Assembly: GCF_010725725.1 (NCBI RefSeq)
Contig: NZ_AP022599.1
Coordinates: 1,054,001-1,118,000 of the forward strand
Direction of reading: 5' to 3'
Origin: Mycolicibacterium pulveris
Lineage (GTDB): Bacteria > Actinomycetota > Actinomycetes > Mycobacteriales > Mycobacteriaceae
DNA length: 64,000 bases
A model generated the notes under the pieces. It had not been told where the DNA came from, did not search any database, and saw nothing but the letters and a program-made list of their open reading frames with translations. This document shows positions 1-64,000 of the stretch, in pieces; the first letter of the stretch is position 1; the number at the start of each line of letters is the position of its first letter. The translations under genes and the position numbers were made by a program.

Positions 1-267
1 GGGGTCGAGCTCCAGCTTCAGGCTCGTCCCGTTCTCGTCGTTGCTCAACCTGCTGACACGGCCGACCCGCACCCCGCGCAGCATCACGTCGGCGTCGGTT
101 TCCATCACCAGCCCCGCGCGTTCTGACGTGAGCGTGACTCCTACGTAGGACCGGAACGTACCGCGGAAGGCCGCGGCGGATCCGAACAGGAAGACCACGA
201 TCACCGCAAGCAGGATCAGCGTCCACCACCCGGTGGAGATGCGGTGTGTGCCTGCTCTGCGGTTCAT
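1..267 (-). CDS. Mce-family lipid-transport protein, N-terminal fragment (MceA position)
   Basis: This is the first 89 residues of an Mce protein; the rest lies beyond the left edge. A short basic N-terminus is followed by one hydrophobic anchor (about residues 14-30, WWTLILLAVIVVFLFG). The start of the MCE domain follows, recognisable from the TSERAGLVMETDADVMLRG segment. Mce proteins assemble into a periplasm-spanning lipid conduit that works with YrbE permeases and an ATPase. It starts 4 bp after the upstream yrbEB gene, in the usual yrbEA-yrbEB-mceA order, so it should be the A-type subunit. Which mce operon this is cannot be told from the fragment. Confidence 0.88.
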   Translation of the reverse strand, partial: MNRRAGTHRISTGWWTLILLAVIVVFLFGSAAAFRGTFRSYVGVTLTSERAGLVMETDADVMLRGVRVGRVSRLSNDENGTSLKLELDP

Positions 268-271
268 GTCC

Positions 272-1126
272 CTATGCCGCCAGGTGGAAGTTGCCGGACT
301 GGCCGTAAATCGCCAGTGTCATAACCACAATCAGCAGCGACGCGACGACCATCGACGCCCGCACCGCCCGTCCGACGGCCTCCCCCACCCCCGACGGCCC
401 GCCGCTCGCCGTGTAGCCGTAGTAGGTGCACATCAGCATGATCATCAGCGCCACCGCGGCGACTTCCCCGATAGACCACAGCACGTCGGTGGGGTGCAGA
501 TAGGTGTAGAAGTAGTGGTCGTAAACGCCGGCCCCCTGCCCGTAGACGGCAGTGGTGCCGAGGCGTGCCGCGAGGTACGCCGTCATCAGGCCGACGCAGA
601 ACAGCGGCACCGCCACGATCACCCCGGCCAGCACCCGGGTCGATGCGAGGTAGCTGACGCTGCGGATGCCGATCGCCTCCAGGGCGTCGATCTCCTCGTT
701 GATACGCATGGCCCCCAATTGCGCGGTGCTGCCTGCGCCGACGGTGGCCGCCAACGCGACCATCACGGTGCCCGGCTGGATTTCGCGCGTGTTGAAGAAG
801 GCGGATGCGAACCCCGTGAGGGCCTCCACCCCCACGGATGCCAATTGGTTATAGCCCTGCACCGCGACGATCGCACCGGTGGTGATCGTCAAGAACGCCA
901 CAATCACCACCGTGCCGCCGATCACCGCGAGGGCGCCGCTGCCGAGGCCCATCTGCGCGATCACCCGCAGCAGTTCGCTGCGGTAATTGACTACGGCGTC
1001 GGGGATTCCGGCCAATGTGGTGGCGTAGAACCGGGTTTGGGCCCCGATGCGGTGCCATTCGCCGACTGCGCGGTTGCCCACTCGTCGCAGCCGCGGATGA
1101 AGCGTACTCGGAACACTGACTGTCAT
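272..1126 (-). CDS. YrbEB-type Mce transporter permease (MlaE family)
   Basis: This is a 284-residue inner-membrane permease of the MlaE/YrbE family, which moves lipids with Mce proteins and an MceG-type ATPase. The family cytoplasmic motif is visible near residues 142-150 (INEEIDALEAIGI), and hydrophobic segments lie on both sides of it. The C-terminal segment has the TASGGPSGVGEAVGRAVR pattern typical of these permeases. It lies 7 bp after yrbEA and 4 bp before the mce gene, so the three genes form one operon. The length is normal for YrbEB. Confidence 0.92.
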   Translation of the reverse strand: MTVSVPSTLHPRLRRVGNRAVGEWHRIGAQTRFYATTLAGIPDAVVNYRSELLRVIAQMGLGSGALAVIGGTVVIVAFLTITTGAIVAVQGYNQLASVGVEALTGFASAFFNTREIQPGTVMVALAATVGAGSTAQLGAMRINEEIDALEAIGIRSVSYLASTRVLAGVIVAVPLFCVGLMTAYLAARLGTTAVYGQGAGVYDHYFYTYLHPTDVLWSIGEVAAVALMIMLMCTYYGYTASGGPSGVGEAVGRAVRASMVVASLLIVVMTLAIYGQSGNFHLAA

Positions 1127-1133
1127 GGGCCAC

Positions 1134-1907
1134 TCACCTCACCATGAACGGGACGCCGATGGCGGTGACGATGATGTTGGTCAGGAACAGGACGATGAAG
1201 GCGAACACCACCGTTTCGTTCACCGCCCGACCCACACCGGCCGGGCCGCCGCCCACTGAAATGCCCTGATAACAGGCGATCAGGCCCGCCGCCAACCCGA
1301 ACAATGTCGCCTTGATCATCGAGATGATGACGTCGGCCAGATGCGTCATCGTCGTCAACCCCGCGACCCACGCACCGGCGGAGACGTCCATCAGGTACAC
1401 CGAACACACGAACGCACCGACCAGGCCGGTCACGATCAGCACCGAGTTCAGCGCCAGCGACACCGTGGTCGCCGCGAGCACCCGGGGAACGACCAGCGCT
1501 TGAATCGGATCGATTCCCATCACCCGCAGCGCATCGAGTTCCTCCCTGATCGTGCGCGCGCCCAGATCGGCGCACATCGCGGTGGCGCCGGCACCGGCGA
1601 CCACCAACACCGTCACGATCGGACCGCTTTGGGACACGGTGAAAATCGCCGCGCCCGTGCCGGAGAAATCGGCGGCACCGATGTCGGACAACAGCACGTT
1701 GAACAAAAACCCCGAGATGACAGCCCACGGGACCGTCATCAGCAGCCCCGGGAGGGTCGACACCCGCGCCACGAACCAGCACTGGATCATGTACTCGCGC
1801 CATGCCAGCGGCGCCCGGAACATCATCACCAGGGTGTCCATGGACATCGCGAAGAAGCCGCCGACCGCCCGCACCGGCTTGGCCATCGCCTGGGTGTCGA
1901 TCACCAT
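1134..1907 (-). CDS. YrbEA-type Mce transporter permease (MlaE family)
   Basis: This 257-residue permease is the partner of the adjacent YrbEB and forms the membrane channel of an Mce lipid importer. The motif TIREELDALRVMGIDP lies in the middle, and the C-terminal part has the VGGGPAGVGRAVNETV signature. The frame stays open upstream to 2018, but I chose ATG 1907 because the product then begins MVIDTQAMAKPVRAVGGFF, the usual family N-terminus; the extension is basic and low-complexity. It is the first gene of the operon, so its promoter should lie in the 456-bp gap to the right. Confidence 0.9.
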   Translation of the reverse strand: MVIDTQAMAKPVRAVGGFFAMSMDTLVMMFRAPLAWREYMIQCWFVARVSTLPGLLMTVPWAVISGFLFNVLLSDIGAADFSGTGAAIFTVSQSGPIVTVLVVAGAGATAMCADLGARTIREELDALRVMGIDPIQALVVPRVLAATTVSLALNSVLIVTGLVGAFVCSVYLMDVSAGAWVAGLTTMTHLADVIISMIKATLFGLAAGLIACYQGISVGGGPAGVGRAVNETVVFAFIVLFLTNIIVTAIGVPFMVR

Positions 1908-2363
1908 CGCTCTGCCCACCCCGTGACATCGAGGTTCTGCCGTCGGGCGGTTTTGCTCACGCTGGTCCTCCAGGCAGCTGGAACTCGACGTGTGACGGTG
2001 AAGAGCGTACGCGCCCAAAGGCCATGATGTCCATAGCTAATACGCCTCACGTGATCGACACAAATTGTAAATGGCGATGATATCGACGCTTTTTATTCAG
2101 TCAAGTATCTTCTTAATATCGTCGATACAGCGCCTGAGCGCCTGTTGGCGAAGGTGATGGCGCCAGACTCGCGCCGACCGGTGCGGTGAGGGCATCATTC
2201 GCCGTGCACCACAAGTTTCTTCAGCGCGAGGCACACGATCACGCTATCGGCGCTCGGTGCTCGGGGACTGCTCCAGCAAGGGAGATAAACGTCGCCCGTT
2301 CGAGACAACCTCAGGCCGGCGCGGCATTTGCCCGGTCCCGCTGATCACGGTCGGCGGTGGTTC
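1908..2363. other. 456-bp intergenic region upstream of the mce operon
   Basis: This is the longest gene-free stretch in the window. It lies between the start of yrbEA (leftward) and the stop of the SnoaL-like gene (also leftward), so it should hold the mce operon promoter and the 3' end of the P450 operon. Its centre (about 2060-2130) is markedly AT-richer than the flanks and carries inverted repeats. Short open frames here have no recognisable protein character. Confidence 0.6.
2081..2127. promoter_or_regulatory. Inverted repeats in AT-rich mce upstream region (possible operator)
   Basis: TATCGACG at 2081-2088 is repeated in inverted form as CGTCGATA at 2120-2127, with 31 AT-rich bases between them. 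The right copy lies inside a small palindrome TATCGTCGATA (2117-2127). A near-identical palindrome, TATCATCGATA, occurs at 5351-5361. Regulator binding is inferred from symmetry and position only. Confidence 0.35.
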
Positions 2364-2777
2364 TCATCGGCTGAACGCCTCCTGGGTCAGGGCGGAGTTC
2401 ATGAAGTCGCGGAAATGCAGCCAGCGGCCCTCACGAAGGGTGATGATGTGCGCGAACTCCGATTGCCACTCGTAGCCGGTCTCGATCCTGCGGAACCGTT
2501 GCCGGCCCCAGACGGCGAGGTCGTCACCCTGTGCGATGAACTTCCACGGTTCCATCTCGACGATCTCGATGTTCTGGCCGACCCTGGCGAAGAACGTCAT
2601 CGCCTCGGTGATGCCGTGGTAGTCACCGGCGTACGGGATCTTCTCGGTGCCGTAATAGGTGATGCGGACCTCCGGGTCCAGGTGCCGTAGCGCGGTGTCG
2701 AGGTCACCCGCGGGCACGGCGGCATAGATGGCCTTCGTCGCCTCGATGTTGCGGGCCTGTTCGCTGATGGCGGTCAT
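2364..2777 (-). CDS. SnoaL-like / NTF2-fold protein
   Basis: This is a 137-residue protein with the cone-shaped NTF2/SnoaL-like fold pattern: an N-terminal helix (ATKAIYAAVPAGDLDTALRHLDPEVRITYYG) and then an alternating strand region ending FAHIITLREGRWLHFRDF. Members act as small isomerases, cyclases or hydrolases, or only bind ligand; the substrate is unknown here. Its ATG overlaps the TGA of the upstream P450 gene (ATGA at 2774-2777), so the two are translationally coupled and probably act on the same compound. A longer open frame reaching 3056 only shadows the P450 gene. Confidence 0.8.
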   Translation of the reverse strand: MTAISEQARNIEATKAIYAAVPAGDLDTALRHLDPEVRITYYGTEKIPYAGDYHGITEAMTFFARVGQNIEIVEMEPWKFIAQGDDLAVWGRQRFRRIETGYEWQSEFAHIITLREGRWLHFRDFMNSALTQEAFSR

Positions 2778-4015
2778 GACAGGCGAAGGGGTAGACGGAC
2801 ATACGCGTGCGTCAGCAGACTGGCGGTCTGCTTTGTCCCGGGGTCGTCGCTCAGCTCGATCCGCTGATAGCGGTCCAGTACCGCGTTGAGCATCGTGGTG
2901 ACCTCCAACCGCGCCAGCGAGGAACCGAGGCAGAAATGCAACCCGTGGCCGAACGAGAGCTGCCTTCGGAGATTCGGCCGGTCGATGTCGAGCCGCGCCG
3001 GGTTGGGGAACACCGCGGGATCGCGGTTGGCCGAGCCGAAGAACAGCGCCACCCACTCCCCCGCCCGGATCAGCTTGCCCCCCACTTCCACGTCGCGGGT
3101 GGCGATGCGGAACAGGCGCTGTGGTGGGCCGTCGCGCCGCATGGTCTCCTCGACGAAGGCCGGAAGCGTCGACCGGTCTGCACGTATCCGCGCAGCGATC
3201 TCGGGCTCACTCGCCAAGGCGTGCAACAGGTTGCCGATCAAAAAGGTCGTGGTCTCGCTGCCTGCGACCACCAACGTGACACAGAACCGGACGATCTCCT
3301 CCGGCGTCAGGCGTTCACCGTCGACTTCCGCGCGCAACAGCGCCGATATGAGGTCCTCGGCATCCTCGACGTCCTCGCTCGCCCCCTGCTCGGCGATGAT
3401 CGAGGAGTGCTCGGCAAGCCGGGCGGCGAAAGCCCCGACCATCTCTTGGTTGCTCGCCATCCGTTCTTCGGGCGTCAGCGCCGAACTCAGCATGAACGCG
3501 TTGGCCCAGTTCTTGAAACGGACGTGGTCACCTTCCGGCAGACCCAGCAATCGGACCATGGCCCTGGTGGGAATCTCGGCGGCGAACGACATCACGTCCA
3601 CTTCGCCCTCGCCGAGATCGTCGAGCAAATGCGGAATCAGATCGGTGAGCCAGGGTTCCAGCCGCCGGACCCGGCGCGGAGAAAACGCCTGCGAGACCAG
3701 CTTTCGCTCCACCTCGTGCTTTGGCGGGTCCGTGTTGACCAGCATCAGGCTGGGCGCGGAGGAGGCCTCTTGCAGCGGGTCACGCGACGAGAACGTGTCG
3801 CTGTCGCGTGCGGCTTCCCAGACCTGGTCGTAGCGGAAGAGCGCCCACGCGGTGACGGGTTCGTCGGCGCCCGGCACGGTCCCCGGCGGCCAGTCGCGGT
3901 AGCCCGCGACCGGGGAGGAGGGGCGCAGCTGGTCGTACAGCGGATAAGGGTCGGCGATGCCCTGGGGCGTGGTGAGCACTTCGATCGCCGAAGCGGTGGT
4001 AGATGACATGCCCAT
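2774..4015 (-). CDS. Cytochrome P450 monooxygenase
   Basis: This is a 413-residue soluble bacterial P450. The oxygen-binding I-helix motif VAGSETTT, the K-helix ExxR (EETMRR) and the heme-ligand loop FGHGLHFCLGSS (axial Cys about residue 362) are all present, so it should be active. Its electron donor is not encoded next to it. I chose ATG 4015 (MGMSSTT); ATG 4009 is an alternative. The open frame continues to 4501 only as antisense of the divergent LuxR gene. It is coupled to the SnoaL-like gene and divergent from a GAF-LuxR regulator, which probably controls it. The CYP family cannot be assigned by eye. Confidence 0.93.
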   Translation of the reverse strand: MGMSSTTASAIEVLTTPQGIADPYPLYDQLRPSSPVAGYRDWPPGTVPGADEPVTAWALFRYDQVWEAARDSDTFSSRDPLQEASSAPSLMLVNTDPPKHEVERKLVSQAFSPRRVRRLEPWLTDLIPHLLDDLGEGEVDVMSFAAEIPTRAMVRLLGLPEGDHVRFKNWANAFMLSSALTPEERMASNQEMVGAFAARLAEHSSIIAEQGASEDVEDAEDLISALLRAEVDGERLTPEEIVRFCVTLVVAGSETTTFLIGNLLHALASEPEIAARIRADRSTLPAFVEETMRRDGPPQRLFRIATRDVEVGGKLIRAGEWVALFFGSANRDPAVFPNPARLDIDRPNLRRQLSFGHGLHFCLGSSLARLEVTTMLNAVLDRYQRIELSDDPGTKQTASLLTHAYVRLPLRLS

Positions 4016-4046
4016 CAGCCTCGGACAACCCGCGCAGCAAAGCGAT

Positions 4047-4082
4047 CCCCCGTTGGGGCACACTCCTGCCCCCGTAGGAGGG
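4047..4082. promoter_or_regulatory. Two CCCCCG-centred palindromes between P450 and LuxR genes
   Basis: CCCCCGTTGGGG (4047-4058) and CCCCCGTAGGAGGG (4069-4082) lie 22 bp apart, about two helical turns, in the short divergent promoter region. A third copy, CCCCCGCAGGGGGG, occurs at 26232-26245 in front of another gene with a LuxR-type HTH. The sites are plausible targets of the neighbouring regulators, but this is inferred only from recurrence and position. Confidence 0.45.
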
Positions 4083-4134
4083 CAATTTGCGGTTCTGCCC
4101 GCAACACCGCCGTGGTCGGGAGACAGTAGACGCC

Positions 4135-5310
4135 ATGAAGATCGCCGATGGCATGCCCGGTCCCGACGAGACGTTGGCAGGCCATCCGGGCTGGGCGTCG
4201 CGTCCGGCCAAGGAGAGTGATGCCGCCCGCCGCTACCGGGAGACGTTTGCGGATTGGAGTGTCGACCCCACCGACGATCCGATGGCCGTGGTGTCGGAGG
4301 CCATCGACACCAAGGCCAACGAGGTGCGCAACGCGTTGGAGGCGCGCGGCGACGACGAAGCGATCGCGGCGCTGGAGTCGGTGCTCGATTATTGTTCGCT
4401 CGAGCGGGAGCTGATCGAGGACGGCGCACAACGACGCATGCTCGCGCTGTTGCAGGTCCAGGAGGCCCTGAGCAAGCTGCGGGTCGTCGATGACGTCGCA
4501 ACGATCGTCGACCGGGCGCCGCGAGAGTTGGTGGAGTCGTGCGGATTTGACCGCGCCGTGCTGTTCCGCGTGCACGAGGGCCGGATGTTCATGGAGTCGG
4601 CGTACTTCGGCGAGGACCGCGAGGGCGCCGAGAAGATGGTCGCGTTCGCCCAGTCCGTGGCCCCGCCGCTGGATCACATGCTGTTGGAGACGCAGATGAT
4701 CCGCCGTCACGCACCGGCGATCGTGCGTGACGCCCGCAACGACCCCCGCGTAAACAGGCCGATCGTCGACTTCTCGATGACCCATTCCTACGTGGCGGCG
4801 CCGGTGATGCCGACGGGCAAGGTGATCGGCTTCCTGCATGCCGACCGGCTGTATTCGGGCCGTCTGGTCGACGAGATCGACCGCGACACGGTGTGGGCGT
4901 TCGCGGAGGGATTCGGGTATGCCTACGAGCGCACCGTGTTGCTGGAGCGGATGCGCCGACTGCAGGCGGAGGTGCGCAACGCGCTGGCCTCCGCGGACGA
5001 GGCGGCCCGCGCGCTGCAGGACGCCGATCTGGACTTGCGCAAGATCGAGCCGCTGGAACGCAGTCCCGCGGCGCGGTCGCTGGCCGACGTGCACACCAGG
5101 GTGATGACGATGCTGACCCGCCGCGAGGTCGAGGTGCTGCGGTTGATGGCGGCCGGCCGCACCAACCAGCAGATCGCCGACGAGCTGGTGATCTCGGCAG
5201 GCACGGTCAAGTCGCACGTGAAGCGGGTGCTGCGAAAACTCCACGCCACCAACCGCGCCGAGGCGGCGTCGGCCTACGTGCGGCTGGCCAGCGTGCCCGA
5301 TGGCGCCTGA
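4135..5310 (+). CDS. GAF-domain LuxR-family transcriptional regulator
   Basis: This is a 391-residue regulator. The middle (about residues 120-290) reads as a GAF-like sensor, with [19 protein letters not shown] at its core. The C-terminus (about 325-388) is a LuxR/NarL helix-turn-helix: [25 protein letters not shown], then [14 protein letters not shown]. There is no receiver domain, so it probably senses a small molecule or redox state directly. I chose ATG 4135; an upstream ATG at 4087 is in frame but the extension is basic and uninformative. It is transcribed away from the P450/SnoaL pair, as expected for their local activator. The ligand is unknown. Confidence 0.87.
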
Positions 5311-5350
5311 ACCGGGTCACCCCGCGCTCCGCGACCCTGAGCATTATGTC

Positions 5351-5361
5351 TATCATCGATA
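5351..5361. promoter_or_regulatory. Palindrome TATCATCGATA upstream of the LEH-type gene
   Basis: The perfect dyad CTATC-ATC-GATAG (5350-5362) sits in the 174-bp gap between the LuxR gene and the LEH-type gene. Its core matches the palindrome at 2117-2127 at 10 of 11 positions. It may be an operator for the nearby TetR protein; that is a guess from symmetry. Confidence 0.35.
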
Positions 5362-5484
5362 GCCCTATGATCGCCCTGTTCTCCAGCGAAATAGCTTGAA
5401 ATAGCCCGTCTCGTGAATATTTAAGTCTCTGATGAGTACTATGGCTGGTGTACCTGGCTGCGTACATCTCTCAGAGGAGGCTCG

Positions 5485-5877
5485 ATGACCGACACCGCAG
5501 AAGCCACCGAGACGCTTGTCCGCGACTTTCTCGATGCCTGGACGACAAGGGATCTCGACGCGATCTGCTCGGCGTTCGCCGATGATGCCGTGTATCACAA
5601 TGTGCCCGTCGATCCGATCGTCGGGCTCGGCGCGATCCGGGAGATCTTCCAAGCCTTCCTGAACGCGTTCGCCGAGGCCAAGCTGGACGTCGTCACGCTG
5701 GCCGCCAAACCGGGGCTGGTGCTCGCCGAACGGGTGGACTACTTCACGCTCAACGACGGTCGCAAGGTCGAACTGCCGGTGACGGGGGTGTTCGAGGTCG
5801 AGAACGGCAAGATCAAGCGCTTCAGCGATTACTTCGACCTCGCGGACTTCGAGCGTCAGAGCGGGTTCAAGCTGTAG
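5485..5877 (+). CDS. Limonene-1,2-epoxide hydrolase-family (LEH/SnoaL fold) protein
   Basis: This is a 130-residue protein of the NTF2-like fold, with the LEH-type opening VRDFLDAWTTRDLDAICSAF followed by ADDAVYHNVPVDPIVG. LEH enzymes open epoxides by direct water attack using an Asp-Arg-Asp arrangement. Acidic and Arg residues occur at the expected later strands, but I cannot confirm the triad without a structure. RBS AGAGGAGG lies just before the ATG. It precedes a TetR gene in the same direction and lies close to an EphB-type epoxide hydrolase, so epoxide chemistry fits the context. It could instead be a non-catalytic SnoaL-like protein. Confidence 0.75.
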   Translation: MTDTAEATETLVRDFLDAWTTRDLDAICSAFADDAVYHNVPVDPIVGLGAIREIFQAFLNAFAEAKLDVVTLAAKPGLVLAERVDYFTLNDGRKVELPVTGVFEVENGKIKRFSDYFDLADFERQSGFKL

Positions 5878-5961
5878 GAAGTTAGCGCCTATAGACTTTT
5901 GGCAGTATTGAGGCAGCTCGTCCAGCGCCGGTTGAAGAACGCGGAAGGGGGCCTGACAGAC

Positions 5962-7146
5962 GTGGAGCCCGTCGTCGGCACGGTCAAGCGCAGGCCGAAG
6001 GACCGCAAGAGCCAGATCCTGAAGCAGGCGGTCCGGCTCTTCACCGAACGCGGCTTTCACTCGGTCAAGCTGGAGGACATCGCCGAAGCGGCGGGCATCA
6101 CGGCTCGCGCCCTGTACCGACACTACGAGAACAAGCAGGCGCTGCTCACCGCGGCCATCATCACCGCGCAGGATGAGTACCAGAGCGTCCTCGGCCGGGA
6201 TTCGGGGTCACCGCATGAGCCGCTGAGGCACGAACTACCCGACCTGATCGCCGCCGCCATCGCCACCCGAGCGTTGACGGTGTTGTGGCAGCGCGAGGCG
6301 CGCTACCTCAACGACGACGACCGCGCCCAGGTGCGCAACCGCATCAACGCCATCGTCGCGGGCATACAGTCCGGTGTCCGCCTCGAGGTGCCCGAGTTGA
6401 GCGACCGGCATTCCGAACTGCGCGCCTGGGCGGTGTCGAGCACCCTGACCAGCCTCGGCCGCCACTCCCTTACGCTGCCGCGGGAAGAGCTCAAAGATCT
6501 TCTCTACCAAGCATGTATGGCGGCGGCCCGAACGGCGCCCGCCAGCGATCTGACATCGACCAACGCACCGTCTCATTCCGAACGCGCGTTGTACTCCCGG
6601 CACGAGACACTGCTGGCGGCCGGTGCCCGGCTCTTCCGCGCCAAGGGCTACCCGGCCGTCAGCACGAGCGAGATCGGCAAGTCTGTCGGCATCGCCGGCC
6701 CGGGGTTGTACCGGTCCTTTTCGTCGAAGCAGGCGATCCTGGACACGCTGATCCGCCGGCTCGACGATTGGTGGACCCTGGAATGCGTGCGCGCGTTGCG
6801 GGCCGGCGGTGACGAGGCCGCGACGCTGCGCCGGCTGGTCGCCGGACGGGTCCGGGTGTGTCTGGACGATCCGGATCTGGTGTCGGTGTCGATCACCGAA
6901 CTCGCCCATGCCTCCGAAGAGGTGCGCGACGGGTTCCTGCGGAGCCAGGCGGACCGCGAGGCGGTGTGGACCGAGCTCGTCGGCAAGCTCGTGCCCGAGA
7001 CCAGCACCGCTCAGGCGCGCCTGCTGGTGGCCGCGGCCGACAGTTTCATCGACGATGTCGCCCGCACATGGCATCTCACGCGCTATGGCGGAGTTGCCGA
7101 AGAGATCACCGCGCTCGCACTGTCCATTCTGACCAGCAGGCGCTGA
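5962..7146 (+). CDS. Tandem-domain TetR-family regulator
   Basis: This is a 394-residue protein with two complete TetR units in one chain. HTH 1 ([19 protein letters not shown] then [15 protein letters not shown]) lies near residues 18-65. HTH 2 ([19 protein letters not shown] then [15 protein letters not shown]) begins near residue 212. Each is followed by a helical ligand-binding region. TetR proteins normally act as dimers, so a tandem protein may bind one palindrome as a pseudo-dimer. I chose GTG 5962, 10 bp after GGAAGGGGG; the frame stays open to a TTG at 5899. It ends 7 bp before the convergent SDR gene and may repress the adjacent catabolic operons. Confidence 0.85.
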
Positions 7147-7153
7147 ACCCGGT

Positions 7154-7924
7154 TCACCACAGCGCGGCCGCGGTACCGCCGTCGGCGTACTGTGCGGTGC
7201 CGTTGACCATCGACGCGTCGTCGGAGAGCAGGAACGCGACGATGCCGGCCATCTCCTCGGGTCCGGCCATCCGGCCCTGCAAGCGGCTGATCATGGTGTC
7301 GGCCCCGCCGTCACCGAGTGCCTCGTCGAACGTCGTCATCGCGGTCCGTTGCATCGGGGTGTCGACGAACGCGGGCAGCACCGCATTGGATCGCACACCG
7401 GCCGAACGCAATTCGGCTGCGGTGATGCGGCTGAGATGAATGAGACCAGCCTTCGTCATCCCGTATGCCGCGGTGCCCGCCGCGGCCACCACCCCGGCCA
7501 GCGACGACATGTTGACGATGGCGCCGCCGCCTCGTTCGATCATCTTCGGCGCGGCGTGCTTGGTGCACAACCAGGCACCACGAAGGTTCACCCGGACCAC
7601 CCGGTCGAAATCCTCGACCGTCGTATCGAGCACCGGCGCGAAGTGCACGATGCCGGCGTTGGCGACCAGCTTGTCGACGCCGCCGAACGCGCTCGTGCAG
7701 GCATCGACCATGCCGATCACCTGCTGCTCGTCGCTGATGTCGACGCGATGTGGGACGGCGCCACCGCCGACCTTGGTCGCCGCGGCTTCGGCGGCCCCAC
7801 CGTCGATGTCCGCGCACAACACCCGACACCCCTCGGCGACAAGCCGTTCCGCGACCGCCAGGCCGATACCCGCGCCCGCTCCCGTGACGATCGTCGCCTT
7901 GCCCGCCAGGTCTGGATGTGTCAT
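7154..7924 (-). CDS. Short-chain dehydrogenase/reductase (Rv1941-type)
   Basis: This is a 256-residue classical SDR that should oxidise an alcohol or reduce a ketone with NAD(P)(H). It has the glycine-rich TGAGAGIG near residue 15, an acidic residue after strand 2 (CADID, suggesting NAD+ preference), NAG near 89, and the active site Ser (NMSS) with YGMTK. It is the last gene of the leftward operon, 27 bp after ribA1. Size and position match M. tuberculosis Rv1941, also 256 residues as I recall. It may oxidise a diol or alcohol formed by the epoxide hydrolase; the substrate is unknown. Confidence 0.9.
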   Translation of the reverse strand: MTHPDLAGKATIVTGAGAGIGLAVAERLVAEGCRVLCADIDGGAAEAAATKVGGGAVPHRVDISDEQQVIGMVDACTSAFGGVDKLVANAGIVHFAPVLDTTVEDFDRVVRVNLRGAWLCTKHAAPKMIERGGGAIVNMSSLAGVVAAAGTAAYGMTKAGLIHLSRITAAELRSAGVRSNAVLPAFVDTPMQRTAMTTFDEALGDGGADTMISRLQGRMAGPEEMAGIVAFLLSDDASMVNGTAQYADGGTAAALW

Positions 7925-7951
7925 CGAACCACCTTGCTGTCGCTCGTTGTC

Positions 7952-9034
7952 TCAGCCCGCGACCCGGAGCCCGCGCTCGCGGATGGCCCCGAAGATCACC
8001 AGACCGAACCCGGGTGCATCATCGGCCAATCTGATGGTGTAGACACCCAGATCGCGCAGAATCCACGCCACCGTCTGCGACAGCTCTCCCGAGTCGATTT
8101 CCTCGGTGTCCGTCAGGCCGCAGGCCCGCATCGGGCCGGGCGGCCGCAGGTAGATGACGACCCCGCCGTCATTCGCCCGCATGTCGCTCAACGCGGCTCG
8201 CAGATCGGTACCGCACCGGCAGGCGGTCGAACCGAACACGTCTGACGTCACACACTCGACGTGGACGTGCAGCGGAACCGGAACCCCGGGCCCGACGTCA
8301 CCGACGATCAGGGCCAGGTGCTCACCGCCGCCGTGCACGTCACGGAACCCGATGGCGCGGAACCCTTCCCCGCGATTGGGCAGCACCGTCTCGGCCATTC
8401 GCTCGACCTGCGGCTCCACCCGCCGCCGATAGCTGATGAGTTCGCCGACCGACACGACCGGCAATGCGTGCTCGAGCGCGAACTCGAGCAGCTCACCGCC
8501 TCGCGCCATCGCACTGGGCCGGTGGCGGGACACGATGTCGCACAGTCCCGCGGCGTGGCGTCGGCCAGCGAGGCGGGTGAGGTCGAGCGCCGCCTCGGCG
8601 GGACCGGGGTGACCCAGCACGCCTGCCGTGGCCACCTCGACCGGAACCACGTGCCCAGGCCGACGAAAATCCGACGGATCAGAGCTTTTCGCCGCCAGCG
8701 CCGCGATGGTGGCCGCCCGATCGGTCGCCGAGATCCCCGTACCGGTCCCCCGCCAGTCGACCGTCACCCGGTGAGCAGCCGCATCAAAGCGGTTCTCGCC
8801 GCGATGGCAGATCGGCGGGAGGTTCAACCGCTCACACTCGGCGGCGGGCAGCGCGACCCTGACATAGCCCGACGAGTGCCGAATCGTGAAGGCCAGCAAT
8901 CTGGGCGTGGCTGTCTCGGCGGCGAACGCGAGATATCCCTCGTTGTCGTTCTCCGGGCCAGTCGTGATGACGACCGGCCGACCGCCGCCCACCGCCGTGA
9001 TCGCGCGGCGCACCCTGGTGTCCGTCGTCTTCAT
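7952..9034 (-). CDS. ribA1: Degenerate RibBA-like protein (RibA1 type)
   Basis: This 360-residue protein is laid out like RibBA: an N-terminal DHBP-synthase-like half (GRPVVITTGPENDNEGYL, GTGISATDRA, RRPGHVVPV) and a C-terminal GTP-cyclohydrolase-II-like half (about 225-360). The zinc cysteines survive (CVTSDVFGSTACRCG). The loop normally reading RQEGRGIGL is replaced by RPPGPMRACGL, and the following region with the catalytic Asp/Arg is missing, shortening the protein by about 30 residues. The RibB active-site run DDEDRENEGD is also altered. Riboflavin synthesis is therefore unlikely. Its ATG overlaps the TGA of the flavin-reductase gene. It corresponds to M. tuberculosis Rv1940 (ribA1), beside the same neighbours. 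Confidence 0.82.
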   Translation of the reverse strand: MKTTDTRVRRAITAVGGGRPVVITTGPENDNEGYLAFAAETATPRLLAFTIRHSSGYVRVALPAAECERLNLPPICHRGENRFDAAAHRVTVDWRGTGTGISATDRAATIAALAAKSSDPSDFRRPGHVVPVEVATAGVLGHPGPAEAALDLTRLAGRRHAAGLCDIVSRHRPSAMARGGELLEFALEHALPVVSVGELISYRRRVEPQVERMAETVLPNRGEGFRAIGFRDVHGGGEHLALIVGDVGPGVPVPLHVHVECVTSDVFGSTACRCGTDLRAALSDMRANDGGVVIYLRPPGPMRACGLTDTEEIDSGELSQTVAWILRDLGVYTIRLADDAPGFGLVIFGAIRERGLRVAG

Positions 9035-9543
9035 GTCCGCTCCAACACGTCCGCGCCGGTGATCCGGTGAAACCGACTGCCGTGGAACACAAGTGGCGGC
9101 ATGTCGGCGTTGGCGTCCAAGGCGCACACCTCGAGAACGGCGATCATGTGATCACCCGCGGCCACCTCGCTGCGCAGCAGGCATTCCAACCAGGCGCTGG
9201 CCTCGGACACGACCACCGCTCCGGATGCCAGCCTGGTCCAGGGCACCCCGGCGAACCGGTCGCCTTCTTTGCGTGAGAGAGTGCGGCACGCATCGCCGTG
9301 GTGTTCGGCCAGCACGCTCAGACCCAGCCGCGCAACCGCTTTCAACCGCGGCCATGTTCTGGAGCCGGTCTGCACGCAGATCGACACGAGTGGCGGTTCC
9401 ACCGACACGGATGTGAACGAACTCGCGGCCATCCCCACCGGCTCACCGTCGACCATCGCGCACACCGCGGTCACCCCCGAGGGGTGGCAGCCGTACACGC
9501 GCCGCAGTTCGACGCTGTCAACGGGAAGAGGCCGCAGTTCCAC
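9031..9543 (-). CDS. Flavin reductase-like (FMN-binding split barrel) protein
   Basis: This is a 170-residue protein of the HpaC-type NAD(P)H:flavin oxidoreductase fold. Typical features are FRRVYGCHPSG-like helix 1 (here LRRVYGCHPSGVTAV), the flavin-contacting MAASSFTSVSVEPPLVSICV, and a late HMIAVLEV strand. It would supply reduced FMN to the LLM monooxygenase of the same operon. The start is taken as GTG 9543, because it overlaps the ephB stop (TAGTG) and the stop overlaps ribA1 (ATGA). With that start the length matches Rv1939 (171 residues, recalled). Longer upstream reading has no domain character. Confidence 0.85.
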   Translation of the reverse strand: MELRPLPVDSVELRRVYGCHPSGVTAVCAMVDGEPVGMAASSFTSVSVEPPLVSICVQTGSRTWPRLKAVARLGLSVLAEHHGDACRTLSRKEGDRFAGVPWTRLASGAVVVSEASAWLECLLRSEVAAGDHMIAVLEVCALDANADMPPLVFHGSRFHRITGADVLERT

Positions 9544-10607
9544 TACCGCAATCCCGTCAGGAAATCGAGCAGCAGGCGGTTGGTCTCCTTGGGCTCCTCT
9601 TGTTGGATCCAATGCCCGACGTCGTCGATCATGTGGGTGCCGCAGTAGTTGGGCATCACCTCGTGCGCGCGTTCGACCGCCTCGGCGCCCCACGTCGTTC
9701 CGACGTCGTACTGGCCGCCGATGAACAGCGCGGGCGGTGTCAGCGGGGTGCCCTCCTGCTCGGCGAGGTCGCACCAGTCGTTGTCGATGTTGTGATAGAA
9801 GCTCAGCGGCCCACCGAACCCGGAGCGTTCGAATTCTCCTGTGTAGAAGTCGAGATCGGCGTCGGTGAACCAGTCCGGCATGGTCTCGGGGTAGATGAAC
9901 GCATCCTTGAGGCGCGCCCCTTCCGGTAGGCACAGCGGCCCGGAGCGGATCACCTCGATGGGATCCATCGCCGCCAAGTCCACGCCGGCGGCCACCGCGG
10001 CCTCGGTGGCCGCGATCATGCCCTGACCCGACACGGTGTAGGTCAGGCCGAGCAGCCAGCCGCGGAGATCCTCTTCGATTTCGGTGATGATCGCGTCTTG
10101 TTCACCGAAATAGTCTTGGTACCAGATCTTTCCGGGACCGGCCAACTCGAGGTGGTAGTCCTTGGGCCTGCGTTCCCCGAACGGGCTGCCGGGCAGACCG
10201 ATCACCCCGCGGCCCGCGAACGGGACGCTGATGCCCACGACGCCGCGGCAGCGGTCCGGGTGCAGCCAGGCGAACGTCCACGCCACCGGGGCGCCCCAGT
10301 CGTGACCGACCACGACCGCCTGCTTTTCGCCGTAGGCGTCGATGACTCCCACGATGTCGCCCACCAACTCCTTGATGCGGTAGGCCTTTTGCACCCGGTA
10401 CTTCGACGAGCGTCCGTAGCCGCGCTGGTCGATGGCCACCACCCGGTAGCCGGCGTTGGCCAGCGCCGGGATCTGGTGGCGCCATGAGTACCAGGACTCC
10501 GGGAAGCCGTGCACCAGGACCACCAGCGGTCCCTCACCCTGCTCGACGGCGTGGATGCGGGTTCCGCGGCAGTCGAGCAACTTATGGGTCTGCGACATCT
10601 GCGACAT
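9543..10607 (-). CDS. ephB: Epoxide hydrolase EphB (alpha/beta hydrolase)
   Basis: This 354-residue alpha/beta-hydrolase epoxide hydrolase opens epoxides to vicinal diols through an Asp-ester intermediate. The oxyanion segment HGFPESW is at about 34-40, the nucleophile is Asp103 in GHDWGA, the acid is in GGQYDVGT and the base is His332 in GHWIQQE. Tyr residues are present in the cap region (FYTGEF). The catalytic positions agree to within one residue with those I recall for M. tuberculosis EphB (Rv1938). RBS GAGAGGGG lies 5 bp before the ATG. It sits in an operon with two oxygenase-type genes, so the likely substrate is an epoxide made by one of them. Confidence 0.92.
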   Translation of the reverse strand: MSQMSQTHKLLDCRGTRIHAVEQGEGPLVVLVHGFPESWYSWRHQIPALANAGYRVVAIDQRGYGRSSKYRVQKAYRIKELVGDIVGVIDAYGEKQAVVVGHDWGAPVAWTFAWLHPDRCRGVVGISVPFAGRGVIGLPGSPFGERRPKDYHLELAGPGKIWYQDYFGEQDAIITEIEEDLRGWLLGLTYTVSGQGMIAATEAAVAAGVDLAAMDPIEVIRSGPLCLPEGARLKDAFIYPETMPDWFTDADLDFYTGEFERSGFGGPLSFYHNIDNDWCDLAEQEGTPLTPPALFIGGQYDVGTTWGAEAVERAHEVMPNYCGTHMIDDVGHWIQQEEPKETNRLLLDFLTGLR

Positions 10608-10619
10608 GTGGGCCCCTCT

Positions 10620-13154
10620 CTAGCGGGTGTGGCTTGCGGCGAAGTCGGCTTTCGGCGCCTCGGATATCTCAAGGTGGTCGGGCGGCGGAACGGTGCGGTT
10701 CTGATAGTTGCGGGTGATCAGCGTCTGCTGGCCCGACAGCCTGGTGCGCGCCCACTTGCCGAGGACTTTGGCGGCGACCCGCGGCGACATCAACGCCGCA
10801 GGCGGTTTGACCAGATGGACGACCGCCAGGAAGTCGCGGTAGGCGTCGAGATCGTCGTGGATCAGTTCGATGACCCGGTCCATGTACCAGGTCAACACCC
10901 CGAAGTAGAACGGCCGCTTCTTGTCGACATCCTTCACCCAGTCGAACCGGAGGTTCTGCTCCCTGATCACGAACCAGGCCGTGTCGGCGAGCTTGGCGAT
11001 CCGCCGGTAGTAGCGCCGCGGCAGGTCGGCATCGCCGGGACCGCGCTTGGCCAGCAGCGTCTGCATCTCGTGAACTTCCTTGAGCGCGATCGACATCCCG
11101 AGCCCGGACACCGGGTCGGCGCTGGTGTAGGCATCGCCGACCGCAAGCAGCCCGCGTGGCAGGTTGCGCTTCTTCTCGTAGCGCAACCTCAGCATGTTGG
11201 GATAGCGGAAGTTGTAGATCGGCGACGCCGGCTCCAGGCCGTCGATGTTCTCACCGACCACCGGTGAGGGCATCAGGTCGGCGAATCGGCGGAACTCCTC
11301 AGGGGTTCGCGGCGGCGAATAACAGTTGTAGGCAACCAATGTGGTGGACAGGATCGTGCGCGAGCTGTCGGTGTAGTACTGCGCCGCGTAAGTGTCCTCA
11401 TACGGTCGGTACGCGTAGCAGATCATCATCACCTTGTCGTGCCACTGCCGTTCGTGCGGAACGTGATGGAACATGGTCGAGTAGAAGCAGTTGATGATGT
11501 CCTGCTCCACCTCTGGCGCCCCGATCCCGAGCCGCTCGAGAATCTCCGGAATCGGGGTGTTCTTGCCCGAGGCGTCCACCACGAATTCGGCCGGGATGAC
11601 CTCCGGATGCCCCTGGTTGTCCACCGCGACGCCGAGCACCGTGTTGGTGTCCCTGTCGTAGATCAGATCGCTGACCTCGGACTCGTAGCGGAACGCGATG
11701 CGCGGTTCGTCGTCGAGCCGGCGACGTACGCACCACTCGAGCAGCGGGCGTCCGGCACAGACGATCTGGATGTCGCCGGTGCCCGGCTTCTTCCAGGTGC
11801 CGCCCAGGCGGATGCGGTACTGCGCGGCCATGTCGACGTCGAAGGCGCCTTCGCGCACCATGTCGTCGATGATGCCGGGGAAGATCCGTTCCAACTCGAT
11901 GCGGCCGGCGGTGAGCAGGTGGTGCAGATGCCAGCCTTGCGCCGCGCCGGGCCGCCCCTCGCGGCGCCGATGGGGGTCGTCCTTCTCCAGGACGATCACC
12001 CGCTCGAAGAACTCGGTGAGCATCTTGGCTGTGGTGATGCCTGCGATGCTGCCGCCGATCACCACCGCGGTGCCGCGAGCGCGGTGCCGTACGTCGGCCA
12101 TGTCGATGTCGGCGTAGTCCAACCGCAGCGGGGTGCGCCGCCGCGCGGCCCCGCTCGGCACGAACTTCTCGTAGTAGAGGCCGATGCGGTGAATGTCGCG
12201 GTTGTCCAACCAGTTCCGGACCGACTCGACCATTCCCGCGGGTCCGCACAGGTAGACGTCGGCGTTGCCGTCGCCGAACATGTCCTCGTCCAGAAGATCG
12301 GTCACCAACCCCACCGGTCCCGACCAGCCCGGGTCGGGATGCGCCACGATGGTGTGCACGTGCAGATCCGGAATACGGCGCCGCAGCCGCTCGAGCTCGT
12401 CGAGCTTGCACAGATCCGCGATGTCGGTCACCCCGTAGAGCAGGTGGACCGGCCGGCCGGCATCGGGCGCCATGCTCTGGGCCATCGCCAGGATCGCCGA
12501 CAGCCCGGTGCCACCGGCCACCAGCACCACCGGGCGCTGCACCGGCCGCAGATAGAACGTGCCTTTGCTGCCCCGTAACGCGATTCGGTCACCCGGCTTC
12601 GCCCGGTCGCGCAGATAGTCCGACATCACCCCGCTGGGCAACAGCCGGATGATGAACTCGAGCTCATCGCGCCCGTCGGCCGGATGCGCGTACGAGTAGT
12701 TGCGCCACACCCCGCTGCCGGGCACCTGCAGCTGCGCGAACTGGCCTGCCTTGAACTTCAGCGGAGGCATATCCGAAACATCCAGCCGCAGAATGGCTGT
12801 GGTGGACGAGACCAACTGCACCTCGGTCACCGTGGCATGCCCGGTCACCAGGCTGGCGGCATTGTTGTCGATCGGATACTGCAGTTCGATCAGGCATTCC
12901 GAGTTGGCGAACGTCTGGCAGGTCAGTATCTTCCTGGCGTCGCGTTCTACGTCGGAAAGCCCTTCGGTCCGGCCCATCTCGTAATCGCCCGACCGGCAGG
13001 TGGCCACACACGTGCCGCAGATCCCGCTCTGGCACTCGTTGACGATCGCGATGCCGTTCTCCTCGGCCGCCTCCAGGATGGTCTGGTCGGCGCTGGCGGT
13101 CATCGTCTTGCACGTTCCGTCCGAGTATCGGACGGTGATCTTCTGTGCCTCCAT
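10620..13154 (-). CDS. Fusion: 2Fe-2S ferredoxin / NAD(P)H reductase / FAD-dependent monooxygenase-like protein (Rv1937-type)
   Basis: This is an 844-residue chain. Residues 1-95 are a plant-type ferredoxin (ligands Cys41, Cys46, Cys49, Cys79). About 105-340 is a ferredoxin-reductase-like FAD/NAD module with RNYSYAHP, VAGGTGLSAILAM and YLCGPAGMV. From about 355 to the end is a second flavoprotein with AVVIGGSIAGITTA, the acidic VIVLEKD strand, and GLLAVGDAYTSADPVSGLG, resembling halogenase/epoxidase-type FAD enzymes. One polypeptide thus carries electrons from NAD(P)H through FAD and 2Fe-2S to an oxygenating flavin. It matches M. tuberculosis Rv1937 (839 residues, recalled). It is between the LLM gene (22 bp) and ephB (12 bp). 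Whether the last module hydroxylates, epoxidises or reduces is not evident. Confidence 0.88.
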   Translation of the reverse strand: MEAQKITVRYSDGTCKTMTASADQTILEAAEENGIAIVNECQSGICGTCVATCRSGDYEMGRTEGLSDVERDARKILTCQTFANSECLIELQYPIDNNAASLVTGHATVTEVQLVSSTTAILRLDVSDMPPLKFKAGQFAQLQVPGSGVWRNYSYAHPADGRDELEFIIRLLPSGVMSDYLRDRAKPGDRIALRGSKGTFYLRPVQRPVVLVAGGTGLSAILAMAQSMAPDAGRPVHLLYGVTDIADLCKLDELERLRRRIPDLHVHTIVAHPDPGWSGPVGLVTDLLDEDMFGDGNADVYLCGPAGMVESVRNWLDNRDIHRIGLYYEKFVPSGAARRRTPLRLDYADIDMADVRHRARGTAVVIGGSIAGITTAKMLTEFFERVIVLEKDDPHRRREGRPGAAQGWHLHHLLTAGRIELERIFPGIIDDMVREGAFDVDMAAQYRIRLGGTWKKPGTGDIQIVCAGRPLLEWCVRRRLDDEPRIAFRYESEVSDLIYDRDTNTVLGVAVDNQGHPEVIPAEFVVDASGKNTPIPEILERLGIGAPEVEQDIINCFYSTMFHHVPHERQWHDKVMMICYAYRPYEDTYAAQYYTDSSRTILSTTLVAYNCYSPPRTPEEFRRFADLMPSPVVGENIDGLEPASPIYNFRYPNMLRLRYEKKRNLPRGLLAVGDAYTSADPVSGLGMSIALKEVHEMQTLLAKRGPGDADLPRRYYRRIAKLADTAWFVIREQNLRFDWVKDVDKKRPFYFGVLTWYMDRVIELIHDDLDAYRDFLAVVHLVKPPAALMSPRVAAKVLGKWARTRLSGQQTLITRNYQNRTVPPPDHLEISEAPKADFAASHTR

Positions 13155-13176
13155 CGGGATACCCTTCGAACGAGCG

Positions 13177-14286
13177 CTAGGCGATGGCGATTGAGGGCTT
13201 CTTGGCGATGCGCGCGTTGAGCCTCGGCATGACCTCTTCGGCCAGCAGCCGCATGGAGTCCTTCCACGGCCCGGGGTTGTCGCTGTAGTCGAAGCCCAGG
13301 ATCAGCAGGTGGCCGAACCCGCCGACCTGATCGTAGGTCGCTTCCAGCTTGTCGACGACGGTCTCGACCGAGCCCACCACAAACGTGTTCTCCGCCAGGT
13401 ACTCCGGTGTGACGTCGCCGTCGGGCACCGTCGGGTTGTGCTTGTAGAACTTGGTCATGCCGAACATCCGGAAGGTCGGCAACACATACTCGCGCATGTT
13501 CCGGCCGATCATGCCGTCGACGGCGTACCGGAACGCCTGCTCGTCGGTCTCGGCGACGACCACCTCGCGCACCAGCCGCCAGTCCTGCCGGTCGGGCACG
13601 CGACCGCTGCGGGCGGCGCCCTCCAGCACCGCGTCCCAGTGTGTCGCGACGTATTCGGTGTTGAGGTCCAGGCTCATCGGCAGGTAACCACGCTCGCCTG
13701 CCAGCTTCAGCGTCTCGGATCCCGCGCTGAACCCGGTTACCCCGATGGGCGGGTGCGGTGCCTGCAAGGGCTTGATGTGCCGTTTCATCAGCCCCTCGAA
13801 CATCGGCGCGATACCGTTGGCGTTCCAGTACTTTCCGCGGAACTCCCACGGCTCGTCCTCGGTCCAGACCTTGATCATGATCTCGAGCGCCTCACGGGTC
13901 ATCTCACGGTGCTCACCGTTCTGGCCGTCGACGTCGAAAAGCGCCCAGTCGCCGGGAATCCCGCTGGCACCCACCCCGAGCATGAACCGGCCCTGGGCCA
14001 GGTGGTCGAAATAGGCGACCCGGTGGGCCAATTCGACCGGGTGGTGGTACGGAAGCAGGTGAGCGCCGGGGGCGAGCTTGATCGACTTGGTCCGCAGTAG
14101 CGCCTGGGCCAACAGCAGGTCGGGCGCGCAGATCGGCTCCCACGGCACCGTGAAGTGCTCACCCACCCACGCCTCGACGTAACCCAGCTCATCGGCGAGC
14201 TGGATCAATTCGAGATCCCACTGGGTCGCGTCGTACAGGCTGCGCTCCGGCGGATGCGCCGGCATCAGGAAAAGCCCCAGTTCCAT
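13177..14286 (-). CDS. LLM-class flavin-dependent monooxygenase (Rv1936-type)
   Basis: This is a 369-residue luciferase-like (alpha/beta)8 oxidoreductase. Key segments are the N-terminal MELGLFLMPAHPPERSLYD, AWVGEHFTVPWEP near residue 45, the ARFMLGVGASG-like stretch (GRFMLGVGASGIPGDW), and a C-terminal FGHLLILGFDY. Such enzymes use FMNH2 or F420H2; a flavin reductase gene in the same operon favours FMNH2. I chose ATG 14286 with a strong RBS (GAGAGGG); the extra upstream codons would run into the promoter. It is the first gene of the leftward operon and is equivalent to Rv1936. Substrate unknown. Confidence 0.9.
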   Translation of the reverse strand: MELGLFLMPAHPPERSLYDATQWDLELIQLADELGYVEAWVGEHFTVPWEPICAPDLLLAQALLRTKSIKLAPGAHLLPYHHPVELAHRVAYFDHLAQGRFMLGVGASGIPGDWALFDVDGQNGEHREMTREALEIMIKVWTEDEPWEFRGKYWNANGIAPMFEGLMKRHIKPLQAPHPPIGVTGFSAGSETLKLAGERGYLPMSLDLNTEYVATHWDAVLEGAARSGRVPDRQDWRLVREVVVAETDEQAFRYAVDGMIGRNMREYVLPTFRMFGMTKFYKHNPTVPDGDVTPEYLAENTFVVGSVETVVDKLEATYDQVGGFGHLLILGFDYSDNPGPWKDSMRLLAEEVMPRLNARIAKKPSIAIA

Positions 14287-14349
14287 CTTCAACCCTCTCG
14301 GTAGTGGTCCGCTCGCCCGACGGCTCGCTGCGATGTGCACCACAGTACT

Positions 14350-14418
14350 AGCAAGATACTTCATTGAGCGCAAGTATGCGAGTAACTTGCTGATTTACTT
14401 GAACAAAAGTTTTATGAT
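14350..14418. promoter_or_regulatory. Divergent operator/promoter cluster with AAGTA/TACTT half-sites
   Basis: This AT-rich stretch separates the two divergent catabolic operons. A 21-bp dyad at 14370-14390 has arms GCAAGT and ACTTGC. Further half-sites are GCAAGATACTTC (14351-14362) and TTACTTG (14395-14401). A possible -10 for the rightward operon, TATGAT, is at 14413-14418. The symmetry is typical of TetR-family targets. The tandem TetR at 5962 is a candidate partner, but that link is inferred. Confidence 0.5.
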
Positions 14419-14517
14419 CGACGTACTGGCTATGGACATGTTGGTTCGGCGTCACGTAGCCTGCAGCTCAGCAGCGTCACCTCGCGCACAGCGGTGACGA
14501 CCCGAAGGGAGCACTTC

Positions 14518-15414
14518 GTGCAGCATTTCGACTACATCGATTACGAACTGCTCGATGACGGCCGAATCGCCGTGATCACGCTCGATCGCCCGAAACAGCG
14601 CAATGCGCAGAACCGCGGGTTGCTCGTCGAACTCGGAGCGGCATTCGAACTGGCCGAAGAGGACGACGCCGTGCGGGTGGTGATCCTGCGGGGGGCCGGG
14701 CCTTGCTTCTCCGCGGGCCACGACCTGGGTTCCGCCGACGACATCCGCGAGCGATCGTCGGGGCCGGGGCAGCACCCGACGTATCACTGCAACGGGGGGA
14801 CGTTGGGCGGGGTGGAGACGCGCCATCGCCAGGAGTGGCACTACTTCTTCCAGAACACCAAGCGGTGGCGCAACCTGCGCAAGATCACCATCGCCGAGGT
14901 GCACGGGCTGGTCCTGTCGGCGGGCCTGATGCTGGCATGGTGCTGCGATCTGATCGTCGCCGCCGAGGACACGGTCTTCGCCGACGTGGTGGGCACCCGA
15001 CTGGGGATGTGCGGGGTCGAGTACTTCGGCCACCCGTGGGAGTTCGGCCCCCGTAAAGCCAAGGAACTGTTGCTCACCGGAGACGCCCTGACCGCGGACG
15101 ACGCGCACGCGCTCGGCATGGTCAGCAAGGTCTTCTCCAATGACGAACTGTTCGACTGCACAGTCGAATTCGCTCGCCGGATCGCCAAGCTTCCGTCACT
15201 GACCGCGCTGATGATCAAGGAGTCGGTGAACCAGACCGTCGACGCCATGGGGTTCGGCGCCGCCCTCGACGCCTGCTTCTCCCTGCACCAGCTCAACCAC
15301 GCCCATTGGGCCGACATCACCGGCAACCCGTTGGGCATCGGCACCGTCGAGCACGGCCTCGAAGACTGGCGGCAGGCGCCGGAGATCCTGCCCGCGGCCA
15401 AACGGCGGCCCTGA
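14518..15414 (+). CDS. echA13: Enoyl-CoA hydratase/isomerase family protein (EchA13-like)
   Basis: This 298-residue crotonase-fold protein should hydrate or isomerise an acyl-CoA. CoA/oxyanion segments are [11 protein letters not shown] (about 62-72) and [24 protein letters not shown]. The usual catalytic Glu positions (GGGxELAxxCD and the later LPE) are not conserved here, so the exact reaction is open. I chose GTG 14518, which has AAGGGAG at 14505-14511; a GTG at 14494 is possible. Its stop overlaps the next ATG (TGATG). It is the first gene of the rightward operon and matches the position of Rv1935c (echA13). Confidence 0.87.
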
Positions 15415-16628
15415 TGGACGTCGACTATCCACCCGAGGCCATCGCCTTTCGGGATCAGATCCGGGCGTTTCTCGCAGAGCACCTGCCCAGCGAATGGAGC
15501 GGTGCCGGCGCGCTGCCGCCCGAGGAGCGCGAGCAGCTCAGGGCGCGGTGGCGCAAGGTTCTCGCCGATCGGGGACTGATCGCGGTGTCGTGGCCCACGG
15601 AGTACGGCGGCGGCGGACTCTCGGTGATCGAGCAACTGGTGTTGGCCGAGGAGTTCGCCCTCGCCGGTGCACCCGACCGCTCGGAGAACGACTTGGCGGG
15701 CATCGACCTGTTGGGCAACACGATGATCGCGCTGGGCTCCGAGGAGCAGAAGCGGCACTTTTTGCCCCGAATCCTCTCCGGCGAGGACCGCTGGTGTCAG
15801 GGGTTCTCCGAACCCGAGGCGGGCTCGGACCTGGCGTCCGTGCGGACCAGGGCGGTGCTCGACGGCGACGAGTGGGTGATCAACGGCCAGAAGATCTGGA
15901 CCTCGGCCGGGCCGACGGCGAACTGGATATTCCTGCTTGCCCGCACCGATCCGGACGCGCCCAAGCACAAGGGCCTGTCGATGCTGCTGGCGCCGATCGA
16001 CCAGCCCGGCGTGGAGGTGCGCCCGATCGTCAACGCCGCGGGGCACGCCTCGTTCAGCGAGGTGTTCTTCACCGACGCACGCGCCCGTGCCGCCGATGTG
16101 CTCGGCGGTGTCGGCGGCGGGTGGCGTACCGCGATGACCCTGCTAGGGTTCGAGCGGGGCTCGCAGATCACCACCGCGGCAACCGAATTCGGACCCGACC
16201 TCGAGCGTCTGGTGGCGCTGGCCCGGCAGCGCGGACGGCACACCGATCCCCATGTGCGCGACGAACTGGCGTGGTGCTACTCCCGCGTGCAGATCCTGCG
16301 GTATCAGGGGTACCGAGGGTTGACGGCGCTGCTGCGTGGGGAGATTCCCGGCGCCGACGCCGCGATCCACAAGGTCATCTGGAGCGAGTACTTCCAGCGC
16401 TACACCGAACTCGCCGCCGAGATTCTGGGGCCCGACGCAATCAGCCCACAGGGCCCGGGAAACGGTGCGGTGCTGCTCGCTCCGGCGCCCGGTACGCCGA
16501 ACTCGGCCGGCTGCTGGATGGACCAGCTGTTGTATGCGCGGGCGGCGACGATCTACGCCGGCAGTTCGCAGATCCAACGCAACGTCATCGGCGAGCAGCT
16601 GTTGGGGCTTCCCAAGGAGCCACGCTGA
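15414..16628 (+). CDS. fadE17: Acyl-CoA dehydrogenase (FadE17-like)
   Basis: This 404-residue acyl-CoA dehydrogenase has the FAD/substrate segments [19 protein letters not shown] and GQKIWTSAG and the C-terminal [20 protein letters not shown]. Proteins with YAGSSQIQ rather than YEGTNEIQ commonly pair with a second, divergent FadE to form an alpha2beta2 enzyme, as in mycobacterial steroid side-chain degradation. The next gene encodes just such a partner. The start ATG overlaps the echA13 stop and the 3' end is 1 bp from fadE18. Length and position fit Rv1934c (fadE17, about 409 residues). The acyl substrate is unknown. Confidence 0.9.
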
Positions 16629-16629
16629 G

Positions 16630-17724
16630 ATGGACTTCCGCTACAGCACAGAACAGCTCGACTTCCGAGAGTCGCTGCGCGGCCTGCTTTCTGAGGCGGC
16701 TCCCCCCGCTCGCGTGCGCGAGGTCGCCGCGGCCCAGGGTCTTGACGAACAGCTGTGGCAGCGGCTCTGCAGCGAGGCCGAGCTGCCGGCGCTGCACGTG
16801 CCGCCCGAGCACGGCGGAGCCGGCGGCACCCTGGTGGAGGCCGCCATCGTCTTCGAAGAGCTCGGCCGTGCGCTGACGCCGGTTCCGTTGGCGGGCATCG
16901 TCTTCACGATCGAGGCCGTGCTGCGGATGGGTGACGACGAACAGCGGCGCCGTCTGCTCCCCGGGTTGCTGACCGGCGAGTTGATCGGAGCATTCGCGGC
17001 GACGGCGCCGGACGCCACCGACCCCTCGACGGCCCCGGTGCGGGCCGTCGGCGCCGATGGCCGCGTCGAGCTGTCCGGCGAGTGCTCGCCGGTGCTGCAC
17101 GGCCGCATCGCGGACGTGTTCGTGGTGCCGGCCGCCCAGCGCGACGGCTCGCTCGGGTGGTACCTGGTGACCGCCGATGCCCCCGGGGTCACGGTCGCGC
17201 CGCTGCCGTCGTTCGACAGCACCCGGCCGGTCGCCCGGGTCACGTTGCAGCAGGCGCCCGCCGAAGCGCTGGCGTCGTGCGAGGGCTGGCAGCGGGTGCT
17301 CGACGTGGCCCGCGTGCTGTTGGCCGCCGAGTCGCTCGGCGGCGCCGAGGCGTGCCTCGCGCTGTCGGTCGACTACGCCTGCAGCAGACGGCAGTTCGGA
17401 CGACCGATCGGATCGTTTCAGGCGGTCAAGCACGCCTGCGCCGAGATGATGATCGAGATCGACGCCACCCGGGTCGCGGTCATGTTCGCCGCCATGAGCG
17501 CCACGGACCCCGAGGAACTCGCGATCACCGCACCGTTGGTCAAGGCACAGGCCGCCGACACCTTCGCCATGTGCGCGGGCTCTGCGATGCAGGTGCACGG
17601 CGGCATCGCGTTCACCTGGGAGCACGACATCCACATGTACTTCCGCCGCGCCAAGACCACCCAGGCCCTGTTCGGCAGCAGCACCCACCACCGGGCGCTG
17701 CTCGCCGACCGCGCCGGGTTGTAG
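16630..17724 (+). CDS. fadE18: Acyl-CoA dehydrogenase partner subunit (FadE18-like)
   Basis: This 364-residue divergent acyl-CoA dehydrogenase has the overall fold markers: PPEHGGAGGTLVEAAIVFEELGRALTPVP near the N-terminus, then CSRRQFGRPIGSFQAVKHACAEM and MQVHGGIAFTWEHDIHMYFRRAK. The C-terminal EGTNEI element is absent. It is most likely the beta subunit of a heteromeric enzyme with FadE17. It begins 1 bp after fadE17 stops. Its length equals that recalled for Rv1933c (fadE18, 363 residues). Confidence 0.88.
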   Translation: MDFRYSTEQLDFRESLRGLLSEAAPPARVREVAAAQGLDEQLWQRLCSEAELPALHVPPEHGGAGGTLVEAAIVFEELGRALTPVPLAGIVFTIEAVLRMGDDEQRRRLLPGLLTGELIGAFAATAPDATDPSTAPVRAVGADGRVELSGECSPVLHGRIADVFVVPAAQRDGSLGWYLVTADAPGVTVAPLPSFDSTRPVARVTLQQAPAEALASCEGWQRVLDVARVLLAAESLGGAEACLALSVDYACSRRQFGRPIGSFQAVKHACAEMMIEIDATRVAVMFAAMSATDPEELAITAPLVKAQAADTFAMCAGSAMQVHGGIAFTWEHDIHMYFRRAKTTQALFGSSTHHRALLADRAGL

Positions 17725-17748
17725 CCCACGTCCGGAAGGGAGCCGACG

Positions 17749-20700
17749 ATGACCATCTCACCTCCTGCGGCGCGTCTGTCACCGTCGACGGGTATCTCGC
17801 TCAGCGATGTCCTCGCCCGGCACGCACTCGTGCGACCGGACCACGTCGCGTTCGTCGACTCCCGGCGGCGATGCACCTTCGCAGAGCTCGATGAGCGGGT
17901 CACCCGGCTGGCAGACGCGCTGTCGGCGCGCGGCGTCGGTCGCGGCGACCGGGTCGCCGTGCTGGGCCTCAACAGACTGGAGGTCGTCGAAACCTGGTTC
18001 GCCGCACTGCGTCTAGGCGCGATCGTTGTGCCGGTGAACTTCCGGTTCGTCGCCGACGAGATCGGCTACGTGCTCTCCGACAGCGGTGCCGCCGCGCTGG
18101 TGGTGGATGTGGCCCTGGCCGAGGTGGCCGAGCAGGCCCGTGCGGCCGCGCCATCGGTGCACACCGTGCTCACGATCGGCGCGGACTACGAGGACGCCGT
18201 CGCGCAAGCCACCGACCACCCGCTCGACGCCGCCGCCGCGGCCGGCGACGAAGACCCCGCATTCATCGTGTACACCTCCGGGACCACGGGCTTCCCCAAG
18301 GGCGCGGTGCTCACCCACCGCAACCTCTACCTGCACGCGTTCAGCTCGATCGCCACCCTGGGCCACATCGACGACGACTGCTGGATGGGTGTCGCCCCGC
18401 TGTTCCACACCGCGGGGATCTCGGGCATGCTGCCCGCCTACCTGACCGGCGGCCGGGTCGTGATTCCGCCGTCGGGCGGTTTCGACGCCGAAGCGGCGGT
18501 CCGCATGATCGTCGACGAGAACGTGTCGTCGTGCTTCATGACGCCCGCGCAGTGGCAGGTCGTCTGCGCGCTGGACAACCTCGCCGACTTCGATCTGTCC
18601 CGGCTGCGGCGCGTCTGGTGGGGTGCCGCGCCGGCGTCGACGACGTTGCTGCAGAACATGATCGACGCATTTCCCCAGGCCGAGATCGTCGCGGCGTTCG
18701 GTCAGACCGAATGCAGCCCGATCACCTGCCTGCTCCGGGGGCAGGACGCGGTGCGCAAGATCGGCTCGGTGGGCAGGCCGATGCTCAACGTCGAGGTCCG
18801 CATCGTCGACGAGGACATGAACGACGTCCCGGCCGGGGCCGTCGGCGAGATCGTGTACCTGGGTCCGCTGGTGATGAAGGAGTACTGGAACAAACCCGTC
18901 GAGACCGCCGAAGCCTTCCGCGGCGGGTGGTTTCACTCCGGCGACCTGGTCCGGCAGGACCCGGACGGCTACATTTATGTGGTCGACCGGAAGAAGGACA
19001 TGATCATCTCGGGCGGAGAGAACATCTACAGCGCCGAGGTGGAAAACGTCCTGGCGGCCGAACCGAAAGTCGCCGAGGTGGCGGTGATCGGCGTGCCCGA
19101 TCAGGATTGGGGCGAGACACCGATGGCGGTGATCGTGCCGCGCGATCCCGCCGACCCGCCGACCGAGGCCGACATCGAATCGCAATGCCGGGCGCACCTG
19201 GCCGCGTACAAACGGCCCAGGCGCATCGCCGTCGTCGAGGAACTGCCGCGCAACGCGGCGGGCAAGGTCTTGAAGAACGTGCTGCGCGACACGTACGCCG
19301 CGGCACCGTCCTACGCGGCGGGATCGACCGACGTTCCGCTGCTCGAGGAGACCATCGGGGCCAACTTCGAACGCACGGTCTCGGCTCATCCCGACGTCGA
19401 GGCGCTCGTCGACGTCGGCTCCGGCCGCCGCTGGACCTATGCCGAGCTCAACACCGAAATCGACGTCGTGGCAAGGGGTTTGATGGCCAGCGGGGTCGCC
19501 GCGGGTGACCGGGTCGGGATCTGGGCGCCCAACTGCGCGGAATGGACGATCCTGCAGTACGCCACCGCGAAGATCGGCGCGATCCTGGTGACGGTCAACC
19601 CCGCCTACCGCACCCACGAGCTGTCGTACGTGCTGGGGCACTCCGGCATCCGGATGTTGGTGGCGGCAACGGAGTTCAAGACGTCGAACTACCGGCAGAT
19701 GGTCGAAGAGGTGCGCCCGCAGGCGCCGGACCTGACCGAGGTGGTGTTCATCGGCACCGACGACTGGCAACGGCTGCGGCAACGGGCCGACGGCGTCCCG
19801 GTCGACGACCTGCGGTCACGGATGAGCGCGTTGACACCGTCGGACGCCATCAACATCCAATACACGTCGGGCACAACGGGTGCCCCGAAGGGCGCGGTGC
19901 TGTCGCACCGCAACATCCTCAACAACGGGTTCTTCGTCACCGAGCTCATCAACCTGCGGCCGCACGATCGGCTGTGCATCCCGGTGCCGTTCTACCACTG
20001 CTTCGGCATGGTGATGGGCAATCTCGGGGTCACCACGCACGGCGCGACCATGGTGATTCCGGCGCCCGGCTTCGATCCCGCGGCGACGTTGGCCGCCATC
20101 GAAAGCGAGCGCTGCACCGCCGTTTACGGGGTGCCGACCATGTTCGTGGCGATGCTCGCCCACCCGGATCTGGCCGACCGCGACGTGTCGTCGCTGCGCA
20201 CCGGAATCATGGCGGGCGCCACCTGCCCGATGGAGCTGATGAAGCGCTGCATCAACGAGCTGAACATGTCGGAGGTGGCGATCGCCTACGGCATGACCGA
20301 GACCTCGCCGGTGTCGTGTCAGACCCGCATCGACGACGACCTGGAACGGCGCACCGCCACCGTCGGGCGCGTGCACCCGCACGTCGAGATCAAGGTCGTC
20401 GATCCCGACACCGGGGCCACCGTGCGGCGCGGCATGCCGGGCGAGTTCTGCACCCGCGGCTACTCGGTGATGACCGGCTACTGGAATGACGAGGCCAAGA
20501 CCCGCGAGGCCATCGACGAGGACGGCTGGATGCACACCGGCGATCTCGCCGTGATGCGCGAGGACGGCTACTGCCAGATCGTCGGGCGCATCAAGGACAT
20601 GGTGATCCGCGGCGGCGAGAACGTCTACCCACGTGAGATCGAGGACTTCCTGCACTCACACCCCGACATCGAGGACGTCCAGGTGATCGGCGTTCCCGAC

Positions 20701-20916
20701 GACGTCTACGGCGAGGAGATCTGCGCCTGGATCAAGATGCGGTCGGGCTGCGAGCCGTTGGACGCCGCCGCGGTGCGCGAGTACGCCACCGGAAAACTCG
20801 CGCACTACAAGATCCCGCGCTATGTCCGCGTCGTCGATGAATTCCCGATGACCGTCACCGGCAAGGTCCGCAAGGTGGACATGCGCGCGGAGACGATCCG
20901 GATGCTCAACCTCTGA
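17749..20916 (+). CDS. Fused double acyl-CoA synthetase (two complete AMP-binding ligase modules)
   Basis: This is a 1055-residue chain carrying two whole ANL-superfamily ligases. Module 1 (about 1-520) has YTSGTTGFPKGAVLTHRN, FGQTECSP, GGWFHSGD and the catalytic-lysine tail RNAAGKVLK. Module 2 (about 535-1055, FadD35-like) has YTSGTTGAPKGAVLSHRN, YGMTETSPVS, GWMHTGD and TVTGKVRK. Both look active. The linker YAAAPSYAAGSTDVPLLEET still resembles the N-terminus of a free-standing ligase, so the fusion is recent, or a single-base error has joined two tandem genes. It follows fadE18 by 24 bp with RBS GGAAGGGAG and should supply CoA esters to the EchA13/FadE enzymes. Confidence 0.88.
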   Translation: MTISPPAARLSPSTGISLSDVLARHALVRPDHVAFVDSRRRCTFAELDERVTRLADALSARGVGRGDRVAVLGLNRLEVVETWFAALRLGAIVVPVNFRFVADEIGYVLSDSGAAALVVDVALAEVAEQARAAAPSVHTVLTIGADYEDAVAQATDHPLDAAAAAGDEDPAFIVYTSGTTGFPKGAVLTHRNLYLHAFSSIATLGHIDDDCWMGVAPLFHTAGISGMLPAYLTGGRVVIPPSGGFDAEAAVRMIVDENVSSCFMTPAQWQVVCALDNLADFDLSRLRRVWWGAAPASTTLLQNMIDAFPQAEIVAAFGQTECSPITCLLRGQDAVRKIGSVGRPMLNVEVRIVDEDMNDVPAGAVGEIVYLGPLVMKEYWNKPVETAEAFRGGWFHSGDLVRQDPDGYIYVVDRKKDMIISGGENIYSAEVENVLAAEPKVAEVAVIGVPDQDWGETPMAVIVPRDPADPPTEADIESQCRAHLAAYKRPRRIAVVEELPRNAAGKVLKNVLRDTYAAAPSYAAGSTDVPLLEETIGANFERTVSAHPDVEALVDVGSGRRWTYAELNTEIDVVARGLMASGVAAGDRVGIWAPNCAEWTILQYATAKIGAILVTVNPAYRTHELSYVLGHSGIRMLVAATEFKTSNYRQMVEEVRPQAPDLTEVVFIGTDDWQRLRQRADGVPVDDLRSRMSALTPSDAINIQYTSGTTGAPKGAVLSHRNILNNGFFVTELINLRPHDRLCIPVPFYHCFGMVMGNLGVTTHGATMVIPAPGFDPAATLAAIESERCTAVYGVPTMFVAMLAHPDLADRDVSSLRTGIMAGATCPMELMKRCINELNMSEVAIAYGMTETSPVSCQTRIDDDLERRTATVGRVHPHVEIKVVDPDTGATVRRGMPGEFCTRGYSVMTGYWNDEAKTREAIDEDGWMHTGDLAVMREDGYCQIVGRIKDMVIRGGENVYPREIEDFLHSHPDIEDVQVIGVPDDVYGEEICAWIKMRSGCEPLDAAAVREYATGKLAHYKIPRYVRVVDEFPMTVTGKVRKVDMRAETIRMLNL

Positions 20917-20926
20917 CCCCACCGCA

Positions 20927-20984
20927 CCGAAACTGCGCACAGATCGCGATTTCGGCCGCGATCGCGATCTCCCCGCAGTCTCGG
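20927..20984 (+). terminator. Long hairpin after the double-ligase gene
   Basis: A 24-nt arm (20927-20950) and its inverted copy (20961-20984) match at 20 of 24 positions, with a perfect 10-bp inner stem (AGATCGCGAT/ATCGCGATCT) around a 10-nt loop. It begins 10 bp after the ligase stop. There is no T-tract, as is common for mycobacterial terminators. The next gene runs in the same direction, so it may insulate mmsA from the island. Confidence 0.6.
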
Positions 20985-21017
20985 CGCGCACCCCCCTTGC
21001 GGACGCCTCTCACGCAT

Positions 21018-21042
21018 TACTAGGATATCCAACTATCTAGTA
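21018..21042. promoter_or_regulatory. Imperfect inverted repeat immediately upstream of mmsA
   Basis: TACTAGGATA (21018-21027) faces TATCTAGTA (21034-21042): the arms pair with one bulged G across six bases. It ends 3 bp before the purine-rich RBS region of mmsA, so a bound protein would block transcription or initiation. The regulator is unknown. Confidence 0.45.
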
Positions 21043-21057
21043 GCGAGGGGCAGGGCC

Positions 21058-22578
21058 ATGACCAAGCAGATTCCACATTTCATCAACGGCAAGCGCACCG
21101 CCGGCGAGTCCAAGCGCACCGCCGACGTGTTGAACCCGAGCACCGGCAAGGTGCAGGCCAAGGTGTCGATGGCCTCGGCCGCCGACGTCGACGCCGCGGT
21201 CGCCGGCGCCGTCGAGGCGCAGAAGGAGTGGGCGGCGTGGAACCCGCAGCGACGGGCCCGGGTCATGATGAAGTTCATCGACCTGGTCAACCAGAACATC
21301 GACGAGCTCGCCGAACTGCTTTCCCTCGAGCACGGTAAGACGCTGGCCGACTCACGCGGAGACGTCCAGCGCGGCATCGAGGTCATCGAGTTCTCGATCG
21401 GCATCCCGCACCTGATGAAGGGCGAGTACACCGAGGGCGCGGGCCCGGGCATCGACGTGTTTTCGATGCGCCAGCCGCTCGGCGTGGTCGCGGGCATCAC
21501 CCCGTTCAACTTCCCGGCGATGATCCCGCTGTGGAAGGCGGGTCCGGCGCTGGCGTGCGGAAACGCGTTCATCCTCAAGCCATCCGAGCGTGACCCTTCG
21601 GTGCCGCTGCGGCTGGGCGAACTGTTCATCGAGGCCGGCCTTCCGCCCGGTGTGTTCCAGGTGGTGCACGGCGACAAGGAAGCCGTCGACGCGATCCTCG
21701 AGCACCCCACCATCGCCGCCGTCGGGTTCGTCGGCAGCTCCGACATCGCGCAGTACATCTACGCGGGCGCGGCGGCCAACGGGAAGCGCTCGCAGTGCTT
21801 CGGCGGCGCCAAGAACCACATGATCGTCATGCCGGACGCGGACCTCGATCAGGCGGTCGACGCCCTGATCGGCGCCGGCTACGGCAGCGCCGGGGAACGT
21901 TGCATGGCGATCAGCGTGGCGGTCCCGGTCGGTGAGGAAACCGCCGATCGCCTGCGCGCCAGGCTGGTCGAGCGCATCAACAATCTGCGGGTGGGCCACA
22001 GCCTGGACCCCAAGGCCGACTACGGCCCCCTGGTTACCGAGGCCGCCCTGCAGCGGGTGCGCGACTACATCGCCCAGGGCGTGGAGGCCGGCGCCGAGAT
22101 CGTGGTCGACGGCCGCGAACGCGCCAGCGACGAATTGCAATTCGGTGACGACAGCCTCGAAGAGGGCTTCTTCATCGGACCCACCCTGTTCGACCACGTC
22201 ACCACCGACATGTCGATCTACACCGACGAAATCTTCGGGCCGGTGCTGTGCATCGTGCGCGCGCACGACTACGACGAGGCGCTGCGGCTGCCCTCCGAGC
22301 ACGAATACGGCAACGGCGTCGCGATCTTCACCCGCGACGGCGACGCGGCCCGCGACTTCGTGTCCCGCGTGCAGGTCGGCATGGTCGGCGTCAACGTGCC
22401 GATCCCGGTGCCGGTGGCCTACCACACCTTCGGCGGCTGGAAACGCTCCGGCTTCGGCGACCTCAACCAGCACGGCCCGCATTCGATCTTGTTCTACACC
22501 AAGACCAAGACCGTCACCCAGCGGTGGCCGTCCGGCATCAAGGATGGCGCGGAGTTCGTGCTGCCGACCATGAAGTAG
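21058..22578 (+). CDS. mmsA: Methylmalonate-semialdehyde dehydrogenase (CoA-acylating)
   Basis: This 506-residue aldehyde dehydrogenase of the ALDH6 type oxidises (methyl)malonate semialdehyde to propionyl-CoA or acetyl-CoA in valine, thymine and propionate-related catabolism. Diagnostic segments are TPFNFPAMIPLWK, FVGSSDIAQYIY, the GGAKNHMIV region lacking the usual ALDH glutamate, and the catalytic Cys in GYGSAGERCMA. The C-terminus has FGGWKRSGFGD. It leads an operon with fadE9 (7 bp) and mmsB, in the same order as Rv0753c-Rv0751c. Confidence 0.95.
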   Translation: MTKQIPHFINGKRTAGESKRTADVLNPSTGKVQAKVSMASAADVDAAVAGAVEAQKEWAAWNPQRRARVMMKFIDLVNQNIDELAELLSLEHGKTLADSRGDVQRGIEVIEFSIGIPHLMKGEYTEGAGPGIDVFSMRQPLGVVAGITPFNFPAMIPLWKAGPALACGNAFILKPSERDPSVPLRLGELFIEAGLPPGVFQVVHGDKEAVDAILEHPTIAAVGFVGSSDIAQYIYAGAAANGKRSQCFGGAKNHMIVMPDADLDQAVDALIGAGYGSAGERCMAISVAVPVGEETADRLRARLVERINNLRVGHSLDPKADYGPLVTEAALQRVRDYIAQGVEAGAEIVVDGRERASDELQFGDDSLEEGFFIGPTLFDHVTTDMSIYTDEIFGPVLCIVRAHDYDEALRLPSEHEYGNGVAIFTRDGDAARDFVSRVQVGMVGVNVPIPVPVAYHTFGGWKRSGFGDLNQHGPHSILFYTKTKTVTQRWPSGIKDGAEFVLPTMK

Positions 22579-22585
22579 GGGTTTC

Positions 22586-23752
22586 GTGGATTACTTCGGG
22601 CTCGACGACGACGAGCGGGTGATCGCCGAGACGGCGGCCTCGTTCGCCGAGAAGCGCCTCGCGCCACACGCTTTGGAGTGGGATGCCACCAAGCACTTCC
22701 CCACCGACGTGTTGCGCGAGGCGGCCGAGCTCGGCATGGCGGCGATCTACTGCCGCGACGACGTCGGCGGCAGCGAGCTGCGCCGGATCGACGCGGTGCG
22801 GATCTTCGAGGAACTCGCCAAGGCCGATCCCACCGTCGCGGCGTTCCTGTCGATCCACAACATGTGCGCCTGGATGGTCGACACCTTCGGCACCCACGAA
22901 CAACGCAAGTCGTGGGTGCCGAGGCTGGCGTCGATGGAGGCCATCGCCAGCTACTGCCTGACCGAACCCGGCGCGGGGTCCGACGCGAGCGCGTTGCGCA
23001 CCAAGGCCGTCCGCGCCGGCGGTGACTATGTGCTCGACGGCGTCAAACAGTTCATCTCCGGCGCCGGGTCGTCCGACGTTTACGTGGTGATGGCCCGCAC
23101 CGGCGAGGACGGACCTCGCGGCATCTCGACCTTCCTCGTCGAAAAGGACTCGCCCGGGCTGAGTTTCGGCGCCGACGAGCTGAAGATGGGCTGGAACGCC
23201 CAGCCGACCGCGCAGGTGGTCTTCGAAGGCGTCCGGGTGCCCGCCGACGCGATGCTCGGCGGCGCCGACGGTGAAGGCACGGGCTTCGGCATCGCGATGC
23301 AGGGCCTCAACGGCGGCCGGATCAACATCGCCGCGTGTTCGCTGGGCGGCGCGCAGGCCGCCCACGACAAGGCGACGCGGTACCTCGCCGATCGCCACGC
23401 GTTCGGCGGTGCGCTGCTCGACGAGCCGACCATCCGGTTCACCCTCGCCGACATGGCCACCGCGTTGCAGACCTCGCGAGTGCTGTTGTGGCGCGCGGCC
23501 ACCGCGCTCGACGAGAACCACCCGCGGAAAGTGGAGTTGTGCGCGATGGCCAAACGCTATGTCACCGACTCCTGCTACGACGTCGCCGACCAGGCGCTGC
23601 AGTTGCACGGCGGCTACGGATATCTGCGCGAGTACGGGCTGGAGAAGATCGTCCGCGATCTGCGGGTGCATCGGATCCTGGAGGGAACAAACGAGATCAT
23701 GCGCGTGGTCATCGGCAGAGCAGAAGCGGCCAAGGCCCGCGCAGCGACATAG
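22586..23752 (+). CDS. fadE9: Acyl-CoA dehydrogenase FadE9 (probable isobutyryl-CoA dehydrogenase)
   Basis: This 388-residue acyl-CoA dehydrogenase has the complete signature set: YCLTEPGAGSDASALRT, KQFISGAGSSDVYVVMART, and LHGGYGYLREYGLEKIVRDLRVHRILEGTNEIM with the catalytic Glu in the last motif. The gene lies between mmsA and mmsB, which points to isobutyryl-CoA (valine) oxidation. GTG at 22586 is the start, with TAGGGG just upstream overlapping the end of mmsA. Family and operon position agree with Rv0752c. Confidence 0.93.
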   Translation: MDYFGLDDDERVIAETAASFAEKRLAPHALEWDATKHFPTDVLREAAELGMAAIYCRDDVGGSELRRIDAVRIFEELAKADPTVAAFLSIHNMCAWMVDTFGTHEQRKSWVPRLASMEAIASYCLTEPGAGSDASALRTKAVRAGGDYVLDGVKQFISGAGSSDVYVVMARTGEDGPRGISTFLVEKDSPGLSFGADELKMGWNAQPTAQVVFEGVRVPADAMLGGADGEGTGFGIAMQGLNGGRINIAACSLGGAQAAHDKATRYLADRHAFGGALLDEPTIRFTLADMATALQTSRVLLWRAATALDENHPRKVELCAMAKRYVTDSCYDVADQALQLHGGYGYLREYGLEKIVRDLRVHRILEGTNEIMRVVIGRAEAAKARAAT

Positions 23753-23771
23753 GCGACATAGGAGATTAACC

Positions 23772-24644
23772 ATGAGCACGGTCGCGTTTTTGGGGTTGGG
23801 CCACATGGGCGGGCCGATGGCGGCGAACCTTGTCGCCGCGGGCCACACCGTGCACGGGTTCGACCCGGTGCCGGACCTGCGGGACGCGGCCGCCGGGGCG
23901 GGCGTTCAGCCCTTCGACAGCGGCGCCGCGGCCGTCGATGCCGCCGATGTCGTCATCACCTCGCTTCCCAACGGGGACATCGTCAAATCGTGCTACGCCG
24001 AGGCGTTGCCCGCGGCGAAGGACGGCGCCCTGTTCATCGACACCTCGACGATCTCCGTCGACGACGCCCGCGCGGTGCACCAGCAGGCGCTCGACCGCGG
24101 TCTCGCCCAACTCGACGCGCCGGTGTCCGGCGGGGTGAAGGGCGCAACGGCGGGCACGTTGGCGTTCATGGTCGGCGGCGAGGACGACGCCGTTGAGCGG
24201 GCCCGGCCGGTGCTGGAACCGTTGGCGGGCAAGATCATCCACTGCGGGCCATCCGGCACGGGCCAGGCCGCCAAACTGTGCAACAACATGGTGCTCGCGG
24301 TGCAGCAGATCGCCATCGGCGAGGCGTTCGTACTGGCCGAGAAGCTGGGCCTGCCGGCCCAGTCCCTGTTCGACGTCATCACCGGCGCGACCGGCAACTG
24401 CTGGGCCGTGCACACCAATTGCCCGGTGCCGGGCCCGGTGCCGACCTCACCTGCCAACAACGACTTCAAGCCGGGGTTCGCCACCGCGTTGATGAACAAG
24501 GACCTCGGCCTGGCGATGGCCGCGGTCAAGTCGACGAATGCCAAAGCGCCGCTTGGCAGTCACGCCGCGCAGATCTACGCCGAGTTCAACGCCGACCACG
24601 CCGACAAGGATTTCAGCGCGGTGATCGAACTGCTGCGCAGCTGA
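23772..24644 (+). CDS. mmsB: 3-hydroxyisobutyrate dehydrogenase
   Basis: This 290-residue beta-hydroxyacid dehydrogenase oxidises 3-hydroxyisobutyrate to methylmalonate semialdehyde, the substrate of MmsA. It has the Rossmann motif FLGLGHMGGPMAANL, the substrate-binding DAPVSGGVKGATAGTL, and the catalytic Lys in GTGQAAKLCNN. The ATG at 23772 is preceded by GGAGA. It is the third gene of the mms operon. It ends 2 bp before the convergent nitroreductase gene, leaving no room for a separate terminator. Confidence 0.94.
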   Translation: MSTVAFLGLGHMGGPMAANLVAAGHTVHGFDPVPDLRDAAAGAGVQPFDSGAAAVDAADVVITSLPNGDIVKSCYAEALPAAKDGALFIDTSTISVDDARAVHQQALDRGLAQLDAPVSGGVKGATAGTLAFMVGGEDDAVERARPVLEPLAGKIIHCGPSGTGQAAKLCNNMVLAVQQIAIGEAFVLAEKLGLPAQSLFDVITGATGNCWAVHTNCPVPGPVPTSPANNDFKPGFATALMNKDLGLAMAAVKSTNAKAPLGSHAAQIYAEFNADHADKDFSAVIELLRS

Positions 24645-24646
24645 TC

Positions 24647-25360
24647 TCAGCGGTTGCCCGACGACGCGTCGAGCCAGGCGCGGTTGCCGTACCCGTCGAG
24701 GTGGACGACCTCTTGGACCGGCTTGCGGGTCGTGGGTCCGTATCGACCGCGCGGCCAACCGAGCGGCACGACGCACACCGGCGTCACCGTCAGCGGCAGG
24801 CCCAGGATTCGTCGCGCAGACGTCACGCTCCACAGCGGCAGGGTGATCAGCGACGCGCCGAGCCCCATCGCCCGTGCGGCCAGCAACAGATTCTGCACGC
24901 TGGGATAGATCGAACCGAAGAACGTCGTCTCCCCCACGAACGGGGACGGCGCGTACGGTAACCGCATGCCGCCGCGCAAGCACGGCACGACAAGGACCGG
25001 GATCTCGCCGAAATGGTCGACCTGCCATTGCGTGGCCCGCAGCATCTTCTGCATCGATTCGTCCCCTGCGACGACGCGCCGGCCGATCGCGCCGTAGAGC
25101 GACCAAGCTTGGCGATACCGCCTGCCGAGTTGCTCCTTGACGCTCCGGTCCTTCACCACGATGAATTCCCAGTTCTGCCCGTTGGACCCGGTCGGGGCCC
25201 GCAGCGCCAACTCGATGCACTTGAGCACGACGGCATCGTCGACGGGATCGGGAAGCACGCGGCGCACCGCGCGCTGGGTCATCATCGCCTCGACCAGAGG
25301 CATGTTCACGCGGGCGAGCGCTTCTTCGGCGGTCGGAATGGCGGTGGGAATGTCGGCCAT
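24647..25360 (-). CDS. Nitroreductase-family flavoprotein
   Basis: This is a 237-residue member of the FMN-dependent nitroreductase fold. The N-terminal FMN-binding pattern MTQRAVRRVLPDPVDD is followed by ALRAPTGSNGQNWEFIVVKD, then a dimer/FMN region SVQNLLLAARAMGLGASL. Members reduce nitro groups, quinones or flavins, and some cleave aromatic rings or iodotyrosine; the role here is unknown. It lies 32 bp after the HAD gene in the same direction and ends against mmsB. Confidence 0.9.
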   Translation of the reverse strand: MADIPTAIPTAEEALARVNMPLVEAMMTQRAVRRVLPDPVDDAVVLKCIELALRAPTGSNGQNWEFIVVKDRSVKEQLGRRYRQAWSLYGAIGRRVVAGDESMQKMLRATQWQVDHFGEIPVLVVPCLRGGMRLPYAPSPFVGETTFFGSIYPSVQNLLLAARAMGLGASLITLPLWSVTSARRILGLPLTVTPVCVVPLGWPRGRYGPTTRKPVQEVVHLDGYGNRAWLDASSGNR

Positions 25361-25392
25361 TGATCGAAACTACCGCGCCGACCGACTAGACG

Positions 25393-26196
25393 CTACGCCG
25401 CCGACGGCTTGTGGGTCTTCCACCAGTTGGCGTGCAGCCGTTGACATTCGGCGATGCGCAACGGATCGCTGCCATCGAAGTCCGGCCGCACGGCCACCGC
25501 CGTCGGGATCTCGGGGGTGCCTTCGCCGGTGATGACGACGGTGGCCAGCCCCGCGGCGTTGGCGGCGCGCAGCCCGGACGCCGAGCCGCTGACGGCCAGC
25601 GCGTCCTCGGCGGACAGCCCCAGCTCCCAGAGGGCGTGCCGGTGCGCGTCGGGATCTGGCATCGTCTTCTTCACGTCCTCGGCGGTCACCACGACCTCGA
25701 CGAGGCCCTCGCCGGCGAGCTGCCGCACCAACGGCTCCGCCCAACTGCGCTGCCCATTGGTCACCACGGCCACCTGCACGCCCGCCGCGAACGCCTCCAC
25801 CAGCAGGTCCGCCAGCCCGGGACGCGGCGCGAGATCGTGTGCGAGGACCAGCTCGTCGAACATCATCGTCTTGGTTGTGTAGATGTCGTCGGCCAGCAGT
25901 GCGGTCAGCACGTCGGACTCGGTGGCCACGCAGCGCTTGCGCAGCTCGGCCGCCACCCGCTGCCGCTCGTCGGTCAGCGCCAGCAGCTGGCGGTAGCGCG
26001 GGACCGACCACTCGAAGTTCAGGCCGTGGGCGGCGAAGGCGGCGTTGTAGGCCACGCGGTGCCCGTCGCACTCGATGTCGGTCAACGCGTCGAGGTCGAA
26101 GAGGACAGCGCGCAGCTGGCTGACGGCCGCGGCCGGCGCTGCGTTGTCCCACCAGAAGCGTCCGGCGCGCCAGGTCTTCTCCTGCGATGTCGGCAT
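25393..26196 (-). CDS. HAD-superfamily hydrolase (CbbY-like) with altered motifs
   Basis: This is a 267-residue HAD protein of the CbbY/beta-phosphoglucomutase-like subgroup: AVLFDLDALTDIECDGHRVAYNAAF at the nucleophile motif, VVTNGQRSW at motif II, KKTMPDPDAH at motif III and SGSASGLRAANAAGL at motif IV. The usual DxDGT is DLDAL and the usual acidic ED of motif IV is SG, so Mg2+ coordination and phosphatase activity may be weak or lost. It starts 103 bp from the divergent response-regulator gene. The substrate is unknown. Confidence 0.8.
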   Translation of the reverse strand: MPTSQEKTWRAGRFWWDNAAPAAAVSQLRAVLFDLDALTDIECDGHRVAYNAAFAAHGLNFEWSVPRYRQLLALTDERQRVAAELRKRCVATESDVLTALLADDIYTTKTMMFDELVLAHDLAPRPGLADLLVEAFAAGVQVAVVTNGQRSWAEPLVRQLAGEGLVEVVVTAEDVKKTMPDPDAHRHALWELGLSAEDALAVSGSASGLRAANAAGLATVVITGEGTPEIPTAVAVRPDFDGSDPLRIAECQRLHANWWKTHKPSAA

Positions 26197-26231
26197 GAAT
26201 CAAGGGTGTCTCACGTCACAGCTGCCCGCCT

Positions 26232-26245
26232 CCCCCGCAGGGGGG
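26232..26245. promoter_or_regulatory. CCCCCG-centred palindrome upstream of the two-component operon
   Basis: CCCCCGCAGGGGGG is a G/C dyad in the 103-bp region between the HAD gene and the response-regulator gene. It matches the site at 4069-4082 at 12 of 14 positions. Both precede genes with a NarL/LuxR-type HTH, which suggests autoregulation, by inference only. Confidence 0.4.
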
Positions 26246-26299
26246 ATAACCAAGGTCAACTTCTGCAGCCGCCGCCCGCACCCGCAATAAGGTGGTGCC

Positions 26300-26965
26300 A
26301 TGACCGCGACGGCCGAACCGGTACGAATTGTGCTGGTAGACGACCACGAGATGGTGATCGAAGGGCTCAAGGCGATGCTTGCCGCGTTCTCCGAACGCGT
26401 CGTGGTGGTCGGCCAGGCCGTGGGTGCTGAGCGTGCGCTCAGCGTGATCGACGAGCTCGATCCCGACATCGTGCTGTGTGACGTGCGGATGGAGGGTTCC
26501 AGCGGCCTGGATCTGTGCCTTGAACTGCGTGAACGCCACCCCGACCGCAAGGTCGTGATGCTGTCGGTCTACGACGACGAGCAGTACCTCTTTCAGGCCT
26601 TGCGGGTGGGCGCGTCCGGGTACCTGCTCAAGAGCATCAGCAGCGACGAGCTGGTGCGCCAGCTCGAGTTTGTGCACCGCGGCGAGACCGCGATCGACCC
26701 CGGCATGGCCGCCAGGGCCGCCGACACCGCCGCGAGGTTGCAGCGCGACGAGTTCTGGCCCGGCGCGCGCCAAGGCCTGACCCAACGCGAGAGCGAAATC
26801 CTGTCGTTCGTCGTCAACGGGCTGTCGAACCGGGCGATCGCCACCAAACTGGTGATCGGCGAGGAAACCGTCAAGAGCCACCTGAGCTCGATCTACCGCA
26901 AGCTCGGGGTCAGCGACCGCACCGGCGCGGTGGCCACGGCGCTACGCGAAGGGATCTACCGTTGA
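26300..26965 (+). CDS. NarL/FixJ-type response regulator
   Basis: This 221-residue regulator has an N-terminal receiver (VLVDDHEM acidic pocket, phospho-acceptor Asp61 in VLCDVRM, Lys in YLLKSI). A LuxR/NarL DNA-binding domain follows (LTQRESEILSFVVNGLSNRAIATKL, then EETVKSHLSSIYRKLG). Its stop overlaps the start of the kinase gene (TTGA), so the pair is translationally coupled. The target genes are unknown; the divergent HAD-nitroreductase operon and the pair itself are the nearest candidates. Confidence 0.93.
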   Translation: MTATAEPVRIVLVDDHEMVIEGLKAMLAAFSERVVVVGQAVGAERALSVIDELDPDIVLCDVRMEGSSGLDLCLELRERHPDRKVVMLSVYDDEQYLFQALRVGASGYLLKSISSDELVRQLEFVHRGETAIDPGMAARAADTAARLQRDEFWPGARQGLTQRESEILSFVVNGLSNRAIATKLVIGEETVKSHLSSIYRKLGVSDRTGAVATALREGIYR

Positions 26966-28206
26966 CCTCCGGCCCACGACCCGGCGACGCGGTCCGCGAC
27001 CTCAGCGAGTACGCGCTGGCCGCCGACCGCGAGCTGGCGCTGCTGCGCGAACTGATCCAGGCCGCCTCCAAGGGCCCAGGGGTCGAGCCGTTGGCCGCGG
27101 CGGCCGCGCGGATGATCACCGCGGCGACCGCCAGCGACGTGTGCTTCGTGCACGTGCTCGACGACACCGACCGCTCGCTGACCCTCGCGGGCGCGACGCC
27201 ACCGTTCGACGCGGAGGTCGGCAAGATCAGACTGCCCCTGGGGCAAGGGATTTCGGGTTGGGTGGCCAGCCACCGCGAGCCGGTGGTGATCACCGAGGAC
27301 AAGGAGTCCGATCCGCGGTACATGCCGTTTCAGTCGCTGCGCGGCTCGGACTTCACGTCGATGGTGTCGGTGCCGATGGAGACCGATCCGGGTGGTCTGG
27401 TCGGTGTGCTCAACGTGCACACCGTTGAGCGACGCGACTTCACCGACCGCGACGTCGAGCTGCTGCTGGTGATCGGCCGGCTCATCGCCGGCGCGATGCA
27501 CCAGGCCCGGCTGCACCGCCAACTGGTCGCCCGCGAACGTGCGCACGAGGTGTTCGTCGAGCAGGTGATCGAGGCGCAGGAACTCGAACGCCGCCGGCTG
27601 GCCGGCGACATTCACGACGGCATCTCGCAGCGGCTCGTCACGCTGTCCTACCGCCTCGACGCCGCCACCCGCGCCGACGATCCGAATATCGCGGCCGAGC
27701 AGCTCGGCATGGCCCGCGAACTGGTGAAGTTGACGCTCGAGGAGGCGCGCGCGGCGATCAGCGGGCTGCGTCCGCCGGTGCTCGACGACCTCGGCCTCGC
27801 CGGCGGACTGGCCAGCCTTGCCCGCTCGATTCCGCAGATCGACATCGACGTCGACCTCGAGGAGACCCGGCTGCCCGACCACATCGAGCTCGCGCTGTAC
27901 CGGATCGCGCAGGAATGCCTGCAGAACGTCGTCAAACACGCCAACGCCTCCGGCGCCCGGCTCACCTTCGCCGTCGATGCGGGCGAGTCCACGCCCGTGG
28001 CGCGCCTCGAAATCGTCGACGACGGCGTCGGTTTCGACACTTTCGAGCATCCGCTGGGCAGCGACGAGATGGGCGGCTACGGGCTGCTGTCGATGGCCGA
28101 ACGCGCCGAGATCGTCGGCGGCCGGCTCAACATCCGGTCCCGACCGGGCGCAGGGACGGCCGTCACCGCGACGATCCCGCTGCCGTCCGCGGCCACCACC
28201 CCTTAG
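26962..28206 (+). CDS. GAF-domain sensor histidine kinase (HisKA_3 / NarX-DevS-like)
   Basis: This is a 414-residue soluble kinase with no membrane segment. It has an N-terminal GAF domain (about 45-190), a HisKA_3 dimerisation segment with phospho-acceptor His218 in RRLAGDIHDGISQRL, and a GHKL ATPase domain (ALYRIAQECLQNVVKHANAS, DDGVGFD, GGYGLLSMAERAE). It is cytoplasmic, so it senses an internal ligand or redox cue. The start is TTG 26962, overlapping the regulator's TGA. It ends in a strong hairpin shared with the convergent MarR gene. Confidence 0.92.
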   Translation: MTSGPRPGDAVRDLSEYALAADRELALLRELIQAASKGPGVEPLAAAAARMITAATASDVCFVHVLDDTDRSLTLAGATPPFDAEVGKIRLPLGQGISGWVASHREPVVITEDKESDPRYMPFQSLRGSDFTSMVSVPMETDPGGLVGVLNVHTVERRDFTDRDVELLLVIGRLIAGAMHQARLHRQLVARERAHEVFVEQVIEAQELERRRLAGDIHDGISQRLVTLSYRLDAATRADDPNIAAEQLGMARELVKLTLEEARAAISGLRPPVLDDLGLAGGLASLARSIPQIDIDVDLEETRLPDHIELALYRIAQECLQNVVKHANASGARLTFAVDAGESTPVARLEIVDDGVGFDTFEHPLGSDEMGGYGLLSMAERAEIVGGRLNIRSRPGAGTAVTATIPLPSAATTP

Positions 28207-28209
28207 CGC

Positions 28210-28266
28210 CGAAATAGCATTCCAGGCTGGAAATTCGCCCCGGCGACGACCCGGAATGCTATTTCG
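28210..28266. terminator. Bidirectional hairpin between histidine-kinase and MarR genes
   Basis: A perfect 14-bp inverted repeat, CGAAATAGCATTCC (28210-28223) and GGAATGCTATTTCG (28253-28266), fills the space between two convergent stop codons. Unlike most local hairpins the stem is AT-rich. Placement 3 bp from one stop and 8 bp from the other fits a two-way transcription stop. Confidence 0.65.
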
Positions 28267-28274
28267 CGGGGCCG

Positions 28275-28787
28275 TCAGAAGTCGCCGGAGTTTCGGCGCA
28301 GTGTCTCGATGGAATCGGCCAGCGCACGTGATTCGGCTTCGGACATCCCGATGTCGGCGAACACCTCCTTGTTGAGGGTCACCGTCGCGTCCTCCACGGT
28401 CGAGCGGCCGAGATCGGTGATCCGCACCAGCGTGGTGCGGCCGTCGGTCGGATGAGGGGTGCGCTCCACCAGGCCGTCGGCCTCCAGGCGCCGGATCGCG
28501 TGGGTGACGCTGGTGACGTGCACCTGCAGCCGGTCGGACGCCTTGGTGATCGGCAGTTCCCCGTTGCGGCTGAACGCCAACAGCCGCAGCAGCTCGAATC
28601 GCGAAAAGCTCAGGTCATAAGGCCGCAGCGCGGTTTCCACCCGGGCCAGCAGGATCTGGTGCGCACGCATCACCGACGTCACCGCGACCATGCCGTCGGC
28701 GACGTCGCCCCATCCGGCGCGCTCCCAGTTGGCGCGGGCCAGCGCGATGGGGTCGCGGTGGTCAGGCTGCCACGATTCGGAGGCCAC
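28275..28787 (-). CDS. MarR-family transcriptional regulator (Rv0737-type)
   Basis: This is a 170-residue winged-helix regulator. The HTH region (about 60-105) is FSRFELLRLLAFSRNGELPITKASDRLQVHVTSVTHAI, and the wing includes PHPTDGRTTLVRITDLG. Helices at both ends should form the dimer interface. It starts with GTG preceded by GAAGGGG. It lies 41 bp after the aminotransferase gene, so it may be the last gene of that operon and may regulate it. In M. tuberculosis the MarR gene Rv0737 follows rslA directly, as I recall; here four biosynthetic genes separate the two. Confidence 0.88.
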   Translation of the reverse strand: MASESWQPDHRDPIALARANWERAGWGDVADGMVAVTSVMRAHQILLARVETALRPYDLSFSRFELLRLLAFSRNGELPITKASDRLQVHVTSVTHAIRRLEADGLVERTPHPTDGRTTLVRITDLGRSTVEDATVTLNKEVFADIGMSEAESRALADSIETLRRNSGDF

Positions 28788-28828
28788 GCCCCTTCTTACC
28801 TCACCCCCGCGGGCGCCTGCTGCTGATT

Positions 28829-29851
28829 TCAGCGCACGGCGGCCAGCACGGCGCGGGTGGCGCGGCGGTCACCGACGGTGATGCGCACGCCGCCGTTGGC
28901 GTAGTGACGCACCCGCAGCCCGGTGCCGTCGAACACCTCCCGCCACGGCCGGTCACGCTGCGGCAGATACACGAAGTTGGCGTGGCTGTCGGTGCTGTAC
29001 ACCCCCATCGAGGCCAACCGCATGCGCAGATACCGGGTTTCGCTGCTGATCATCTGGATACGTTGCTGCAGTTCAGTTTCCGCTTCATAGGAGGCGACGA
29101 CGGCGGCCAGTCCGGTGGTGGCGATGCCGAAGGGCAGCTGCATGGCCCACAGCCGGCGGGCCAGCGGCGGGGCGCAGAAGCCGTAGCCGATGCGCAGCCC
29201 GGCGAGGCCGTAGGCCTTCGAGAACGTCCGAACCACCACGAGATTCGGATACCGCGCGACCAGTTCCGCGGCGTCGAGTCGCGCCTCCGGTGGCAGGAAC
29301 TCGACGTAGGCCTCGTCGAGCAGCACCACGGTGCCCGGCGGCACGCGGTTGAAGAACTCCTCGATGTCGGCAGCGGGCTCGATCGTTCCGGTCGGGTTGT
29401 GCGGTCGGCACAGCACCACCACCCGGGCCGAGGCCGCCGCACGTGCCAACGCGTCCAGGTCGTGGCGGCCGTGGCCGTCGAGTGCCACGGTGGCCGAAGC
29501 CAGCCGGGCCATCTGGGCGAACACCGGATACCCATCGAACGTCGGGTACGCCATCGCCAGCGTCTCACCCGGGCGCGTCACGGCCTGCAGCACCTGCATG
29601 ATCACGCCGGTGGCGCCGACGCCGACGACCACCTGGTCGGCGCGCACGCCGATGTGGGTGGCGATCAGCGCGCGCAACTGCTGCGGCAGGTACTCCGGAT
29701 AGCGGTTGGCGGTGTCGATCGAGGCGCTCAAGGCCGCCTGCACGGCGGGCAGTGGCGGAAACGGATTCTCGTTGAGCGACAACGCGAACGGGTCCAACCC
29801 ATCGTGGATTACACCGGCGGCTTCGGTCGTGTCACGGTCCGGTGTTGTCAT
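28829..29851 (-). CDS. Histidinol-phosphate-aminotransferase-like PLP enzyme
   Basis: This is a 340-residue fold-type I aminotransferase of the HisC/Cobalamin-CobC group. It has SLNENPFPPLPAV, NRYPEYLPQQL, CRPHNPTG, LLDEAYVEF, and the PLP lysine in RTFSKAYGLAGLRIGYGF. The true hisC should lie elsewhere in a histidine operon; this copy is in an operon with a KAS III-like and a ThDP enzyme, so it probably aminates a pathway-specific ketone or aldehyde. I chose ATG 29851 because it overlaps the TGA of the KAS gene (TGATG); ATG 29866 is in frame. Confidence 0.88.
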   Translation of the reverse strand: MTTPDRDTTEAAGVIHDGLDPFALSLNENPFPPLPAVQAALSASIDTANRYPEYLPQQLRALIATHIGVRADQVVVGVGATGVIMQVLQAVTRPGETLAMAYPTFDGYPVFAQMARLASATVALDGHGRHDLDALARAAASARVVVLCRPHNPTGTIEPAADIEEFFNRVPPGTVVLLDEAYVEFLPPEARLDAAELVARYPNLVVVRTFSKAYGLAGLRIGYGFCAPPLARRLWAMQLPFGIATTGLAAVVASYEAETELQQRIQMISSETRYLRMRLASMGVYSTDSHANFVYLPQRDRPWREVFDGTGLRVRHYANGGVRITVGDRRATRAVLAAVR

Positions 29852-30858
29852 CAGCGACCGCCCCACCGCACCGCAGCGGCTCCTGCGAAGTCGCCGGCGT
29901 GTGCGAACGCCGCCATCATCACCACGCCACCGGCCCGCAACCGGCCCTCACCGATCGCCCGGTCGAAGTTGATCGGAATGCCCGCGGCGAACAGGTTTCC
30001 GCACTCATCGAAAGTGTCGACGTGGCGCTCCTTGGGCAGTTCGAGCGCCTCGCGCCAGTTGCGCAGAAACACCCGGTTGGGCTGGTTGGTGACGAGCAGG
30101 TCGAGGTCTTTGGGTTTGACGCCGATCCGGTCGCACACCGCATAGGACACCTCGGGAACCTGACGGTTGCCGCGGGCGAGCACCTTGGTGATCTTGCTTT
30201 CGGTGAACCCGATGTAGCCCTCGCCCGGACCCGGCTGCCACCATTTACGCGGCGGGTCCACCGCGATGGTCATGTCCCCGGCGAACTCCCCGTAAGTGCG
30301 GCACTCGACGTCGAGGATCGGTGAACGCTCCGACACCGCCACCAGGCCCACCGCGGCGCCGTCGCCCGGCACGGCCGCCTGCGCCTTGCGCCGCACGCGC
30401 GGTTGGTCGAACACCTGCCCGGCCGCGTTCTGCGCGACGGCGATCAACGCGGTCTGCCCCGCGCCCGAGGCCAGTAGTTGACGCGCCACCTGCATGCCGA
30501 GCACGAACGCCGCGCAGCCGCCGTTGTGCAGATCCAGCACCCAATTCGGTTTCATCCCAAGGCGATGCGCCACGGCCCCGCCGCTACCGTAGAACGGCAT
30601 ATCCGGCAACTGGGTGTGGGTGATCAACACGTCGGCGCCGGCGACCACGTCGGCTCCGTGCCGCTCGATCAGCCCGGCGGTCGCGCGCTCGACCATGTCG
30701 ACCGCGGTCTCGTCCGGCCCGACATGATGGCGAAAGCGCGGCGCGCGGAACATCACGTTGTCCCGCAGGTCATCCGATTCGGCGAACTGCGCATAGTAGC
30801 TCGCACCGATCGGTTCACCCGGTAGATAGGTGGCGACGTCGAGAAGGCTGACGGTCAT
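29851..30858 (-). CDS. KAS III-like condensing enzyme (thiolase superfamily)
   Basis: This 335-residue protein aligns along its length with 3-oxoacyl-ACP synthase III. The nucleophile Cys is in DLHNGGCAAFVLG. The usual HQAN motif reads NQPN (in LLVTNQPNRV), so the catalytic His is Asn. The third residue, Asn, is kept in ECGNLFAAGIP. Loss of the His argues against normal decarboxylative condensation and for acyl transfer or a modified condensation. It begins 4 bp after the SRPBCC gene and overlaps the aminotransferase start. It is not the housekeeping FabH; its substrate is unknown. Confidence 0.85.
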   Translation of the reverse strand: MTVSLLDVATYLPGEPIGASYYAQFAESDDLRDNVMFRAPRFRHHVGPDETAVDMVERATAGLIERHGADVVAGADVLITHTQLPDMPFYGSGGAVAHRLGMKPNWVLDLHNGGCAAFVLGMQVARQLLASGAGQTALIAVAQNAAGQVFDQPRVRRKAQAAVPGDGAAVGLVAVSERSPILDVECRTYGEFAGDMTIAVDPPRKWWQPGPGEGYIGFTESKITKVLARGNRQVPEVSYAVCDRIGVKPKDLDLLVTNQPNRVFLRNWREALELPKERHVDTFDECGNLFAAGIPINFDRAIGEGRLRAGGVVMMAAFAHAGDFAGAAAVRWGGR

Positions 30859-30862
30859 GTGC

Positions 30863-31528
30863 TCACCTCATCCAATCGGGTGTCACGGGAAGCCCGTTGT
30901 GGTGGCGGTATTCGGCGATCGCCTTGAGGTTTTGCAGCTCCAGGAGGTGACCCGCCCCGAACATGTCCCAGAAGTCGCCGACCCAGACGGGGCGCTGCGG
31001 CGGCGCGGTCTCCGGATAGGGGTTTCGGTCGTAGAACGGGTGATGGCAGTTGGTCCACAGCACCACCGATCCCGGCTTGTCGAACACCAACTGCGCGTCG
31101 ACGATCCGCATCAGGTAGATCATCCACAGGTGCGCGCCCTGGTCCCACGCGCAGTGGTAGTCGACGGTCATCGCGTCGCTGTCGGCGCGCGTGCGGGTGA
31201 AGATCCGGGTCTCCGAGCCGAGCCGGTCGTAGGCGATCCAGAGCCCGGGTTCCTCGGTGGTGGCGAAGCCGCGCAGGCTGTAGGTCCACTCTTCGAGGCT
31301 GCGGGTGTCGGACATGTAGTCGAACAGCTCGCCGGGTGGACAGTCGATATAGCTGTTGACCGTGCAGAATTCGCCGAACACCTGGTCATGCGGATACACC
31401 GACCGCATCATCTCCATGATGATCGGCGTGGCCTTCTCCCGCGGCGACGTCTCGATGCGGATGAGCCCGTCGAGCGGATCGGCGGTGCCGCGGTGGGTGG
31501 TGATGTCATCAAGTGCGGGCAACGACAT
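30863..31528 (-). CDS. SRPBCC/START-like hydrophobic-ligand-binding protein
   Basis: This is a 221-residue protein with the pattern of the Bet v1-like SRPBCC fold: FCTVNSYIDCPPGELFDYMSDTRSLEEWTYSLR at the first strand and helices, alternating strands through the centre, and a long C-terminal helix (FGAGHLLELQNLKAIAEYRHH). Relatives include polyketide cyclases/aromatases and lipid-transfer proteins. Its start overlaps the ThDP gene by 20 bp and it precedes the KAS III-like gene, which suggests it holds or cyclises a pathway intermediate. No catalytic residues can be named. Confidence 0.75.
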   Translation of the reverse strand: MSLPALDDITTHRGTADPLDGLIRIETSPREKATPIIMEMMRSVYPHDQVFGEFCTVNSYIDCPPGELFDYMSDTRSLEEWTYSLRGFATTEEPGLWIAYDRLGSETRIFTRTRADSDAMTVDYHCAWDQGAHLWMIYLMRIVDAQLVFDKPGSVVLWTNCHHPFYDRNPYPETAPPQRPVWVGDFWDMFGAGHLLELQNLKAIAEYRHHNGLPVTPDWMR

Positions 31529-33206
31529 GAGATCGGTTCTCCTTTGTGCGGACGCTGTCTGACGTGAGAAACGCGGCGAACGGCGGGATTTCGTCTGCCG
31601 AGCATTCGACGCTGATGACCGAGGGACCGTCGTGGCCGAGCGCGGAGTCCACCGCGGCGGGCAGGTGTTCGAGGTCGCCGACGTCGGCGGCGGGCAGCCC
31701 GGGGAACATGGCCGCCAGCCCGGCCCCGAGTCGGCTCGGGCCGAAGCGGTTGTAGCTGTAGCGGTCGCCGTAGAAGAGTTGCTCGCGGGTCACGCACATG
31801 GCGTGCGCGTGGTTGTCGAACAGCAGAAACGTCACGGGCAGCCGATACTGCAGTGCGGTGTGAATCTCCATGCCGTGCATGAAAAAGGCGCCGTCGCCGG
31901 CGATCACCACGGTGCGCCTGCGTCGTGCGAACGCCACGCCGACACCGGCGCCGAAGCTGTAGCCCATGCCGCCCATGCCGAGCGCGACGAGGTATCTGCC
32001 GTCGCGGCGCACCGGCAGATGGTGGATCGCCGACGCGCCGATGTTGCCGGCGTCGACGACGATGTCGACGCCGTCGGGCAGCGCGTCGTCCAGCACGGCC
32101 ATCGCGTCGCGGTACCGGATCCCCGGGCCGTCGTGTGCTGGGGGCTGAAGACAGGTGCGCGGCACCGCATCCGGCACCCGCACGCCGGTGGCGCGGCCGT
32201 TGCCCGTCAGCGCGGCGGTCAACAGCGTCAGCGAGCCGCGCAGGTCGTCGGTGTGCACGTGGGTGCACGGCAGGTGCGGTGGGTACGACCCGATCGAGTA
32301 CACCGGCGTCGCCGCCAGCGCCGCGTCCAGGCCTGCACGTGCGGTCACCGACATGCGGGTGCCCACCAGCAGGCACAGCGCGCTGGCCGCAACGGCGTCC
32401 GCGACACCGGGATGCCCCATCACGCCGGTCACACCGAGCGACGACGACGACCCCGAGCCGGGCGTACCCGCCACGTCCTTGGCGTCCGGCACGCAGGCCA
32501 CCCGGGCCCGGACCAGGGCCCGAAGTTGTTCGAGTTCGGCGCGCGCGTCGTCCCGCGCGACCTGGTCGCCTGCGATGATCGTGACCGGCCCGTCGGCGCG
32601 TTGCAGCGCGCGAACGATCGGGTGAGGGTTGCCGAGCTGCGCGACCGGTTCTTGGGACGGTTCGATTCCGCCGTTGACGGGCAATTCGGCTTGCTGAATG
32701 TCCTTGGGCAGCAACAAGACCGCGGGCCCGCGCGATGTCTTGGCGGCTGCTATGGCCTCGGGCAGCGCCGAGACGATGCCGGCCGGGGTCAGCACGCGGC
32801 GGCAGTACACCGCCACCGCGGAGAACAGCGCCTGCGCGTCGAGCGCGCCGTTGCGGCCGCTGGTGTCCTGGAACGCCCCGCGCCCGTCGAGCGTCGTCGG
32901 CGCCTGACCGATGAGCGCCAGCACCGGAACCCGGCTGGCGAACGCCTCCCCCAGCCCGGGCAGCGTGTTCAGGCAGCCGCCGCCCGAGGTGGCGGCCAGC
33001 ACGCCCAGACCGGCACCGCTGCGGCTGTATCCGTCGGCCATCGTGGCGGCCGAGAACTCGTGCTTGGCCAGCACCGCGGTGATCCCGTCACAGAAGTGCG
33101 CGGCGTCGTAGAGGTCCTCGATGTTGGCGCCGTCGACCCCGAAGAGATGCCCGACGCCGATCGCCGCGAGGTATTCGACGATGTGGTCGACCACCCGATG
33201 GGTCAT
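31509..33206 (-). CDS. Thiamine-diphosphate-dependent enzyme (acetolactate synthase / decarboxylase-like)
   Basis: This 565-residue ThDP enzyme has the three-domain order of the acetolactate synthase/benzoylformate decarboxylase family. The cofactor-activating Glu is in LAKHEFSAATMADGY (near residue 49). The C-terminal ThDP/Mg site is IAGDGAFFMHGMEIHTALQYRLPVTFLLFDN. It probably decarboxylates a 2-oxo acid and either releases the aldehyde or ligates it to an acceptor. It leads the operon ThDP - SRPBCC - KAS - aminotransferase - MarR and has its own predicted SigL promoter. True acetolactate synthase (ilvB) is unlikely because no ilvN or ilvC is nearby. Confidence 0.87.
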   Translation of the reverse strand: MTHRVVDHIVEYLAAIGVGHLFGVDGANIEDLYDAAHFCDGITAVLAKHEFSAATMADGYSRSGAGLGVLAATSGGGCLNTLPGLGEAFASRVPVLALIGQAPTTLDGRGAFQDTSGRNGALDAQALFSAVAVYCRRVLTPAGIVSALPEAIAAAKTSRGPAVLLLPKDIQQAELPVNGGIEPSQEPVAQLGNPHPIVRALQRADGPVTIIAGDQVARDDARAELEQLRALVRARVACVPDAKDVAGTPGSGSSSSLGVTGVMGHPGVADAVAASALCLLVGTRMSVTARAGLDAALAATPVYSIGSYPPHLPCTHVHTDDLRGSLTLLTAALTGNGRATGVRVPDAVPRTCLQPPAHDGPGIRYRDAMAVLDDALPDGVDIVVDAGNIGASAIHHLPVRRDGRYLVALGMGGMGYSFGAGVGVAFARRRRTVVIAGDGAFFMHGMEIHTALQYRLPVTFLLFDNHAHAMCVTREQLFYGDRYSYNRFGPSRLGAGLAAMFPGLPAADVGDLEHLPAAVDSALGHDGPSVISVECSADEIPPFAAFLTSDSVRTKENRSHVVART

Positions 33207-33238
33207 GGCTCACCTGCCTTCGCGCGCCTTTCCCTGGT

Positions 33239-33266
33239 GATACGACGCACTGCGCAGTTGAGTTCA
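33239..33266 (-). promoter_or_regulatory. Predicted SigL promoter of the ThDP/KAS operon
   Basis: On the minus strand, TGAACT (33266-33261), 16 bases and CGTATC (33244-33239) lie just after rslA, with the -10 ending 32 bp before the ThDP start codon. The same hexamers and the same spacing lie upstream of sigL. The SigL consensus I recall from M. tuberculosis is TGAACC-N16-18-CGTgtc. The match is seen directly; use by SigL is inferred. Confidence 0.72.
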
Positions 33267-33280
33267 ACGAGCGGCGGAAT

Positions 33281-34000
33281 TCACAGCTGCCGTTCGAGCA
33301 ACACCTCTCCGGAGTCGGCCGAAACCAGTTGCACGGCGGCGATTTCGTCGACCTGCATCGGGGTGTTGGCGCTCGGTAAAGCGGTGGCGCCGGACAGCCC
33401 CAACCAGGTGGCGACCTGCTCGTGGCTGCCGTCGCGGCCGATCACCACCATGCCGAGGTTCTGGGGCGGGGCGTCGCGCTGACCCCAGTCGCCGTAGGTG
33501 CAGGCCATGTCGATGCGGCTGCCCCAGCCGTAACCGGTGACGGTGATGGTGGCGTTGATCGGCGTCTCGGACACCTTGGTCATTTCGAGCTGTTGACCCG
33601 AGGCCTGCGGCGGCGGGGTCTGGGAGCCCAGGCTGTCGGGGCGCAGCACCAGCACGAGCCCGAGTGCCAGCAGCGCGGCGGCCAGCGCGACGGCGGCGGT
33701 GGTCATCCAGCGGGCCCGCCTGCGCCGGGCCGCCACCTTGTCCAGCAGGTTGTCGAGCACCTCGCCACGCAGCGGCGGCGGGTCCGGCCGATCCAGCTCG
33801 ACGATGTCGTCGGCGTCGATCTTGGCCAGCAGCGCGGGAATTCCGCTCAGTTCGGCGACCGCGCCCCGGCACTGTGCGCAGGTCTGCAGGTGTGCCTCGT
33901 ATTCGCGGCGCTCGTCGCTGGACAGCGAGCCCAGCACGTAGGCGGCGTCCCAGGTGACATAGCGGTCGTCATCGCCTCGGGGGGAACCGAATTCGGTCAT
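33281..34000 (-). CDS. rslA: Anti-sigma factor RslA
   Basis: This 239-residue zinc-associated anti-sigma factor binds and holds SigL. The cytoplasmic N-terminus has the ZAS motif AHLQTCAQC (His-x3-Cys-x2-Cys) near residues 36-44. One membrane helix lies near residues 98-120 (TTAAVALAAALLALGLVLVL). An extracytoplasmic domain follows, which may sense the signal. Reduction or oxidation of the Cys pair controls SigL release in M. tuberculosis RslA. Its ATG overlaps the sigL stop (ATGA). Confidence 0.92.
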   Translation of the reverse strand: MTEFGSPRGDDDRYVTWDAAYVLGSLSSDERREYEAHLQTCAQCRGAVAELSGIPALLAKIDADDIVELDRPDPPPLRGEVLDNLLDKVAARRRRARWMTTAAVALAAALLALGLVLVLRPDSLGSQTPPPQASGQQLEMTKVSETPINATITVTGYGWGSRIDMACTYGDWGQRDAPPQNLGMVVIGRDGSHEQVATWLGLSGATALPSANTPMQVDEIAAVQLVSADSGEVLLERQL

Positions 34001-34521
34001 CGCGTCACCCCCATCTCCTGCAGCTTGAGCCGCAGCGCGCGCACGCCGTAGTGCAGCCGCGACTTCACCGTGCCCTCGGCGATCTGCAGATCGGCGGCGA
34101 TCTGTGCGGTGGTCCAGCCCTGGTAATAGGCGCGGCGGATGACCGCCCGATGTTCCTCGGACAGTTCGCGAATGGCCTCACCAAGCAACATCCGGTCCAG
34201 TGCCGTCTCCACCTCGTCGGGGCCAGCGCGGTCCGCGGCTTTCTCCATGTCCGGGGTACCGGATTCGCTGCGGAACCGGGCGCTGCGCCGCTCGTCGATA
34301 ATGAGATTACGCGCCACGGTGAACAACCACGCCCGTGCCGATCGCTCGCTGTCGGCGGTCACCTCGGGATGGCGCCAAGCACGCAATAGCGTTTCCTGCA
34401 CGACATCCTCCGCCCGGGCCGTATCCCCCGTCAGCCGCACGGCATAGCGCCAGATGGCCGCGGCGTGCTCGTCGTAGAGCATCCGCATGACTTTGGCATC
34501 CAGGGCCTCCGGGTCCTCCAA
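33997..34521 (-). CDS. sigL: ECF sigma factor SigL
   Basis: This 174-residue ECF sigma factor has region 2 (LYDEHAAAIWRYAVRLTGDTARAEDVVQETLLRAWRHPE) and region 4 (LSEEHRAVIRRAYYQGWTTAQIAADLQIAEGTVKSRLHYGVRALR). Partner anti-sigma gene rslA overlaps its stop, as in Rv0735-Rv0736. The start is TTG 34521 with an ideal RBS (GGAGG, 6-bp spacer). In M. tuberculosis SigL controls its own operon and lipid/polyketide-type genes, as I recall. A matching promoter lies upstream, and a second lies in front of the ThDP operon. Confidence 0.94.
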   Translation of the reverse strand: MEDPEALDAKVMRMLYDEHAAAIWRYAVRLTGDTARAEDVVQETLLRAWRHPEVTADSERSARAWLFTVARNLIIDERRSARFRSESGTPDMEKAADRAGPDEVETALDRMLLGEAIRELSEEHRAVIRRAYYQGWTTAQIAADLQIAEGTVKSRLHYGVRALRLKLQEMGVTR

Positions 34522-34538
34522 ACTGAACCTCCATCAGT

Positions 34539-34566
34539 GATACGAGGTTGCCGGGCCTCCAGTTCA
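34539..34566 (-). promoter_or_regulatory. Predicted SigL autoregulatory promoter
   Basis: On the minus strand, TGAACT (34566-34561), a 16-base spacer and CGTATC (34544-34539) precede sigL; the -10 ends 17 bp before the TTG start, giving a very short leader that contains only the RBS. The element is identical in both hexamers and in spacing to the one at 33239-33266. Confidence 0.72.
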
Positions 34567-34574
34567 GTATTCGC

Positions 34575-34632
34575 CGAACGTGGGTTACCCGCACGCTCCG
34601 AGCGCTCGCGGCGTGCGGGTAACCCACGTTCG
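34575..34632 (-). terminator. Long perfect palindrome after map (CGAACGTGGGTTACC repeat family)
   Basis: A perfect 22-bp inverted repeat (34575-34596 and 34611-34632) surrounds a 14-nt centre, starting 11 bp beyond the map stop codon and ending 9 bp from the SigL -35. One arm begins CGAACGTGGGTTACC. A second, decayed copy lies at 48886-48944. It probably acts as a U-less terminator and insulates sigL from map. Confidence 0.6.
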
Positions 34633-34643
34633 CGCCAGAAAGG

Positions 34644-35441
34644 CTATTGCGTGAGGATGCGCGGACCGTCTTCGGTGACCGCGACGGTGTGCTCCCAGTG
34701 CGCGGCACGCGAACCGTCGGCGGTGACGACGGTCCACTCGTCCTCGAGCACCACCGTCTTGGTGGTGCCCAGCGTGAGCATGGGCTCGATGGCCAGCACC
34801 GACCCCGGCGCCAGATAGGGCCCACGCCCCGGTGCGCCTTCGTTGGGCAGAAACGGGTCCATGTGCATGTGCCTGCCGATGCCGTGACCGCCGTAGCCGG
34901 CGACGATGCCGAACCTGCGGCCGTGACGCTTTTCGGCGGCGCGCGCGCCGGTCTCGATCGCGTGCGAGACGTCGGTGAGCCGGTTACCCGGCACCATCGC
35001 GGCGATGCCGGCCACCATGGCCTCCTTGGTGGCCTCCGAAAGCGCCTCGTCGACCGGAATCAGCTGCCCGACACCGAACGTGATCGCCGAGTCGCCGTGC
35101 CAGCCGTCCAGGATCGCCCCGCAGTCGATGGACACCAGGTCCCCCGCCGCCAGCGTCTCGTCGGCCGACGGAATGCCATGCACCACACGGTCGTTCACCG
35201 ACGAACAGATGCTGGCCGGAAAGCCCTGGTAGCCGAGGAACGACGGAACCCCGCCGCCGTCGCGGATCACCGACTCGGCGACCTCGTCGAGCTCGAGCGT
35301 GGACACCCCCGGCGCGGCGGCCTGCCGCACGGCCGCGAGCGCCTCGGCCACCAACGCGCCCGCGGCGGCCATCGCGTCGAGTTCACCGGGGGTGCGCCGC
35401 GCGACGACCCGCCGGTTGCGCAGACCGGGTAGCCCGATCAT
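34644..35441 (-). CDS. map: Methionine aminopeptidase type I
   Basis: This 265-residue enzyme removes the initiator Met from new proteins. Metal ligands of the pita-bread fold are visible: Asp in [14 protein letters not shown] (two Asp), His in [13 protein letters not shown], Glu in AIEPMLTLG, and Glu in AHWEHTVAV near the C-terminus. No N-terminal SH3-binding extension is present. It follows adk by 3 bp in the secY-adk-map operon, as in Rv0732-Rv0734. Confidence 0.95.
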
Positions 35442-35444
35442 CTG

Positions 35445-35993
35445 CTACTTGCCGAGCGCGTGCAGCGCCCGGGCGAACACCTCGTCGAGCCCGCCGACCG
35501 CGTCAACGGTCTGCAGGTTGTTGTCGCGGTAGTACTCCAGCAGCGGCTGGGTCTCATCGCGATAGACCTGCATCCGGTTGTGGATGATCTCTTCGGTGTC
35601 GTCGGCACGGCCCCGCGCTTTGAGCCGCTTGAACAACTCCTCCTCGGACACGGCGAACTCCAGCACCGCGTCCAGCTTGGTGTTGCGCTGCTTGAGCATC
35701 TCGTCGAGCGCCTTGGCCTGCTCGACCGAGCGCGGATAGCCGTCGAGGATGAAACCGTCGGCCGCGTCGGGCTGGGAGATCCGGTCCTCGACCAGCTTGT
35801 TGGTCAGTTCCGAAGGCACCAGGTCACCGGCGTCGAGGTACCGCTTGGCCTCCACCCCGAGCGGGGTGTTCTCGCCGATGTTCTTGCGGAAAAGGTCCCC
35901 GGTCGAGATCTGCGGGATGCCGAGCTTCTCGGAAAGTTTCTGGGCCTGCGTGCCCTTACCTGCACCAGGTGGCCCGAGTAGCACGACCCTCAC
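35445..35993 (-). CDS. adk: Adenylate kinase
   Basis: This 182-residue kinase interconverts ATP + AMP and 2 ADP. It has the P-loop [11 protein letters not shown], the AMP-site [16 protein letters not shown] and the Arg-rich RGRADDT. Between [11 protein letters not shown] and the next helix there is only a short LID, as in the short mycobacterial Adk (181 residues in M. tuberculosis). The start is GTG 35993, overlapping the secY stop (GTGA). A longer frame through secY exists but has no membrane or kinase character. Confidence 0.96.
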
Positions 35994-37327
35994 TTCAGGA
36001 ACCCTTCGTAGTTGCGTTGCATGAGCTGGCTTTCGATCTGTTTGACCGTATCCAACCCGACACCGATCATGATCAACACCGCAACGCCGCCGAACGGCAG
36101 GTTTTGCACCGGTCCGCTGCCGCCGACCGACAGGAACAGGTTCGGCAGCACGGCGATCCCGCCCAGGTAGATGGAGCCCGGAAGGGTGATCCGGTTGAGC
36201 ACATAGCGCAGGTAGTCGGCGGTCGGCGCGCCCGGCCGGATGCCGGGGATGAAGCCGCCGAACTTCTTCATCTCGTCGGCGCGTTCGTCGGGGTTGAACG
36301 TGATCGACACGTAGAAGTACGTGAAGAACACGATCAGGCCGAAGTAGACCCCGATGTAGACCGGGTCCGACGGGTTGGACAGGTTCTCGGCGACGAACCG
36401 CTGCCACCACCCGGTGCCCGGGTTGGAGCTGCCGCTCTGGATCAGCTGCGTGATCAGCTGCGGAATGTAGATCAGCGACGACGCGAAGATGACCGGGATG
36501 ACGCCGGCCTGGTTGACCTTCAGCGGAAGGTACGTCGAGGTGCCGCCGTACATCCGGCGACCCACCATCCGCTTGGCGTACTGCACCGGGATGCGGCGCT
36601 GGCCCTGCTCGACGAACACCACGCCGACGAGGATGGCCAGCGCGCCGGCGCAGACCAGGGCGAACACCAGGCCGCCGCGGCTCTCCAGGATCATCTGGCC
36701 CTCGCCGGGCATTGCCGAGACGATGCTGGCGAAAATGATCAGCGACATGCCGTTGCCGATGCCGCGCTCGGTGACCAGCTCGCCCATCCACATCAGCAGC
36801 GCCGCGGCCGCCGTCATCACCAGCACGATCACGACGAGGGTGAAGATGTCGATGCCGTCGCTCTGGCCCTGGATGATGTCGAGCGAGCACCCCTGCAGCA
36901 GTCCCCCGTTGGCCGCCAGCGCCACGATGCTGGTGGCCTGCAGGATCGCCAACGCGATGGACAGATAACGCGTGTACTGCGTCATCTTGGTCTGGCCGGC
37001 CTGGCCTTCCTTGCGCAGCTGTTCGAACCGCGGGATCACCACGGTCAGCAGCTGCACGATGATGCTCGCGGTGATGTAGGGCATGATGCCGACCGCGAAC
37101 ACCGACAGCTGCAGCAGCGCGCCGCCGGAGAACAGGTTGATCAGCGAGTAGACCTGACCGGCGTCGCCGCCGCTGACCTCGGCGATGCACTTCTGGATGT
37201 TCGGATAGTTCACCCCGGGCGACGGAATCGAGGCGCCGACCCGGTAGAGGAGGACGATGCCCAGGGTGAAGAGGATCTTTCGCCTGAGGTCGACTGTCCG
37301 CAGCGATGAGATGAAAGCCGAGAGCAC
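35990..37327 (-). CDS. secY: Preprotein translocase subunit SecY
   Basis: This 445-residue membrane protein forms the Sec channel. It begins [38 protein letters not shown], the standard start, and has about ten membrane segments. Family signatures include [30 protein letters not shown] near the C-terminal third. It is the first gene of secY-adk-map. In mycobacteria it is separated from the spc ribosomal operon by the sugar and methyltransferase genes seen here, and therefore needs its own promoter in the 256-bp gap. Confidence 0.97.
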
Positions 37328-37374
37328 TCTTCCTCCTGCGCAGCCGACCGTGGTGGCCGCGACGTGCGAACTGG

Positions 37375-37389
37375 GCTGGTCGGACCAGC
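37375..37389. promoter_or_regulatory. 15-bp perfect palindrome upstream of secY
   Basis: GCTGGTCGGACCAGC lies 48 bp upstream of the secY start codon in the 256-bp gap shared with the divergent methyltransferase gene. It could be an operator or a leader hairpin; nothing further can be said. No clear -10/-35 pair stands out in the rest of the gap. Confidence 0.3.
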
Positions 37390-37543
37390 GTCATGGTTAA
37401 GTCGTGTGCGGACCTCCGCCGAGCGCGCAGCCTGCGAAGTTACCCGTCAAACAGTCTACGAGAGTAACAGTTGGAATCGCCTCGCCGTGCACCCCAGACT
37501 CACAGCGGCCTCTCAGGTCGGGAACATACCGTGTCAGACATCT

Positions 37544-37564
37544 CGTTACCCCCACTAAGTAACG
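37544..37564. promoter_or_regulatory. CGTTAC/GTAACG dyad upstream of the methyltransferase pair
   Basis: CGTTAC (37544-37549) and GTAACG (37559-37564) are separated by nine bases and end 19 bp before the ATG of the first methyltransferase gene. The spacing fits a dimeric repressor site. The regulator is unknown. Confidence 0.3.
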
Positions 37565-37583
37565 AACGGCTGAGGGGACTCAG

Positions 37584-38510
37584 ATGACGCGGACCGACAA
37601 TGACACCTGGGATCTGGCTTCCAGCGTCGGGGCGACGGCCACGATGGTCGCCGCCGCCCGAGCGCTGGCCAGCAGCGCTGACCAGCCGCTGATCGACGAT
37701 CCGTTCGCCGATCCGTTGGTGCGGGCGGTCGGTGTGGACTTCTTCACCCGCCTGGTCACCGGGGAGCTGCGGCCCGAGGATCTCGATGACAGCGAGACGG
37801 CCGGAATGCAGCGGATGGCCGACAACATGGCGGTGCGGACCAGGTTCTTCGACGACTTCTTTCGGGACTCGGCGGCCGACGGCGTCCGGCAGGCGGTGAT
37901 CCTGGCCTCCGGGCTGGACGCGCGGGCCTACCGGTTGGACTGGCCCGCCGGCGTCGTCGTCTATGAGATCGACCAACCCGCCGTCATCGACTTCAAGACC
38001 ACGACGCTGGCCGACTTGGGTGCCGCACCGACCGCCGAGCGTCGCACGGTTGCCGTCGACCTGCGCCATGACTGGCCGTCGGCGCTGATCGGCGCGGGCT
38101 TCGACCCCACCCGACCGTCGGCGTGGAGCGCGGAGGGCCTGCTGGGCTATCTGCCGCCCGACGCCCAGGACCGGCTGCTCGACACGATCACAGAGTTGAG
38201 CGCCCCTGGCAGCTGGATCGCGGTGGAGAGCGTGCCCCACGTCGATCCGGACCGCCATGACAAGGCGGTCGAGCGGATGCGCACGGCGTCGCAACGCTGG
38301 CAGCAGCACGGTTTCGACCTGGACTTCGCCGAGCTGGTGTACCTCGGTGACCGCAACGAGGCCGCCGCCTACCTACAGGAGCGCGGATGGCGGCTGACCC
38401 GCCGGAGCGTCAGGGACCTGCTGGTCGCCAACGGGTTGCCGCCGTTGGACGACGAGGACGCCGCCGACTTCGGTGAGCTGCAGTACGTCAGCGGGAGGCT
38501 GTCCGCATGA
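37584..38510 (+). CDS. S-adenosylmethionine-dependent methyltransferase (TIGR00027 family)
   Basis: This 308-residue protein belongs to the large mycobacterial family of putative SAM O-methyltransferases (Leu carboxyl methyltransferase fold). Family marks are [45 protein letters not shown] (SAM site), [17 protein letters not shown] and [30 protein letters not shown]. Substrates are unknown for most of the family. It overlaps the next, homologous gene by 4 bp. A homologue, Rv0731c, occupies the same place beside secY. Confidence 0.9.
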
Positions 38511-39406
38511 GCCGCACCGACAACGACACCTGGGACCTGGCGTCGAGCGTGGGCGCGACCGCGACGATGGTGGCCGCCCAGCGTGTGCTGGCCCACCGGG
38601 AGGGGCTGATCGACGACCCGTTCGCCGAGCCGTTGGTGCGCGCGGTGGGGCTGGACTTCTTCACCCAGGCGCTCGACGGCTCGATCGATTTGGAGGCCGT
38701 CGATCCCGAGTTCAACGTGCGCAGGGCCGCCGAGGGAATGGCGGTGCGCACCCGCCACTTCGACAGGTTGTTCACCGACGCCGCAGCGGCGGGTGTGCGC
38801 CAGGCCGTGATCCTGGCGGCGGGGCTGGACGCGCGGGCCTACCGGCTGGGCTGGCCCGCCGGGACGACGGTGTTCGAGGTCGACCAGCCCGACGTCATCG
38901 CGTTCAAGACCTCGACGCTGGCCGAGCTGGACGCGCAGCCGACGGCCGACCGGCGCACCGTCGCGATCGACCTTCGTGAGGATTGGCCGAAAGCGCTGTG
39001 CAACAACGGGTTCGACCCGTCTCGCCCGACGGCATGGATCGCCGAGGGGCTGCTCATCTATCTGCCGCCCGAGGCGCAGGACCTGCTGTTCGACCGGATC
39101 ACCGAGTTGTCGGCGCCCGGCAGCAGGGTGGCCACCGAGCACATCCCCGACATCACGATGTTCTCCGACGAGCGCTCGCAGCGCATCGCCGACCGGATGA
39201 AGAAGTACGGCTCGTCGATCGAGATGGGTGAGCTGATCTATCACGGCGAGCGCAACGACGTCATCGAATACCTGGCCGGGCACGGCTGGACGGTGTCGGC
39301 GCAATCGATGCGAGAAGCCTACGCCGCCAACGGGTTCACCTTCCCCGAGGAGGAGACCATCGGGATGTTCGCCGACATGAGCTACGTCGCCGGGGTCAAG
39401 GGCTGA
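38507..39406 (+). CDS. S-adenosylmethionine-dependent methyltransferase (TIGR00027 family), second copy
   Basis: This 299-residue paralogue of the preceding gene starts [25 protein letters not shown] and repeats the same motifs ([56 protein letters not shown]). The pair arose by tandem duplication and is coupled through an ATGA overlap. The C-terminal region differs more ([23 protein letters not shown]), so the substrates may differ. The 3' end overlaps the convergent xylB gene by 11 bp. Confidence 0.9.
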
Positions 39407-40742
39407 GTTCTCTTCGGCGCTCGGCGAGTTCGAGGAACCTGCCGTAACGCTCCTGCGTCGGCGCCGACCAGCGCGGGTCGGGGTCGACGACGCGTTCGGT
39501 GCGCGCCCAGCGGGCCGCGTCGGAGGTCGACGATTCCAGCCCGGCGGCCATCCGCCCGAGGAACGCCGCCCCCAACGCGGCGCCTTCGGGGATGGCCGAG
39601 ACGTGCACGGGCAGCCCGGTCGCGTCGGCGATGGCCTGCATCCAGGGAGCGACGCGGGTGCCGCCGCCGGTCGCGACGATGCGCGCCGCCGCTGCGCCGC
39701 TGCGCTCGACGAGTTGGCGCACGACGAACCCCGAGGCCTCGTAGGCGGCCCGGCGCACCGCGGCGCCGTCGTGGGTGAGGTCCAGACCGTCAAGCGCGGC
39801 GCGGCGATCCGGGTCGTGGTACGGGACGCGCTCACCGCGAACGTAGGGCGCCCACACCGGTATCCGTCGCGCGTCGACGGCGGTGTCGGCGGCGGCGGGG
39901 GCCAGGAGGCGATCCGCCCAGCTCAGAAACAGCCCGCCGGCGTTGCTGGGCCCGCCGATCTGGTAGCGGCCCGGCGCGCTGTGCGGCAACGTCCACAGCC
40001 CGGGCACCTCGCGGTACTCGCCGATCGTCGCCCATACGATCAGCGTCGTGCCGCACAGCACCAGCACGTCGCCGTCGCGGTCGGCGCCGGAGACCATCTG
40101 CTCGCACACCGCATCCACCGCGCCGGCGCCCAGCACCGCGTCGCCGTCGCGCACCCGACCGACCGGTGTCCCCGTCGGCGCGACACCCGGCAGCTGTGCG
40201 GGCGTGACTTCACAAGCGGCACAGATGTTTTCGTTCCAGCTGTCGCGGTCATACAGCGGGTAGGTGGTTCCCGCGGTGGCGGTGTCGACGGTCGCCTCCC
40301 CCGCCAACGCGTGGTTGGCCACCGCGGCGGCGGGCCAGTAGCCGTGCGCGTCGGGTGCCTGCCGCGCGGTCCAGCGCAGGAACTCCACGGCCTCGCCGGT
40401 GAGGAACCTGGTGTCGGCGCCGGTTTCGGAGCGGCCGCGGCTGTCGCCGTAGAGCAGGCCCGGGGTGAGCGGACGACCCTCGGCGTCGACGGCGGTCAGC
40501 GACGGCACCATGGCCGTGACCGTCACCGCCGCCGCGTCCGGCCTGTCGAGCTCGGCCAGCGCGCGCAGCGGGCCCTGCCGCCACGCTTCGTCGGCGTCGT
40601 GCTCGAGCCGGCCCGGGGCGGGCACCCGCAGCCGATGCGGGATCCGTGTCCTGGCCACCACCCGGCCGTCGGCGTCGGCGGCCACGGCTTTGACCGCGGT
40701 GGTGCCGATGTCCACGCCGATTGTGAGCTCTTTGGCTGACAC
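39396..40742 (-). CDS. xylB: FGGY-family carbohydrate kinase (XylB-like)
   Basis: This 448-residue sugar kinase has the FGGY N-terminal ATPase motif TIGVDIGTTAVKAVAAD, the substrate segment GLLYGDSRGRSETGADTRFL, and the C-terminal ATP-binding VATGGGTRVAPWMQAIADATGLPV with EGAALGAAFLG. I chose GTG 40742; the length then equals that recalled for Rv0729. It is divergent from a dehydrogenase gene and an aldolase gene with only 30 bp between, so the three are likely co-regulated in the breakdown of a sugar or sugar acid. The exact substrate is unknown, and the name XylB should not be read as proof of xylulose. Confidence 0.88.
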   Translation of the reverse strand: MSAKELTIGVDIGTTAVKAVAADADGRVVARTRIPHRLRVPAPGRLEHDADEAWRQGPLRALAELDRPDAAAVTVTAMVPSLTAVDAEGRPLTPGLLYGDSRGRSETGADTRFLTGEAVEFLRWTARQAPDAHGYWPAAAVANHALAGEATVDTATAGTTYPLYDRDSWNENICAACEVTPAQLPGVAPTGTPVGRVRDGDAVLGAGAVDAVCEQMVSGADRDGDVLVLCGTTLIVWATIGEYREVPGLWTLPHSAPGRYQIGGPSNAGGLFLSWADRLLAPAAADTAVDARRIPVWAPYVRGERVPYHDPDRRAALDGLDLTHDGAAVRRAAYEASGFVVRQLVERSGAAAARIVATGGGTRVAPWMQAIADATGLPVHVSAIPEGAALGAAFLGRMAAGLESSTSDAARWARTERVVDPDPRWSAPTQERYGRFLELAERRRELSP

Positions 40743-40772
40743 GCCGGTCACCGTACGCCACCATGGGCAATC

Positions 40773-41750
40773 GTGACCCGACTTCGTGCGCTGGTGACCG
40801 CACCGCTTCGCGGCCCGGGATTCGACAAGCTCGGCCGGCTGGTCGACGTGGTGTATGACCCGTGGATCGAGCTGCGTCCGCTGCGGATCTACACCGCTGA
40901 GCAACTCGCCGAGCAGGCCGCGGCCGAGCGCGCCGATGTGCTTGTGGTGGAGGGTGATTCGGTGGCCGGGCCGGTGTTCGACCTGCCGCTGCGGGCGGTG
41001 GCGTCCACCCGCGGCGACCCGAACAACGTCGACGTCGACGCTGCCACCGCGGCGCGAATCCCGGTGCTGCACACCCCGGCCCGCAACGCCGACGCGGTGG
41101 CCGAGATGGCGGTGGCGTTGCTTTTCGCGGTGACGCGTCATGTGCTCACCGCGGACGCCGACGTCCGCGCCGGCGAGGTGTTCCGCGACGGCACCATCCC
41201 CTATCAGCGCTTCCGTGCGTGGGAGATCGCCGGGTTGACGGCTGGGCTGGTCGGGCTGGGCGCGGTGGCGCGCGCCCTGCGCTGGCGGCTGGAGGGGCTC
41301 GGGATGAACGTGATCGCGTACGACCCCTACCACGACGAGGCCCGTCACAGCCTCGACGAGCTGCTGGCCGAGGCCGACGTCGTGTCACTGCATGCGCCCG
41401 TCACCGACGAGACGGTCGGCATGATCGGTGCCGAGCAGTTCGCGGCGATGCGCGACGGCGTGGTGTTCCTCAACACCGCGCGTGCCCAGCTGCACGACAC
41501 CGACGCGCTGGTCGACGCGCTGCGCCGCGGCAAGGTCGCCGCGGCGGGCCTGGACCACTTCGTCGGCGAATGGCTGCCGCCCGATCACCCGCTGACCACG
41601 ATGGCCAACGTCGTGCTCACCCCCCATATCGGCGGTGCGACGTGGAACACTGAGGCGCGACAGGCGCAGATGGTCGCCGACGACCTCGACGCGCTGCTGT
41701 CGGGGCGTCGACCCGCACATATCGTCAACCCGGAGGTGCTCAGCCCATGA
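40773..41750 (+). CDS. serA2: D-2-hydroxyacid dehydrogenase (SerA2-like)
   Basis: This 325-residue NAD-dependent dehydrogenase has the Rossmann motif VGLGAVARALRWRLEGLGMNVIAYDPY, the substrate Arg in STRGDPNNVD, and the catalytic His in VVLTPHIGGATWNTEAR. It lacks the ACT domain of true phosphoglycerate dehydrogenase, so it is probably not for serine synthesis. It starts with GTG. Its stop overlaps the aldolase start (ATGA). Together with the FGGY kinase it fits oxidation of a sugar acid before phosphorylation and aldol cleavage, as in tetronate-type pathways; this is inferred. Confidence 0.87.
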   Translation: MTRLRALVTAPLRGPGFDKLGRLVDVVYDPWIELRPLRIYTAEQLAEQAAAERADVLVVEGDSVAGPVFDLPLRAVASTRGDPNNVDVDAATAARIPVLHTPARNADAVAEMAVALLFAVTRHVLTADADVRAGEVFRDGTIPYQRFRAWEIAGLTAGLVGLGAVARALRWRLEGLGMNVIAYDPYHDEARHSLDELLAEADVVSLHAPVTDETVGMIGAEQFAAMRDGVVFLNTARAQLHDTDALVDALRRGKVAAAGLDHFVGEWLPPDHPLTTMANVVLTPHIGGATWNTEARQAQMVADDLDALLSGRRPAHIVNPEVLSP

Positions 41751-42400
41751 GGTTCGTGGACAACCCCGAGGACGCGGTGCTCGCTGCGGCCAAGGACATG
41801 CTGCGGCGCGGGCTGGTCGAGGGCACCGCGGGCAACATCTCGGCCCGGCGTGCGGACGCGAACTTGGTCATCACCCCGTCGTCGGTGGACTACCGCGATA
41901 TGACGCGCGACGACCTCGTGGTGGTCGATGCCGACGGAAACGTGGTGGCGGCCAAGGACGGTCGAGCGCCGTCGTCGGAGATGGCGTTGCATCTGGCGTG
42001 CTACCGCGCGTTCGACGACATCGGCAGCGTGATCCACAGCCATCCCGTGTGGGCGACGATGTTCGCCGTTGCGCGCCAGTCGATTCCGGCATGTGTCGAC
42101 GAGTTCGCGGTGTACTGCGGCGGCGACATCCGCTGCGCGGACTACGCGGCGTCAGGCACTCCCGACGTCGGCCACAATGCCGTGAAGGCGCTGGAGGGGC
42201 GCGCGGCCGCGCTGATCGCCAACCACGGCCTGGTCGCGGTCGCCGGGCGCCCGGACAAGGCGCTGCACGTCACCGCGCTGGTGGAGCGTACCGCCCAGAT
42301 CACCTGGGGTGCCCGAGCTTTGGGTGGGCCGGTGCCGATACCCGAGGAGGTCAACCGCAACTTCGCGGCGGTGTACGGGTATCTGCGCCAGCAGGGGTAA
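41747..42400 (+). CDS. fucA: Class II aldolase/adducin-family protein (FucA-like)
   Basis: This 217-residue zinc aldolase-like protein has EGTAGNISAR (phosphate-binding loop), PSSEMALHLACYR with the catalytic Glu, the metal histidines in VIHSHPVWATMFA, and a third His in LIANHGLVAVAGRPDKALHVT. It cleaves sugar phosphates or decarboxylates related acids. It is coupled to serA2 and faces sppA. The same gene trio occurs as Rv0727c-Rv0729. Substrate not known; the symbol follows the M. tuberculosis name. Confidence 0.88.
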   Translation: MRFVDNPEDAVLAAAKDMLRRGLVEGTAGNISARRADANLVITPSSVDYRDMTRDDLVVVDADGNVVAAKDGRAPSSEMALHLACYRAFDDIGSVIHSHPVWATMFAVARQSIPACVDEFAVYCGGDIRCADYAASGTPDVGHNAVKALEGRAAALIANHGLVAVAGRPDKALHVTALVERTAQITWGARALGGPVPIPEEVNRNFAAVYGYLRQQG

Positions 42401-42425
42401 GCACTTCCCCGAGGTCGACGAAATG

Positions 42426-42479
42426 GCGAGATCTACTCGCACTTTTGCGCCCGCTTGTCCCTTTGGGCGTAATCAAAAG
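42426..42479. terminator. Hairpins between fucA and sppA (convergent)
   Basis: GCGAG-ATCTA-CTCGC (42426-42440) is followed by a stem CTTTTGCGCCC (42442-42452) paired with GGGCG, four unpaired bases and CAAAAG (42465-42479). The second structure reaches into the last codons of sppA. They lie between two converging genes and probably stop transcription from both sides. Confidence 0.45.
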
Positions 42480-44269
42480 CGGGTGTCGCCCAGCCAGAGC
42501 GCGCTCACCCCGGACAGCGAGCGCTCCGCGTTGTCGAGCACGCCGACCAGCGACCGGCCCACCAGCGCGGCGAACGCCTCCGGCAGCGAGGCCGCCGCCG
42601 GCTGTGACGACGGCTTGGGCCGCAACAGATCCCTCAGCGACGACCCGGGGTATCCGACGGTGCGCACCTCGGCGTCGGGGTCGAGACCGGCCAGCACCTT
42701 CGCGCGGGTGATCGCGGTGCGCAGCCCGCCGAGCTCGTCGACCAGGCCGCGCTCCAGCGCGTCGGCGCCCGTCCAGATCCGGCCCCGAGCGACAGCGTCG
42801 ACGTCCTCGACGCTCATCTTGCGGCCCTGGGCGACCCGCTCCACGAAGTCGGTGTAGACCAGGTCGGTCTCGGCGACGATGTGCTCGTGCTGCTCCTCGG
42901 TGAACGGCTGGTTGATCGACCATGCATCGGCATTTCGGTTGGTGCGCACCGAATCCGAGCTCAGCCCGAGCCGGTCCTTGAGCTCGCGGGCCACCAGCTT
43001 GCCGGTGATCACGCCGATGGATCCGGTGATGGTGCCCGGGTTGGCGACGATGGCGTCGGCGCCCATCGACACGTAGTAGCCGCCGGAGGCCGCCACCGCC
43101 CCCATCGAGGCGACGACGGGTGTGCCGCCGTCGCGCACCTTCGCCACCTCACGCCAGATGGTCTCCGACCCGGAAACCGACCCGCCGGGACTCTCCACCC
43201 GCAGCACGATGGCCACGACGTCGTCGTCGGCGGCGGCCTCGCGCAGCGCTGCGGCGATCGTGTCGCCGCCCGCGCTCGAGTTGCCCAGCGGCAGCAGCGG
43301 CGGGCCGCCGCGGCCGCTGACGATCGGGCCGTCCAGCGTGACCACCGCGATCGCCGGTTTGGGCTTGCGGCCGGGAATCGGGGGCATCGACGGCCCGGAC
43401 CGCGGCGCGGTGGCGCGCGCATACCGCCACAGATACAGCCGCGGCGGCGCGTCCTCGGAGTCGGCGTCCCCGGTTTCCGGTGAGATCCCCGGGGCGCCAA
43501 CAAGTTCGGCGATGCGTGCGTAGGCCTCGTCACGGAACCCGATGCGGTCGACGAGCCGGCTCGTGACGGCGTCGTCGCGCAGCAGCGGGGCCCTGTCGGC
43601 GAGCGCGTCGACCTCGTCGGGGTCCAGATGGCGCGACCCGGCCACCCCCTCGATCACCTGCGCGTGCAGGCTTTCGATCAGCCGGGTGTCGGCCTCGCGG
43701 TGGGCTTCGGTGTAGCTGTTCTGTGTGAAACGGTTTGCGGCGGACTTGTATTCGCCGCGGGCGATGAATTGCGCCTCGATGCCGGCCTTGTCCAGCGCGT
43801 CACGCAGGAACAGCGCGTTGGTGGCGAACCCGACCAGCCCGACCGATCCCGACGGCTGCATCCACACCTCGCGGAACGCCGACGCCAGGTAGTAGGACAT
43901 GGTGCCGGGGTAGGTCTCCGCCCACGCCAGCGACGGTTTGGCGTCGCTGAACGCCGCGATCGCCGACCGCAGTTCCTGCACCGGCCCCGCCGGGGCGGCA
44001 GGCAGCTGGATCCGCGCGATCAGCCCCGCCACCCGCGGATCCTCGGCGGCGCGGTGGATGGCGTCGACGGCCTGCCGGAGCACCAGCGGCTTGCCGCCGC
44101 CCGCGATGAACGCGAACGGGTCGAAGCCGCCGGTCTCGTTCGGCACCGCCGTCAGGTCGAGTTCCAGCACGCAGCCGTCGGGCACTCCGTGGTGCCTGGC
44201 GGTGTCGATGCGCTGGGCCAGGGCGCGGATGTCGTCGGCGCCGGGGATGCCGGGCAGGAATGCGAACAT
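42473..44269 (-). CDS. sppA: Signal peptide peptidase SppA (S49 family)
   Basis: This 598-residue protease has the double-length (67K) SppA architecture with two S49-like halves. The catalytic Lys region is in the N-terminal half (FIARGEYKSAANRFTQNSYTEAHRE). The nucleophile Ser is in the C-terminal half (MGAVAASGGYYVSMGADAIVANPGTITGSIGV). No clear N-terminal membrane segment is visible, so association with the membrane may be peripheral. It normally degrades leftover signal peptides. It follows the spc operon, as Rv0724 follows rplO. Confidence 0.93.
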   Translation of the reverse strand: MFAFLPGIPGADDIRALAQRIDTARHHGVPDGCVLELDLTAVPNETGGFDPFAFIAGGGKPLVLRQAVDAIHRAAEDPRVAGLIARIQLPAAPAGPVQELRSAIAAFSDAKPSLAWAETYPGTMSYYLASAFREVWMQPSGSVGLVGFATNALFLRDALDKAGIEAQFIARGEYKSAANRFTQNSYTEAHREADTRLIESLHAQVIEGVAGSRHLDPDEVDALADRAPLLRDDAVTSRLVDRIGFRDEAYARIAELVGAPGISPETGDADSEDAPPRLYLWRYARATAPRSGPSMPPIPGRKPKPAIAVVTLDGPIVSGRGGPPLLPLGNSSAGGDTIAAALREAAADDDVVAIVLRVESPGGSVSGSETIWREVAKVRDGGTPVVASMGAVAASGGYYVSMGADAIVANPGTITGSIGVITGKLVARELKDRLGLSSDSVRTNRNADAWSINQPFTEEQHEHIVAETDLVYTDFVERVAQGRKMSVEDVDAVARGRIWTGADALERGLVDELGGLRTAITRAKVLAGLDPDAEVRTVGYPGSSLRDLLRPKPSSQPAAASLPEAFAALVGRSLVGVLDNAERSLSGVSALWLGDTRF

Positions 44270-44309
44270 GCTTCGAGCCTACCGACGCCGCGGGCGGCCG
44301 CTTCGTGCG

Positions 44310-44366
44310 CGACTGTGCGGTCTCATCCGCCGCTGGCGGCGTGTCGCGTATGACACCGCACAGTCG
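44310..44366. repeat. 57-bp palindromic repeat, copy 1 (CTGTGCGGT family)
   Basis: Two 17-nt arms (44310-44326 and 44350-44366, one mismatch) flank a 23-nt centre containing GGCGTGTCGCG. The same layout, arm length and centre occur at 54386-54442. Here it lies between the spc terminator and the sppA start codon. It is one of at least two copies of a dispersed mycobacterial intergenic hairpin. Confidence 0.7.
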
Positions 44367-44392
44367 ATGGACGCCCGCACGAAACCCGCACG

Positions 44393-44417
44393 AAAAAGGC
44401 CCCGCACCCGCGGGGCC
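44393..44417 (-). terminator. Rho-independent terminator of the spc operon
   Basis: Downstream of rplO on the minus strand, an 8-bp perfect stem (GGCCCCGC/GCGGGGCC, 44398-44417) with a 4-nt loop is followed by five T residues. This is the only classical stem plus T-tract terminator I found in the window. It lies 17 bp after the rplO stop. Confidence 0.85.
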
Positions 44418-44433
44418 CCTTCGTGTCGCGCCT

Positions 44434-44880
44434 CTACAGCTCGGTCGCCGAACCGCCTGCGGCGGTGATCTTTTCGCGTGCGCTGCCGCTGAACTTGTGC
44501 GCGGTGACGTTGACCTTCGCGGTCAGCTTGCCGTCGCCGAGCACCTTAACCAGCGTGTTCTTGCGCACCGCGCCCGCGGCCACCAGCTCGTCAACGCCGA
44601 CGTCGCCGCCGTTGGGGAACAGCTTGTTGATGTCGCCGACGTTGACCACCTCATAGGTGGTGCGGAACCGGTTGCGGAACCCCTTGAGCTTGGGCAGCCG
44701 CATGTGGATCGGCATCTGGCCGCCCTCGAACGTCGCGGGCACGTTCTTGCGGGCCTTGGTGCCCTTGGTGCCGCGACCGGCGGTCTTCCCGCGGCCCGAG
44801 CCCTCACCGCGACCGACGCGGGTCTTGGCCTTCTTGGAGCCGGGGGCGGGTTTCAGGTCATGAAGCTTGATGGGTGTCAT
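44434..44880 (-). CDS. rplO: 50S ribosomal protein L15
   Basis: This 148-residue large-subunit protein begins [37 protein letters not shown], the basic extension that penetrates 23S rRNA. It ends with a globular domain containing [21 protein letters not shown]. It is the last ribosomal gene of the operon, 3 bp after rpmD, and is followed by a strong terminator. Normal length (Rv0723 has 146 residues). Confidence 0.97.
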
Positions 44881-44883
44881 AGG

Positions 44884-45063
44884 TTAGACCTCCTCCACCT
44901 TCACGAGGTGATGCACGGTCTTGATCAGCCCGCGCGTCTGCGGGTTGTCCTCACGGACCACGGACTGCCGGATACGGCGCAGCCCCAGCGTACGTAGGCT
45001 CTCGCGCTGCTTCCAGCGCGCACCGATGGTGCTGCGCACCTGGGTGATCTTCAGCTCCGCCAT
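44884..45063 (-). CDS. rpmD: 50S ribosomal protein L30
   Basis: This 59-residue protein, [20 protein letters not shown] onward with [25 protein letters not shown], is a standard L30. The ATG at 45063 is set by the family N-terminus; a longer frame running back into rpsE has no L30 character. It sits 2 bp after rpsE and 3 bp before rplO. Confidence 0.97.
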
Positions 45064-45065
45064 GG

Positions 45066-45728
45066 CTAGGCCGACCCTTCTCGTGCGGCCGTTGCGGCCA
45101 GTGCCTCGGCCTCGCGCCTGGCCCGCAGCATGCCCGCGGGTGCCACGTCCTCGATGGGCAGCCCGCGGCGGGCCGCCACCTCTTCGGGACGCTGCAGCAG
45201 CTTGAGTGCGGCAACGGTGGCATGCACCACGTTGATCGCGTTGTCGCTGCCCAGGGACTTGGCCAGGATGTCGCGCACGCCAGCACATTCCAGCACCGCA
45301 CGAACGGCGCCGCCGGCGATCACGCCGGTACCGGGGCTGGCCGGGCGCAGCATCACCACACCGGCGGCGGCTTCGCCCTGCACCGGGTGGGTGATGGTGC
45401 CGCCGATCAGCGGAACCCGGAAGAAGTTCTTGCGTGCCTCGTCGACGCCCTTGGCGATTGCGGCCGGAACTTCCTTGGCCTTGCCGTAGCCGACGCCGAC
45501 CATGCCGTTGCCGTCGCCGACGATCACCAGCGCGGTGAAGCTGAACCGGCGGCCACCCTTGACCACCTTGGAGACCCGGTTGATCGAGACGACACGCTCG
45601 AGGTAGTTGGTCTTGTCACCGTCGCGGCCACGGCCGCCACGGTCGTCGCGACGACCCCGGCCCTCGCGCTCACCGCGCGCTGGGCGGGTGTCTGAGGGGC
45701 CGCCGGCGGTTGCCTGCTCGGCCATCAT
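45066..45728 (-). CDS. rpsE: 30S ribosomal protein S5
   Basis: This 220-residue protein binds 16S rRNA and helps decoding accuracy. The N-terminal 40 or so residues are a hydrophilic Arg/Gly/Asp-rich extension typical of actinobacterial S5. The dsRBD-like core begins [34 protein letters not shown] (here [21 protein letters not shown]). It is 22 bp after rplR. Confidence 0.97.
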
Positions 45729-45750
45729 GCAGTCCTTCCGTTATCAGTCA

Positions 45751-46155
45751 TTAGAATTTCAGCCCGCCTTCGCGTGCCGCGTCAGCCAGTGCCGCTATCC
45801 GTCCACCGTAGGTGTATCCGCCACGGTCGAACACGACCTGCTCGATCCCGGCGGCCTTGGCGCGCTCGGCGATCAGCTGACCGACGCGCACGCTGTGGGC
45901 CTTCTTGTCGCCGTCGACCGCACGCACATCGGGTTCGATCGAGGAGGCGGCGGCCAGCGTGGTGCCGTTGAGGTCGTTGACCAGCTGCACGTGGATGTGC
46001 CGCGACGAGCGGTGCACGACCAGGCGGGGCAGCTCGGCGGTGCCCGAGATCTTCTTGCGCAGCCGGGCGTGCCGACGCTTGCGCGCGGTCCGCCGGACCT
46101 CGGAGACGTTGCGGCCCACCGCAGCGCGCTTCGCGGACTCTGTCTGAGTAGCCAT
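45751..46155 (-). CDS. rplR: 50S ribosomal protein L18
   Basis: This is a 134-residue 5S-rRNA-binding protein. The N-terminal extension is longer than in E. coli. The core [34 protein letters not shown] and the C-terminal [28 protein letters not shown] are fully conserved. It starts 2 bp after rplF. Position in the operon matches Rv0720. Confidence 0.97.
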
Positions 46156-46157
46156 GT

Positions 46158-46697
46158 CTACTTACCTGTCTTTCCGACCTTGCGGCGGATCTGCTCGCCC
46201 TCGTAGCGAACGCCCTTGCCCTTGTAGGGGTCCGGGCGGCGCAGGCGGCGGATGTTCGCCGAGATCTGACCGACCTTCTGCTTGTCGATACCCGAGATCG
46301 AGAACTTGGTGGGCGACTCCACCGCAAAGGTGATGCCCTCCGGCGCCTCGACGGTGACGGGATGGCTGTAGCCGAGCGAGAACTCGAGCGTGTTGCCCTT
46401 GAGCTGCACGCGGTAACCGACGCCGTGGATCTCCATCTTCGTGGTGTAACCCTCGGTCACACCGGTGATCAGGTTGGCCACCAGCGTGCGCGACAACCCG
46501 TGCAGCGAGCGGTTGTGCCGATCGTCGTCGGGGCGGGTCACCACGATGGCGCCGTCGTCGTCGCGCGACACCTTGATCGGCTCGGCCACCGCCAGTTCGA
46601 GGGACCCCTTGGGGCCCTTGACCGACACGTGCTGGCCGTCGATCGTCACGTCGACCCCGGACGGCACCAGGACCGGTTGCTTTCCAATGCGGGACAT
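46158..46697 (-). CDS. rplF: 50S ribosomal protein L6
   Basis: This 179-residue protein contains two copies of the L6 fold: [20 protein letters not shown] at the N-terminus and [22 protein letters not shown] in the second, with the C-terminal [24 protein letters not shown]. It binds 23S rRNA near the factor-binding site. The gene is 13 bp after rpsH. Confidence 0.97.
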
Positions 46698-46710
46698 GTC
46701 TAAACCTCCC

Positions 46711-47109
46711 TCACCACACGTACGCGAGGACTTCGCCGCCCACGCCCTCGCGAGCAGCCTGGCGGTCGGTCTTCAGCCCGGACGACGTCGAGATGATCGC
46801 CACGCCAAGGCCGCCGAGCACCCGCGGCAGGTTGGTGGATTTCGCGTACACGCGCAGACCGGGCTTGGACACCCGGCGCAGGCCGGCGATGCTGCGCTCC
46901 CGGCTTGGCCCGTACTTCAGTTGCACCACCAGCGATTTGCCGACCCGAGCGTCTTCGGTGCGGTAATCGGAGATGTAGCCCTCGTTCTTGAGGATCTCGG
47001 CGATGTTGGCCTTCAATTTCGAATGCGGCAACCGCACCTCGTCGTGATACGCCGAATTGGCGTTGCGCAGACGCGTCAAGAAGTCTGCGATCGGATCCGT
47101 CATCGTCAT
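46711..47109 (-). CDS. rpsH: 30S ribosomal protein S8
   Basis: This 132-residue protein begins [44 protein letters not shown] and ends [35 protein letters not shown], both hallmark S8 segments. S8 binds 16S rRNA and in many bacteria represses the spc operon. An internal ATG two codons in (MTDP) could also be the start. A 128-bp gap separates it from rpsN. Confidence 0.97.
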
Positions 47110-47237
47110 CGGGCACGGCTCCTCATCGGCGCTGCGCTCCGCATCGTCGTCATCGCGGTCATGACAGGAGATTCACCTTCCTCGCGACGGTTCCCGTTCC
47201 GGGCCTGCCGCGCACCTGTTCTAGTAGTGGTCTGCTG

Positions 47238-47423
47238 TTACCAGCTGGCCTTCTGGACGCCGGGCAGTTCGCCGGCATGTGCCATCTCGCGCAGGCAGAT
47301 TCGGCACAGGCCGAACTTGCGGAACACCGCGCGCGGACGGCCGCACTTGCTGCACCGCGTGTAGCCGCGCACCTTGAATTTCGGCTTCTTGTTGGCCTTG
47401 TTGACCAATGCCTTCTTTGCCAT
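47238..47423 (-). CDS. rpsN: 30S ribosomal protein S14, zinc-binding (type Z)
   Basis: This 61-residue S14 has the two CxxC zinc pairs, CSKCGRP and CRICLRE. This is the short zinc-containing form (RpsN1) used when zinc is sufficient; mycobacteria keep a second zinc-free S14 elsewhere. It lies 5 bp after rplE. Length and position equal Rv0717. Confidence 0.97.
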
Positions 47424-47428
47424 TTAGC

Positions 47429-48022
47429 TCAGTTCTCCTTGAACGGAAAGCCCAGCGCCCGCAACAGCGCTCGTCCTTCGTCGTCGTTGGTCGCCGAGGT
47501 GACGACGGTGATGTCCATGCCGCGCGGGCGGTCGATGCTGTCGACGTCGATCTCGTGGAACACCGACTGTTCGGTCAACCCGAACGTGTAGTTGCCGGTG
47601 CCGTCGAACTGCTTGGGCGAGAGCCCGCGGAAGTCGCGGATACGCGGCAGCGCGATGGAGATCAGCCGGTCCAGGAACTCCCACATCCGATCGCCGCGCA
47701 GCGTGACGCGGGCGCCGATCGGCATGCCCTCGCGCAGCTTGAACTGGGCGATCGATTTGCGGGCCTTGCGGATTTCAGGTTTCTGACCCGTGATCAAAGC
47801 CAGATCGTTGACGGCGCCGTTGATCAGCTTGGCGTCGCGGGCGGCGTCGCCGACGCCCATGTTGACGACCACCTTGACCACGCCGGGGATCTGCATGACG
47901 TTGGCGTAGCCGAACTCCTTGCGCAACGCGTCGCGGATCTCCTCGCGGTAGCGCTGCTTGAGGCGCGGGAGGGTCTTTTCTTCCTGGGCAAGCGAAGCGC
48001 CGGGATGGGTCTCTGTGGTCAT
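47429..48022 (-). CDS. rplE: 50S ribosomal protein L5
   Basis: This 197-residue 5S-rRNA-binding protein has [42 protein letters not shown] near the N-terminus and the conserved [28 protein letters not shown] in the middle. The first ten residues ([10 protein letters not shown]) are a lineage-specific extension. Its ATG overlaps the rplX stop (TGATG). Confidence 0.97.
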
Positions 48023-48339
48023 CAGATGTCCTTGCCGTTGGTCTTGGCGATGCGGACCTTCTTGCCGGTCTCTTCGTCAATGCGGTACCCGACGCGGGTC
48101 GGCTTGCCGTCGGAGTCGACGACCATCACGTTGCTGACGTGGATCGGGGCCTCCTGGGTGACGATGCCGCCGGACTGCGCGCCGCGTTCGTTGCTCGACA
48201 CCGCGGTGTGCTTCTTGATGCGGTTCACGCCCTCGACGAGAACCTTGTTGCGTGCCGGGTAGGCCACCAGCACCTTGCCCTTGGCGCCTTTGTCCTTGCC
48301 GGAGATGACCAGCACGGTGTCGCCCTTGTGGACCTTCAT
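48022..48339 (-). CDS. rplX: 50S ribosomal protein L24
   Basis: This 105-residue assembly-initiating protein begins [24 protein letters not shown] (KOW motif) and continues [14 protein letters not shown]. It directly abuts rplN and overlaps rplE by one base. Normal length and operon order (Rv0715). Confidence 0.97.
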
Positions 48340-48708
48340 CTACAACACCTCCGGAGCGAGCGAGACGATCTTCATGAAGCGCTTCTCGCGAAGTTCGCGG
48401 CCGACCGGACCGAAGATGCGGGTTCCGCGCGGGTCGTTGTCGGCCTTGATGATGACCGCGGCGTTCTCGTCGAACTTGATGTAGCTGCCGTCGGCGCGGC
48501 GACGCTCCTTGACGGTGCGCACGATGACGGCCTTCACGATCTCGCCCCGCTTGATGTTGCCGCCGGGGATGGCCTCCTTGACGGTCGCCACGATGACGTC
48601 GCCGATGCCGGCGTAGCGCCGCCCGGAGCCGCCGAGCACGCGGATGCACAGGATTTCTCGTGCGCCCGTGTTGTCGGCGACCTTCACCCGCGATTCCTGC
48701 TGAATCAC
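48340..48708 (-). CDS. rplN: 50S ribosomal protein L14
   Basis: This 122-residue protein, [46 protein letters not shown] onward, is a canonical L14 at the subunit interface. It is the first gene of this ribosomal cluster. In mycobacteria, as in this window, it is separated from the S10 operon by other genes, so it needs its own promoter upstream. Confidence 0.97.
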
Positions 48709-48885
48709 TCGATCTCCTCGACCTGGTATTTGTGTGCACGCCAGATACCGACCTGGACATGCGCGGTCTTGCTGTCACCGAAGGGCACGCGGGGCCTATC
48801 CAGCTGGATCGGCCGAGGTCTGCCCAAGGCAACCGCTTAATACTAGGTCACGACCAGCGATGAACCAAATCGTCGCAGTTGGGGC
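48709..48885 (-). promoter_or_regulatory. Upstream/leader region of the rplN operon
   Basis: This gene-free stretch precedes rplN. On the minus strand an AT-rich element containing TAGTAT/TATTAAG (about 48836-48846) is the best -10 candidate, which would give a leader of roughly 120 nt. An RBS (GAGGAG) lies just before the ATG. No clear -35 or protein-binding leader structure was identified. Confidence 0.4.
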
Positions 48886-48944
48886 CGAACGTGGGTTACC
48901 GGCACGCTCTCGCGCTGGTCAGCGTGTGTCGAGCCCACACTCGG
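48886..48944 (-). repeat. Decayed copy of the CGAACGTGGGTTACC palindromic repeat
   Basis: The left arm (48886-48907) matches the arm at 34575-34596 at 21 of 22 positions. The facing arm (about 48923-48944) is recognisable but has several changes. It starts 8 bp after the stop codon of the sulfatase-activating gene, the same position relative to a 3' end as the first copy has to map. Confidence 0.55.
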
Positions 48945-48952
48945 CGGCCAGG

Positions 48953-49837
48953 TCAGATGTCGGCCACGCAGCGGAAGCCGATGTGCGTGGTCGCGCTGTC
49001 CTGCGACTGCGGTGAGCGCGCTGTGGGACGGTAGCGGTGGCAGTACTCGGGGGCGCACAGATACGAGCCGCCCTTGAGCGCCTGGTGCACGGTCGGGTCG
49101 GCGGGGCCGCCGGGCGTGCAGCAGGGCTTCGGCGGCTCATCGAGGCGGTGGTGGCCCCAGAACCGCGTCGTCGTCCACTCCCAGACGTTGCCGATCATGT
49201 CGACCAGGCCGAACGCGTTGGGCGGAAAGGTCCCCACGGGTGAGGTGCCGACCCAGCCGAGCGCGCCGGTGTTGCGGTACGGAAAGTCGCCCTGCCAGGT
49301 GTTGGCCATCAACCGCCCGCCCGGGCGCGCCTCCTCGCCCCACGGATAGGTGGTCGTCGTGCCGGCGCGGGCGGCGAACTCCCATTCGGCCTCGGTGGGC
49401 AGCCGCCGACCGGCCCAGCGCGCGTAGGCGGCCGCGTCGGGATAGGCCACCTGCACGACGGGATGATCCGGCCGCTCCCGCCACGATGGACCCCCCGGGC
49501 CGAGCGGGTCGCGCCAGCACGCCCCCGGCGTCCACATCCACCACTGCCGCCAGTCACGCAGGTCGACGGGCCCAGAGGTGGGCCGAAAGACCAGCCCGCC
49601 CGGCACCAGGTCCGCGGCGGCAGCGCCCGGATACAGCGCCGGGTCCAGCGGCTGCTCGGCGACGGTGCGGTAGCCGGTCTCCTCGACGAACTCGGCGAAC
49701 TGCGCGTTGGTGACCGGATGGCGTTCGACGGCGAACGCGGCCACCTGGACGGTGTGCGACGGCGCCTCTTCCGGATAGAACTGCGTCGAGCCCATCCGAA
49801 ACGACCCGCCCGGCAGCTCGACGAGCTCGGTGAGCAT
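48953..49837 (-). CDS. Formylglycine-generating enzyme (sulfatase-modifying factor)
   Basis: This 294-residue enzyme converts the Cys of the sulfatase CxPxR motif to formylglycine, using copper and oxygen. It has the family fold marks LVELPGGSFRMGS, RLPTEAEWEFAARAG, NVWEWTTTRFWG and GGSYLCAPEYCHRY. The active-site Cys pair falls at about 261 and 266, matching Cys263/Cys268 recalled for the M. tuberculosis enzyme (Rv0712). The nearby arylsulfatase gene is its obvious substrate. It starts 4 bp after the lipoprotein gene. Confidence 0.94.
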   Translation of the reverse strand: MLTELVELPGGSFRMGSTQFYPEEAPSHTVQVAAFAVERHPVTNAQFAEFVEETGYRTVAEQPLDPALYPGAAAADLVPGGLVFRPTSGPVDLRDWRQWWMWTPGACWRDPLGPGGPSWRERPDHPVVQVAYPDAAAYARWAGRRLPTEAEWEFAARAGTTTTYPWGEEARPGGRLMANTWQGDFPYRNTGALGWVGTSPVGTFPPNAFGLVDMIGNVWEWTTTRFWGHHRLDEPPKPCCTPGGPADPTVHQALKGGSYLCAPEYCHRYRPTARSPQSQDSATTHIGFRCVADI

Positions 49838-49841
49838 GGAC

Positions 49842-50534
49842 TCAGGGTAGAACGACGGCGAAGTCGGCCATCAGCGGCGAGGTCATCGGCTCGAAGCCCG
49901 GGGTGTCGGCGGGCCCTTCGACGTGCACGGCGACGAGATAGTTGTTGGTGTTGGTCCAGATGTGTGCGATGCGGTCGGCGAACTCCACGGCGTTCTCGCG
50001 CGAGTCCGACCGCGTCCCGAGCAGCTTCTGACCGCTGTAGCCGCACAGTTCGGCGGGCAACACGCTCACGCTGCTCACCTCGGACTCCGCCATCGCGTCG
50101 TTGACGTACTTCTCGAACGCCTCGGCCGGATCCAGCTGCGTCCGCACGATCGTCACCGTCGCCCAGACCCCGTCCTGGCCCTGCAGCTTCGCACCGATGT
50201 CGCCCTCGCCCGCCGACGTCGACCAGCCCTCCGGCAGGGCCACCGTGATCTTCGGCGCCGCCGGATCGGCCACCGTCGCCGTCACCCCTACCGGCGGGGG
50301 GTTGGGCGGTTCGCAGGTGACCTCGCCGGCAGGCACCGGTGTGCGCGTGGTGGAGACGATGCCGGGTTCGGTGAGCTCGGTCTGCGGGGTCGGGATGGCC
50401 CGCGTCGACGGCGTCGACGTGGCGGGGACGGCCACATCGGCGGCGACGGGATCGCCGACATCGGTTCGTTCGCAGGCCGAAACGGCACCCGCCGCCAAGC
50501 CGAGTGCGACGAGTGCCGTCCACCGCGCGGGCAT
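49842..50534 (-). CDS. Putative lipoprotein (LpqN/LpqT-like)
   Basis: This 230-residue exported protein has a signal peptide and lipobox: TALVALGLAAGAVSAC, with Cys21 as the lipidated residue. A Pro/Thr-rich linker (about 25-70) leads to a domain starting ITVALPEGWSTSAGEGDIGAKLQG that resembles mycobacterial LpqN/LpqT. Those proteins bind cell-envelope partners, but their function is poorly known. The gene lies between atsA (36 bp) and the formylglycine-generating enzyme (4 bp), so all three are co-transcribed. Confidence 0.78.
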   Translation of the reverse strand: MPARWTALVALGLAAGAVSACERTDVGDPVAADVAVPATSTPSTRAIPTPQTELTEPGIVSTTRTPVPAGEVTCEPPNPPPVGVTATVADPAAPKITVALPEGWSTSAGEGDIGAKLQGQDGVWATVTIVRTQLDPAEAFEKYVNDAMAESEVSSVSVLPAELCGYSGQKLLGTRSDSRENAVEFADRIAHIWTNTNNYLVAVHVEGPADTPGFEPMTSPLMADFAVVLP

Positions 50535-50541
50535 CGGTTCC

Positions 50542-50582
50542 CTTCAGTCCTTCGCTCTTGTCAAATCGCTTCAGTCCTTCGC
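50542..50582. repeat. 14-bp direct repeat at the end of atsA
   Basis: CTTCAGTCCTTCGC occurs at 50542-50555 and again at 50569-50582, 27 bp apart. The second copy includes the last codons and stop of atsA; the first lies in the intergenic gap before the lipoprotein gene. It probably marks a small tandem duplication of the atsA tail. Confidence 0.6.
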
Positions 50583-52922
50583 GAACGCGCGGGCGAACTC
50601 CCGTTCCACATCGACGTACGGCTTGCCCGACACGTCGACGTTCACCTGCGCGATGGTGCCCCCGGTGAACGGGAAAGGCGGCTTGTACGAACGTGATACC
50701 GGCGACCCGGTGTTGCGGCCGACGCACAACGCCGCAGCGGCCAGGCCGAACGATCCTGGCAGAATCCGCATTCCGGACATGGTGGCCACCTCGGACCCGT
50801 CGATGTAGAGCGCGGTGTCCCCGAGCGGCGTGTGGCTGCCCTCGACCGTGCCGGTCCGGGTGAACGCGACACCGAACGTGTGTCGTCCCACCGGAACGGG
50901 GTCCGGCGACGACAGCCACTGCTCTTCCTCACCCAGGAAGTTGTACACGTAGCGCAGCCGGCCTTCCTGCAGGAACAGCGCGTGTCCCCCATGCGCCGCA
51001 CCGTGTTTGAACACCACACCCTCGGCTTCCTCGGTGTCGATGGTCACCTCCGCGACGAGCACGAACGACCGGCCCGCGATCTCCACGGCGGCGCCCATCC
51101 CGACGTCGGCCGTGCGGGGGTAGTACACATAGTTGTCCCGGGCCCCGGCCAGGCTGGGCCGCCACCGGCCGATGGTCTCGAACACATCCATGTCCCCGAG
51201 CGGGAGCCCGTTGTACTTCTCGGCCTCGCTGAACCACAACGCCTTGAGCTCTTCGAGCTTCTCGGGGTGCTCCGCGGCCAGATCCCGGGTTTGGCTGCGG
51301 TCGACCTCGATGTGGTAGAGCTCCCAGCGGTCTTTGTCGAAGTGCGACCAGCCCGAAGGGGACGCCGGGTGCACCGTGTTGGCGAACCACCCCTTGTGCC
51401 AGATCCCGCGGGTGCCAAGCATGGTGTAGAACTGCGTCTCCTTGCCGGTGGGCATGTCCGGATCGGTAAGGGCCGCTTTGAAACTCATACCGTCGAGCGG
51501 TCGCTGAGGGATGCCCTTGACGGTGGCAGGTGGCGTGATCTCGAGCAGGTCGTACACCGTCGGGGTGATGTCACATACGTTGATGTAGTTGTCGCGCAGT
51601 TCGCCGTGTGCACGGATGCCCTTGGGCCAGGAGATGATTGCCGTGTCGGCGATGCCGCCCTCATGGGAGGCGTAGCGCTTGAACAGCTTGTAGGGCGTGT
51701 TGAACGCCATCGCCCAGCCGATCGGATAGTGGTTGAAGGTCTCCGGCCCGCCGAGTTTGTCGATGCACCGCAGGCCGTCCTCGACGGTGTCGATGTAGCC
51801 GTTGAAGAACTTGAGTTCGTTCACCGAGCCGTTCGGGCCGCCCTCACCGCTGGCGCCGTTGTCGGAGATGACCACGATGATCGTGTTGTCGAGCTGACCG
51901 GACTGCTCCAAATAGTCCAGCACCCGGCCGATTTGAGCATCGGTGTAGGACAGGAAGCCGGCGAACACCTCGGCCATCCGGCAGAACAGCTTCTTCTCGT
52001 CGTCGTTGAGCGAGTCCCACGGCCGCACCGTGTCCTGTTCCGGCCACTTCTGCCCCTCCGGGCCGGTGACGTCGACATACGGGTTGATCGGCGAGAGTTC
52101 GGTGTCGGCAGGCACGATGCCGAGCCGTTTCTGGTTCTCCAGCACAATCTCGCGGTAGCGCTCGTAGCCCATGTCGAACTTGCCCGCGTAGCGGTCCGCC
52201 CACTCCTTGAAGACATGGTGCGGCGCATGCCCGGCGCCCGGACACAGGTAGGTGAACCAGGGCTTGTCTGGTGCGATCACCTTGGCGTCGCGGATGAACT
52301 CGATCGTCTTGTCGGCCAGGTCCTTCGACAGGTGATAGCCGTCCTCGGGTCCCCCCGGCGCCGCGACGGGGTGGTTGTCGTAGATGATGTCGGGATACCA
52401 CTGGTCGGTCTCGCCGCCCAAGAACCCGTAGAACCGCTCGAAGCCCCGCGCCAGCGGCCAATGTCGTTTGGTGGACGCCAGATTCGACTCCTCCAGCGGT
52501 GTCATGTGCCATTTGCCGACGGCGTAGGTGTTGTATCCGTTCTCGACGAGCACTTCGGAAAGCAGCGCGGAGTCGGCCGGGATGCGTCCGCTGCAACCCG
52601 GGAAGCCCTCGGTGAACTCCTCGATGGTGGCCATGCCGACCGTCGTCGGGTTGCGGCCGGTGAGCAGTGACGCCCGGGTCGGCGAGCACAGCGCGGTGGT
52701 GTGAAACTGGGTGAGCCGGACGCCGCGTTCGGCGATGCGGTTCATCGCAGGCATCTCGACCAGCCCGCCGTAGCAGTCCCACGTGGCGATGCCGACGTCG
52801 TCCCAGACGAGGTACAAGACGTTGGGCGCCCCCTCGGGCGCCACCGGTGCGGCGTACGGTCCCCAATCCGGTTCGGAATCTCGGATGTCGAGCGCGATTT
52901 TGCCGTTGAACTCGGTCGCCAT
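50571..52922 (-). CDS. atsA: Arylsulfatase
   Basis: This 783-residue type I sulfatase hydrolyses sulfate esters. Metal-site Asp residues are in YLVWDDVG. The modified Cys79 is in ALCSPTRASLLTGRNP (CxPxR, formylglycine after maturation). Further active-site segments are VGKWHMTP and VISDNGASGEGG. The C-terminal 200 residues look like a beta-sandwich (LamG-like) domain. There is no signal peptide. The activating enzyme is encoded two genes downstream. Length matches Rv0711 (787 residues, recalled). Confidence 0.94.
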   Translation of the reverse strand: MATEFNGKIALDIRDSEPDWGPYAAPVAPEGAPNVLYLVWDDVGIATWDCYGGLVEMPAMNRIAERGVRLTQFHTTALCSPTRASLLTGRNPTTVGMATIEEFTEGFPGCSGRIPADSALLSEVLVENGYNTYAVGKWHMTPLEESNLASTKRHWPLARGFERFYGFLGGETDQWYPDIIYDNHPVAAPGGPEDGYHLSKDLADKTIEFIRDAKVIAPDKPWFTYLCPGAGHAPHHVFKEWADRYAGKFDMGYERYREIVLENQKRLGIVPADTELSPINPYVDVTGPEGQKWPEQDTVRPWDSLNDDEKKLFCRMAEVFAGFLSYTDAQIGRVLDYLEQSGQLDNTIIVVISDNGASGEGGPNGSVNELKFFNGYIDTVEDGLRCIDKLGGPETFNHYPIGWAMAFNTPYKLFKRYASHEGGIADTAIISWPKGIRAHGELRDNYINVCDITPTVYDLLEITPPATVKGIPQRPLDGMSFKAALTDPDMPTGKETQFYTMLGTRGIWHKGWFANTVHPASPSGWSHFDKDRWELYHIEVDRSQTRDLAAEHPEKLEELKALWFSEAEKYNGLPLGDMDVFETIGRWRPSLAGARDNYVYYPRTADVGMGAAVEIAGRSFVLVAEVTIDTEEAEGVVFKHGAAHGGHALFLQEGRLRYVYNFLGEEEQWLSSPDPVPVGRHTFGVAFTRTGTVEGSHTPLGDTALYIDGSEVATMSGMRILPGSFGLAAAALCVGRNTGSPVSRSYKPPFPFTGGTIAQVNVDVSGKPYVDVEREFARAFAKD

Positions 52923-52956
52923 GGCCCGCAGGCTACACGCGCCAAGCGACGGTTTG

Positions 52957-53619
52957 CTAAGGATTCGGCGACGTTGCCATAACCGGTTTTCTGTCGAGCC
53001 ACCAGCTGACGACGGCCAACGGAATCAGCCAGCCCAGCCAGCCCGCGGTTCCGGCGACGAACCACAGGTAGTGTTCTTCGCTGCCGCCAAACACGGTGTC
53101 CTGCAACGGATGGAACGCAAGAAATATGATCGGCGACCAAATTCGGTTGGTGATGACCGAAAGCGTCAGCGTCGCACTGCGAACCATGTGGCGCCGGTGC
53201 TCGGCGAAGCTCCGCCTGCGGGCCGCGGCGAGCCCGTTGAGCGTGAACCACAGCCACAGTGCGCCGAGCACGACATTGCTGGCCGCCAGCACCGGGCCGA
53301 ATGGCGTGGCGGCACCGATCACGATGGCCGACGCCGCAGCGGGGACCGCGGCACCGACGTAGACGCGCCCGGTGCGCCGGTGCACGGCCGGATACCGGCG
53401 GCGCAGTCCGGGCCACAGTTGCGCGACGGCGGCAACCATCGCGATGCCGCCCAAGATCACGTGGCCCACGAGCAACGGGTAGTGCAGCGCGAAGGTCGGC
53501 TCAACCCGGGAGCCTCCGGTGAAGTACGGCGGCAGTGAATAGGCTAGGAACGCCGCGACGACGAGCAACAGGGCGGGTGCGAGCCATCGACCACGCGTGG
53601 TGGATGATGCGTATGTCAT
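52957..53619 (-). CDS. DUF2306-like multi-pass membrane protein
   Basis: This 220-residue protein has about six hydrophobic segments, beginning WLAPALLLVVAAFLAYSLP and LLVGHVILGGIAMVAAVAQLWPGL. It has the HRRTGRVYVGAA and RRSFAEHRRHMVRSATL loops typical of DUF2306 proteins. The function is unknown. I chose ATG 53619 because upstream codons cross the operator and lack hydrophobic character. It is divergent from a TetR gene, and one of two TetR-type operators overlaps its start codon, so it is almost certainly that regulator's target. Confidence 0.8.
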   Translation of the reverse strand: MTYASSTTRGRWLAPALLLVVAAFLAYSLPPYFTGGSRVEPTFALHYPLLVGHVILGGIAMVAAVAQLWPGLRRRYPAVHRRTGRVYVGAAVPAAASAIVIGAATPFGPVLAASNVVLGALWLWFTLNGLAAARRRSFAEHRRHMVRSATLTLSVITNRIWSPIIFLAFHPLQDTVFGGSEEHYLWFVAGTAGWLGWLIPLAVVSWWLDRKPVMATSPNP

Positions 53620-53643
53620 ACGCACAAAGCGTACGGCATACGC
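53609..53643. promoter_or_regulatory. Twin operators GCGTA-N5-TACGC
   Basis: GCGTATGTCATACGC (53609-53623) and GCGTACGGCATACGC (53629-53643) are two copies of one 15-bp dyad with centres 20 bp apart, about two helical turns. The first overlaps the start codon of the DUF2306 gene; the second is 33 bp before the tetR start. The arrangement is characteristic of an autoregulated TetR repressor with a divergent target. Confidence 0.8.
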
Positions 53644-53675
53644 ACGCACCGTGCAATCGGCTATCCTCACCACAA

Positions 53676-54368
53676 ATGAGCGATCCTCCATTGCCCCGCG
53701 CGCTGGAGATCTTGTGGAGCGAGCCGGGCGCACCCAGGCGGTCGGCGGGGCTGAGCCGGGAACGTATCGTCGCCGCGGCCATCGAGTTGGCCGACGCCGA
53801 CGGTCTTGGCGCACTCTCGATGGCCCGGCTGGCCGCGCGGCTCGGCTGCGGGACGATGTCGCTGTACCGGCACGTCGCCAACAAGGACGAGCTGGTGACC
53901 TTCATGCTCTCGGAGGCCACAAGCACGCCGCCGATTTTGGACTCCTCCGATTGGCGTGTGGCCCTGGGTAATTGGGCAGAGAGCCTGTGGTCGCTCTACC
54001 ATCGGCACCCCTGGATTCTGCAGGCCACCGCGGCGGGTCCGCCTGCCGATCCGGGCCAGCTGAGGTGGCTGGAGGCAGGTCTGGCGGCATTGGGCGACAC
54101 CGGGCTGTCCGAACGCGACAAGTTCGCCGCGGTGATGGTCGTGCTGCACTTCGTGCGCGGCGCGGCGGCGGTCCACATCGTGGCCGACCACGTCGCCGGC
54201 CCCGACTATCCGGCCCTGCTTCGACGCGTCATCGACGAGGACCGGTTTCCGGCGTTGAGCGCGGCGCTGGCCGACGGAGTGCTGGACGACGCCGACAGCG
54301 ACCGGGAGGCCGATTTCCGCTCGGGGCTGCGCCAACTGCTCGACGGCATCGCCACCCGGGTGCGGTAG
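53676..54368 (+). CDS. TetR-family repressor (TetR_C-type ligand domain)
   Basis: This 230-residue regulator has an HTH (SRERIVAAAIELADADGLGALSMARLAARLGCGTMSLYRHVANKDEL, about 24-70) and a C-terminal helical domain like that of tetracycline-type repressors (LHRHPWIL-like YHRHPWILQATAAGPP). It is divergent from the DUF2306 membrane protein, with twin dyads between them. By analogy with such pairs it senses a small ligand and de-represses the membrane protein. The ligand is unknown. Confidence 0.88.
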   Translation: MSDPPLPRALEILWSEPGAPRRSAGLSRERIVAAAIELADADGLGALSMARLAARLGCGTMSLYRHVANKDELVTFMLSEATSTPPILDSSDWRVALGNWAESLWSLYHRHPWILQATAAGPPADPGQLRWLEAGLAALGDTGLSERDKFAAVMVVLHFVRGAAAVHIVADHVAGPDYPALLRRVIDEDRFPALSAALADGVLDDADSDREADFRSGLRQLLDGIATRVR

Positions 54369-54385
54369 TCGCCGGCCGTCGGCCC

Positions 54386-54442
54386 CGGTTGTGCGGTTTC
54401 ATACGCGCGTCCCGGCGTGTCGCGGATGAATCCGCACAACCG
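54386..54442. repeat. 57-bp palindromic repeat, copy 2 (CTGTGCGGT family)
   Basis: Two 17-nt arms (54386-54402 and 54426-54442, one mismatch) flank a 23-nt centre with GGCGTGTCGCG, exactly the layout of the element at 44310-44366. It fills the gap between two convergent stop codons (tetR and the GT-C-like gene), so it may serve as a bidirectional terminator. Confidence 0.72.
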
Positions 54443-54448
54443 CCGTAC

Positions 54449-56134
54449 TCAACTCGCCGGTGATACGTCGTGGACCCGGTAGAGCCGCCAATCGGGTTGG
54501 CTGTCACCGTTGTTGGGGATCTCCAGCTCGAGAGTGGCGAGGTCGGCGCCGGTGTCGTACAGCGTCGGGTAACGCAGGTTCAGCGCGTCGGCGGTGCCGC
54601 GGCCGGCGCGGGGCACCGCGAGCAGGTACTTGACGCCGTGCGCGGTGGGTTCGTTCAGCGCCGCGGTGAAGTCCGGATCGGACGGCACGACGAACATTCG
54701 CGGGCGCTTGGAGGCCGCCAGTATGGCGAATCCGTACTCGGTGTCGACGATGACCGAGCCGTCCGGAAGGTTCAGCCACTCAAGGTAATCCGCGATCTCC
54801 CGTTCGGTCGAGAAGCTGGCCGCGATGCGGTGTTCGATGGCCTTCTGCTCGGTGACGCTGTCGGGCTGGGGTGCCAGCACCGCGCCGAGCGCATACTCCT
54901 GCGGCGCGTACTCGGGCTGTCCCATCCCCCACGCGGTGACCGGGACGGCCACCGCGAACGCCGCCGCCACGGGCACATAGGCCGCCAGGCGCCGACGTGG
55001 TTCGGTCCGCTCTGGGCGCAACGCCGGCGCGTACTTACCGCGCCGCTTGGCGGGTGCGAGCACGCCGTCGGGCACCGCGAGCATCGCGAGGCACGCCGCC
55101 AGCGGGATCGCCACGATGTAGAACCGCAGGAACGGAAACGTCGACCCGGTGGCGTAGCTGACGGCCTGAAACGTCAGCGCCGCACCGAAGATCGCCGTCG
55201 GCGCCAGCAGTACATGCCAGTCGGGCGTGCGGCGGCGACGCACCACCACCCACATCGCGAGCGGAATCAACGTCGGGGCCAGCAACATGACACAGACCGC
55301 CGAGAACGTGAGCCCTTCGCCGAAACCCGGTGCGGTGTGGCCGGATTGTTCGAGGATCGCGGCGTTGCCGTACTGCGAGGTGAACTGCCCGAACGCTTCT
55401 CCGGTGATGAGCCAGCTGACCCCGGCCCAGCCGAGGAACGCCGCCAGGCCGGGACCGCTGACCATGATCAGGTCCAGCAGCGCTCGGCGCATCCGCGGTG
55501 CCGGGCGGGCACGCGAATACGTGGTCAGACCGACCAGTATGCCCGCGGCCCCGATACAGGCCACGGCGTCATAGCGGGTCAGGTAGGCCAGGCCCATCGC
55601 GACACCGCCCGCCGTCACCAGATGGTGAACGTCGTCGTCCACCATCCACATGATGAGCCGACGCACCGCCCACGACATGAAGAACAGAAACGGGGCCTCG
55701 CTCATGCCGTTGGCGCCGTAGAAGACGATCATCGGGTTGAGCGCGAACAACGCCGTGACCGTCAGCACATACCAGCGCGGCAGTCCCCGGTCGGTGCCCA
55801 TGCTCATGATCTGCACCACCGCGCCGGCCATGAAGACCGCCGACATGATGGTTCCGGAGAACGCCCGCTCGGTCATCTCCGGCCAGAGCGGGCTCAGCGC
55901 GATCGCCGGAATCTGCACCACCGCGGTCAGCGGGGTGAAGATGAAACCGATTGCCGCCAAATGCGGGTCACGGCTGAACAGCACCGACTGAGCCGCCGAC
56001 ACCCGCGACAGCGCGTCACCGAGAATGAACCCGTGTCGCACGTGCAGCCAGTATCCGACGGCCAGATAGACCGCCAGCGCGATCATGAAGACCGTCACCC
56101 GAAGCCGACGGTTCGACCACCCGGCCCCTGTCAC
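54449..56134 (-). CDS. Polytopic membrane protein, GT-C glycosyltransferase-like
   Basis: This 561-residue protein has about ten to twelve hydrophobic segments. It resembles GT-C enzymes (polyprenol-sugar-dependent, ArnT/PMT-like) in its early extracytoplasmic acidic loop (HGFILGDALSRVSAAQSV), in FYGANGMSEAPFLFFMSWAVRR, and in a C-terminal soluble domain (about 430-561). The catalytic acid cannot be fixed by eye. The GTG start overlaps the GT2 stop (GTGA), so it is the last gene of the four-gene operon. It may add side-chain sugars to the polymer made by the GT2 enzyme. Confidence 0.7.
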   Translation of the reverse strand: MTGAGWSNRRLRVTVFMIALAVYLAVGYWLHVRHGFILGDALSRVSAAQSVLFSRDPHLAAIGFIFTPLTAVVQIPAIALSPLWPEMTERAFSGTIMSAVFMAGAVVQIMSMGTDRGLPRWYVLTVTALFALNPMIVFYGANGMSEAPFLFFMSWAVRRLIMWMVDDDVHHLVTAGGVAMGLAYLTRYDAVACIGAAGILVGLTTYSRARPAPRMRRALLDLIMVSGPGLAAFLGWAGVSWLITGEAFGQFTSQYGNAAILEQSGHTAPGFGEGLTFSAVCVMLLAPTLIPLAMWVVVRRRRTPDWHVLLAPTAIFGAALTFQAVSYATGSTFPFLRFYIVAIPLAACLAMLAVPDGVLAPAKRRGKYAPALRPERTEPRRRLAAYVPVAAAFAVAVPVTAWGMGQPEYAPQEYALGAVLAPQPDSVTEQKAIEHRIAASFSTEREIADYLEWLNLPDGSVIVDTEYGFAILAASKRPRMFVVPSDPDFTAALNEPTAHGVKYLLAVPRAGRGTADALNLRYPTLYDTGADLATLELEIPNNGDSQPDWRLYRVHDVSPAS

Positions 56135-57609
56135 TCCGGTTCCCCGGCCTCATCGGGTTGTTCGGCCAGCCCGTGAAAGGTCTTCTCCCAGTAGGACGGA
56201 TTGCGGATCAGCTGATAACAGCCCTTGGCGGCGGCGATGCTCATCATCAGCCAGAACGCCGGCACGGTCAGCGCCGCCAGCAGCAGGTCCGAGCGGTCGT
56301 CTTCGCGCAGCGCGATCAGGTTCATGTAGAGCGTGGTGGCGTTACCCAGCACCAGCGCGATCAGCGCGGGAAAGTAGACGAACCAGGGGAACACCGCTTC
56401 GACGACCGCGGGCTGGCCGAGAAACCAGAGGATGGTGATCAGCCAGAACGCCAGGTTCAAGACGGCGACGATCGGGGTGCCGCCCAACACCAGGTTGAAC
56501 CTTACGAACCCGCGTAACCCGATGGTGCGGAACAGCTGAACGGGCCGGCGGATGTGTACCAGCCACGTCTGCAGATAGCCCTTGTACCAGCGGGACCGCT
56601 GGCGGATCCAGTTGATCGGATCGCTGTTGGCCTCCTCGAGCGTGCTCGAGTCGATGACGGCCGTGTGGTATCCGCTCGCGGCGATGCGCAGTCCGAGATC
56701 GGCGTCCTCGGTGACGTTGAACGGATCCCACGCGCCGATCTCGTCCAGCACGCTGCGGCGCAGGTGGTTGGACGTGCCGCCCAACGGGATCGGTGAGGTG
56801 CTCATCATCATGCCCGGCAGCAGGTAACCGAACCACAACGCGTACTCGGCGGTGAACCACGCGGTCAGCATGTTCTGATGGCCGTTGTGGTACACCAGCT
56901 TCGCCTGCACGCAGGCCGTCTTCCCCGGAAGGCGGCGAAACGCCGCAACCACCCGACGAAGCTGCAACGGCTCGGGCATGTCCTCGGCGTCGTAGATCGT
57001 CACGATGTCACCGGTGGCGAAATACAGGCCGTAGTTGCACGCCTTGGGTTTTGTGCGCGGCTCCGCAGGCGGGACCAACAGAATCTCGATCGCATCGGAC
57101 TGCGCACACGCTTTGGCGGCGTCGATGGTCACCGCGTCGTCGGCCTCCAGCAACAGCAGCACCTGCAGCTTGTCACGCGGATATTCCAGCGCGGCCATCG
57201 ACGCGATCAGGTCGCCGACGACCTCGGGTTCGTTGTAGGCCGGGACCAGGATGGTGTAGCGCGGCAGCTCATCGTCCGGCAGTGCGCGCGCCTCGTCGTT
57301 GGTGACCACGATCGCGCGCGACGCCAGCCCCTCCCGGAAGATCAGCACCCGGTCGAGCATCGTCAACAGGTAGGCCAGCGTGCACGCGGCGACCAGCACC
57401 ACGGCCGTGGTCATCGGGTGCGACACAACGCCGACGGCGACGGCGACGAGCACACCCCACAGCACCCACCGCTGCCACCGCACGATCGAGGTGGATGCCG
57501 AGTGCATGGGGTTGTCGTCCCGCAGGCCGTTGATCGCGCGGTGGAGCGCGTATGCCCGTGTCGCTTCGCTGATTTCGCGGGGTGCGTGGTCGTCGATGTT
57601 CGTGGTCAT
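56131..57609 (-). CDS. Processive family-2 glycosyltransferase (cellulose/hyaluronan synthase-like)
   Basis: This 492-residue membrane GT2 enzyme has two N-terminal membrane segments (about 48-85). The GT-A domain follows: TILVPAYNEPEVVGDLIASM, the DxD-like TIYDAEDMPEP, the acceptor TED in FNVTEDADLGLRI, and QxxRW as IRQRSRWYKGYLQTW. There are three or four C-terminal membrane segments. QxxRW marks processive synthases that polymerise and extrude polysaccharide. No PilZ domain is present. It is coupled at both ends by ATGA/GTGA overlaps, in an operon with a BcsB-like protein. The polymer is unknown. Confidence 0.88.
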   Translation of the reverse strand: MTTNIDDHAPREISEATRAYALHRAINGLRDDNPMHSASTSIVRWQRWVLWGVLVAVAVGVVSHPMTTAVVLVAACTLAYLLTMLDRVLIFREGLASRAIVVTNDEARALPDDELPRYTILVPAYNEPEVVGDLIASMAALEYPRDKLQVLLLLEADDAVTIDAAKACAQSDAIEILLVPPAEPRTKPKACNYGLYFATGDIVTIYDAEDMPEPLQLRRVVAAFRRLPGKTACVQAKLVYHNGHQNMLTAWFTAEYALWFGYLLPGMMMSTSPIPLGGTSNHLRRSVLDEIGAWDPFNVTEDADLGLRIAASGYHTAVIDSSTLEEANSDPINWIRQRSRWYKGYLQTWLVHIRRPVQLFRTIGLRGFVRFNLVLGGTPIVAVLNLAFWLITILWFLGQPAVVEAVFPWFVYFPALIALVLGNATTLYMNLIALREDDRSDLLLAALTVPAFWLMMSIAAAKGCYQLIRNPSYWEKTFHGLAEQPDEAGEPE

Positions 57610-59132
57610 CGCCGCCTCGCGGCGTCGAATTGGGCTGCCACGAGTGCATGTCCGAACTCGCCGAGCAGCTCACCGTCTTTGAACCGCGGTGCGTCCTCGT
57701 TGAGCACAGCGTTACCCCGGAACAGCATGGTGAACAGCGTGCGAAGGGTGGACACCATGCTGTCGGAGGGCGTGGGAAACAGGGCATCCGGTTCGTGGTT
57801 GTCGACCGCGAAGACCGTGACGTACTGGCCTTGTTGCCTGTCGCCCCAACCGAACGTCAACGCATTCCAGGTGAGCAGGAGCTTGTCGTCGAGGACCGAG
57901 TACATGAGCCCGGTCGTGCCGTTTCCGAGGTCGATCGGCTGCGGCGAGCTGATGCGCGCTTCGGCGAGGTCGTAGAGCACCCGCACCGGATACAGTTCGA
58001 ACGCGAACGGACGCCCGGTCACCATGCTGTCGACGACAACCGTGCGGGGACGGGCGAACTTGTCGAAGCGGGCGTCTCCGCGCAGGGCCGTCATCCGCTG
58101 CCGAACGAGCACGGTGCCGCCGCCGTAGAACCGGCGCACCCAGTCGTATTCTTCGTAGCCACTCAAGGTCCAACCCGGTGGCACGACCAACGGCTGACCC
58201 GAGATCAGCGGGCCGGGGGCGGTGCGAGACAGCCGTGACGAAGCGGACTGCGGCGGCAACGCGATGAACGCGAGCACGAGCGTCACCGCGATCACCAACG
58301 GTACGCCGCCCCAAACCTGCGCGGAGGCAAGCGGTTCCACCTTTCGTTCGAAAACGCGTTTGGGCATGCCCCGCCGAGACTGAAAGTACATCGCGATACC
58401 CACACCTGATATCGCGGTGAGCGCCGGTACGAGTTGGTACACCCACACTGGTGCGGAGTTGACGAACAAACCGATCGCGATCAGCGCGGCGAAGCCCACG
58501 ACCCAGGCCGCCAACGACCCGATGAATCCGCGCCTGAACGTGCGTCCGACGCCGATACCGGTGCCGATGGCCGCGATGATCATCGTGGACGCGCCCGCGG
58601 CGAACTTCCCGCCGCCGAGGAACACCACCGACAGGTAGTACGGCAGCGAGAACACCATGAACATCAACGCCCACACCCACCTGAAGCGGATGACGGGGCG
58701 CAGACCGAAGAGCACGATGCTGGAACTGAGCACGAACAGCCACGCGGCCACCAGGTCCAGGCGCAGCAGGTGGAAGTAGAGCCCGAACCGCGGGACCAGC
58801 ACTCCCTGGACGAGCACGGCCAACACCAACCCCATCGTGCCGACGATGATGTCGGTCTGACGGTCGTGAATCGGCAATTCGTTGCGGTTTCGGCGCGCGA
58901 CGCCGATCGCCACCAGCACAGCCGCCGCGGGTACCACCCACACGTACCCGCCGACGCCCTGGTTGTACGTGGTTCGAAGGACGTTTCGGATGCTCTCGTG
59001 AAACGCCACGGCGGTGCAGGCGCCGATGAACGCCCAGCGCACCGCCAGCCGATAGAACGGATGCAGGCCGTACCACCGCGACAGCAGCGAGCGATCCGGC
59101 GACGCCGCGGGTTCCGCCGTGGCGGTGCTCAT
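57606..59132 (-). CDS. Polytopic membrane protein with C-terminal extracytoplasmic domain, unknown function
   Basis: This 508-residue protein has about nine hydrophobic segments in residues 25-320 and then a hydrophilic C-terminal domain of about 190 residues (from SRTAPGPLISGQPLVVPPGWTLSG). I do not recognise the family. The layout, polytopic membrane part plus an outer domain, superficially resembles exosortase/EpsI-type proteins, but no exosortase Cys/Arg/His motif is seen. It lies between a BcsB-like gene and a processive GT2 gene, overlapping each by 4 bp, so it is probably a structural or modifying part of the same polysaccharide machine. Confidence 0.7.
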   Translation of the reverse strand: MSTATAEPAASPDRSLLSRWYGLHPFYRLAVRWAFIGACTAVAFHESIRNVLRTTYNQGVGGYVWVVPAAAVLVAIGVARRNRNELPIHDRQTDIIVGTMGLVLAVLVQGVLVPRFGLYFHLLRLDLVAAWLFVLSSSIVLFGLRPVIRFRWVWALMFMVFSLPYYLSVVFLGGGKFAAGASTMIIAAIGTGIGVGRTFRRGFIGSLAAWVVGFAALIAIGLFVNSAPVWVYQLVPALTAISGVGIAMYFQSRRGMPKRVFERKVEPLASAQVWGGVPLVIAVTLVLAFIALPPQSASSRLSRTAPGPLISGQPLVVPPGWTLSGYEEYDWVRRFYGGGTVLVRQRMTALRGDARFDKFARPRTVVVDSMVTGRPFAFELYPVRVLYDLAEARISSPQPIDLGNGTTGLMYSVLDDKLLLTWNALTFGWGDRQQGQYVTVFAVDNHEPDALFPTPSDSMVSTLRTLFTMLFRGNAVLNEDAPRFKDGELLGEFGHALVAAQFDAARRR

Positions 59133-61057
59133 GGCCGACCTCGGGCCCGCCTGTTGCGCAACGTGATCAGCGTGGCACCCACGAGGGCCGCCGCAGCGAC
59201 GACGCCCAGCAAGACCCACGACCACGGGAATCGGTCCTCGGCGGTCACCACATCCGGTTGCGTCGCCGCGCCGGTGGCCACCACGACGGGGCTTCGGTCG
59301 GGCACCGCGACGAGCGCGTCACCGTCGACCCGCGCCCACCGTTTGACGTCGGAGTTGATCCAGTTCAGCAGATCGTCGAGCTGCGCGGGCCCGTGGGTCG
59401 AGGTGGCGACCAGCACGGCGCGGTCACCGTCGTAGACCGTCTGCAGCGATCCGAACGGGCGGGCGGGATCCAGCGTGATCGTGGCTTCCTCGGCGGTCCC
59501 GTTGACAGTCCCGTCGACGTAAGACACGGTGATCTGCCCGCGCGAAGTTGCGTTGACGGGCAGCGTGATCCGGTCATCCGACCATCCGTCGGCGGTCACC
59601 AGCACGGCCGGGTTGGCCGACCCGACCGCATCGCCGACTGACATCACCGTGATGCCGAGGGGCCGCGCGCTGAGACGCTGGAGGGCGACCATGAGCGCCA
59701 CCGCACGCCTGGTGCCGTCGAAGCCCTCGTCGACGCCGACGTCCACCTGTGGCATCAGCGCTTGGGGCATTGACTGGAACCCGCCGGGCAGCGGCGGGTT
59801 GGCCGCGGTGCTCTGCACCGGGCTGTCGCCGTCGATGGTGAGCGTGATCGGCTGGAATTCACCGCAGCGCCCGGTGTTTCCGGCGATTCGCACCGCCACA
59901 CCGAGATTGAGGTAGCGCTGGAGCAGCTCATCGGGGACGTTGACCCAGCGGTCGATCACCCCGGACTCGTCGGTGGGCCACTGGTCGATCGTCTCGCCGG
60001 CGATCGACGCGACGAGGTCACCACCGACCGATGACGGCAACGGCGTGTACGAGCCACGCAGGTGCACCCGGATGTTGTGCGCTGACCGGCCGAGGCGCGT
60101 CTGATCCAATCCGATCGTCACCTGCGGGGCCAGCGCCGTCGCGTTCACGCCCGGTTGGCCGAGCTTGCGCAGCGTGGTCACGTCGGCAGGCAGCACCGGG
60201 CTCGATTGCAGCGGTCCGGCCACGGCCTTCGAGCTCAGCGCGAGCCGGCCCACGTCGCTGGTCAGCATCCGCACCTGATCGGAGAGCGCGTCGGCGGATC
60301 CGGTGATCTGCAGCGCGGGCACACCGGCGTCGCCCTGCAAAGCGACGCCGGCGTCGCGGCTCTCCCTGATGACGACGGTGCGCTCCAGCGGCCCGGGTGA
60401 ATTCTGGTCTGGACCAAGAGGTTTCACCGTCACCTCGGGATACTGCTCGCCGTAGTGCGCGACGACCGTGGTGGCCAGCCGCATCGCGGCCTCCGACTCC
60501 GCGCGGGTGGGTGATTCCGGTAGGTACAGGTTGAGCCGGCGCAACACCGGCGGCAGGAAGTCGGCGACCGTGGTCGGCGCGGCCTCCACCCCGCCGTACC
60601 GCACGGCGGTGTTGACGAGCCGCAGCGGATTCGACGGATCCAGGCAGTAGCCCTCGATCGGGACGAGGTAGCTTCGCAACGTCACCGTCGCCGCGTTGTC
60701 GTCGATCCTCACCCCGGTCAACGGGATCGCGACCGGCCCGCCGTCGGGAGGCAGCGGCACTCGCGACAGGGTGCGGTCGTCCTGCGTGGCCGTGATGGTG
60801 CCGACCCCCACGTTGACCGGCATCTCCACCAGCGCGTCGACGCTTTCGGGAACCAATCCTTGCGGCACCGGCACGGTGATCGACATGACACCGTGATCGC
60901 CGTAGAACGCCAACGTCGGCGTCGCGCCGAGGACATCCAGGCCGAGCGTGGGCGCGTCGGCCACCACGCCTCCGTCGCCGGGCTGCGTCCACGCCGGCGG
61001 CGCCGCCAGCGCAAGCGCCAGCATCAGGGCGCACGCCACGACCACGCCCTTCGACAA
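59129..61057 (-). CDS. BcsB-like exported membrane-anchored protein (polysaccharide synthase partner)
   Basis: This protein of about 642 residues has an N-terminal signal segment (GVVVACALMLALALAAPPAWTQ), a long beta-rich extracytoplasmic part, and a C-terminal membrane helix (WSWVLLGVVAAAALVGATLITL) with a basic tail. The domain order and phrases such as SITVPVPQGLVPESVDALVEM, LRLVNTAVRYGGVE and RLNLYLPESPTRAESEAAMRLA resemble BcsB, the carbohydrate-binding partner of cellulose synthase. The start is uncertain: I chose TTG 61057 because of the RBS GGGGGG 7 bp upstream; GTG 61078 or ATG 61126 are possible. It leads the four-gene operon. Confidence 0.78.
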   Translation of the reverse strand: MSKGVVVACALMLALALAAPPAWTQPGDGGVVADAPTLGLDVLGATPTLAFYGDHGVMSITVPVPQGLVPESVDALVEMPVNVGVGTITATQDDRTLSRVPLPPDGGPVAIPLTGVRIDDNAATVTLRSYLVPIEGYCLDPSNPLRLVNTAVRYGGVEAAPTTVADFLPPVLRRLNLYLPESPTRAESEAAMRLATTVVAHYGEQYPEVTVKPLGPDQNSPGPLERTVVIRESRDAGVALQGDAGVPALQITGSADALSDQVRMLTSDVGRLALSSKAVAGPLQSSPVLPADVTTLRKLGQPGVNATALAPQVTIGLDQTRLGRSAHNIRVHLRGSYTPLPSSVGGDLVASIAGETIDQWPTDESGVIDRWVNVPDELLQRYLNLGVAVRIAGNTGRCGEFQPITLTIDGDSPVQSTAANPPLPGGFQSMPQALMPQVDVGVDEGFDGTRRAVALMVALQRLSARPLGITVMSVGDAVGSANPAVLVTADGWSDDRITLPVNATSRGQITVSYVDGTVNGTAEEATITLDPARPFGSLQTVYDGDRAVLVATSTHGPAQLDDLLNWINSDVKRWARVDGDALVAVPDRSPVVVATGAATQPDVVTAEDRFPWSWVLLGVVAAAALVGATLITLRNRRARGRP

Positions 61058-61180
61058 ACGATGATCCCCCCGAGTCACTGCAAACCAGTATGCATGCAAT
61101 CCCGGCGCGCGACCGGAATATGACAATTTCGCGTTTCGGGACGCTACCAGCGGAAAAAGATTCGCGCGCGCCGCGGCGCG

Positions 61181-62506
61181 TCAATACTCCCGCAGGCTCT
61201 CCCGCAACGTCGTTCCCGGATAGCGGGTGCGGTAGCGTCCGCGACGCTGAAGCTCCGGGACGAGCAGTTCGGTGACGTCGTTGAAGCAGCCGGGTGTGTC
61301 GGTGGCCAGGAGCATGAACCCGTTGCAGCCGCCGTCGTCGAGGTAGTGCTCCATCTGGTCGGCGACGTCAGCCGGGGTTCCTACCGCGACGGGGGCGCCC
61401 ATCGACACCCCGTAGATCTGCGCCGCTTCCCGCACGGTCACCGGGGCGCCGTCCTTGGCCTCCAGGATCGCATCGAACAGTCCGCGGATCCCCTGCACGT
61501 CGGCGTCGACGACGTTGTCGTCGAGGCCGAGCGTGGAGAAGTCGAAACCGGTGTGGCCGGAAAGGATGCCGAGCGCGCTTTCGATCTGCACCTTCTCCAC
61601 CAACTCCGCGTACCGGTCGTTGGCGCGGGACTTGTCGCGGTCGATGACGGTTTGCAGACCGTAGATCAGCTTCACCGAGTCGGGGTCGCGGCCGTGATTG
61701 TCGGCACGGGTGCGGATGTCGTCGGCGTATGTCCGCATGCTCTTCGGCGTCGGAAAGATTCCGAACACGGATTCGGCGTGTTTGGAGGCGAACTCGCGGC
61801 CGTGGTCGGACGATCCGGCCTGCCAGAGTACCGGCCGCTTCTGGGGTGAGGGTGCGACGAAGTGGCGGCCCTTGGAGCGGAAGAACTCGCCCTGAAAGTC
61901 GATTTCACGCACCTTGGCCGGGTCGGCGAACACGCCGTTCTCGCGGTCGTAGATGATCGCGTCGTCATCCCATGAGTCCCACAGCTGGTAGCAGAGCTGC
62001 ATGTACTCCTCGACAACTTCGTAGCGCTTGTCGCGCGGCGTCAGGTTCTCCTTGCCCATCGCCTGAAACTCGCTCTTGGAGTACGACGTGACGATGTTCC
62101 AGCCGACGCGGCCGTTGGTGAGATGGTCCAGCGTCGACAGGTGCCGGGCCATCATGTACGGCGGCACAAAGGAAGTCGACAAGGTGATGCCAATGCCCAG
62201 GTGTTGGGTGAACGCTCCGACGAGGGGTACCAGCGTGGCCGGCTCATGCACCGGGCACTGGCCCGCGTACTTGACGACGGGATCCGAGCTGCCTTTGTAG
62301 GTGGTGTAGGGCGCCAGTTCGTCGGCGATGAACATCGCGTCGAACAGGCCGCGTTCCATGATGCGGCCGAGATCGCGCCAGTACTCCGGGCGTGACCAGT
62401 GATAGCCGACCTTGTCACGGGGGTGTGCCCACATGGTCGACGCGTGGTTCATCACGCCGTGCTGCACGAAGCCCAGCAGGTGCGTCTTCTTCTTGCTCTT
62501 CGTCAT
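61181..62506 (-). CDS. NtaA/SnaA/DszA-family FMNH2-dependent monooxygenase
   Basis: This 441-residue LLM-class enzyme belongs to the group that splits C-N or C-S bonds or desulfurises organics with FMNH2. It has HASTMWAHPRDKVGYHWSRPEYW, FIADELAPYTTYKG, GRVGWNIVTSYSKSEFQAMG, and PVLWQAGSSDHGREFASKHAESVF. A flavin reductase is not encoded nearby in the window. Its ATG overlaps the stop of a small membrane-protein gene (ATGA) that follows an SSS transporter, so the operon likely imports and then oxidises one compound. Confidence 0.9.
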   Translation of the reverse strand: MTKSKKKTHLLGFVQHGVMNHASTMWAHPRDKVGYHWSRPEYWRDLGRIMERGLFDAMFIADELAPYTTYKGSSDPVVKYAGQCPVHEPATLVPLVGAFTQHLGIGITLSTSFVPPYMMARHLSTLDHLTNGRVGWNIVTSYSKSEFQAMGKENLTPRDKRYEVVEEYMQLCYQLWDSWDDDAIIYDRENGVFADPAKVREIDFQGEFFRSKGRHFVAPSPQKRPVLWQAGSSDHGREFASKHAESVFGIFPTPKSMRTYADDIRTRADNHGRDPDSVKLIYGLQTVIDRDKSRANDRYAELVEKVQIESALGILSGHTGFDFSTLGLDDNVVDADVQGIRGLFDAILEAKDGAPVTVREAAQIYGVSMGAPVAVGTPADVADQMEHYLDDGGCNGFMLLATDTPGCFNDVTELLVPELQRRGRYRTRYPGTTLRESLREY

Positions 62507-62853
62507 GCCACCAGCCCCCTGGCCCGGTCGCCGCGCAGTTCCAGCACGAACGCGACGATGACCGCCGTCGCGGTGCCGAGCCCACTGAGGGCCAGCACGT
62601 ACCAGAACAGCCCGCTGTACGACGCGATGACCAACACGATGAACGAGGTGGCAACGGCCACCGACGCTTTCCAGCCGAAGCCGGGAACAATGGACACGTC
62701 TTCGGTCGCAGCGGTGCCGTATGCGTCGTCCAGCACCACATGGTTGCTGTCCAGCAGCTCGCGCCGGATCCGGAGGAAGCTTCGCGTCGCGACCGTCAGG
62801 TACGTGACAGCGAGCACGATGCCGACGGCGGCGCCGATATAGAAGATGACCAC
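62503..62853 (-). CDS. Small membrane protein (transporter-associated, unknown)
   Basis: This 116-residue protein has an N-terminal membrane segment (IFYIGAAVGIVLAVTYLTVA), a polar stretch (about 25-60), and two closely spaced hydrophobic segments (VAVATSFIVLVIASYSGLFWYVLALSGLGTATAVIVAFVL). I chose GTG 62853 with RBS AGAAAGG; a longer frame to 62919 overlaps the transporter. It sits between an SSS transporter and an NtaA-type monooxygenase. Small partner proteins of SSS transporters exist, so an accessory subunit is plausible but unproven. Confidence 0.65.
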   Translation of the reverse strand: MVIFYIGAAVGIVLAVTYLTVATRSFLRIRRELLDSNHVVLDDAYGTAATEDVSIVPGFGWKASVAVATSFIVLVIASYSGLFWYVLALSGLGTATAVIVAFVLELRGDRARGLVA

Positions 62854-62875
62854 AACTTTGCCTTTCTGATTGTCC

Positions 62876-64000
62876 TTACGCCTGGCCCGCAGGCTCGCCG
62901 ACTTCCTCAGGTGCCCCAACGTTTTTCGTGTCCAGCAGCGCGGGTTTGCCCGCCAGGCTGTCGTAGTCGAACACGGTGTTCTCCCGGAGGCTGACCACCA
63001 CCGAGACCACCGCCGACGCCGCGATCAGGGCGATGATCCCGAACAGGGGTCCATACGTGGGCCCCAGGGTTTCGCGGATCGGGCCGCCGACGACGATGCC
63101 CGCGACGACGCCTGCGACGTAACCGGTTCCGGTCATCCGGGACCAGAAGATGCTCAGCGTGACGGGCACCAGCAGGCTGGTCACGTAGAAGTAGACGGTG
63201 GTGACCAGGTTGACGTAGTCGATACCGGTCAACACCACCCCGCCGGCGATGGCGGCCGCCACGATCATGCTGCTCTTGGTGATGGTGAGCAGGCGACGCT
63301 CCGACACGCCGGGCCAGTACCGGTGCACGATGTCGACGGCCACCAGCGAGGTGACTCCGGACAGCGCGCCGTCGATGGCCGCGAAGCAGGCGTTTACCAC
63401 CACCAGGGTGTAGAGGGCGATGATGATGACGGGCAGTCCGAGGCTGGCGATCACGTAGGGCCCGATCGCGCCGTTGCCGAGCGGGCCGAGCTGCTCGGGT
63501 GCGACGTGGGCGGCGAGGCCGATGAACCCGAGCAGGCCCAACGCGAGCGGAATGGGGTAGAACCACACACCCGCCCACAGGAAACTGCGCCCCAGGTCAC
63601 GCGGCCGAATGGCCCACACCCGCTGCCAAAACGACTGGTCGGCAATGACATTGGTGAGCAGGCCGAGCGCCAGCGCCAGGCCGAAGCTGGCGGCCGTGAC
63701 AGGGTTGAGGGGGTTGAGATAGTCGTTTCCCTGTGCCTGCACCTCGTTGAAGACCAGCTCGGCTCCCCCGGCCTTGGCCAGCGCGTACAGCACCACGACC
63801 GAGGAACCGACCCCGAGCAGCAGGGTGTTGGCGGTGCCGGTGATGGCCGAGGTGGTCAGCCCACCGAAGTAGGAGTAGACGGTGACGACGACGATGCCGG
63901 TGACCACGATGCTGATCGGGGTCAGCCCGAAGATGGTGTGCATCACCAGTACCAGCCCGGCGAGGTTGATCATGATGACGCCGAGCAGGGTGCCGATCAG
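62876..64000 (-). CDS. Sodium:solute symporter (SSS family), C-terminal part
   Basis: About 375 residues of an SSS-family transporter are visible; the N-terminus lies beyond the right edge. Repeated long hydrophobic segments (about ten) include the SSS-type VVTVYSYFGGLTTSAITGTANTLLLGVGS and the central ALGLLTNVIADQSFWQRVWAIRPRDLGRSFLWAG. The latter matches the family signature region around the sixth membrane segment. The substrate cannot be deduced. It is followed at 22 bp by a small membrane protein and then an NtaA-type monooxygenase gene. Confidence 0.85.
   Translation of the reverse strand: MIGTLLGVIMINLAGLVLVMHTIFGLTPISIVVTGIVVVTVYSYFGGLTTSAITGTANTLLLGVGSSVVVLYALAKAGGAELVFNEVQAQGNDYLNPLNPVTAASFGLALALGLLTNVIADQSFWQRVWAIRPRDLGRSFLWAGVWFYPIPLALGLLGFIGLAAHVAPEQLGPLGNGAIGPYVIASLGLPVIIIALYTLVVVNACFAAIDGALSGVTSLVAVDIVHRYWPGVSERRLLTITKSSMIVAAAIAGGVVLTGIDYVNLVTTVYFYVTSLLVPVTLSIFWSRMTGTGYVAGVVAGIVVGGPIRETLGPTYGPLFGIIALIAASAVVSVVVSLRENTVFDYDSLAGKPALLDTKNVGAPEEVGEPAGQA

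Follow-up and report, generated by a model that had tools for sequence, protein, structure and literature searches.

The four-gene biosynthetic block next to sigL-rslA in Mycolicibacterium pulveris presumably represents a direct output of the SigL/RslA system. At a probability of roughly 0.8, we consider the site at 33266-33239 to be a SigL-dependent promoter of this block and the site at 34566-34539 to be the autoregulatory promoter of sigL, direct SigL control of the block being strongly supported by comparison with related loci. In most of the relatives examined the site is conserved before both sigL and the block, which points to a metabolic output of SigL no longer found beside sigL in M. 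tuberculosis and other species. Positions refer to the window, i.e. the whole analysed stretch of 64,000 nucleotides from contig NZ_AP022599.1, in which the relevant features are located as follows.

34539..34566, minus strand: predicted SigL-type promoter of sigL-rslA; -35 TGAACT (34566-34561), spacer 16, CGTATC (34544-34539)
33997..34521, minus strand: sigL, ECF sigma factor, TTG start as listed; NCBIfam NF007227 above cut-off; PDB 6dv9_F
33281..34000, minus strand: rslA, anti-sigma factor; zinc-type HxxxCxxC motif from residue 37; zf-HC2; PDB 3hug_B (6.2e-22)
33239..33266, minus strand: predicted SigL-type promoter of the ThDP-SRPBCC-KAS-aminotransferase block; -35 TGAACT (33266-33261), spacer 16, CGTATC (33244-33239)
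31509..33206, minus strand: ThDP-dependent carboligase-type enzyme, 565 aa; TPP_enzyme N, M and C domains; best PDB match CsmA/BbmA (7e-48)
30863..31528, minus strand: SRPBCC cyclase, relative of CqsB2 (PDB 6ipv), 221 aa; 20-nt overlap with the ThDP gene
29851..30858, minus strand: KASIII-like enzyme, 335 aa; ACP_syn_III and ACP_syn_III_C; Cys115, Asn258 (His in FabH), Asn288
28829..29866, minus strand: class I/II aminotransferase of the HisC/aromatic type; Aminotran_1_2; 16-nt overlap with the KAS gene
28275..28787, minus strand: marR at the position of rv0737; MarR domain; neighbour, not a member of the block

The initial annotation had reported TGAACT-N16-CGTATC with identical hexamers and spacing before both sigL and the ThDP gene, and re-reading of positions and letters agreed with it. 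The sigL-side site (34566-34539, minus strand) reads TGAACT-GGAGGCCCGGCAACCT-CGTATC and ends 17 nt before the TTG start at 34521, which is preceded by GGAGG, while the ThDP-side site (33266-33239, minus strand) reads TGAACT-CAACTGCGCAGTGCGT-CGTATC and ends 32 nt before the ATG at 33206; the spacer measures 16 nt in both. The pattern TGAACY-N15..18-CGTRTC matched twice in the window against 0.12 matches expected, and two or more matches arose in 1 of 100 shuffles. In the whole genome (5.48 Mb), the scan that had been proposed with the initial annotation (TGAACY-N16/17-CGTRTC) returned five matches versus one for the reversed-pattern control, and the stricter TGAACY-N16-CGTRTHA recovered the two window sites alone (control 0). 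The relaxed matches included two antisense sites within genes, one in a nickel hydrogenase gene (L001) and one in a gene for a ScfRs-type regulator (L005), and one site (L004) directly ahead of a type III PKS gene of the chalcone-synthase type, after which comes a gene of the ICMT family. Identity of both promoters in all 12 letters and in spacing was found in 15 of the 75 loci having both, and the two sites are unlike each other in L036, the closest relative, whose ThDP protein shares 93% identity. The letter-for-letter identity in the window is, judged from these loci, incidental, and it is the conservation that counts. That one site recently arose by copying of the other was rejected, as their spacers differ and conservation is confined to the core. 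Between 28200 and 34700 a sigma-70 promoter scan gave no promoter-like site and a terminator scan gave two terminator-like sites, both within shuffle expectation, and an Rfam search of 24000-38000 returned no match.

The -35 consensus of SigL is TGAACC, which rests here on the 100 sigL sites described below; in both window sites the TGAAC of the -35 element is placed 16 nt from CGT. For promoters of M. tuberculosis SigL, CG at -14/-13, T at -12, C or A at -9 and A at -8 have been described (PMC6372665), and the CGTATCA of both window sites fits these features with CG, T, C and A, respectively. The same study gives G at '-11' as the most strongly preferred base and G as favoured at -7, where both window sites have A and C. 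The A at '-11' qualifies the likeness to the M. tuberculosis consensus proposed in the initial annotation. Both G positions are to be regarded as preferences, since three of the four characterised M. tuberculosis promoters match at -11 and two at -7 (PMC6372665). Among the related loci, 33 of the 100 sites before sigL and 10 of the 82 before the ThDP gene have A at '-11'. The specificity of M. tuberculosis SigL at '-12' and '-11' is set by His54 and Asp60 (PMC6372665), whose counterparts appear to be H48 and D54 of the query, judged from an offset of 6 in the equal-length PDB match. In M. tuberculosis, SigL also uses the promoters of pks10 and Rv1139c (PMC6372665). Compared with that regulon (sigL, pks10, Rv1138c-Rv1139c), the genome analysed here has the orthologous sigma/anti-sigma pair, an autoregulatory-type site and a site preceding type III PKS and ICMT genes in common, and differs in that a biosynthetic block, equipped with a separate SigL-type promoter, is present in addition next to the pair.

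The sigma factor is the orthologue of M. tuberculosis SigL (PDB 6dv9_F, E 3.4e-75, 254.7 bits), and the HxxxCxxC motif of RslA was found in 103 of 104 loci. In M. tuberculosis RslA, oxidation leads to loss of zinc and formation of a disulfide (PMC2877774); the M. pulveris protein shares the anti-sigma motif, as known from its sequence. RslA would accordingly keep SigL inactive until the same oxidative change releases it, and free SigL would then fire both promoters, amplifying its own synthesis and switching on the block. Read-through from sigL-rslA into the block may contribute as well, since the gap between rslA and the ThDP gene amounts to only 74 nt. As given in a table of PMC4520597, sigL of M. 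smegmatis is slightly up under a low dose of H2O2 and down under a high dose, and since these data are mixed by dose they do not lend simple support to induction by peroxide.

The four enzymes of the block match the core of the carbazole pathway, although probably as a variant of it. Carbazole assembly employs the same four core enzyme types (PMC7466098), i.e. an aminotransferase, a ThDP enzyme, a KASIII-like enzyme and a CqsB2-type cyclase, as encoded in the Streptomyces genes cqsB7/cqsB3/cqsB1/cqsB2 and nzsH/nzsJ/nzsI. The carbazole synthase CqsB2 (6ipv) was the sole PDB relative of the SRPBCC protein (E 1.4e-45), which had no match in Pfam and NCBIfam. Four of the five catalytic residues of CqsB2 are identical in all 111 cyclases (positions of Tyr144, Tyr172, His206 and Glu209), whereas Glu105 is replaced by Asp in 111/111. 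Glu50 of the ThDP enzyme, which lies in an HEF motif and was taken as catalytic, is conserved in 114/114 proteins, and Lys217 of the aminotransferase in 97/97. The aminotransferase has a 'putative phenylalanine aminotransferase' (4r2n, 3.8e-52) as its best PDB match.

The block was assigned to a variant of the carbazole-core pathway because its KASIII-like enzyme carries Cys-Asn-Asn in the alignment, in 108/108 cases, in place of the Cys-His-Asn of FabH; the classical-looking cluster L304 retains both this His and the cyclase Glu, and the comparison refers to FabH and L304. Likewise, the identity of 35% determined for the ThDP protein relates to the ThDP protein of L304. The gene order ThDP-cyclase-KAS-aminotransferase differs from KAS-cyclase-ThDP in L304. 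Within 28829-33206 only the four enzyme genes were found and no gene for an ACP, a second KASIII, a prenyltransferase or another tailoring enzyme, whereas the Streptomyces carbazole clusters comprise a clustered ACP (CqsB6), a second KASIII (CqsB5) and a prenyltransferase.

By homology, the aminotransferase would provide an arylpyruvate, which the ThDP enzyme would join to another keto acid. An acyl chain would then be attached by the KASIII-like enzyme and an aromatic ring closed by the CqsB2-like cyclase, and the resulting compound would be carbazole-like or otherwise aryl-fused and possibly redox-active. There is close to an even chance, however, that regulation proceeds as proposed while the product is not carbazole-like but another arylacyloin-derived compound, derived for example from phenylpyruvate. 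The similarity of the aminotransferase to a phenylalanine aminotransferase, the exchanges of the KASIII His and the cyclase Glu and the missing ACP and tailoring genes all point in that direction, and the complete set of core enzyme types and the four retained cyclase positions speak for a carbazole-like compound. As a tentative proposal, to which we give somewhat less than even odds, the original local output of SigL/RslA within Mycobacteriales may have been not cell-wall polyketides but a redox-induced small aromatic metabolite (probably an o-quinone or catechol), produced by a carbazole-type pathway in variant form; M. tuberculosis and other lineages would have kept the switch and lost the pathway.

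The adjacency of block and sigL is widespread and not peculiar to this genome. The full block was detected beside sigL in 58 of 80 neighbourhoods, which were picked from at least 171 genomes with a sigL match and are mostly the closest ones, not a random sample. Two further neighbourhoods are partial (L102 at the end of the stretch, L113 as a remnant), and remnants of the block were observed in three loci. Beyond the genus, four Nocardia, one Aldersonia and one Mycobacteriaceae MAG likewise have the block close to a homologue of sigL. Judged from these gene neighbourhoods, the block is an old neighbour of sigL-rslA, Nocardia and Aldersonia included. The block had been claimed to lack a counterpart beside sigL-rslA in M. 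tuberculosis, in agreement with the published gene order, which has rv0737 immediately after sigL-rslA (PMC13002591).

The initial annotation had included MarR in the operon proposed as a direct SigL target. The comparison supports this proposal for the four-gene block and separates MarR from it: none of 88 upstream regions of marR contains a SigL-type site (two mismatches at most), none precedes marR in 24 distinct loci without the full block, and of 26 loci lacking the full block 23 have marR at 27-175 nt from rslA. An obligate membership of MarR in the block was therefore rejected, as was the idea that the site simply belongs to the 3' end of rslA; judged from its distribution, MarR is a separate old neighbour of sigL-rslA. 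A MarR operator at the palindrome ACTGCGCAGT in the spacer of the ThDP promoter was also discarded, the spacer not being conserved. The same MarR gene near the same pair has been studied recently (Rv0737/Ms_1492; PMC13002591, 2026): the protein binds a sigL-rslA promoter fragment and regulates it positively, and the parts of that paper on the sigL promoter do not discuss the genes in between. Its non-target control was a 'Ms_1488 promoter fragment', and locus numbers suggest that Ms_1488-1491 of M. smegmatis are the putative block. A literature search on the M. smegmatis locus tags and on CsmA/BbmA returned nothing on function.

The evidence for direct control of the block comes from the ThDP-side site, which occurs with one mismatch at most in 81 of 83 linked copies versus 3 of 31 unlinked ones. 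A copy was counted as linked if the stretch retrieved with it also contained sigL or rslA (rslA alone in L200), and the unlinked copies were picked from among the matches listed and not at random. Identical upstream sequences (L116, L117, L118, L121) and ThDP remnants below 300 bits were left out before counting. Random windows of the same loci (n=20,000) reach this threshold in about 1.2% of cases, and upstream of sigL the motif was found with one mismatch at most in 90 of 103 distinct regions. TGAAC and CGT are near-invariant and spacer and flanks drift: column information amounts to 1.99 bits for TGAAC+CGT, 0.37 for the spacer and 0.32 for the 5' flank in 82 ThDP sites, and to 1.95, 0.55 and 0.12 bits in 100 sigL sites, part of the core conservation arising by construction since the input sites were pre-selected at two mismatches or fewer. 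The linkage contrast is phylogenetically clumped, with six linkage changes on a tree from a quick search with many weak forks and one independent pair on well-supported branches, too few for a strict independent-pairs test to be informative.

Among the unlinked copies, the motif is perfect in L222, L224 and L230 and has two mismatches in L197 and L209; one of the genomes concerned, G041, is without a sigL match at E 1e-40 among the matches listed. Two loci from beyond the genus have a perfect motif: L308, with no sigL within its 16 kb, and L311 (G536), with a block near a sigL homologue.

It seems improbable that most expression of the block comes from sigL-promoter read-through or via MarR, the second site being functionless inherited sequence. 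The genes from sigL to marR do lie on one strand with short gaps throughout, and MarR acts on the sigL-rslA promoter. Against this, the core of the site is near-invariant compared with its drifting surroundings, and the site is missing before marR where the full block is missing. Furthermore, the ThDP-side site persists in loci whose block is 4-7 kb away from sigL (L100, L101, L102, L127, L128, L199; ~1.3 kb being usual), with other genes in between in the three loci read (L100, L102, L128), and, with two mismatches, where the block is inverted (Nocardia L134).

Comparably improbable is the use of both sites by another ECF sigma factor such as a SigL paralogue, the link to SigL being positional only. 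The genome encodes a paralogue of 52% identity (G000:C1:4247932-4248423), with genes for an anti-sigma-like protein and a PKS-type ketosynthase after it, and the sites of SigL, SigE and SigH are similar (PMC4821874). However, the upstream region of the paralogue lacks such a site (three mismatches at best), while the motif precedes sigL itself in most regions and mostly tracks its presence. Before the PKS gene, 17 of 25 sigL-bearing genomes retain TGAAC-N16-CGT, compared with 0 of 5 genomes lacking sigL (manual count of one best copy per genome, though many have several; at one mismatch just 12 of 30), and before the ThDP gene 1 of 4 genomes without sigL kept the motif, sigL status referring to the matches listed. 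That both sites are chance matches is hardly credible: the motif is short and two of the five relaxed genome matches are intragenic, but the 81/83 linked copies, the shuffles, the genome-wide rarity, the column information and the absence before marR contradict it.

An exact-pattern scan of 198 genomes gave a match in at least 132, with matches elsewhere and in the reversed control too, and was not used for counting.

SigL has been known through a pathogen regulon with scattered named targets, whereas here a complete small pathway, preceded by a SigL-type promoter of its own, lies next to it, which would provide SigL with a concrete, testable metabolic read-out in species that are harmless. 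If the proposed reading is true, an oxidation-sensing sigma factor commands the synthesis of a redox-active compound. A literature search, mostly at record level without full text, returned no paper linking SigL to the block genes and no report of carbazole-type genes in mycobacteria; the text of PMC10100901 contains both 'carbazole' and 'Mycobacterium'. The analysis also exposes a CqsB2-like enzyme family across mycobacteria; 120 of 1215 homologues were listed, and the named ones among these carry only the designations 'SRPBCC family protein' or 'hypothetical protein'.

In the window, map, sigL and rslA are followed on the minus strand by genes predicted to encode a ThDP enzyme, an SRPBCC cyclase-like protein, a KASIII-like enzyme and an aminotransferase (the four-gene block) and by marR. 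The ThDP and SRPBCC genes overlap by 20 nt and the KAS and aminotransferase genes by 16 nt, the SRPBCC and KAS genes are 4 nt apart, and marR follows the aminotransferase gene at a spacing of 41 nt. SigL-type sites precede sigL and the block:

34566-34539, minus strand, SigL-type site before sigL, TGAACT-N16-CGTATC
33266-33239, minus strand, SigL-type site before the ThDP gene, TGAACT-N16-CGTATC

According to the simplest account, one redox-sensing sigma factor would fire its own promoter and that of the adjoining pathway. The sigma factor resembles M. tuberculosis SigL (PDB 6dv9_F, 254.7 bits) and retains the specificity residues His54 and Asp60 as H48 and D54 of the query (offset taken from the 6dv9_F match), while the anti-sigma factor resembles RslA (PDB 3hug_B) and retains HxxxCxxC.

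The motif TGAACY-N16/17-CGTRTC was matched five times in the 5.48-Mb genome versus once by the reversed control. Three matches are located before sigL, before the ThDP gene and before a type III PKS gene that is followed by an ICMT-family gene (L004/L236), the other two being antisense within genes encoding a nickel hydrogenase (L001) and a ScfRs-type regulator (L005). The variant TGAACY-N16-CGTRTHA retrieved the sites before sigL and the ThDP gene only, and its reversed control none in the same genome.

The ThDP protein and SigL were searched in 198 genomes of the window's genus, 171 of which encode SigL at E 1e-40 or better, and 80 sigL neighbourhoods were fetched, mainly from the closest relatives. 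Judged by score limits, 58 of these contain all four block genes, 2 a part of them and 20 none. Among named relatives, the block occurs for example in M. celatum, M. fragae, M. barrassiae, Mycolicibacterium frederiksbergense and Mycolicibacterium sphagni and is absent beside sigL in Mycolicibacterium parafortuitum and M. helveticum. Once remnants and duplicate upstream regions had been removed, 83 linked ThDP copies (sigL or rslA on the same fetched stretch) and 31 unlinked ones remained. With at most one mismatch to TGAACY-N16/17-CGTRTC, between 160 nt upstream and 10 nt inside the start, the site was detected in 81 of the linked copies (58 perfect) versus 3 of those unlinked (Fisher p 5e-21). 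Windows drawn at random from these loci reached the same score in about 1.2% of cases, true sites included. At the same stringency the motif occurs in 90 of 103 distinct sigL upstream regions. Conservation is selective, TGAAC and CGT carrying 1.99 bits per column in 82 linked ThDP sites (spacer 0.37, 5' flank 0.32) and 1.95 in 100 sigL sites (spacer 0.55, 5' flank 0.12). The sixth letter of the -35 hexamer and the R of CGTRTC vary and are often unlike in the sigL and ThDP promoters of a single genome; the two sites agree in all 12 letters and in spacing, as in the window, in 15 of 75 loci.

The site is still found before the block where this lies 4-7 kb from sigL (L100, L101, L102, L127, L128, L199) and, with two mismatches, before an inverted block (L134). 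The marR start follows the rslA match by 27-175 nt in 23 of 26 loci without the full block, and no site with up to two mismatches was detected before marR in 24 distinct loci of this kind or in 64 loci with the block. The unlinked copies that carry a site count against a simple picture of site and linkage: three have a perfect site that lies 127-133 nt before the ThDP gene (L222, L224, L230), possibly as trans targets of SigL, and two a site with two mismatches (L197, L209). Among four genomes lacking sigL and encoding a close ThDP copy, one has the site (G041, in L230) and three do not (G012, G172, G183). Since linkage changes only six times on the ThDP tree and a strict independent-pairs test yields a single pair, the contrast between linked and unlinked copies does not represent many independent events and is regarded as suggestive.

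The type III PKS gene preceded by the third site served as a control and was searched in 60 genomes. Among the 30 loci examined, 12 carry the motif with no more than one mismatch, and TGAAC-N16-CGT, counted from the locus listing, precedes the gene in 17 of 25 sigL-bearing genomes versus none of the five without sigL (G014, G025, G032, G041, G052). PMC6372665 describes use of the pks10 and Rv1139c promoters by M. tuberculosis SigL and a -10 consensus of T-G-N-C/A-A-G preceded by CG, with which the window sites (CG-T-A-T-C-A-C) agree at -14, -13, -12, -9 and -8 and disagree at -11 and -7. The analysis directly shows the sites, with their selective conservation, and the families of the enzymes. 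Motif sharing, linkage and the PKS control together suggest that SigL reads the site before the ThDP gene.

By analogy with the RslA biochemistry described for M. tuberculosis in PMC2877774, the inducing signal would be oxidation. An M. smegmatis H2O2 transcriptome study (PMC4520597) shows no simple peroxide induction of sigL, so that the cue may be a different oxidant or envelope stress. PMC13002591 describes conserved redox-sensing cysteines in the MarR proteins Rv0737 and Ms_1492; the window MarR (28275-28787) contains no cysteine.

The same paper places rv0737 directly after sigL-rslA in M. tuberculosis and its homologue Ms_1492 in a separate cluster in M. smegmatis. Ms_1488-1491 would presumably constitute the block. 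The remaining three of the 26 loci without the full block (L112, L113, L114) retain fragments of block genes in the rslA-marR interval, including an almost full-length aminotransferase match in L113, which is consistent with loss of the block; the site persists before the ThDP piece in L112 (two mismatches) and L113 (one mismatch). Outside the mycobacterial part of the locus list, 6 of 61 sigL-homologue loci (L134-L195 minus L136) have the block nearby, namely those of Nocardia vaccinii (inverted), N. niigatensis, N. jejuensis, Nocardia sp. AG03, Aldersonia sp. and a Mycobacteriaceae MAG, and 55 lack it within the fetched stretches. Of 394 genomes sampled across the class, 28 gave a match to the SRPBCC protein, and 24 of these belong to the window's own family. 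Among 11 block-like loci from outside the genus (L304-L314), only L311 combines a nearby sigL with a perfect motif; L308 has a perfect motif and no sigL within 16 kb, and the motif is absent from the other nine, the ThDP start being uncertain in L306 and L307.

The only PDB relative of the SRPBCC protein is CqsB2 (1.4e-45), the carbazole synthase which, according to the review PMC7466098, acts in carbazole-core assembly with the aminotransferase CqsB7, the ThDP enzyme CqsB3 and the KASIII-like CqsB1. Its proposed catalytic residues Glu105, Tyr144, Tyr172, His206 and Glu209 (same source) correspond, in an alignment mapped by hand, to Asp101, Tyr138, Tyr166, His194 and Glu197, which are invariant in 111 of 111 SRPBCC proteins. 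The KASIII-like protein retains Cys115 and Asn288, with Asn258 replacing the FabH His (108 of 108). The ThDP protein best matches CsmA/BbmA in the PDB, for which no function was found in the literature searched, and the aminotransferase is nearest to a phenylalanine aminotransferase.

A cluster from another family of the class (L304; order KAS, cyclase, ThDP, with the aminotransferase farther along; 26-37% identical) differs from the window in having Cys-His-Asn in the KAS and Glu at the position of CqsB2 Glu105, whereas seven other aligned clusters from outside the genus (L305, L306, L308, L309, L310, L312, L313) share Asn and Asp with the window. Judged from these residues, the mycobacterial cassette is a distinct branch and is not classed as a carbazole cluster; any product named for the block would be a predicted one. 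Contig 22 of G436, a genome of another family, carries both the classical-looking carbazole-type cluster L304 and the mycobacterial-type block L305, about 140 kb apart. In M. fragae (L128:10430-12938) and G060 (L100:2044-4547), genes for an FMO-like flavoprotein and an FAD_binding_4 oxidase, which may be tailoring enzymes, lie on the opposite strand between rslA and the block.

An additional sigma factor, 52% identical to SigL, is encoded 3.16 Mb away in the window's genome (L269, G000:C1:4247932-4248423), and no SigL-type site was found upstream of it. It is followed by a small gene without Pfam match or HxxxCxxC, read as encoding its anti-sigma factor, and by a ketosynthase-domain gene.

Between map and sigL, a loop-free palindrome (34575-34632; 29-nt arms, 93% complementary) represents a dispersed repeat with 57 genome matches, both strands counted. 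It forms an array at G000:C1:3759394-3759821 with a spacing of about 90 nt, and copies also lie immediately upstream of the SigL paralogue. The combination of GGGTTACCC with GGGTAACCC upstream of sigL occurs in only three of 81 loci checked, the window among them.
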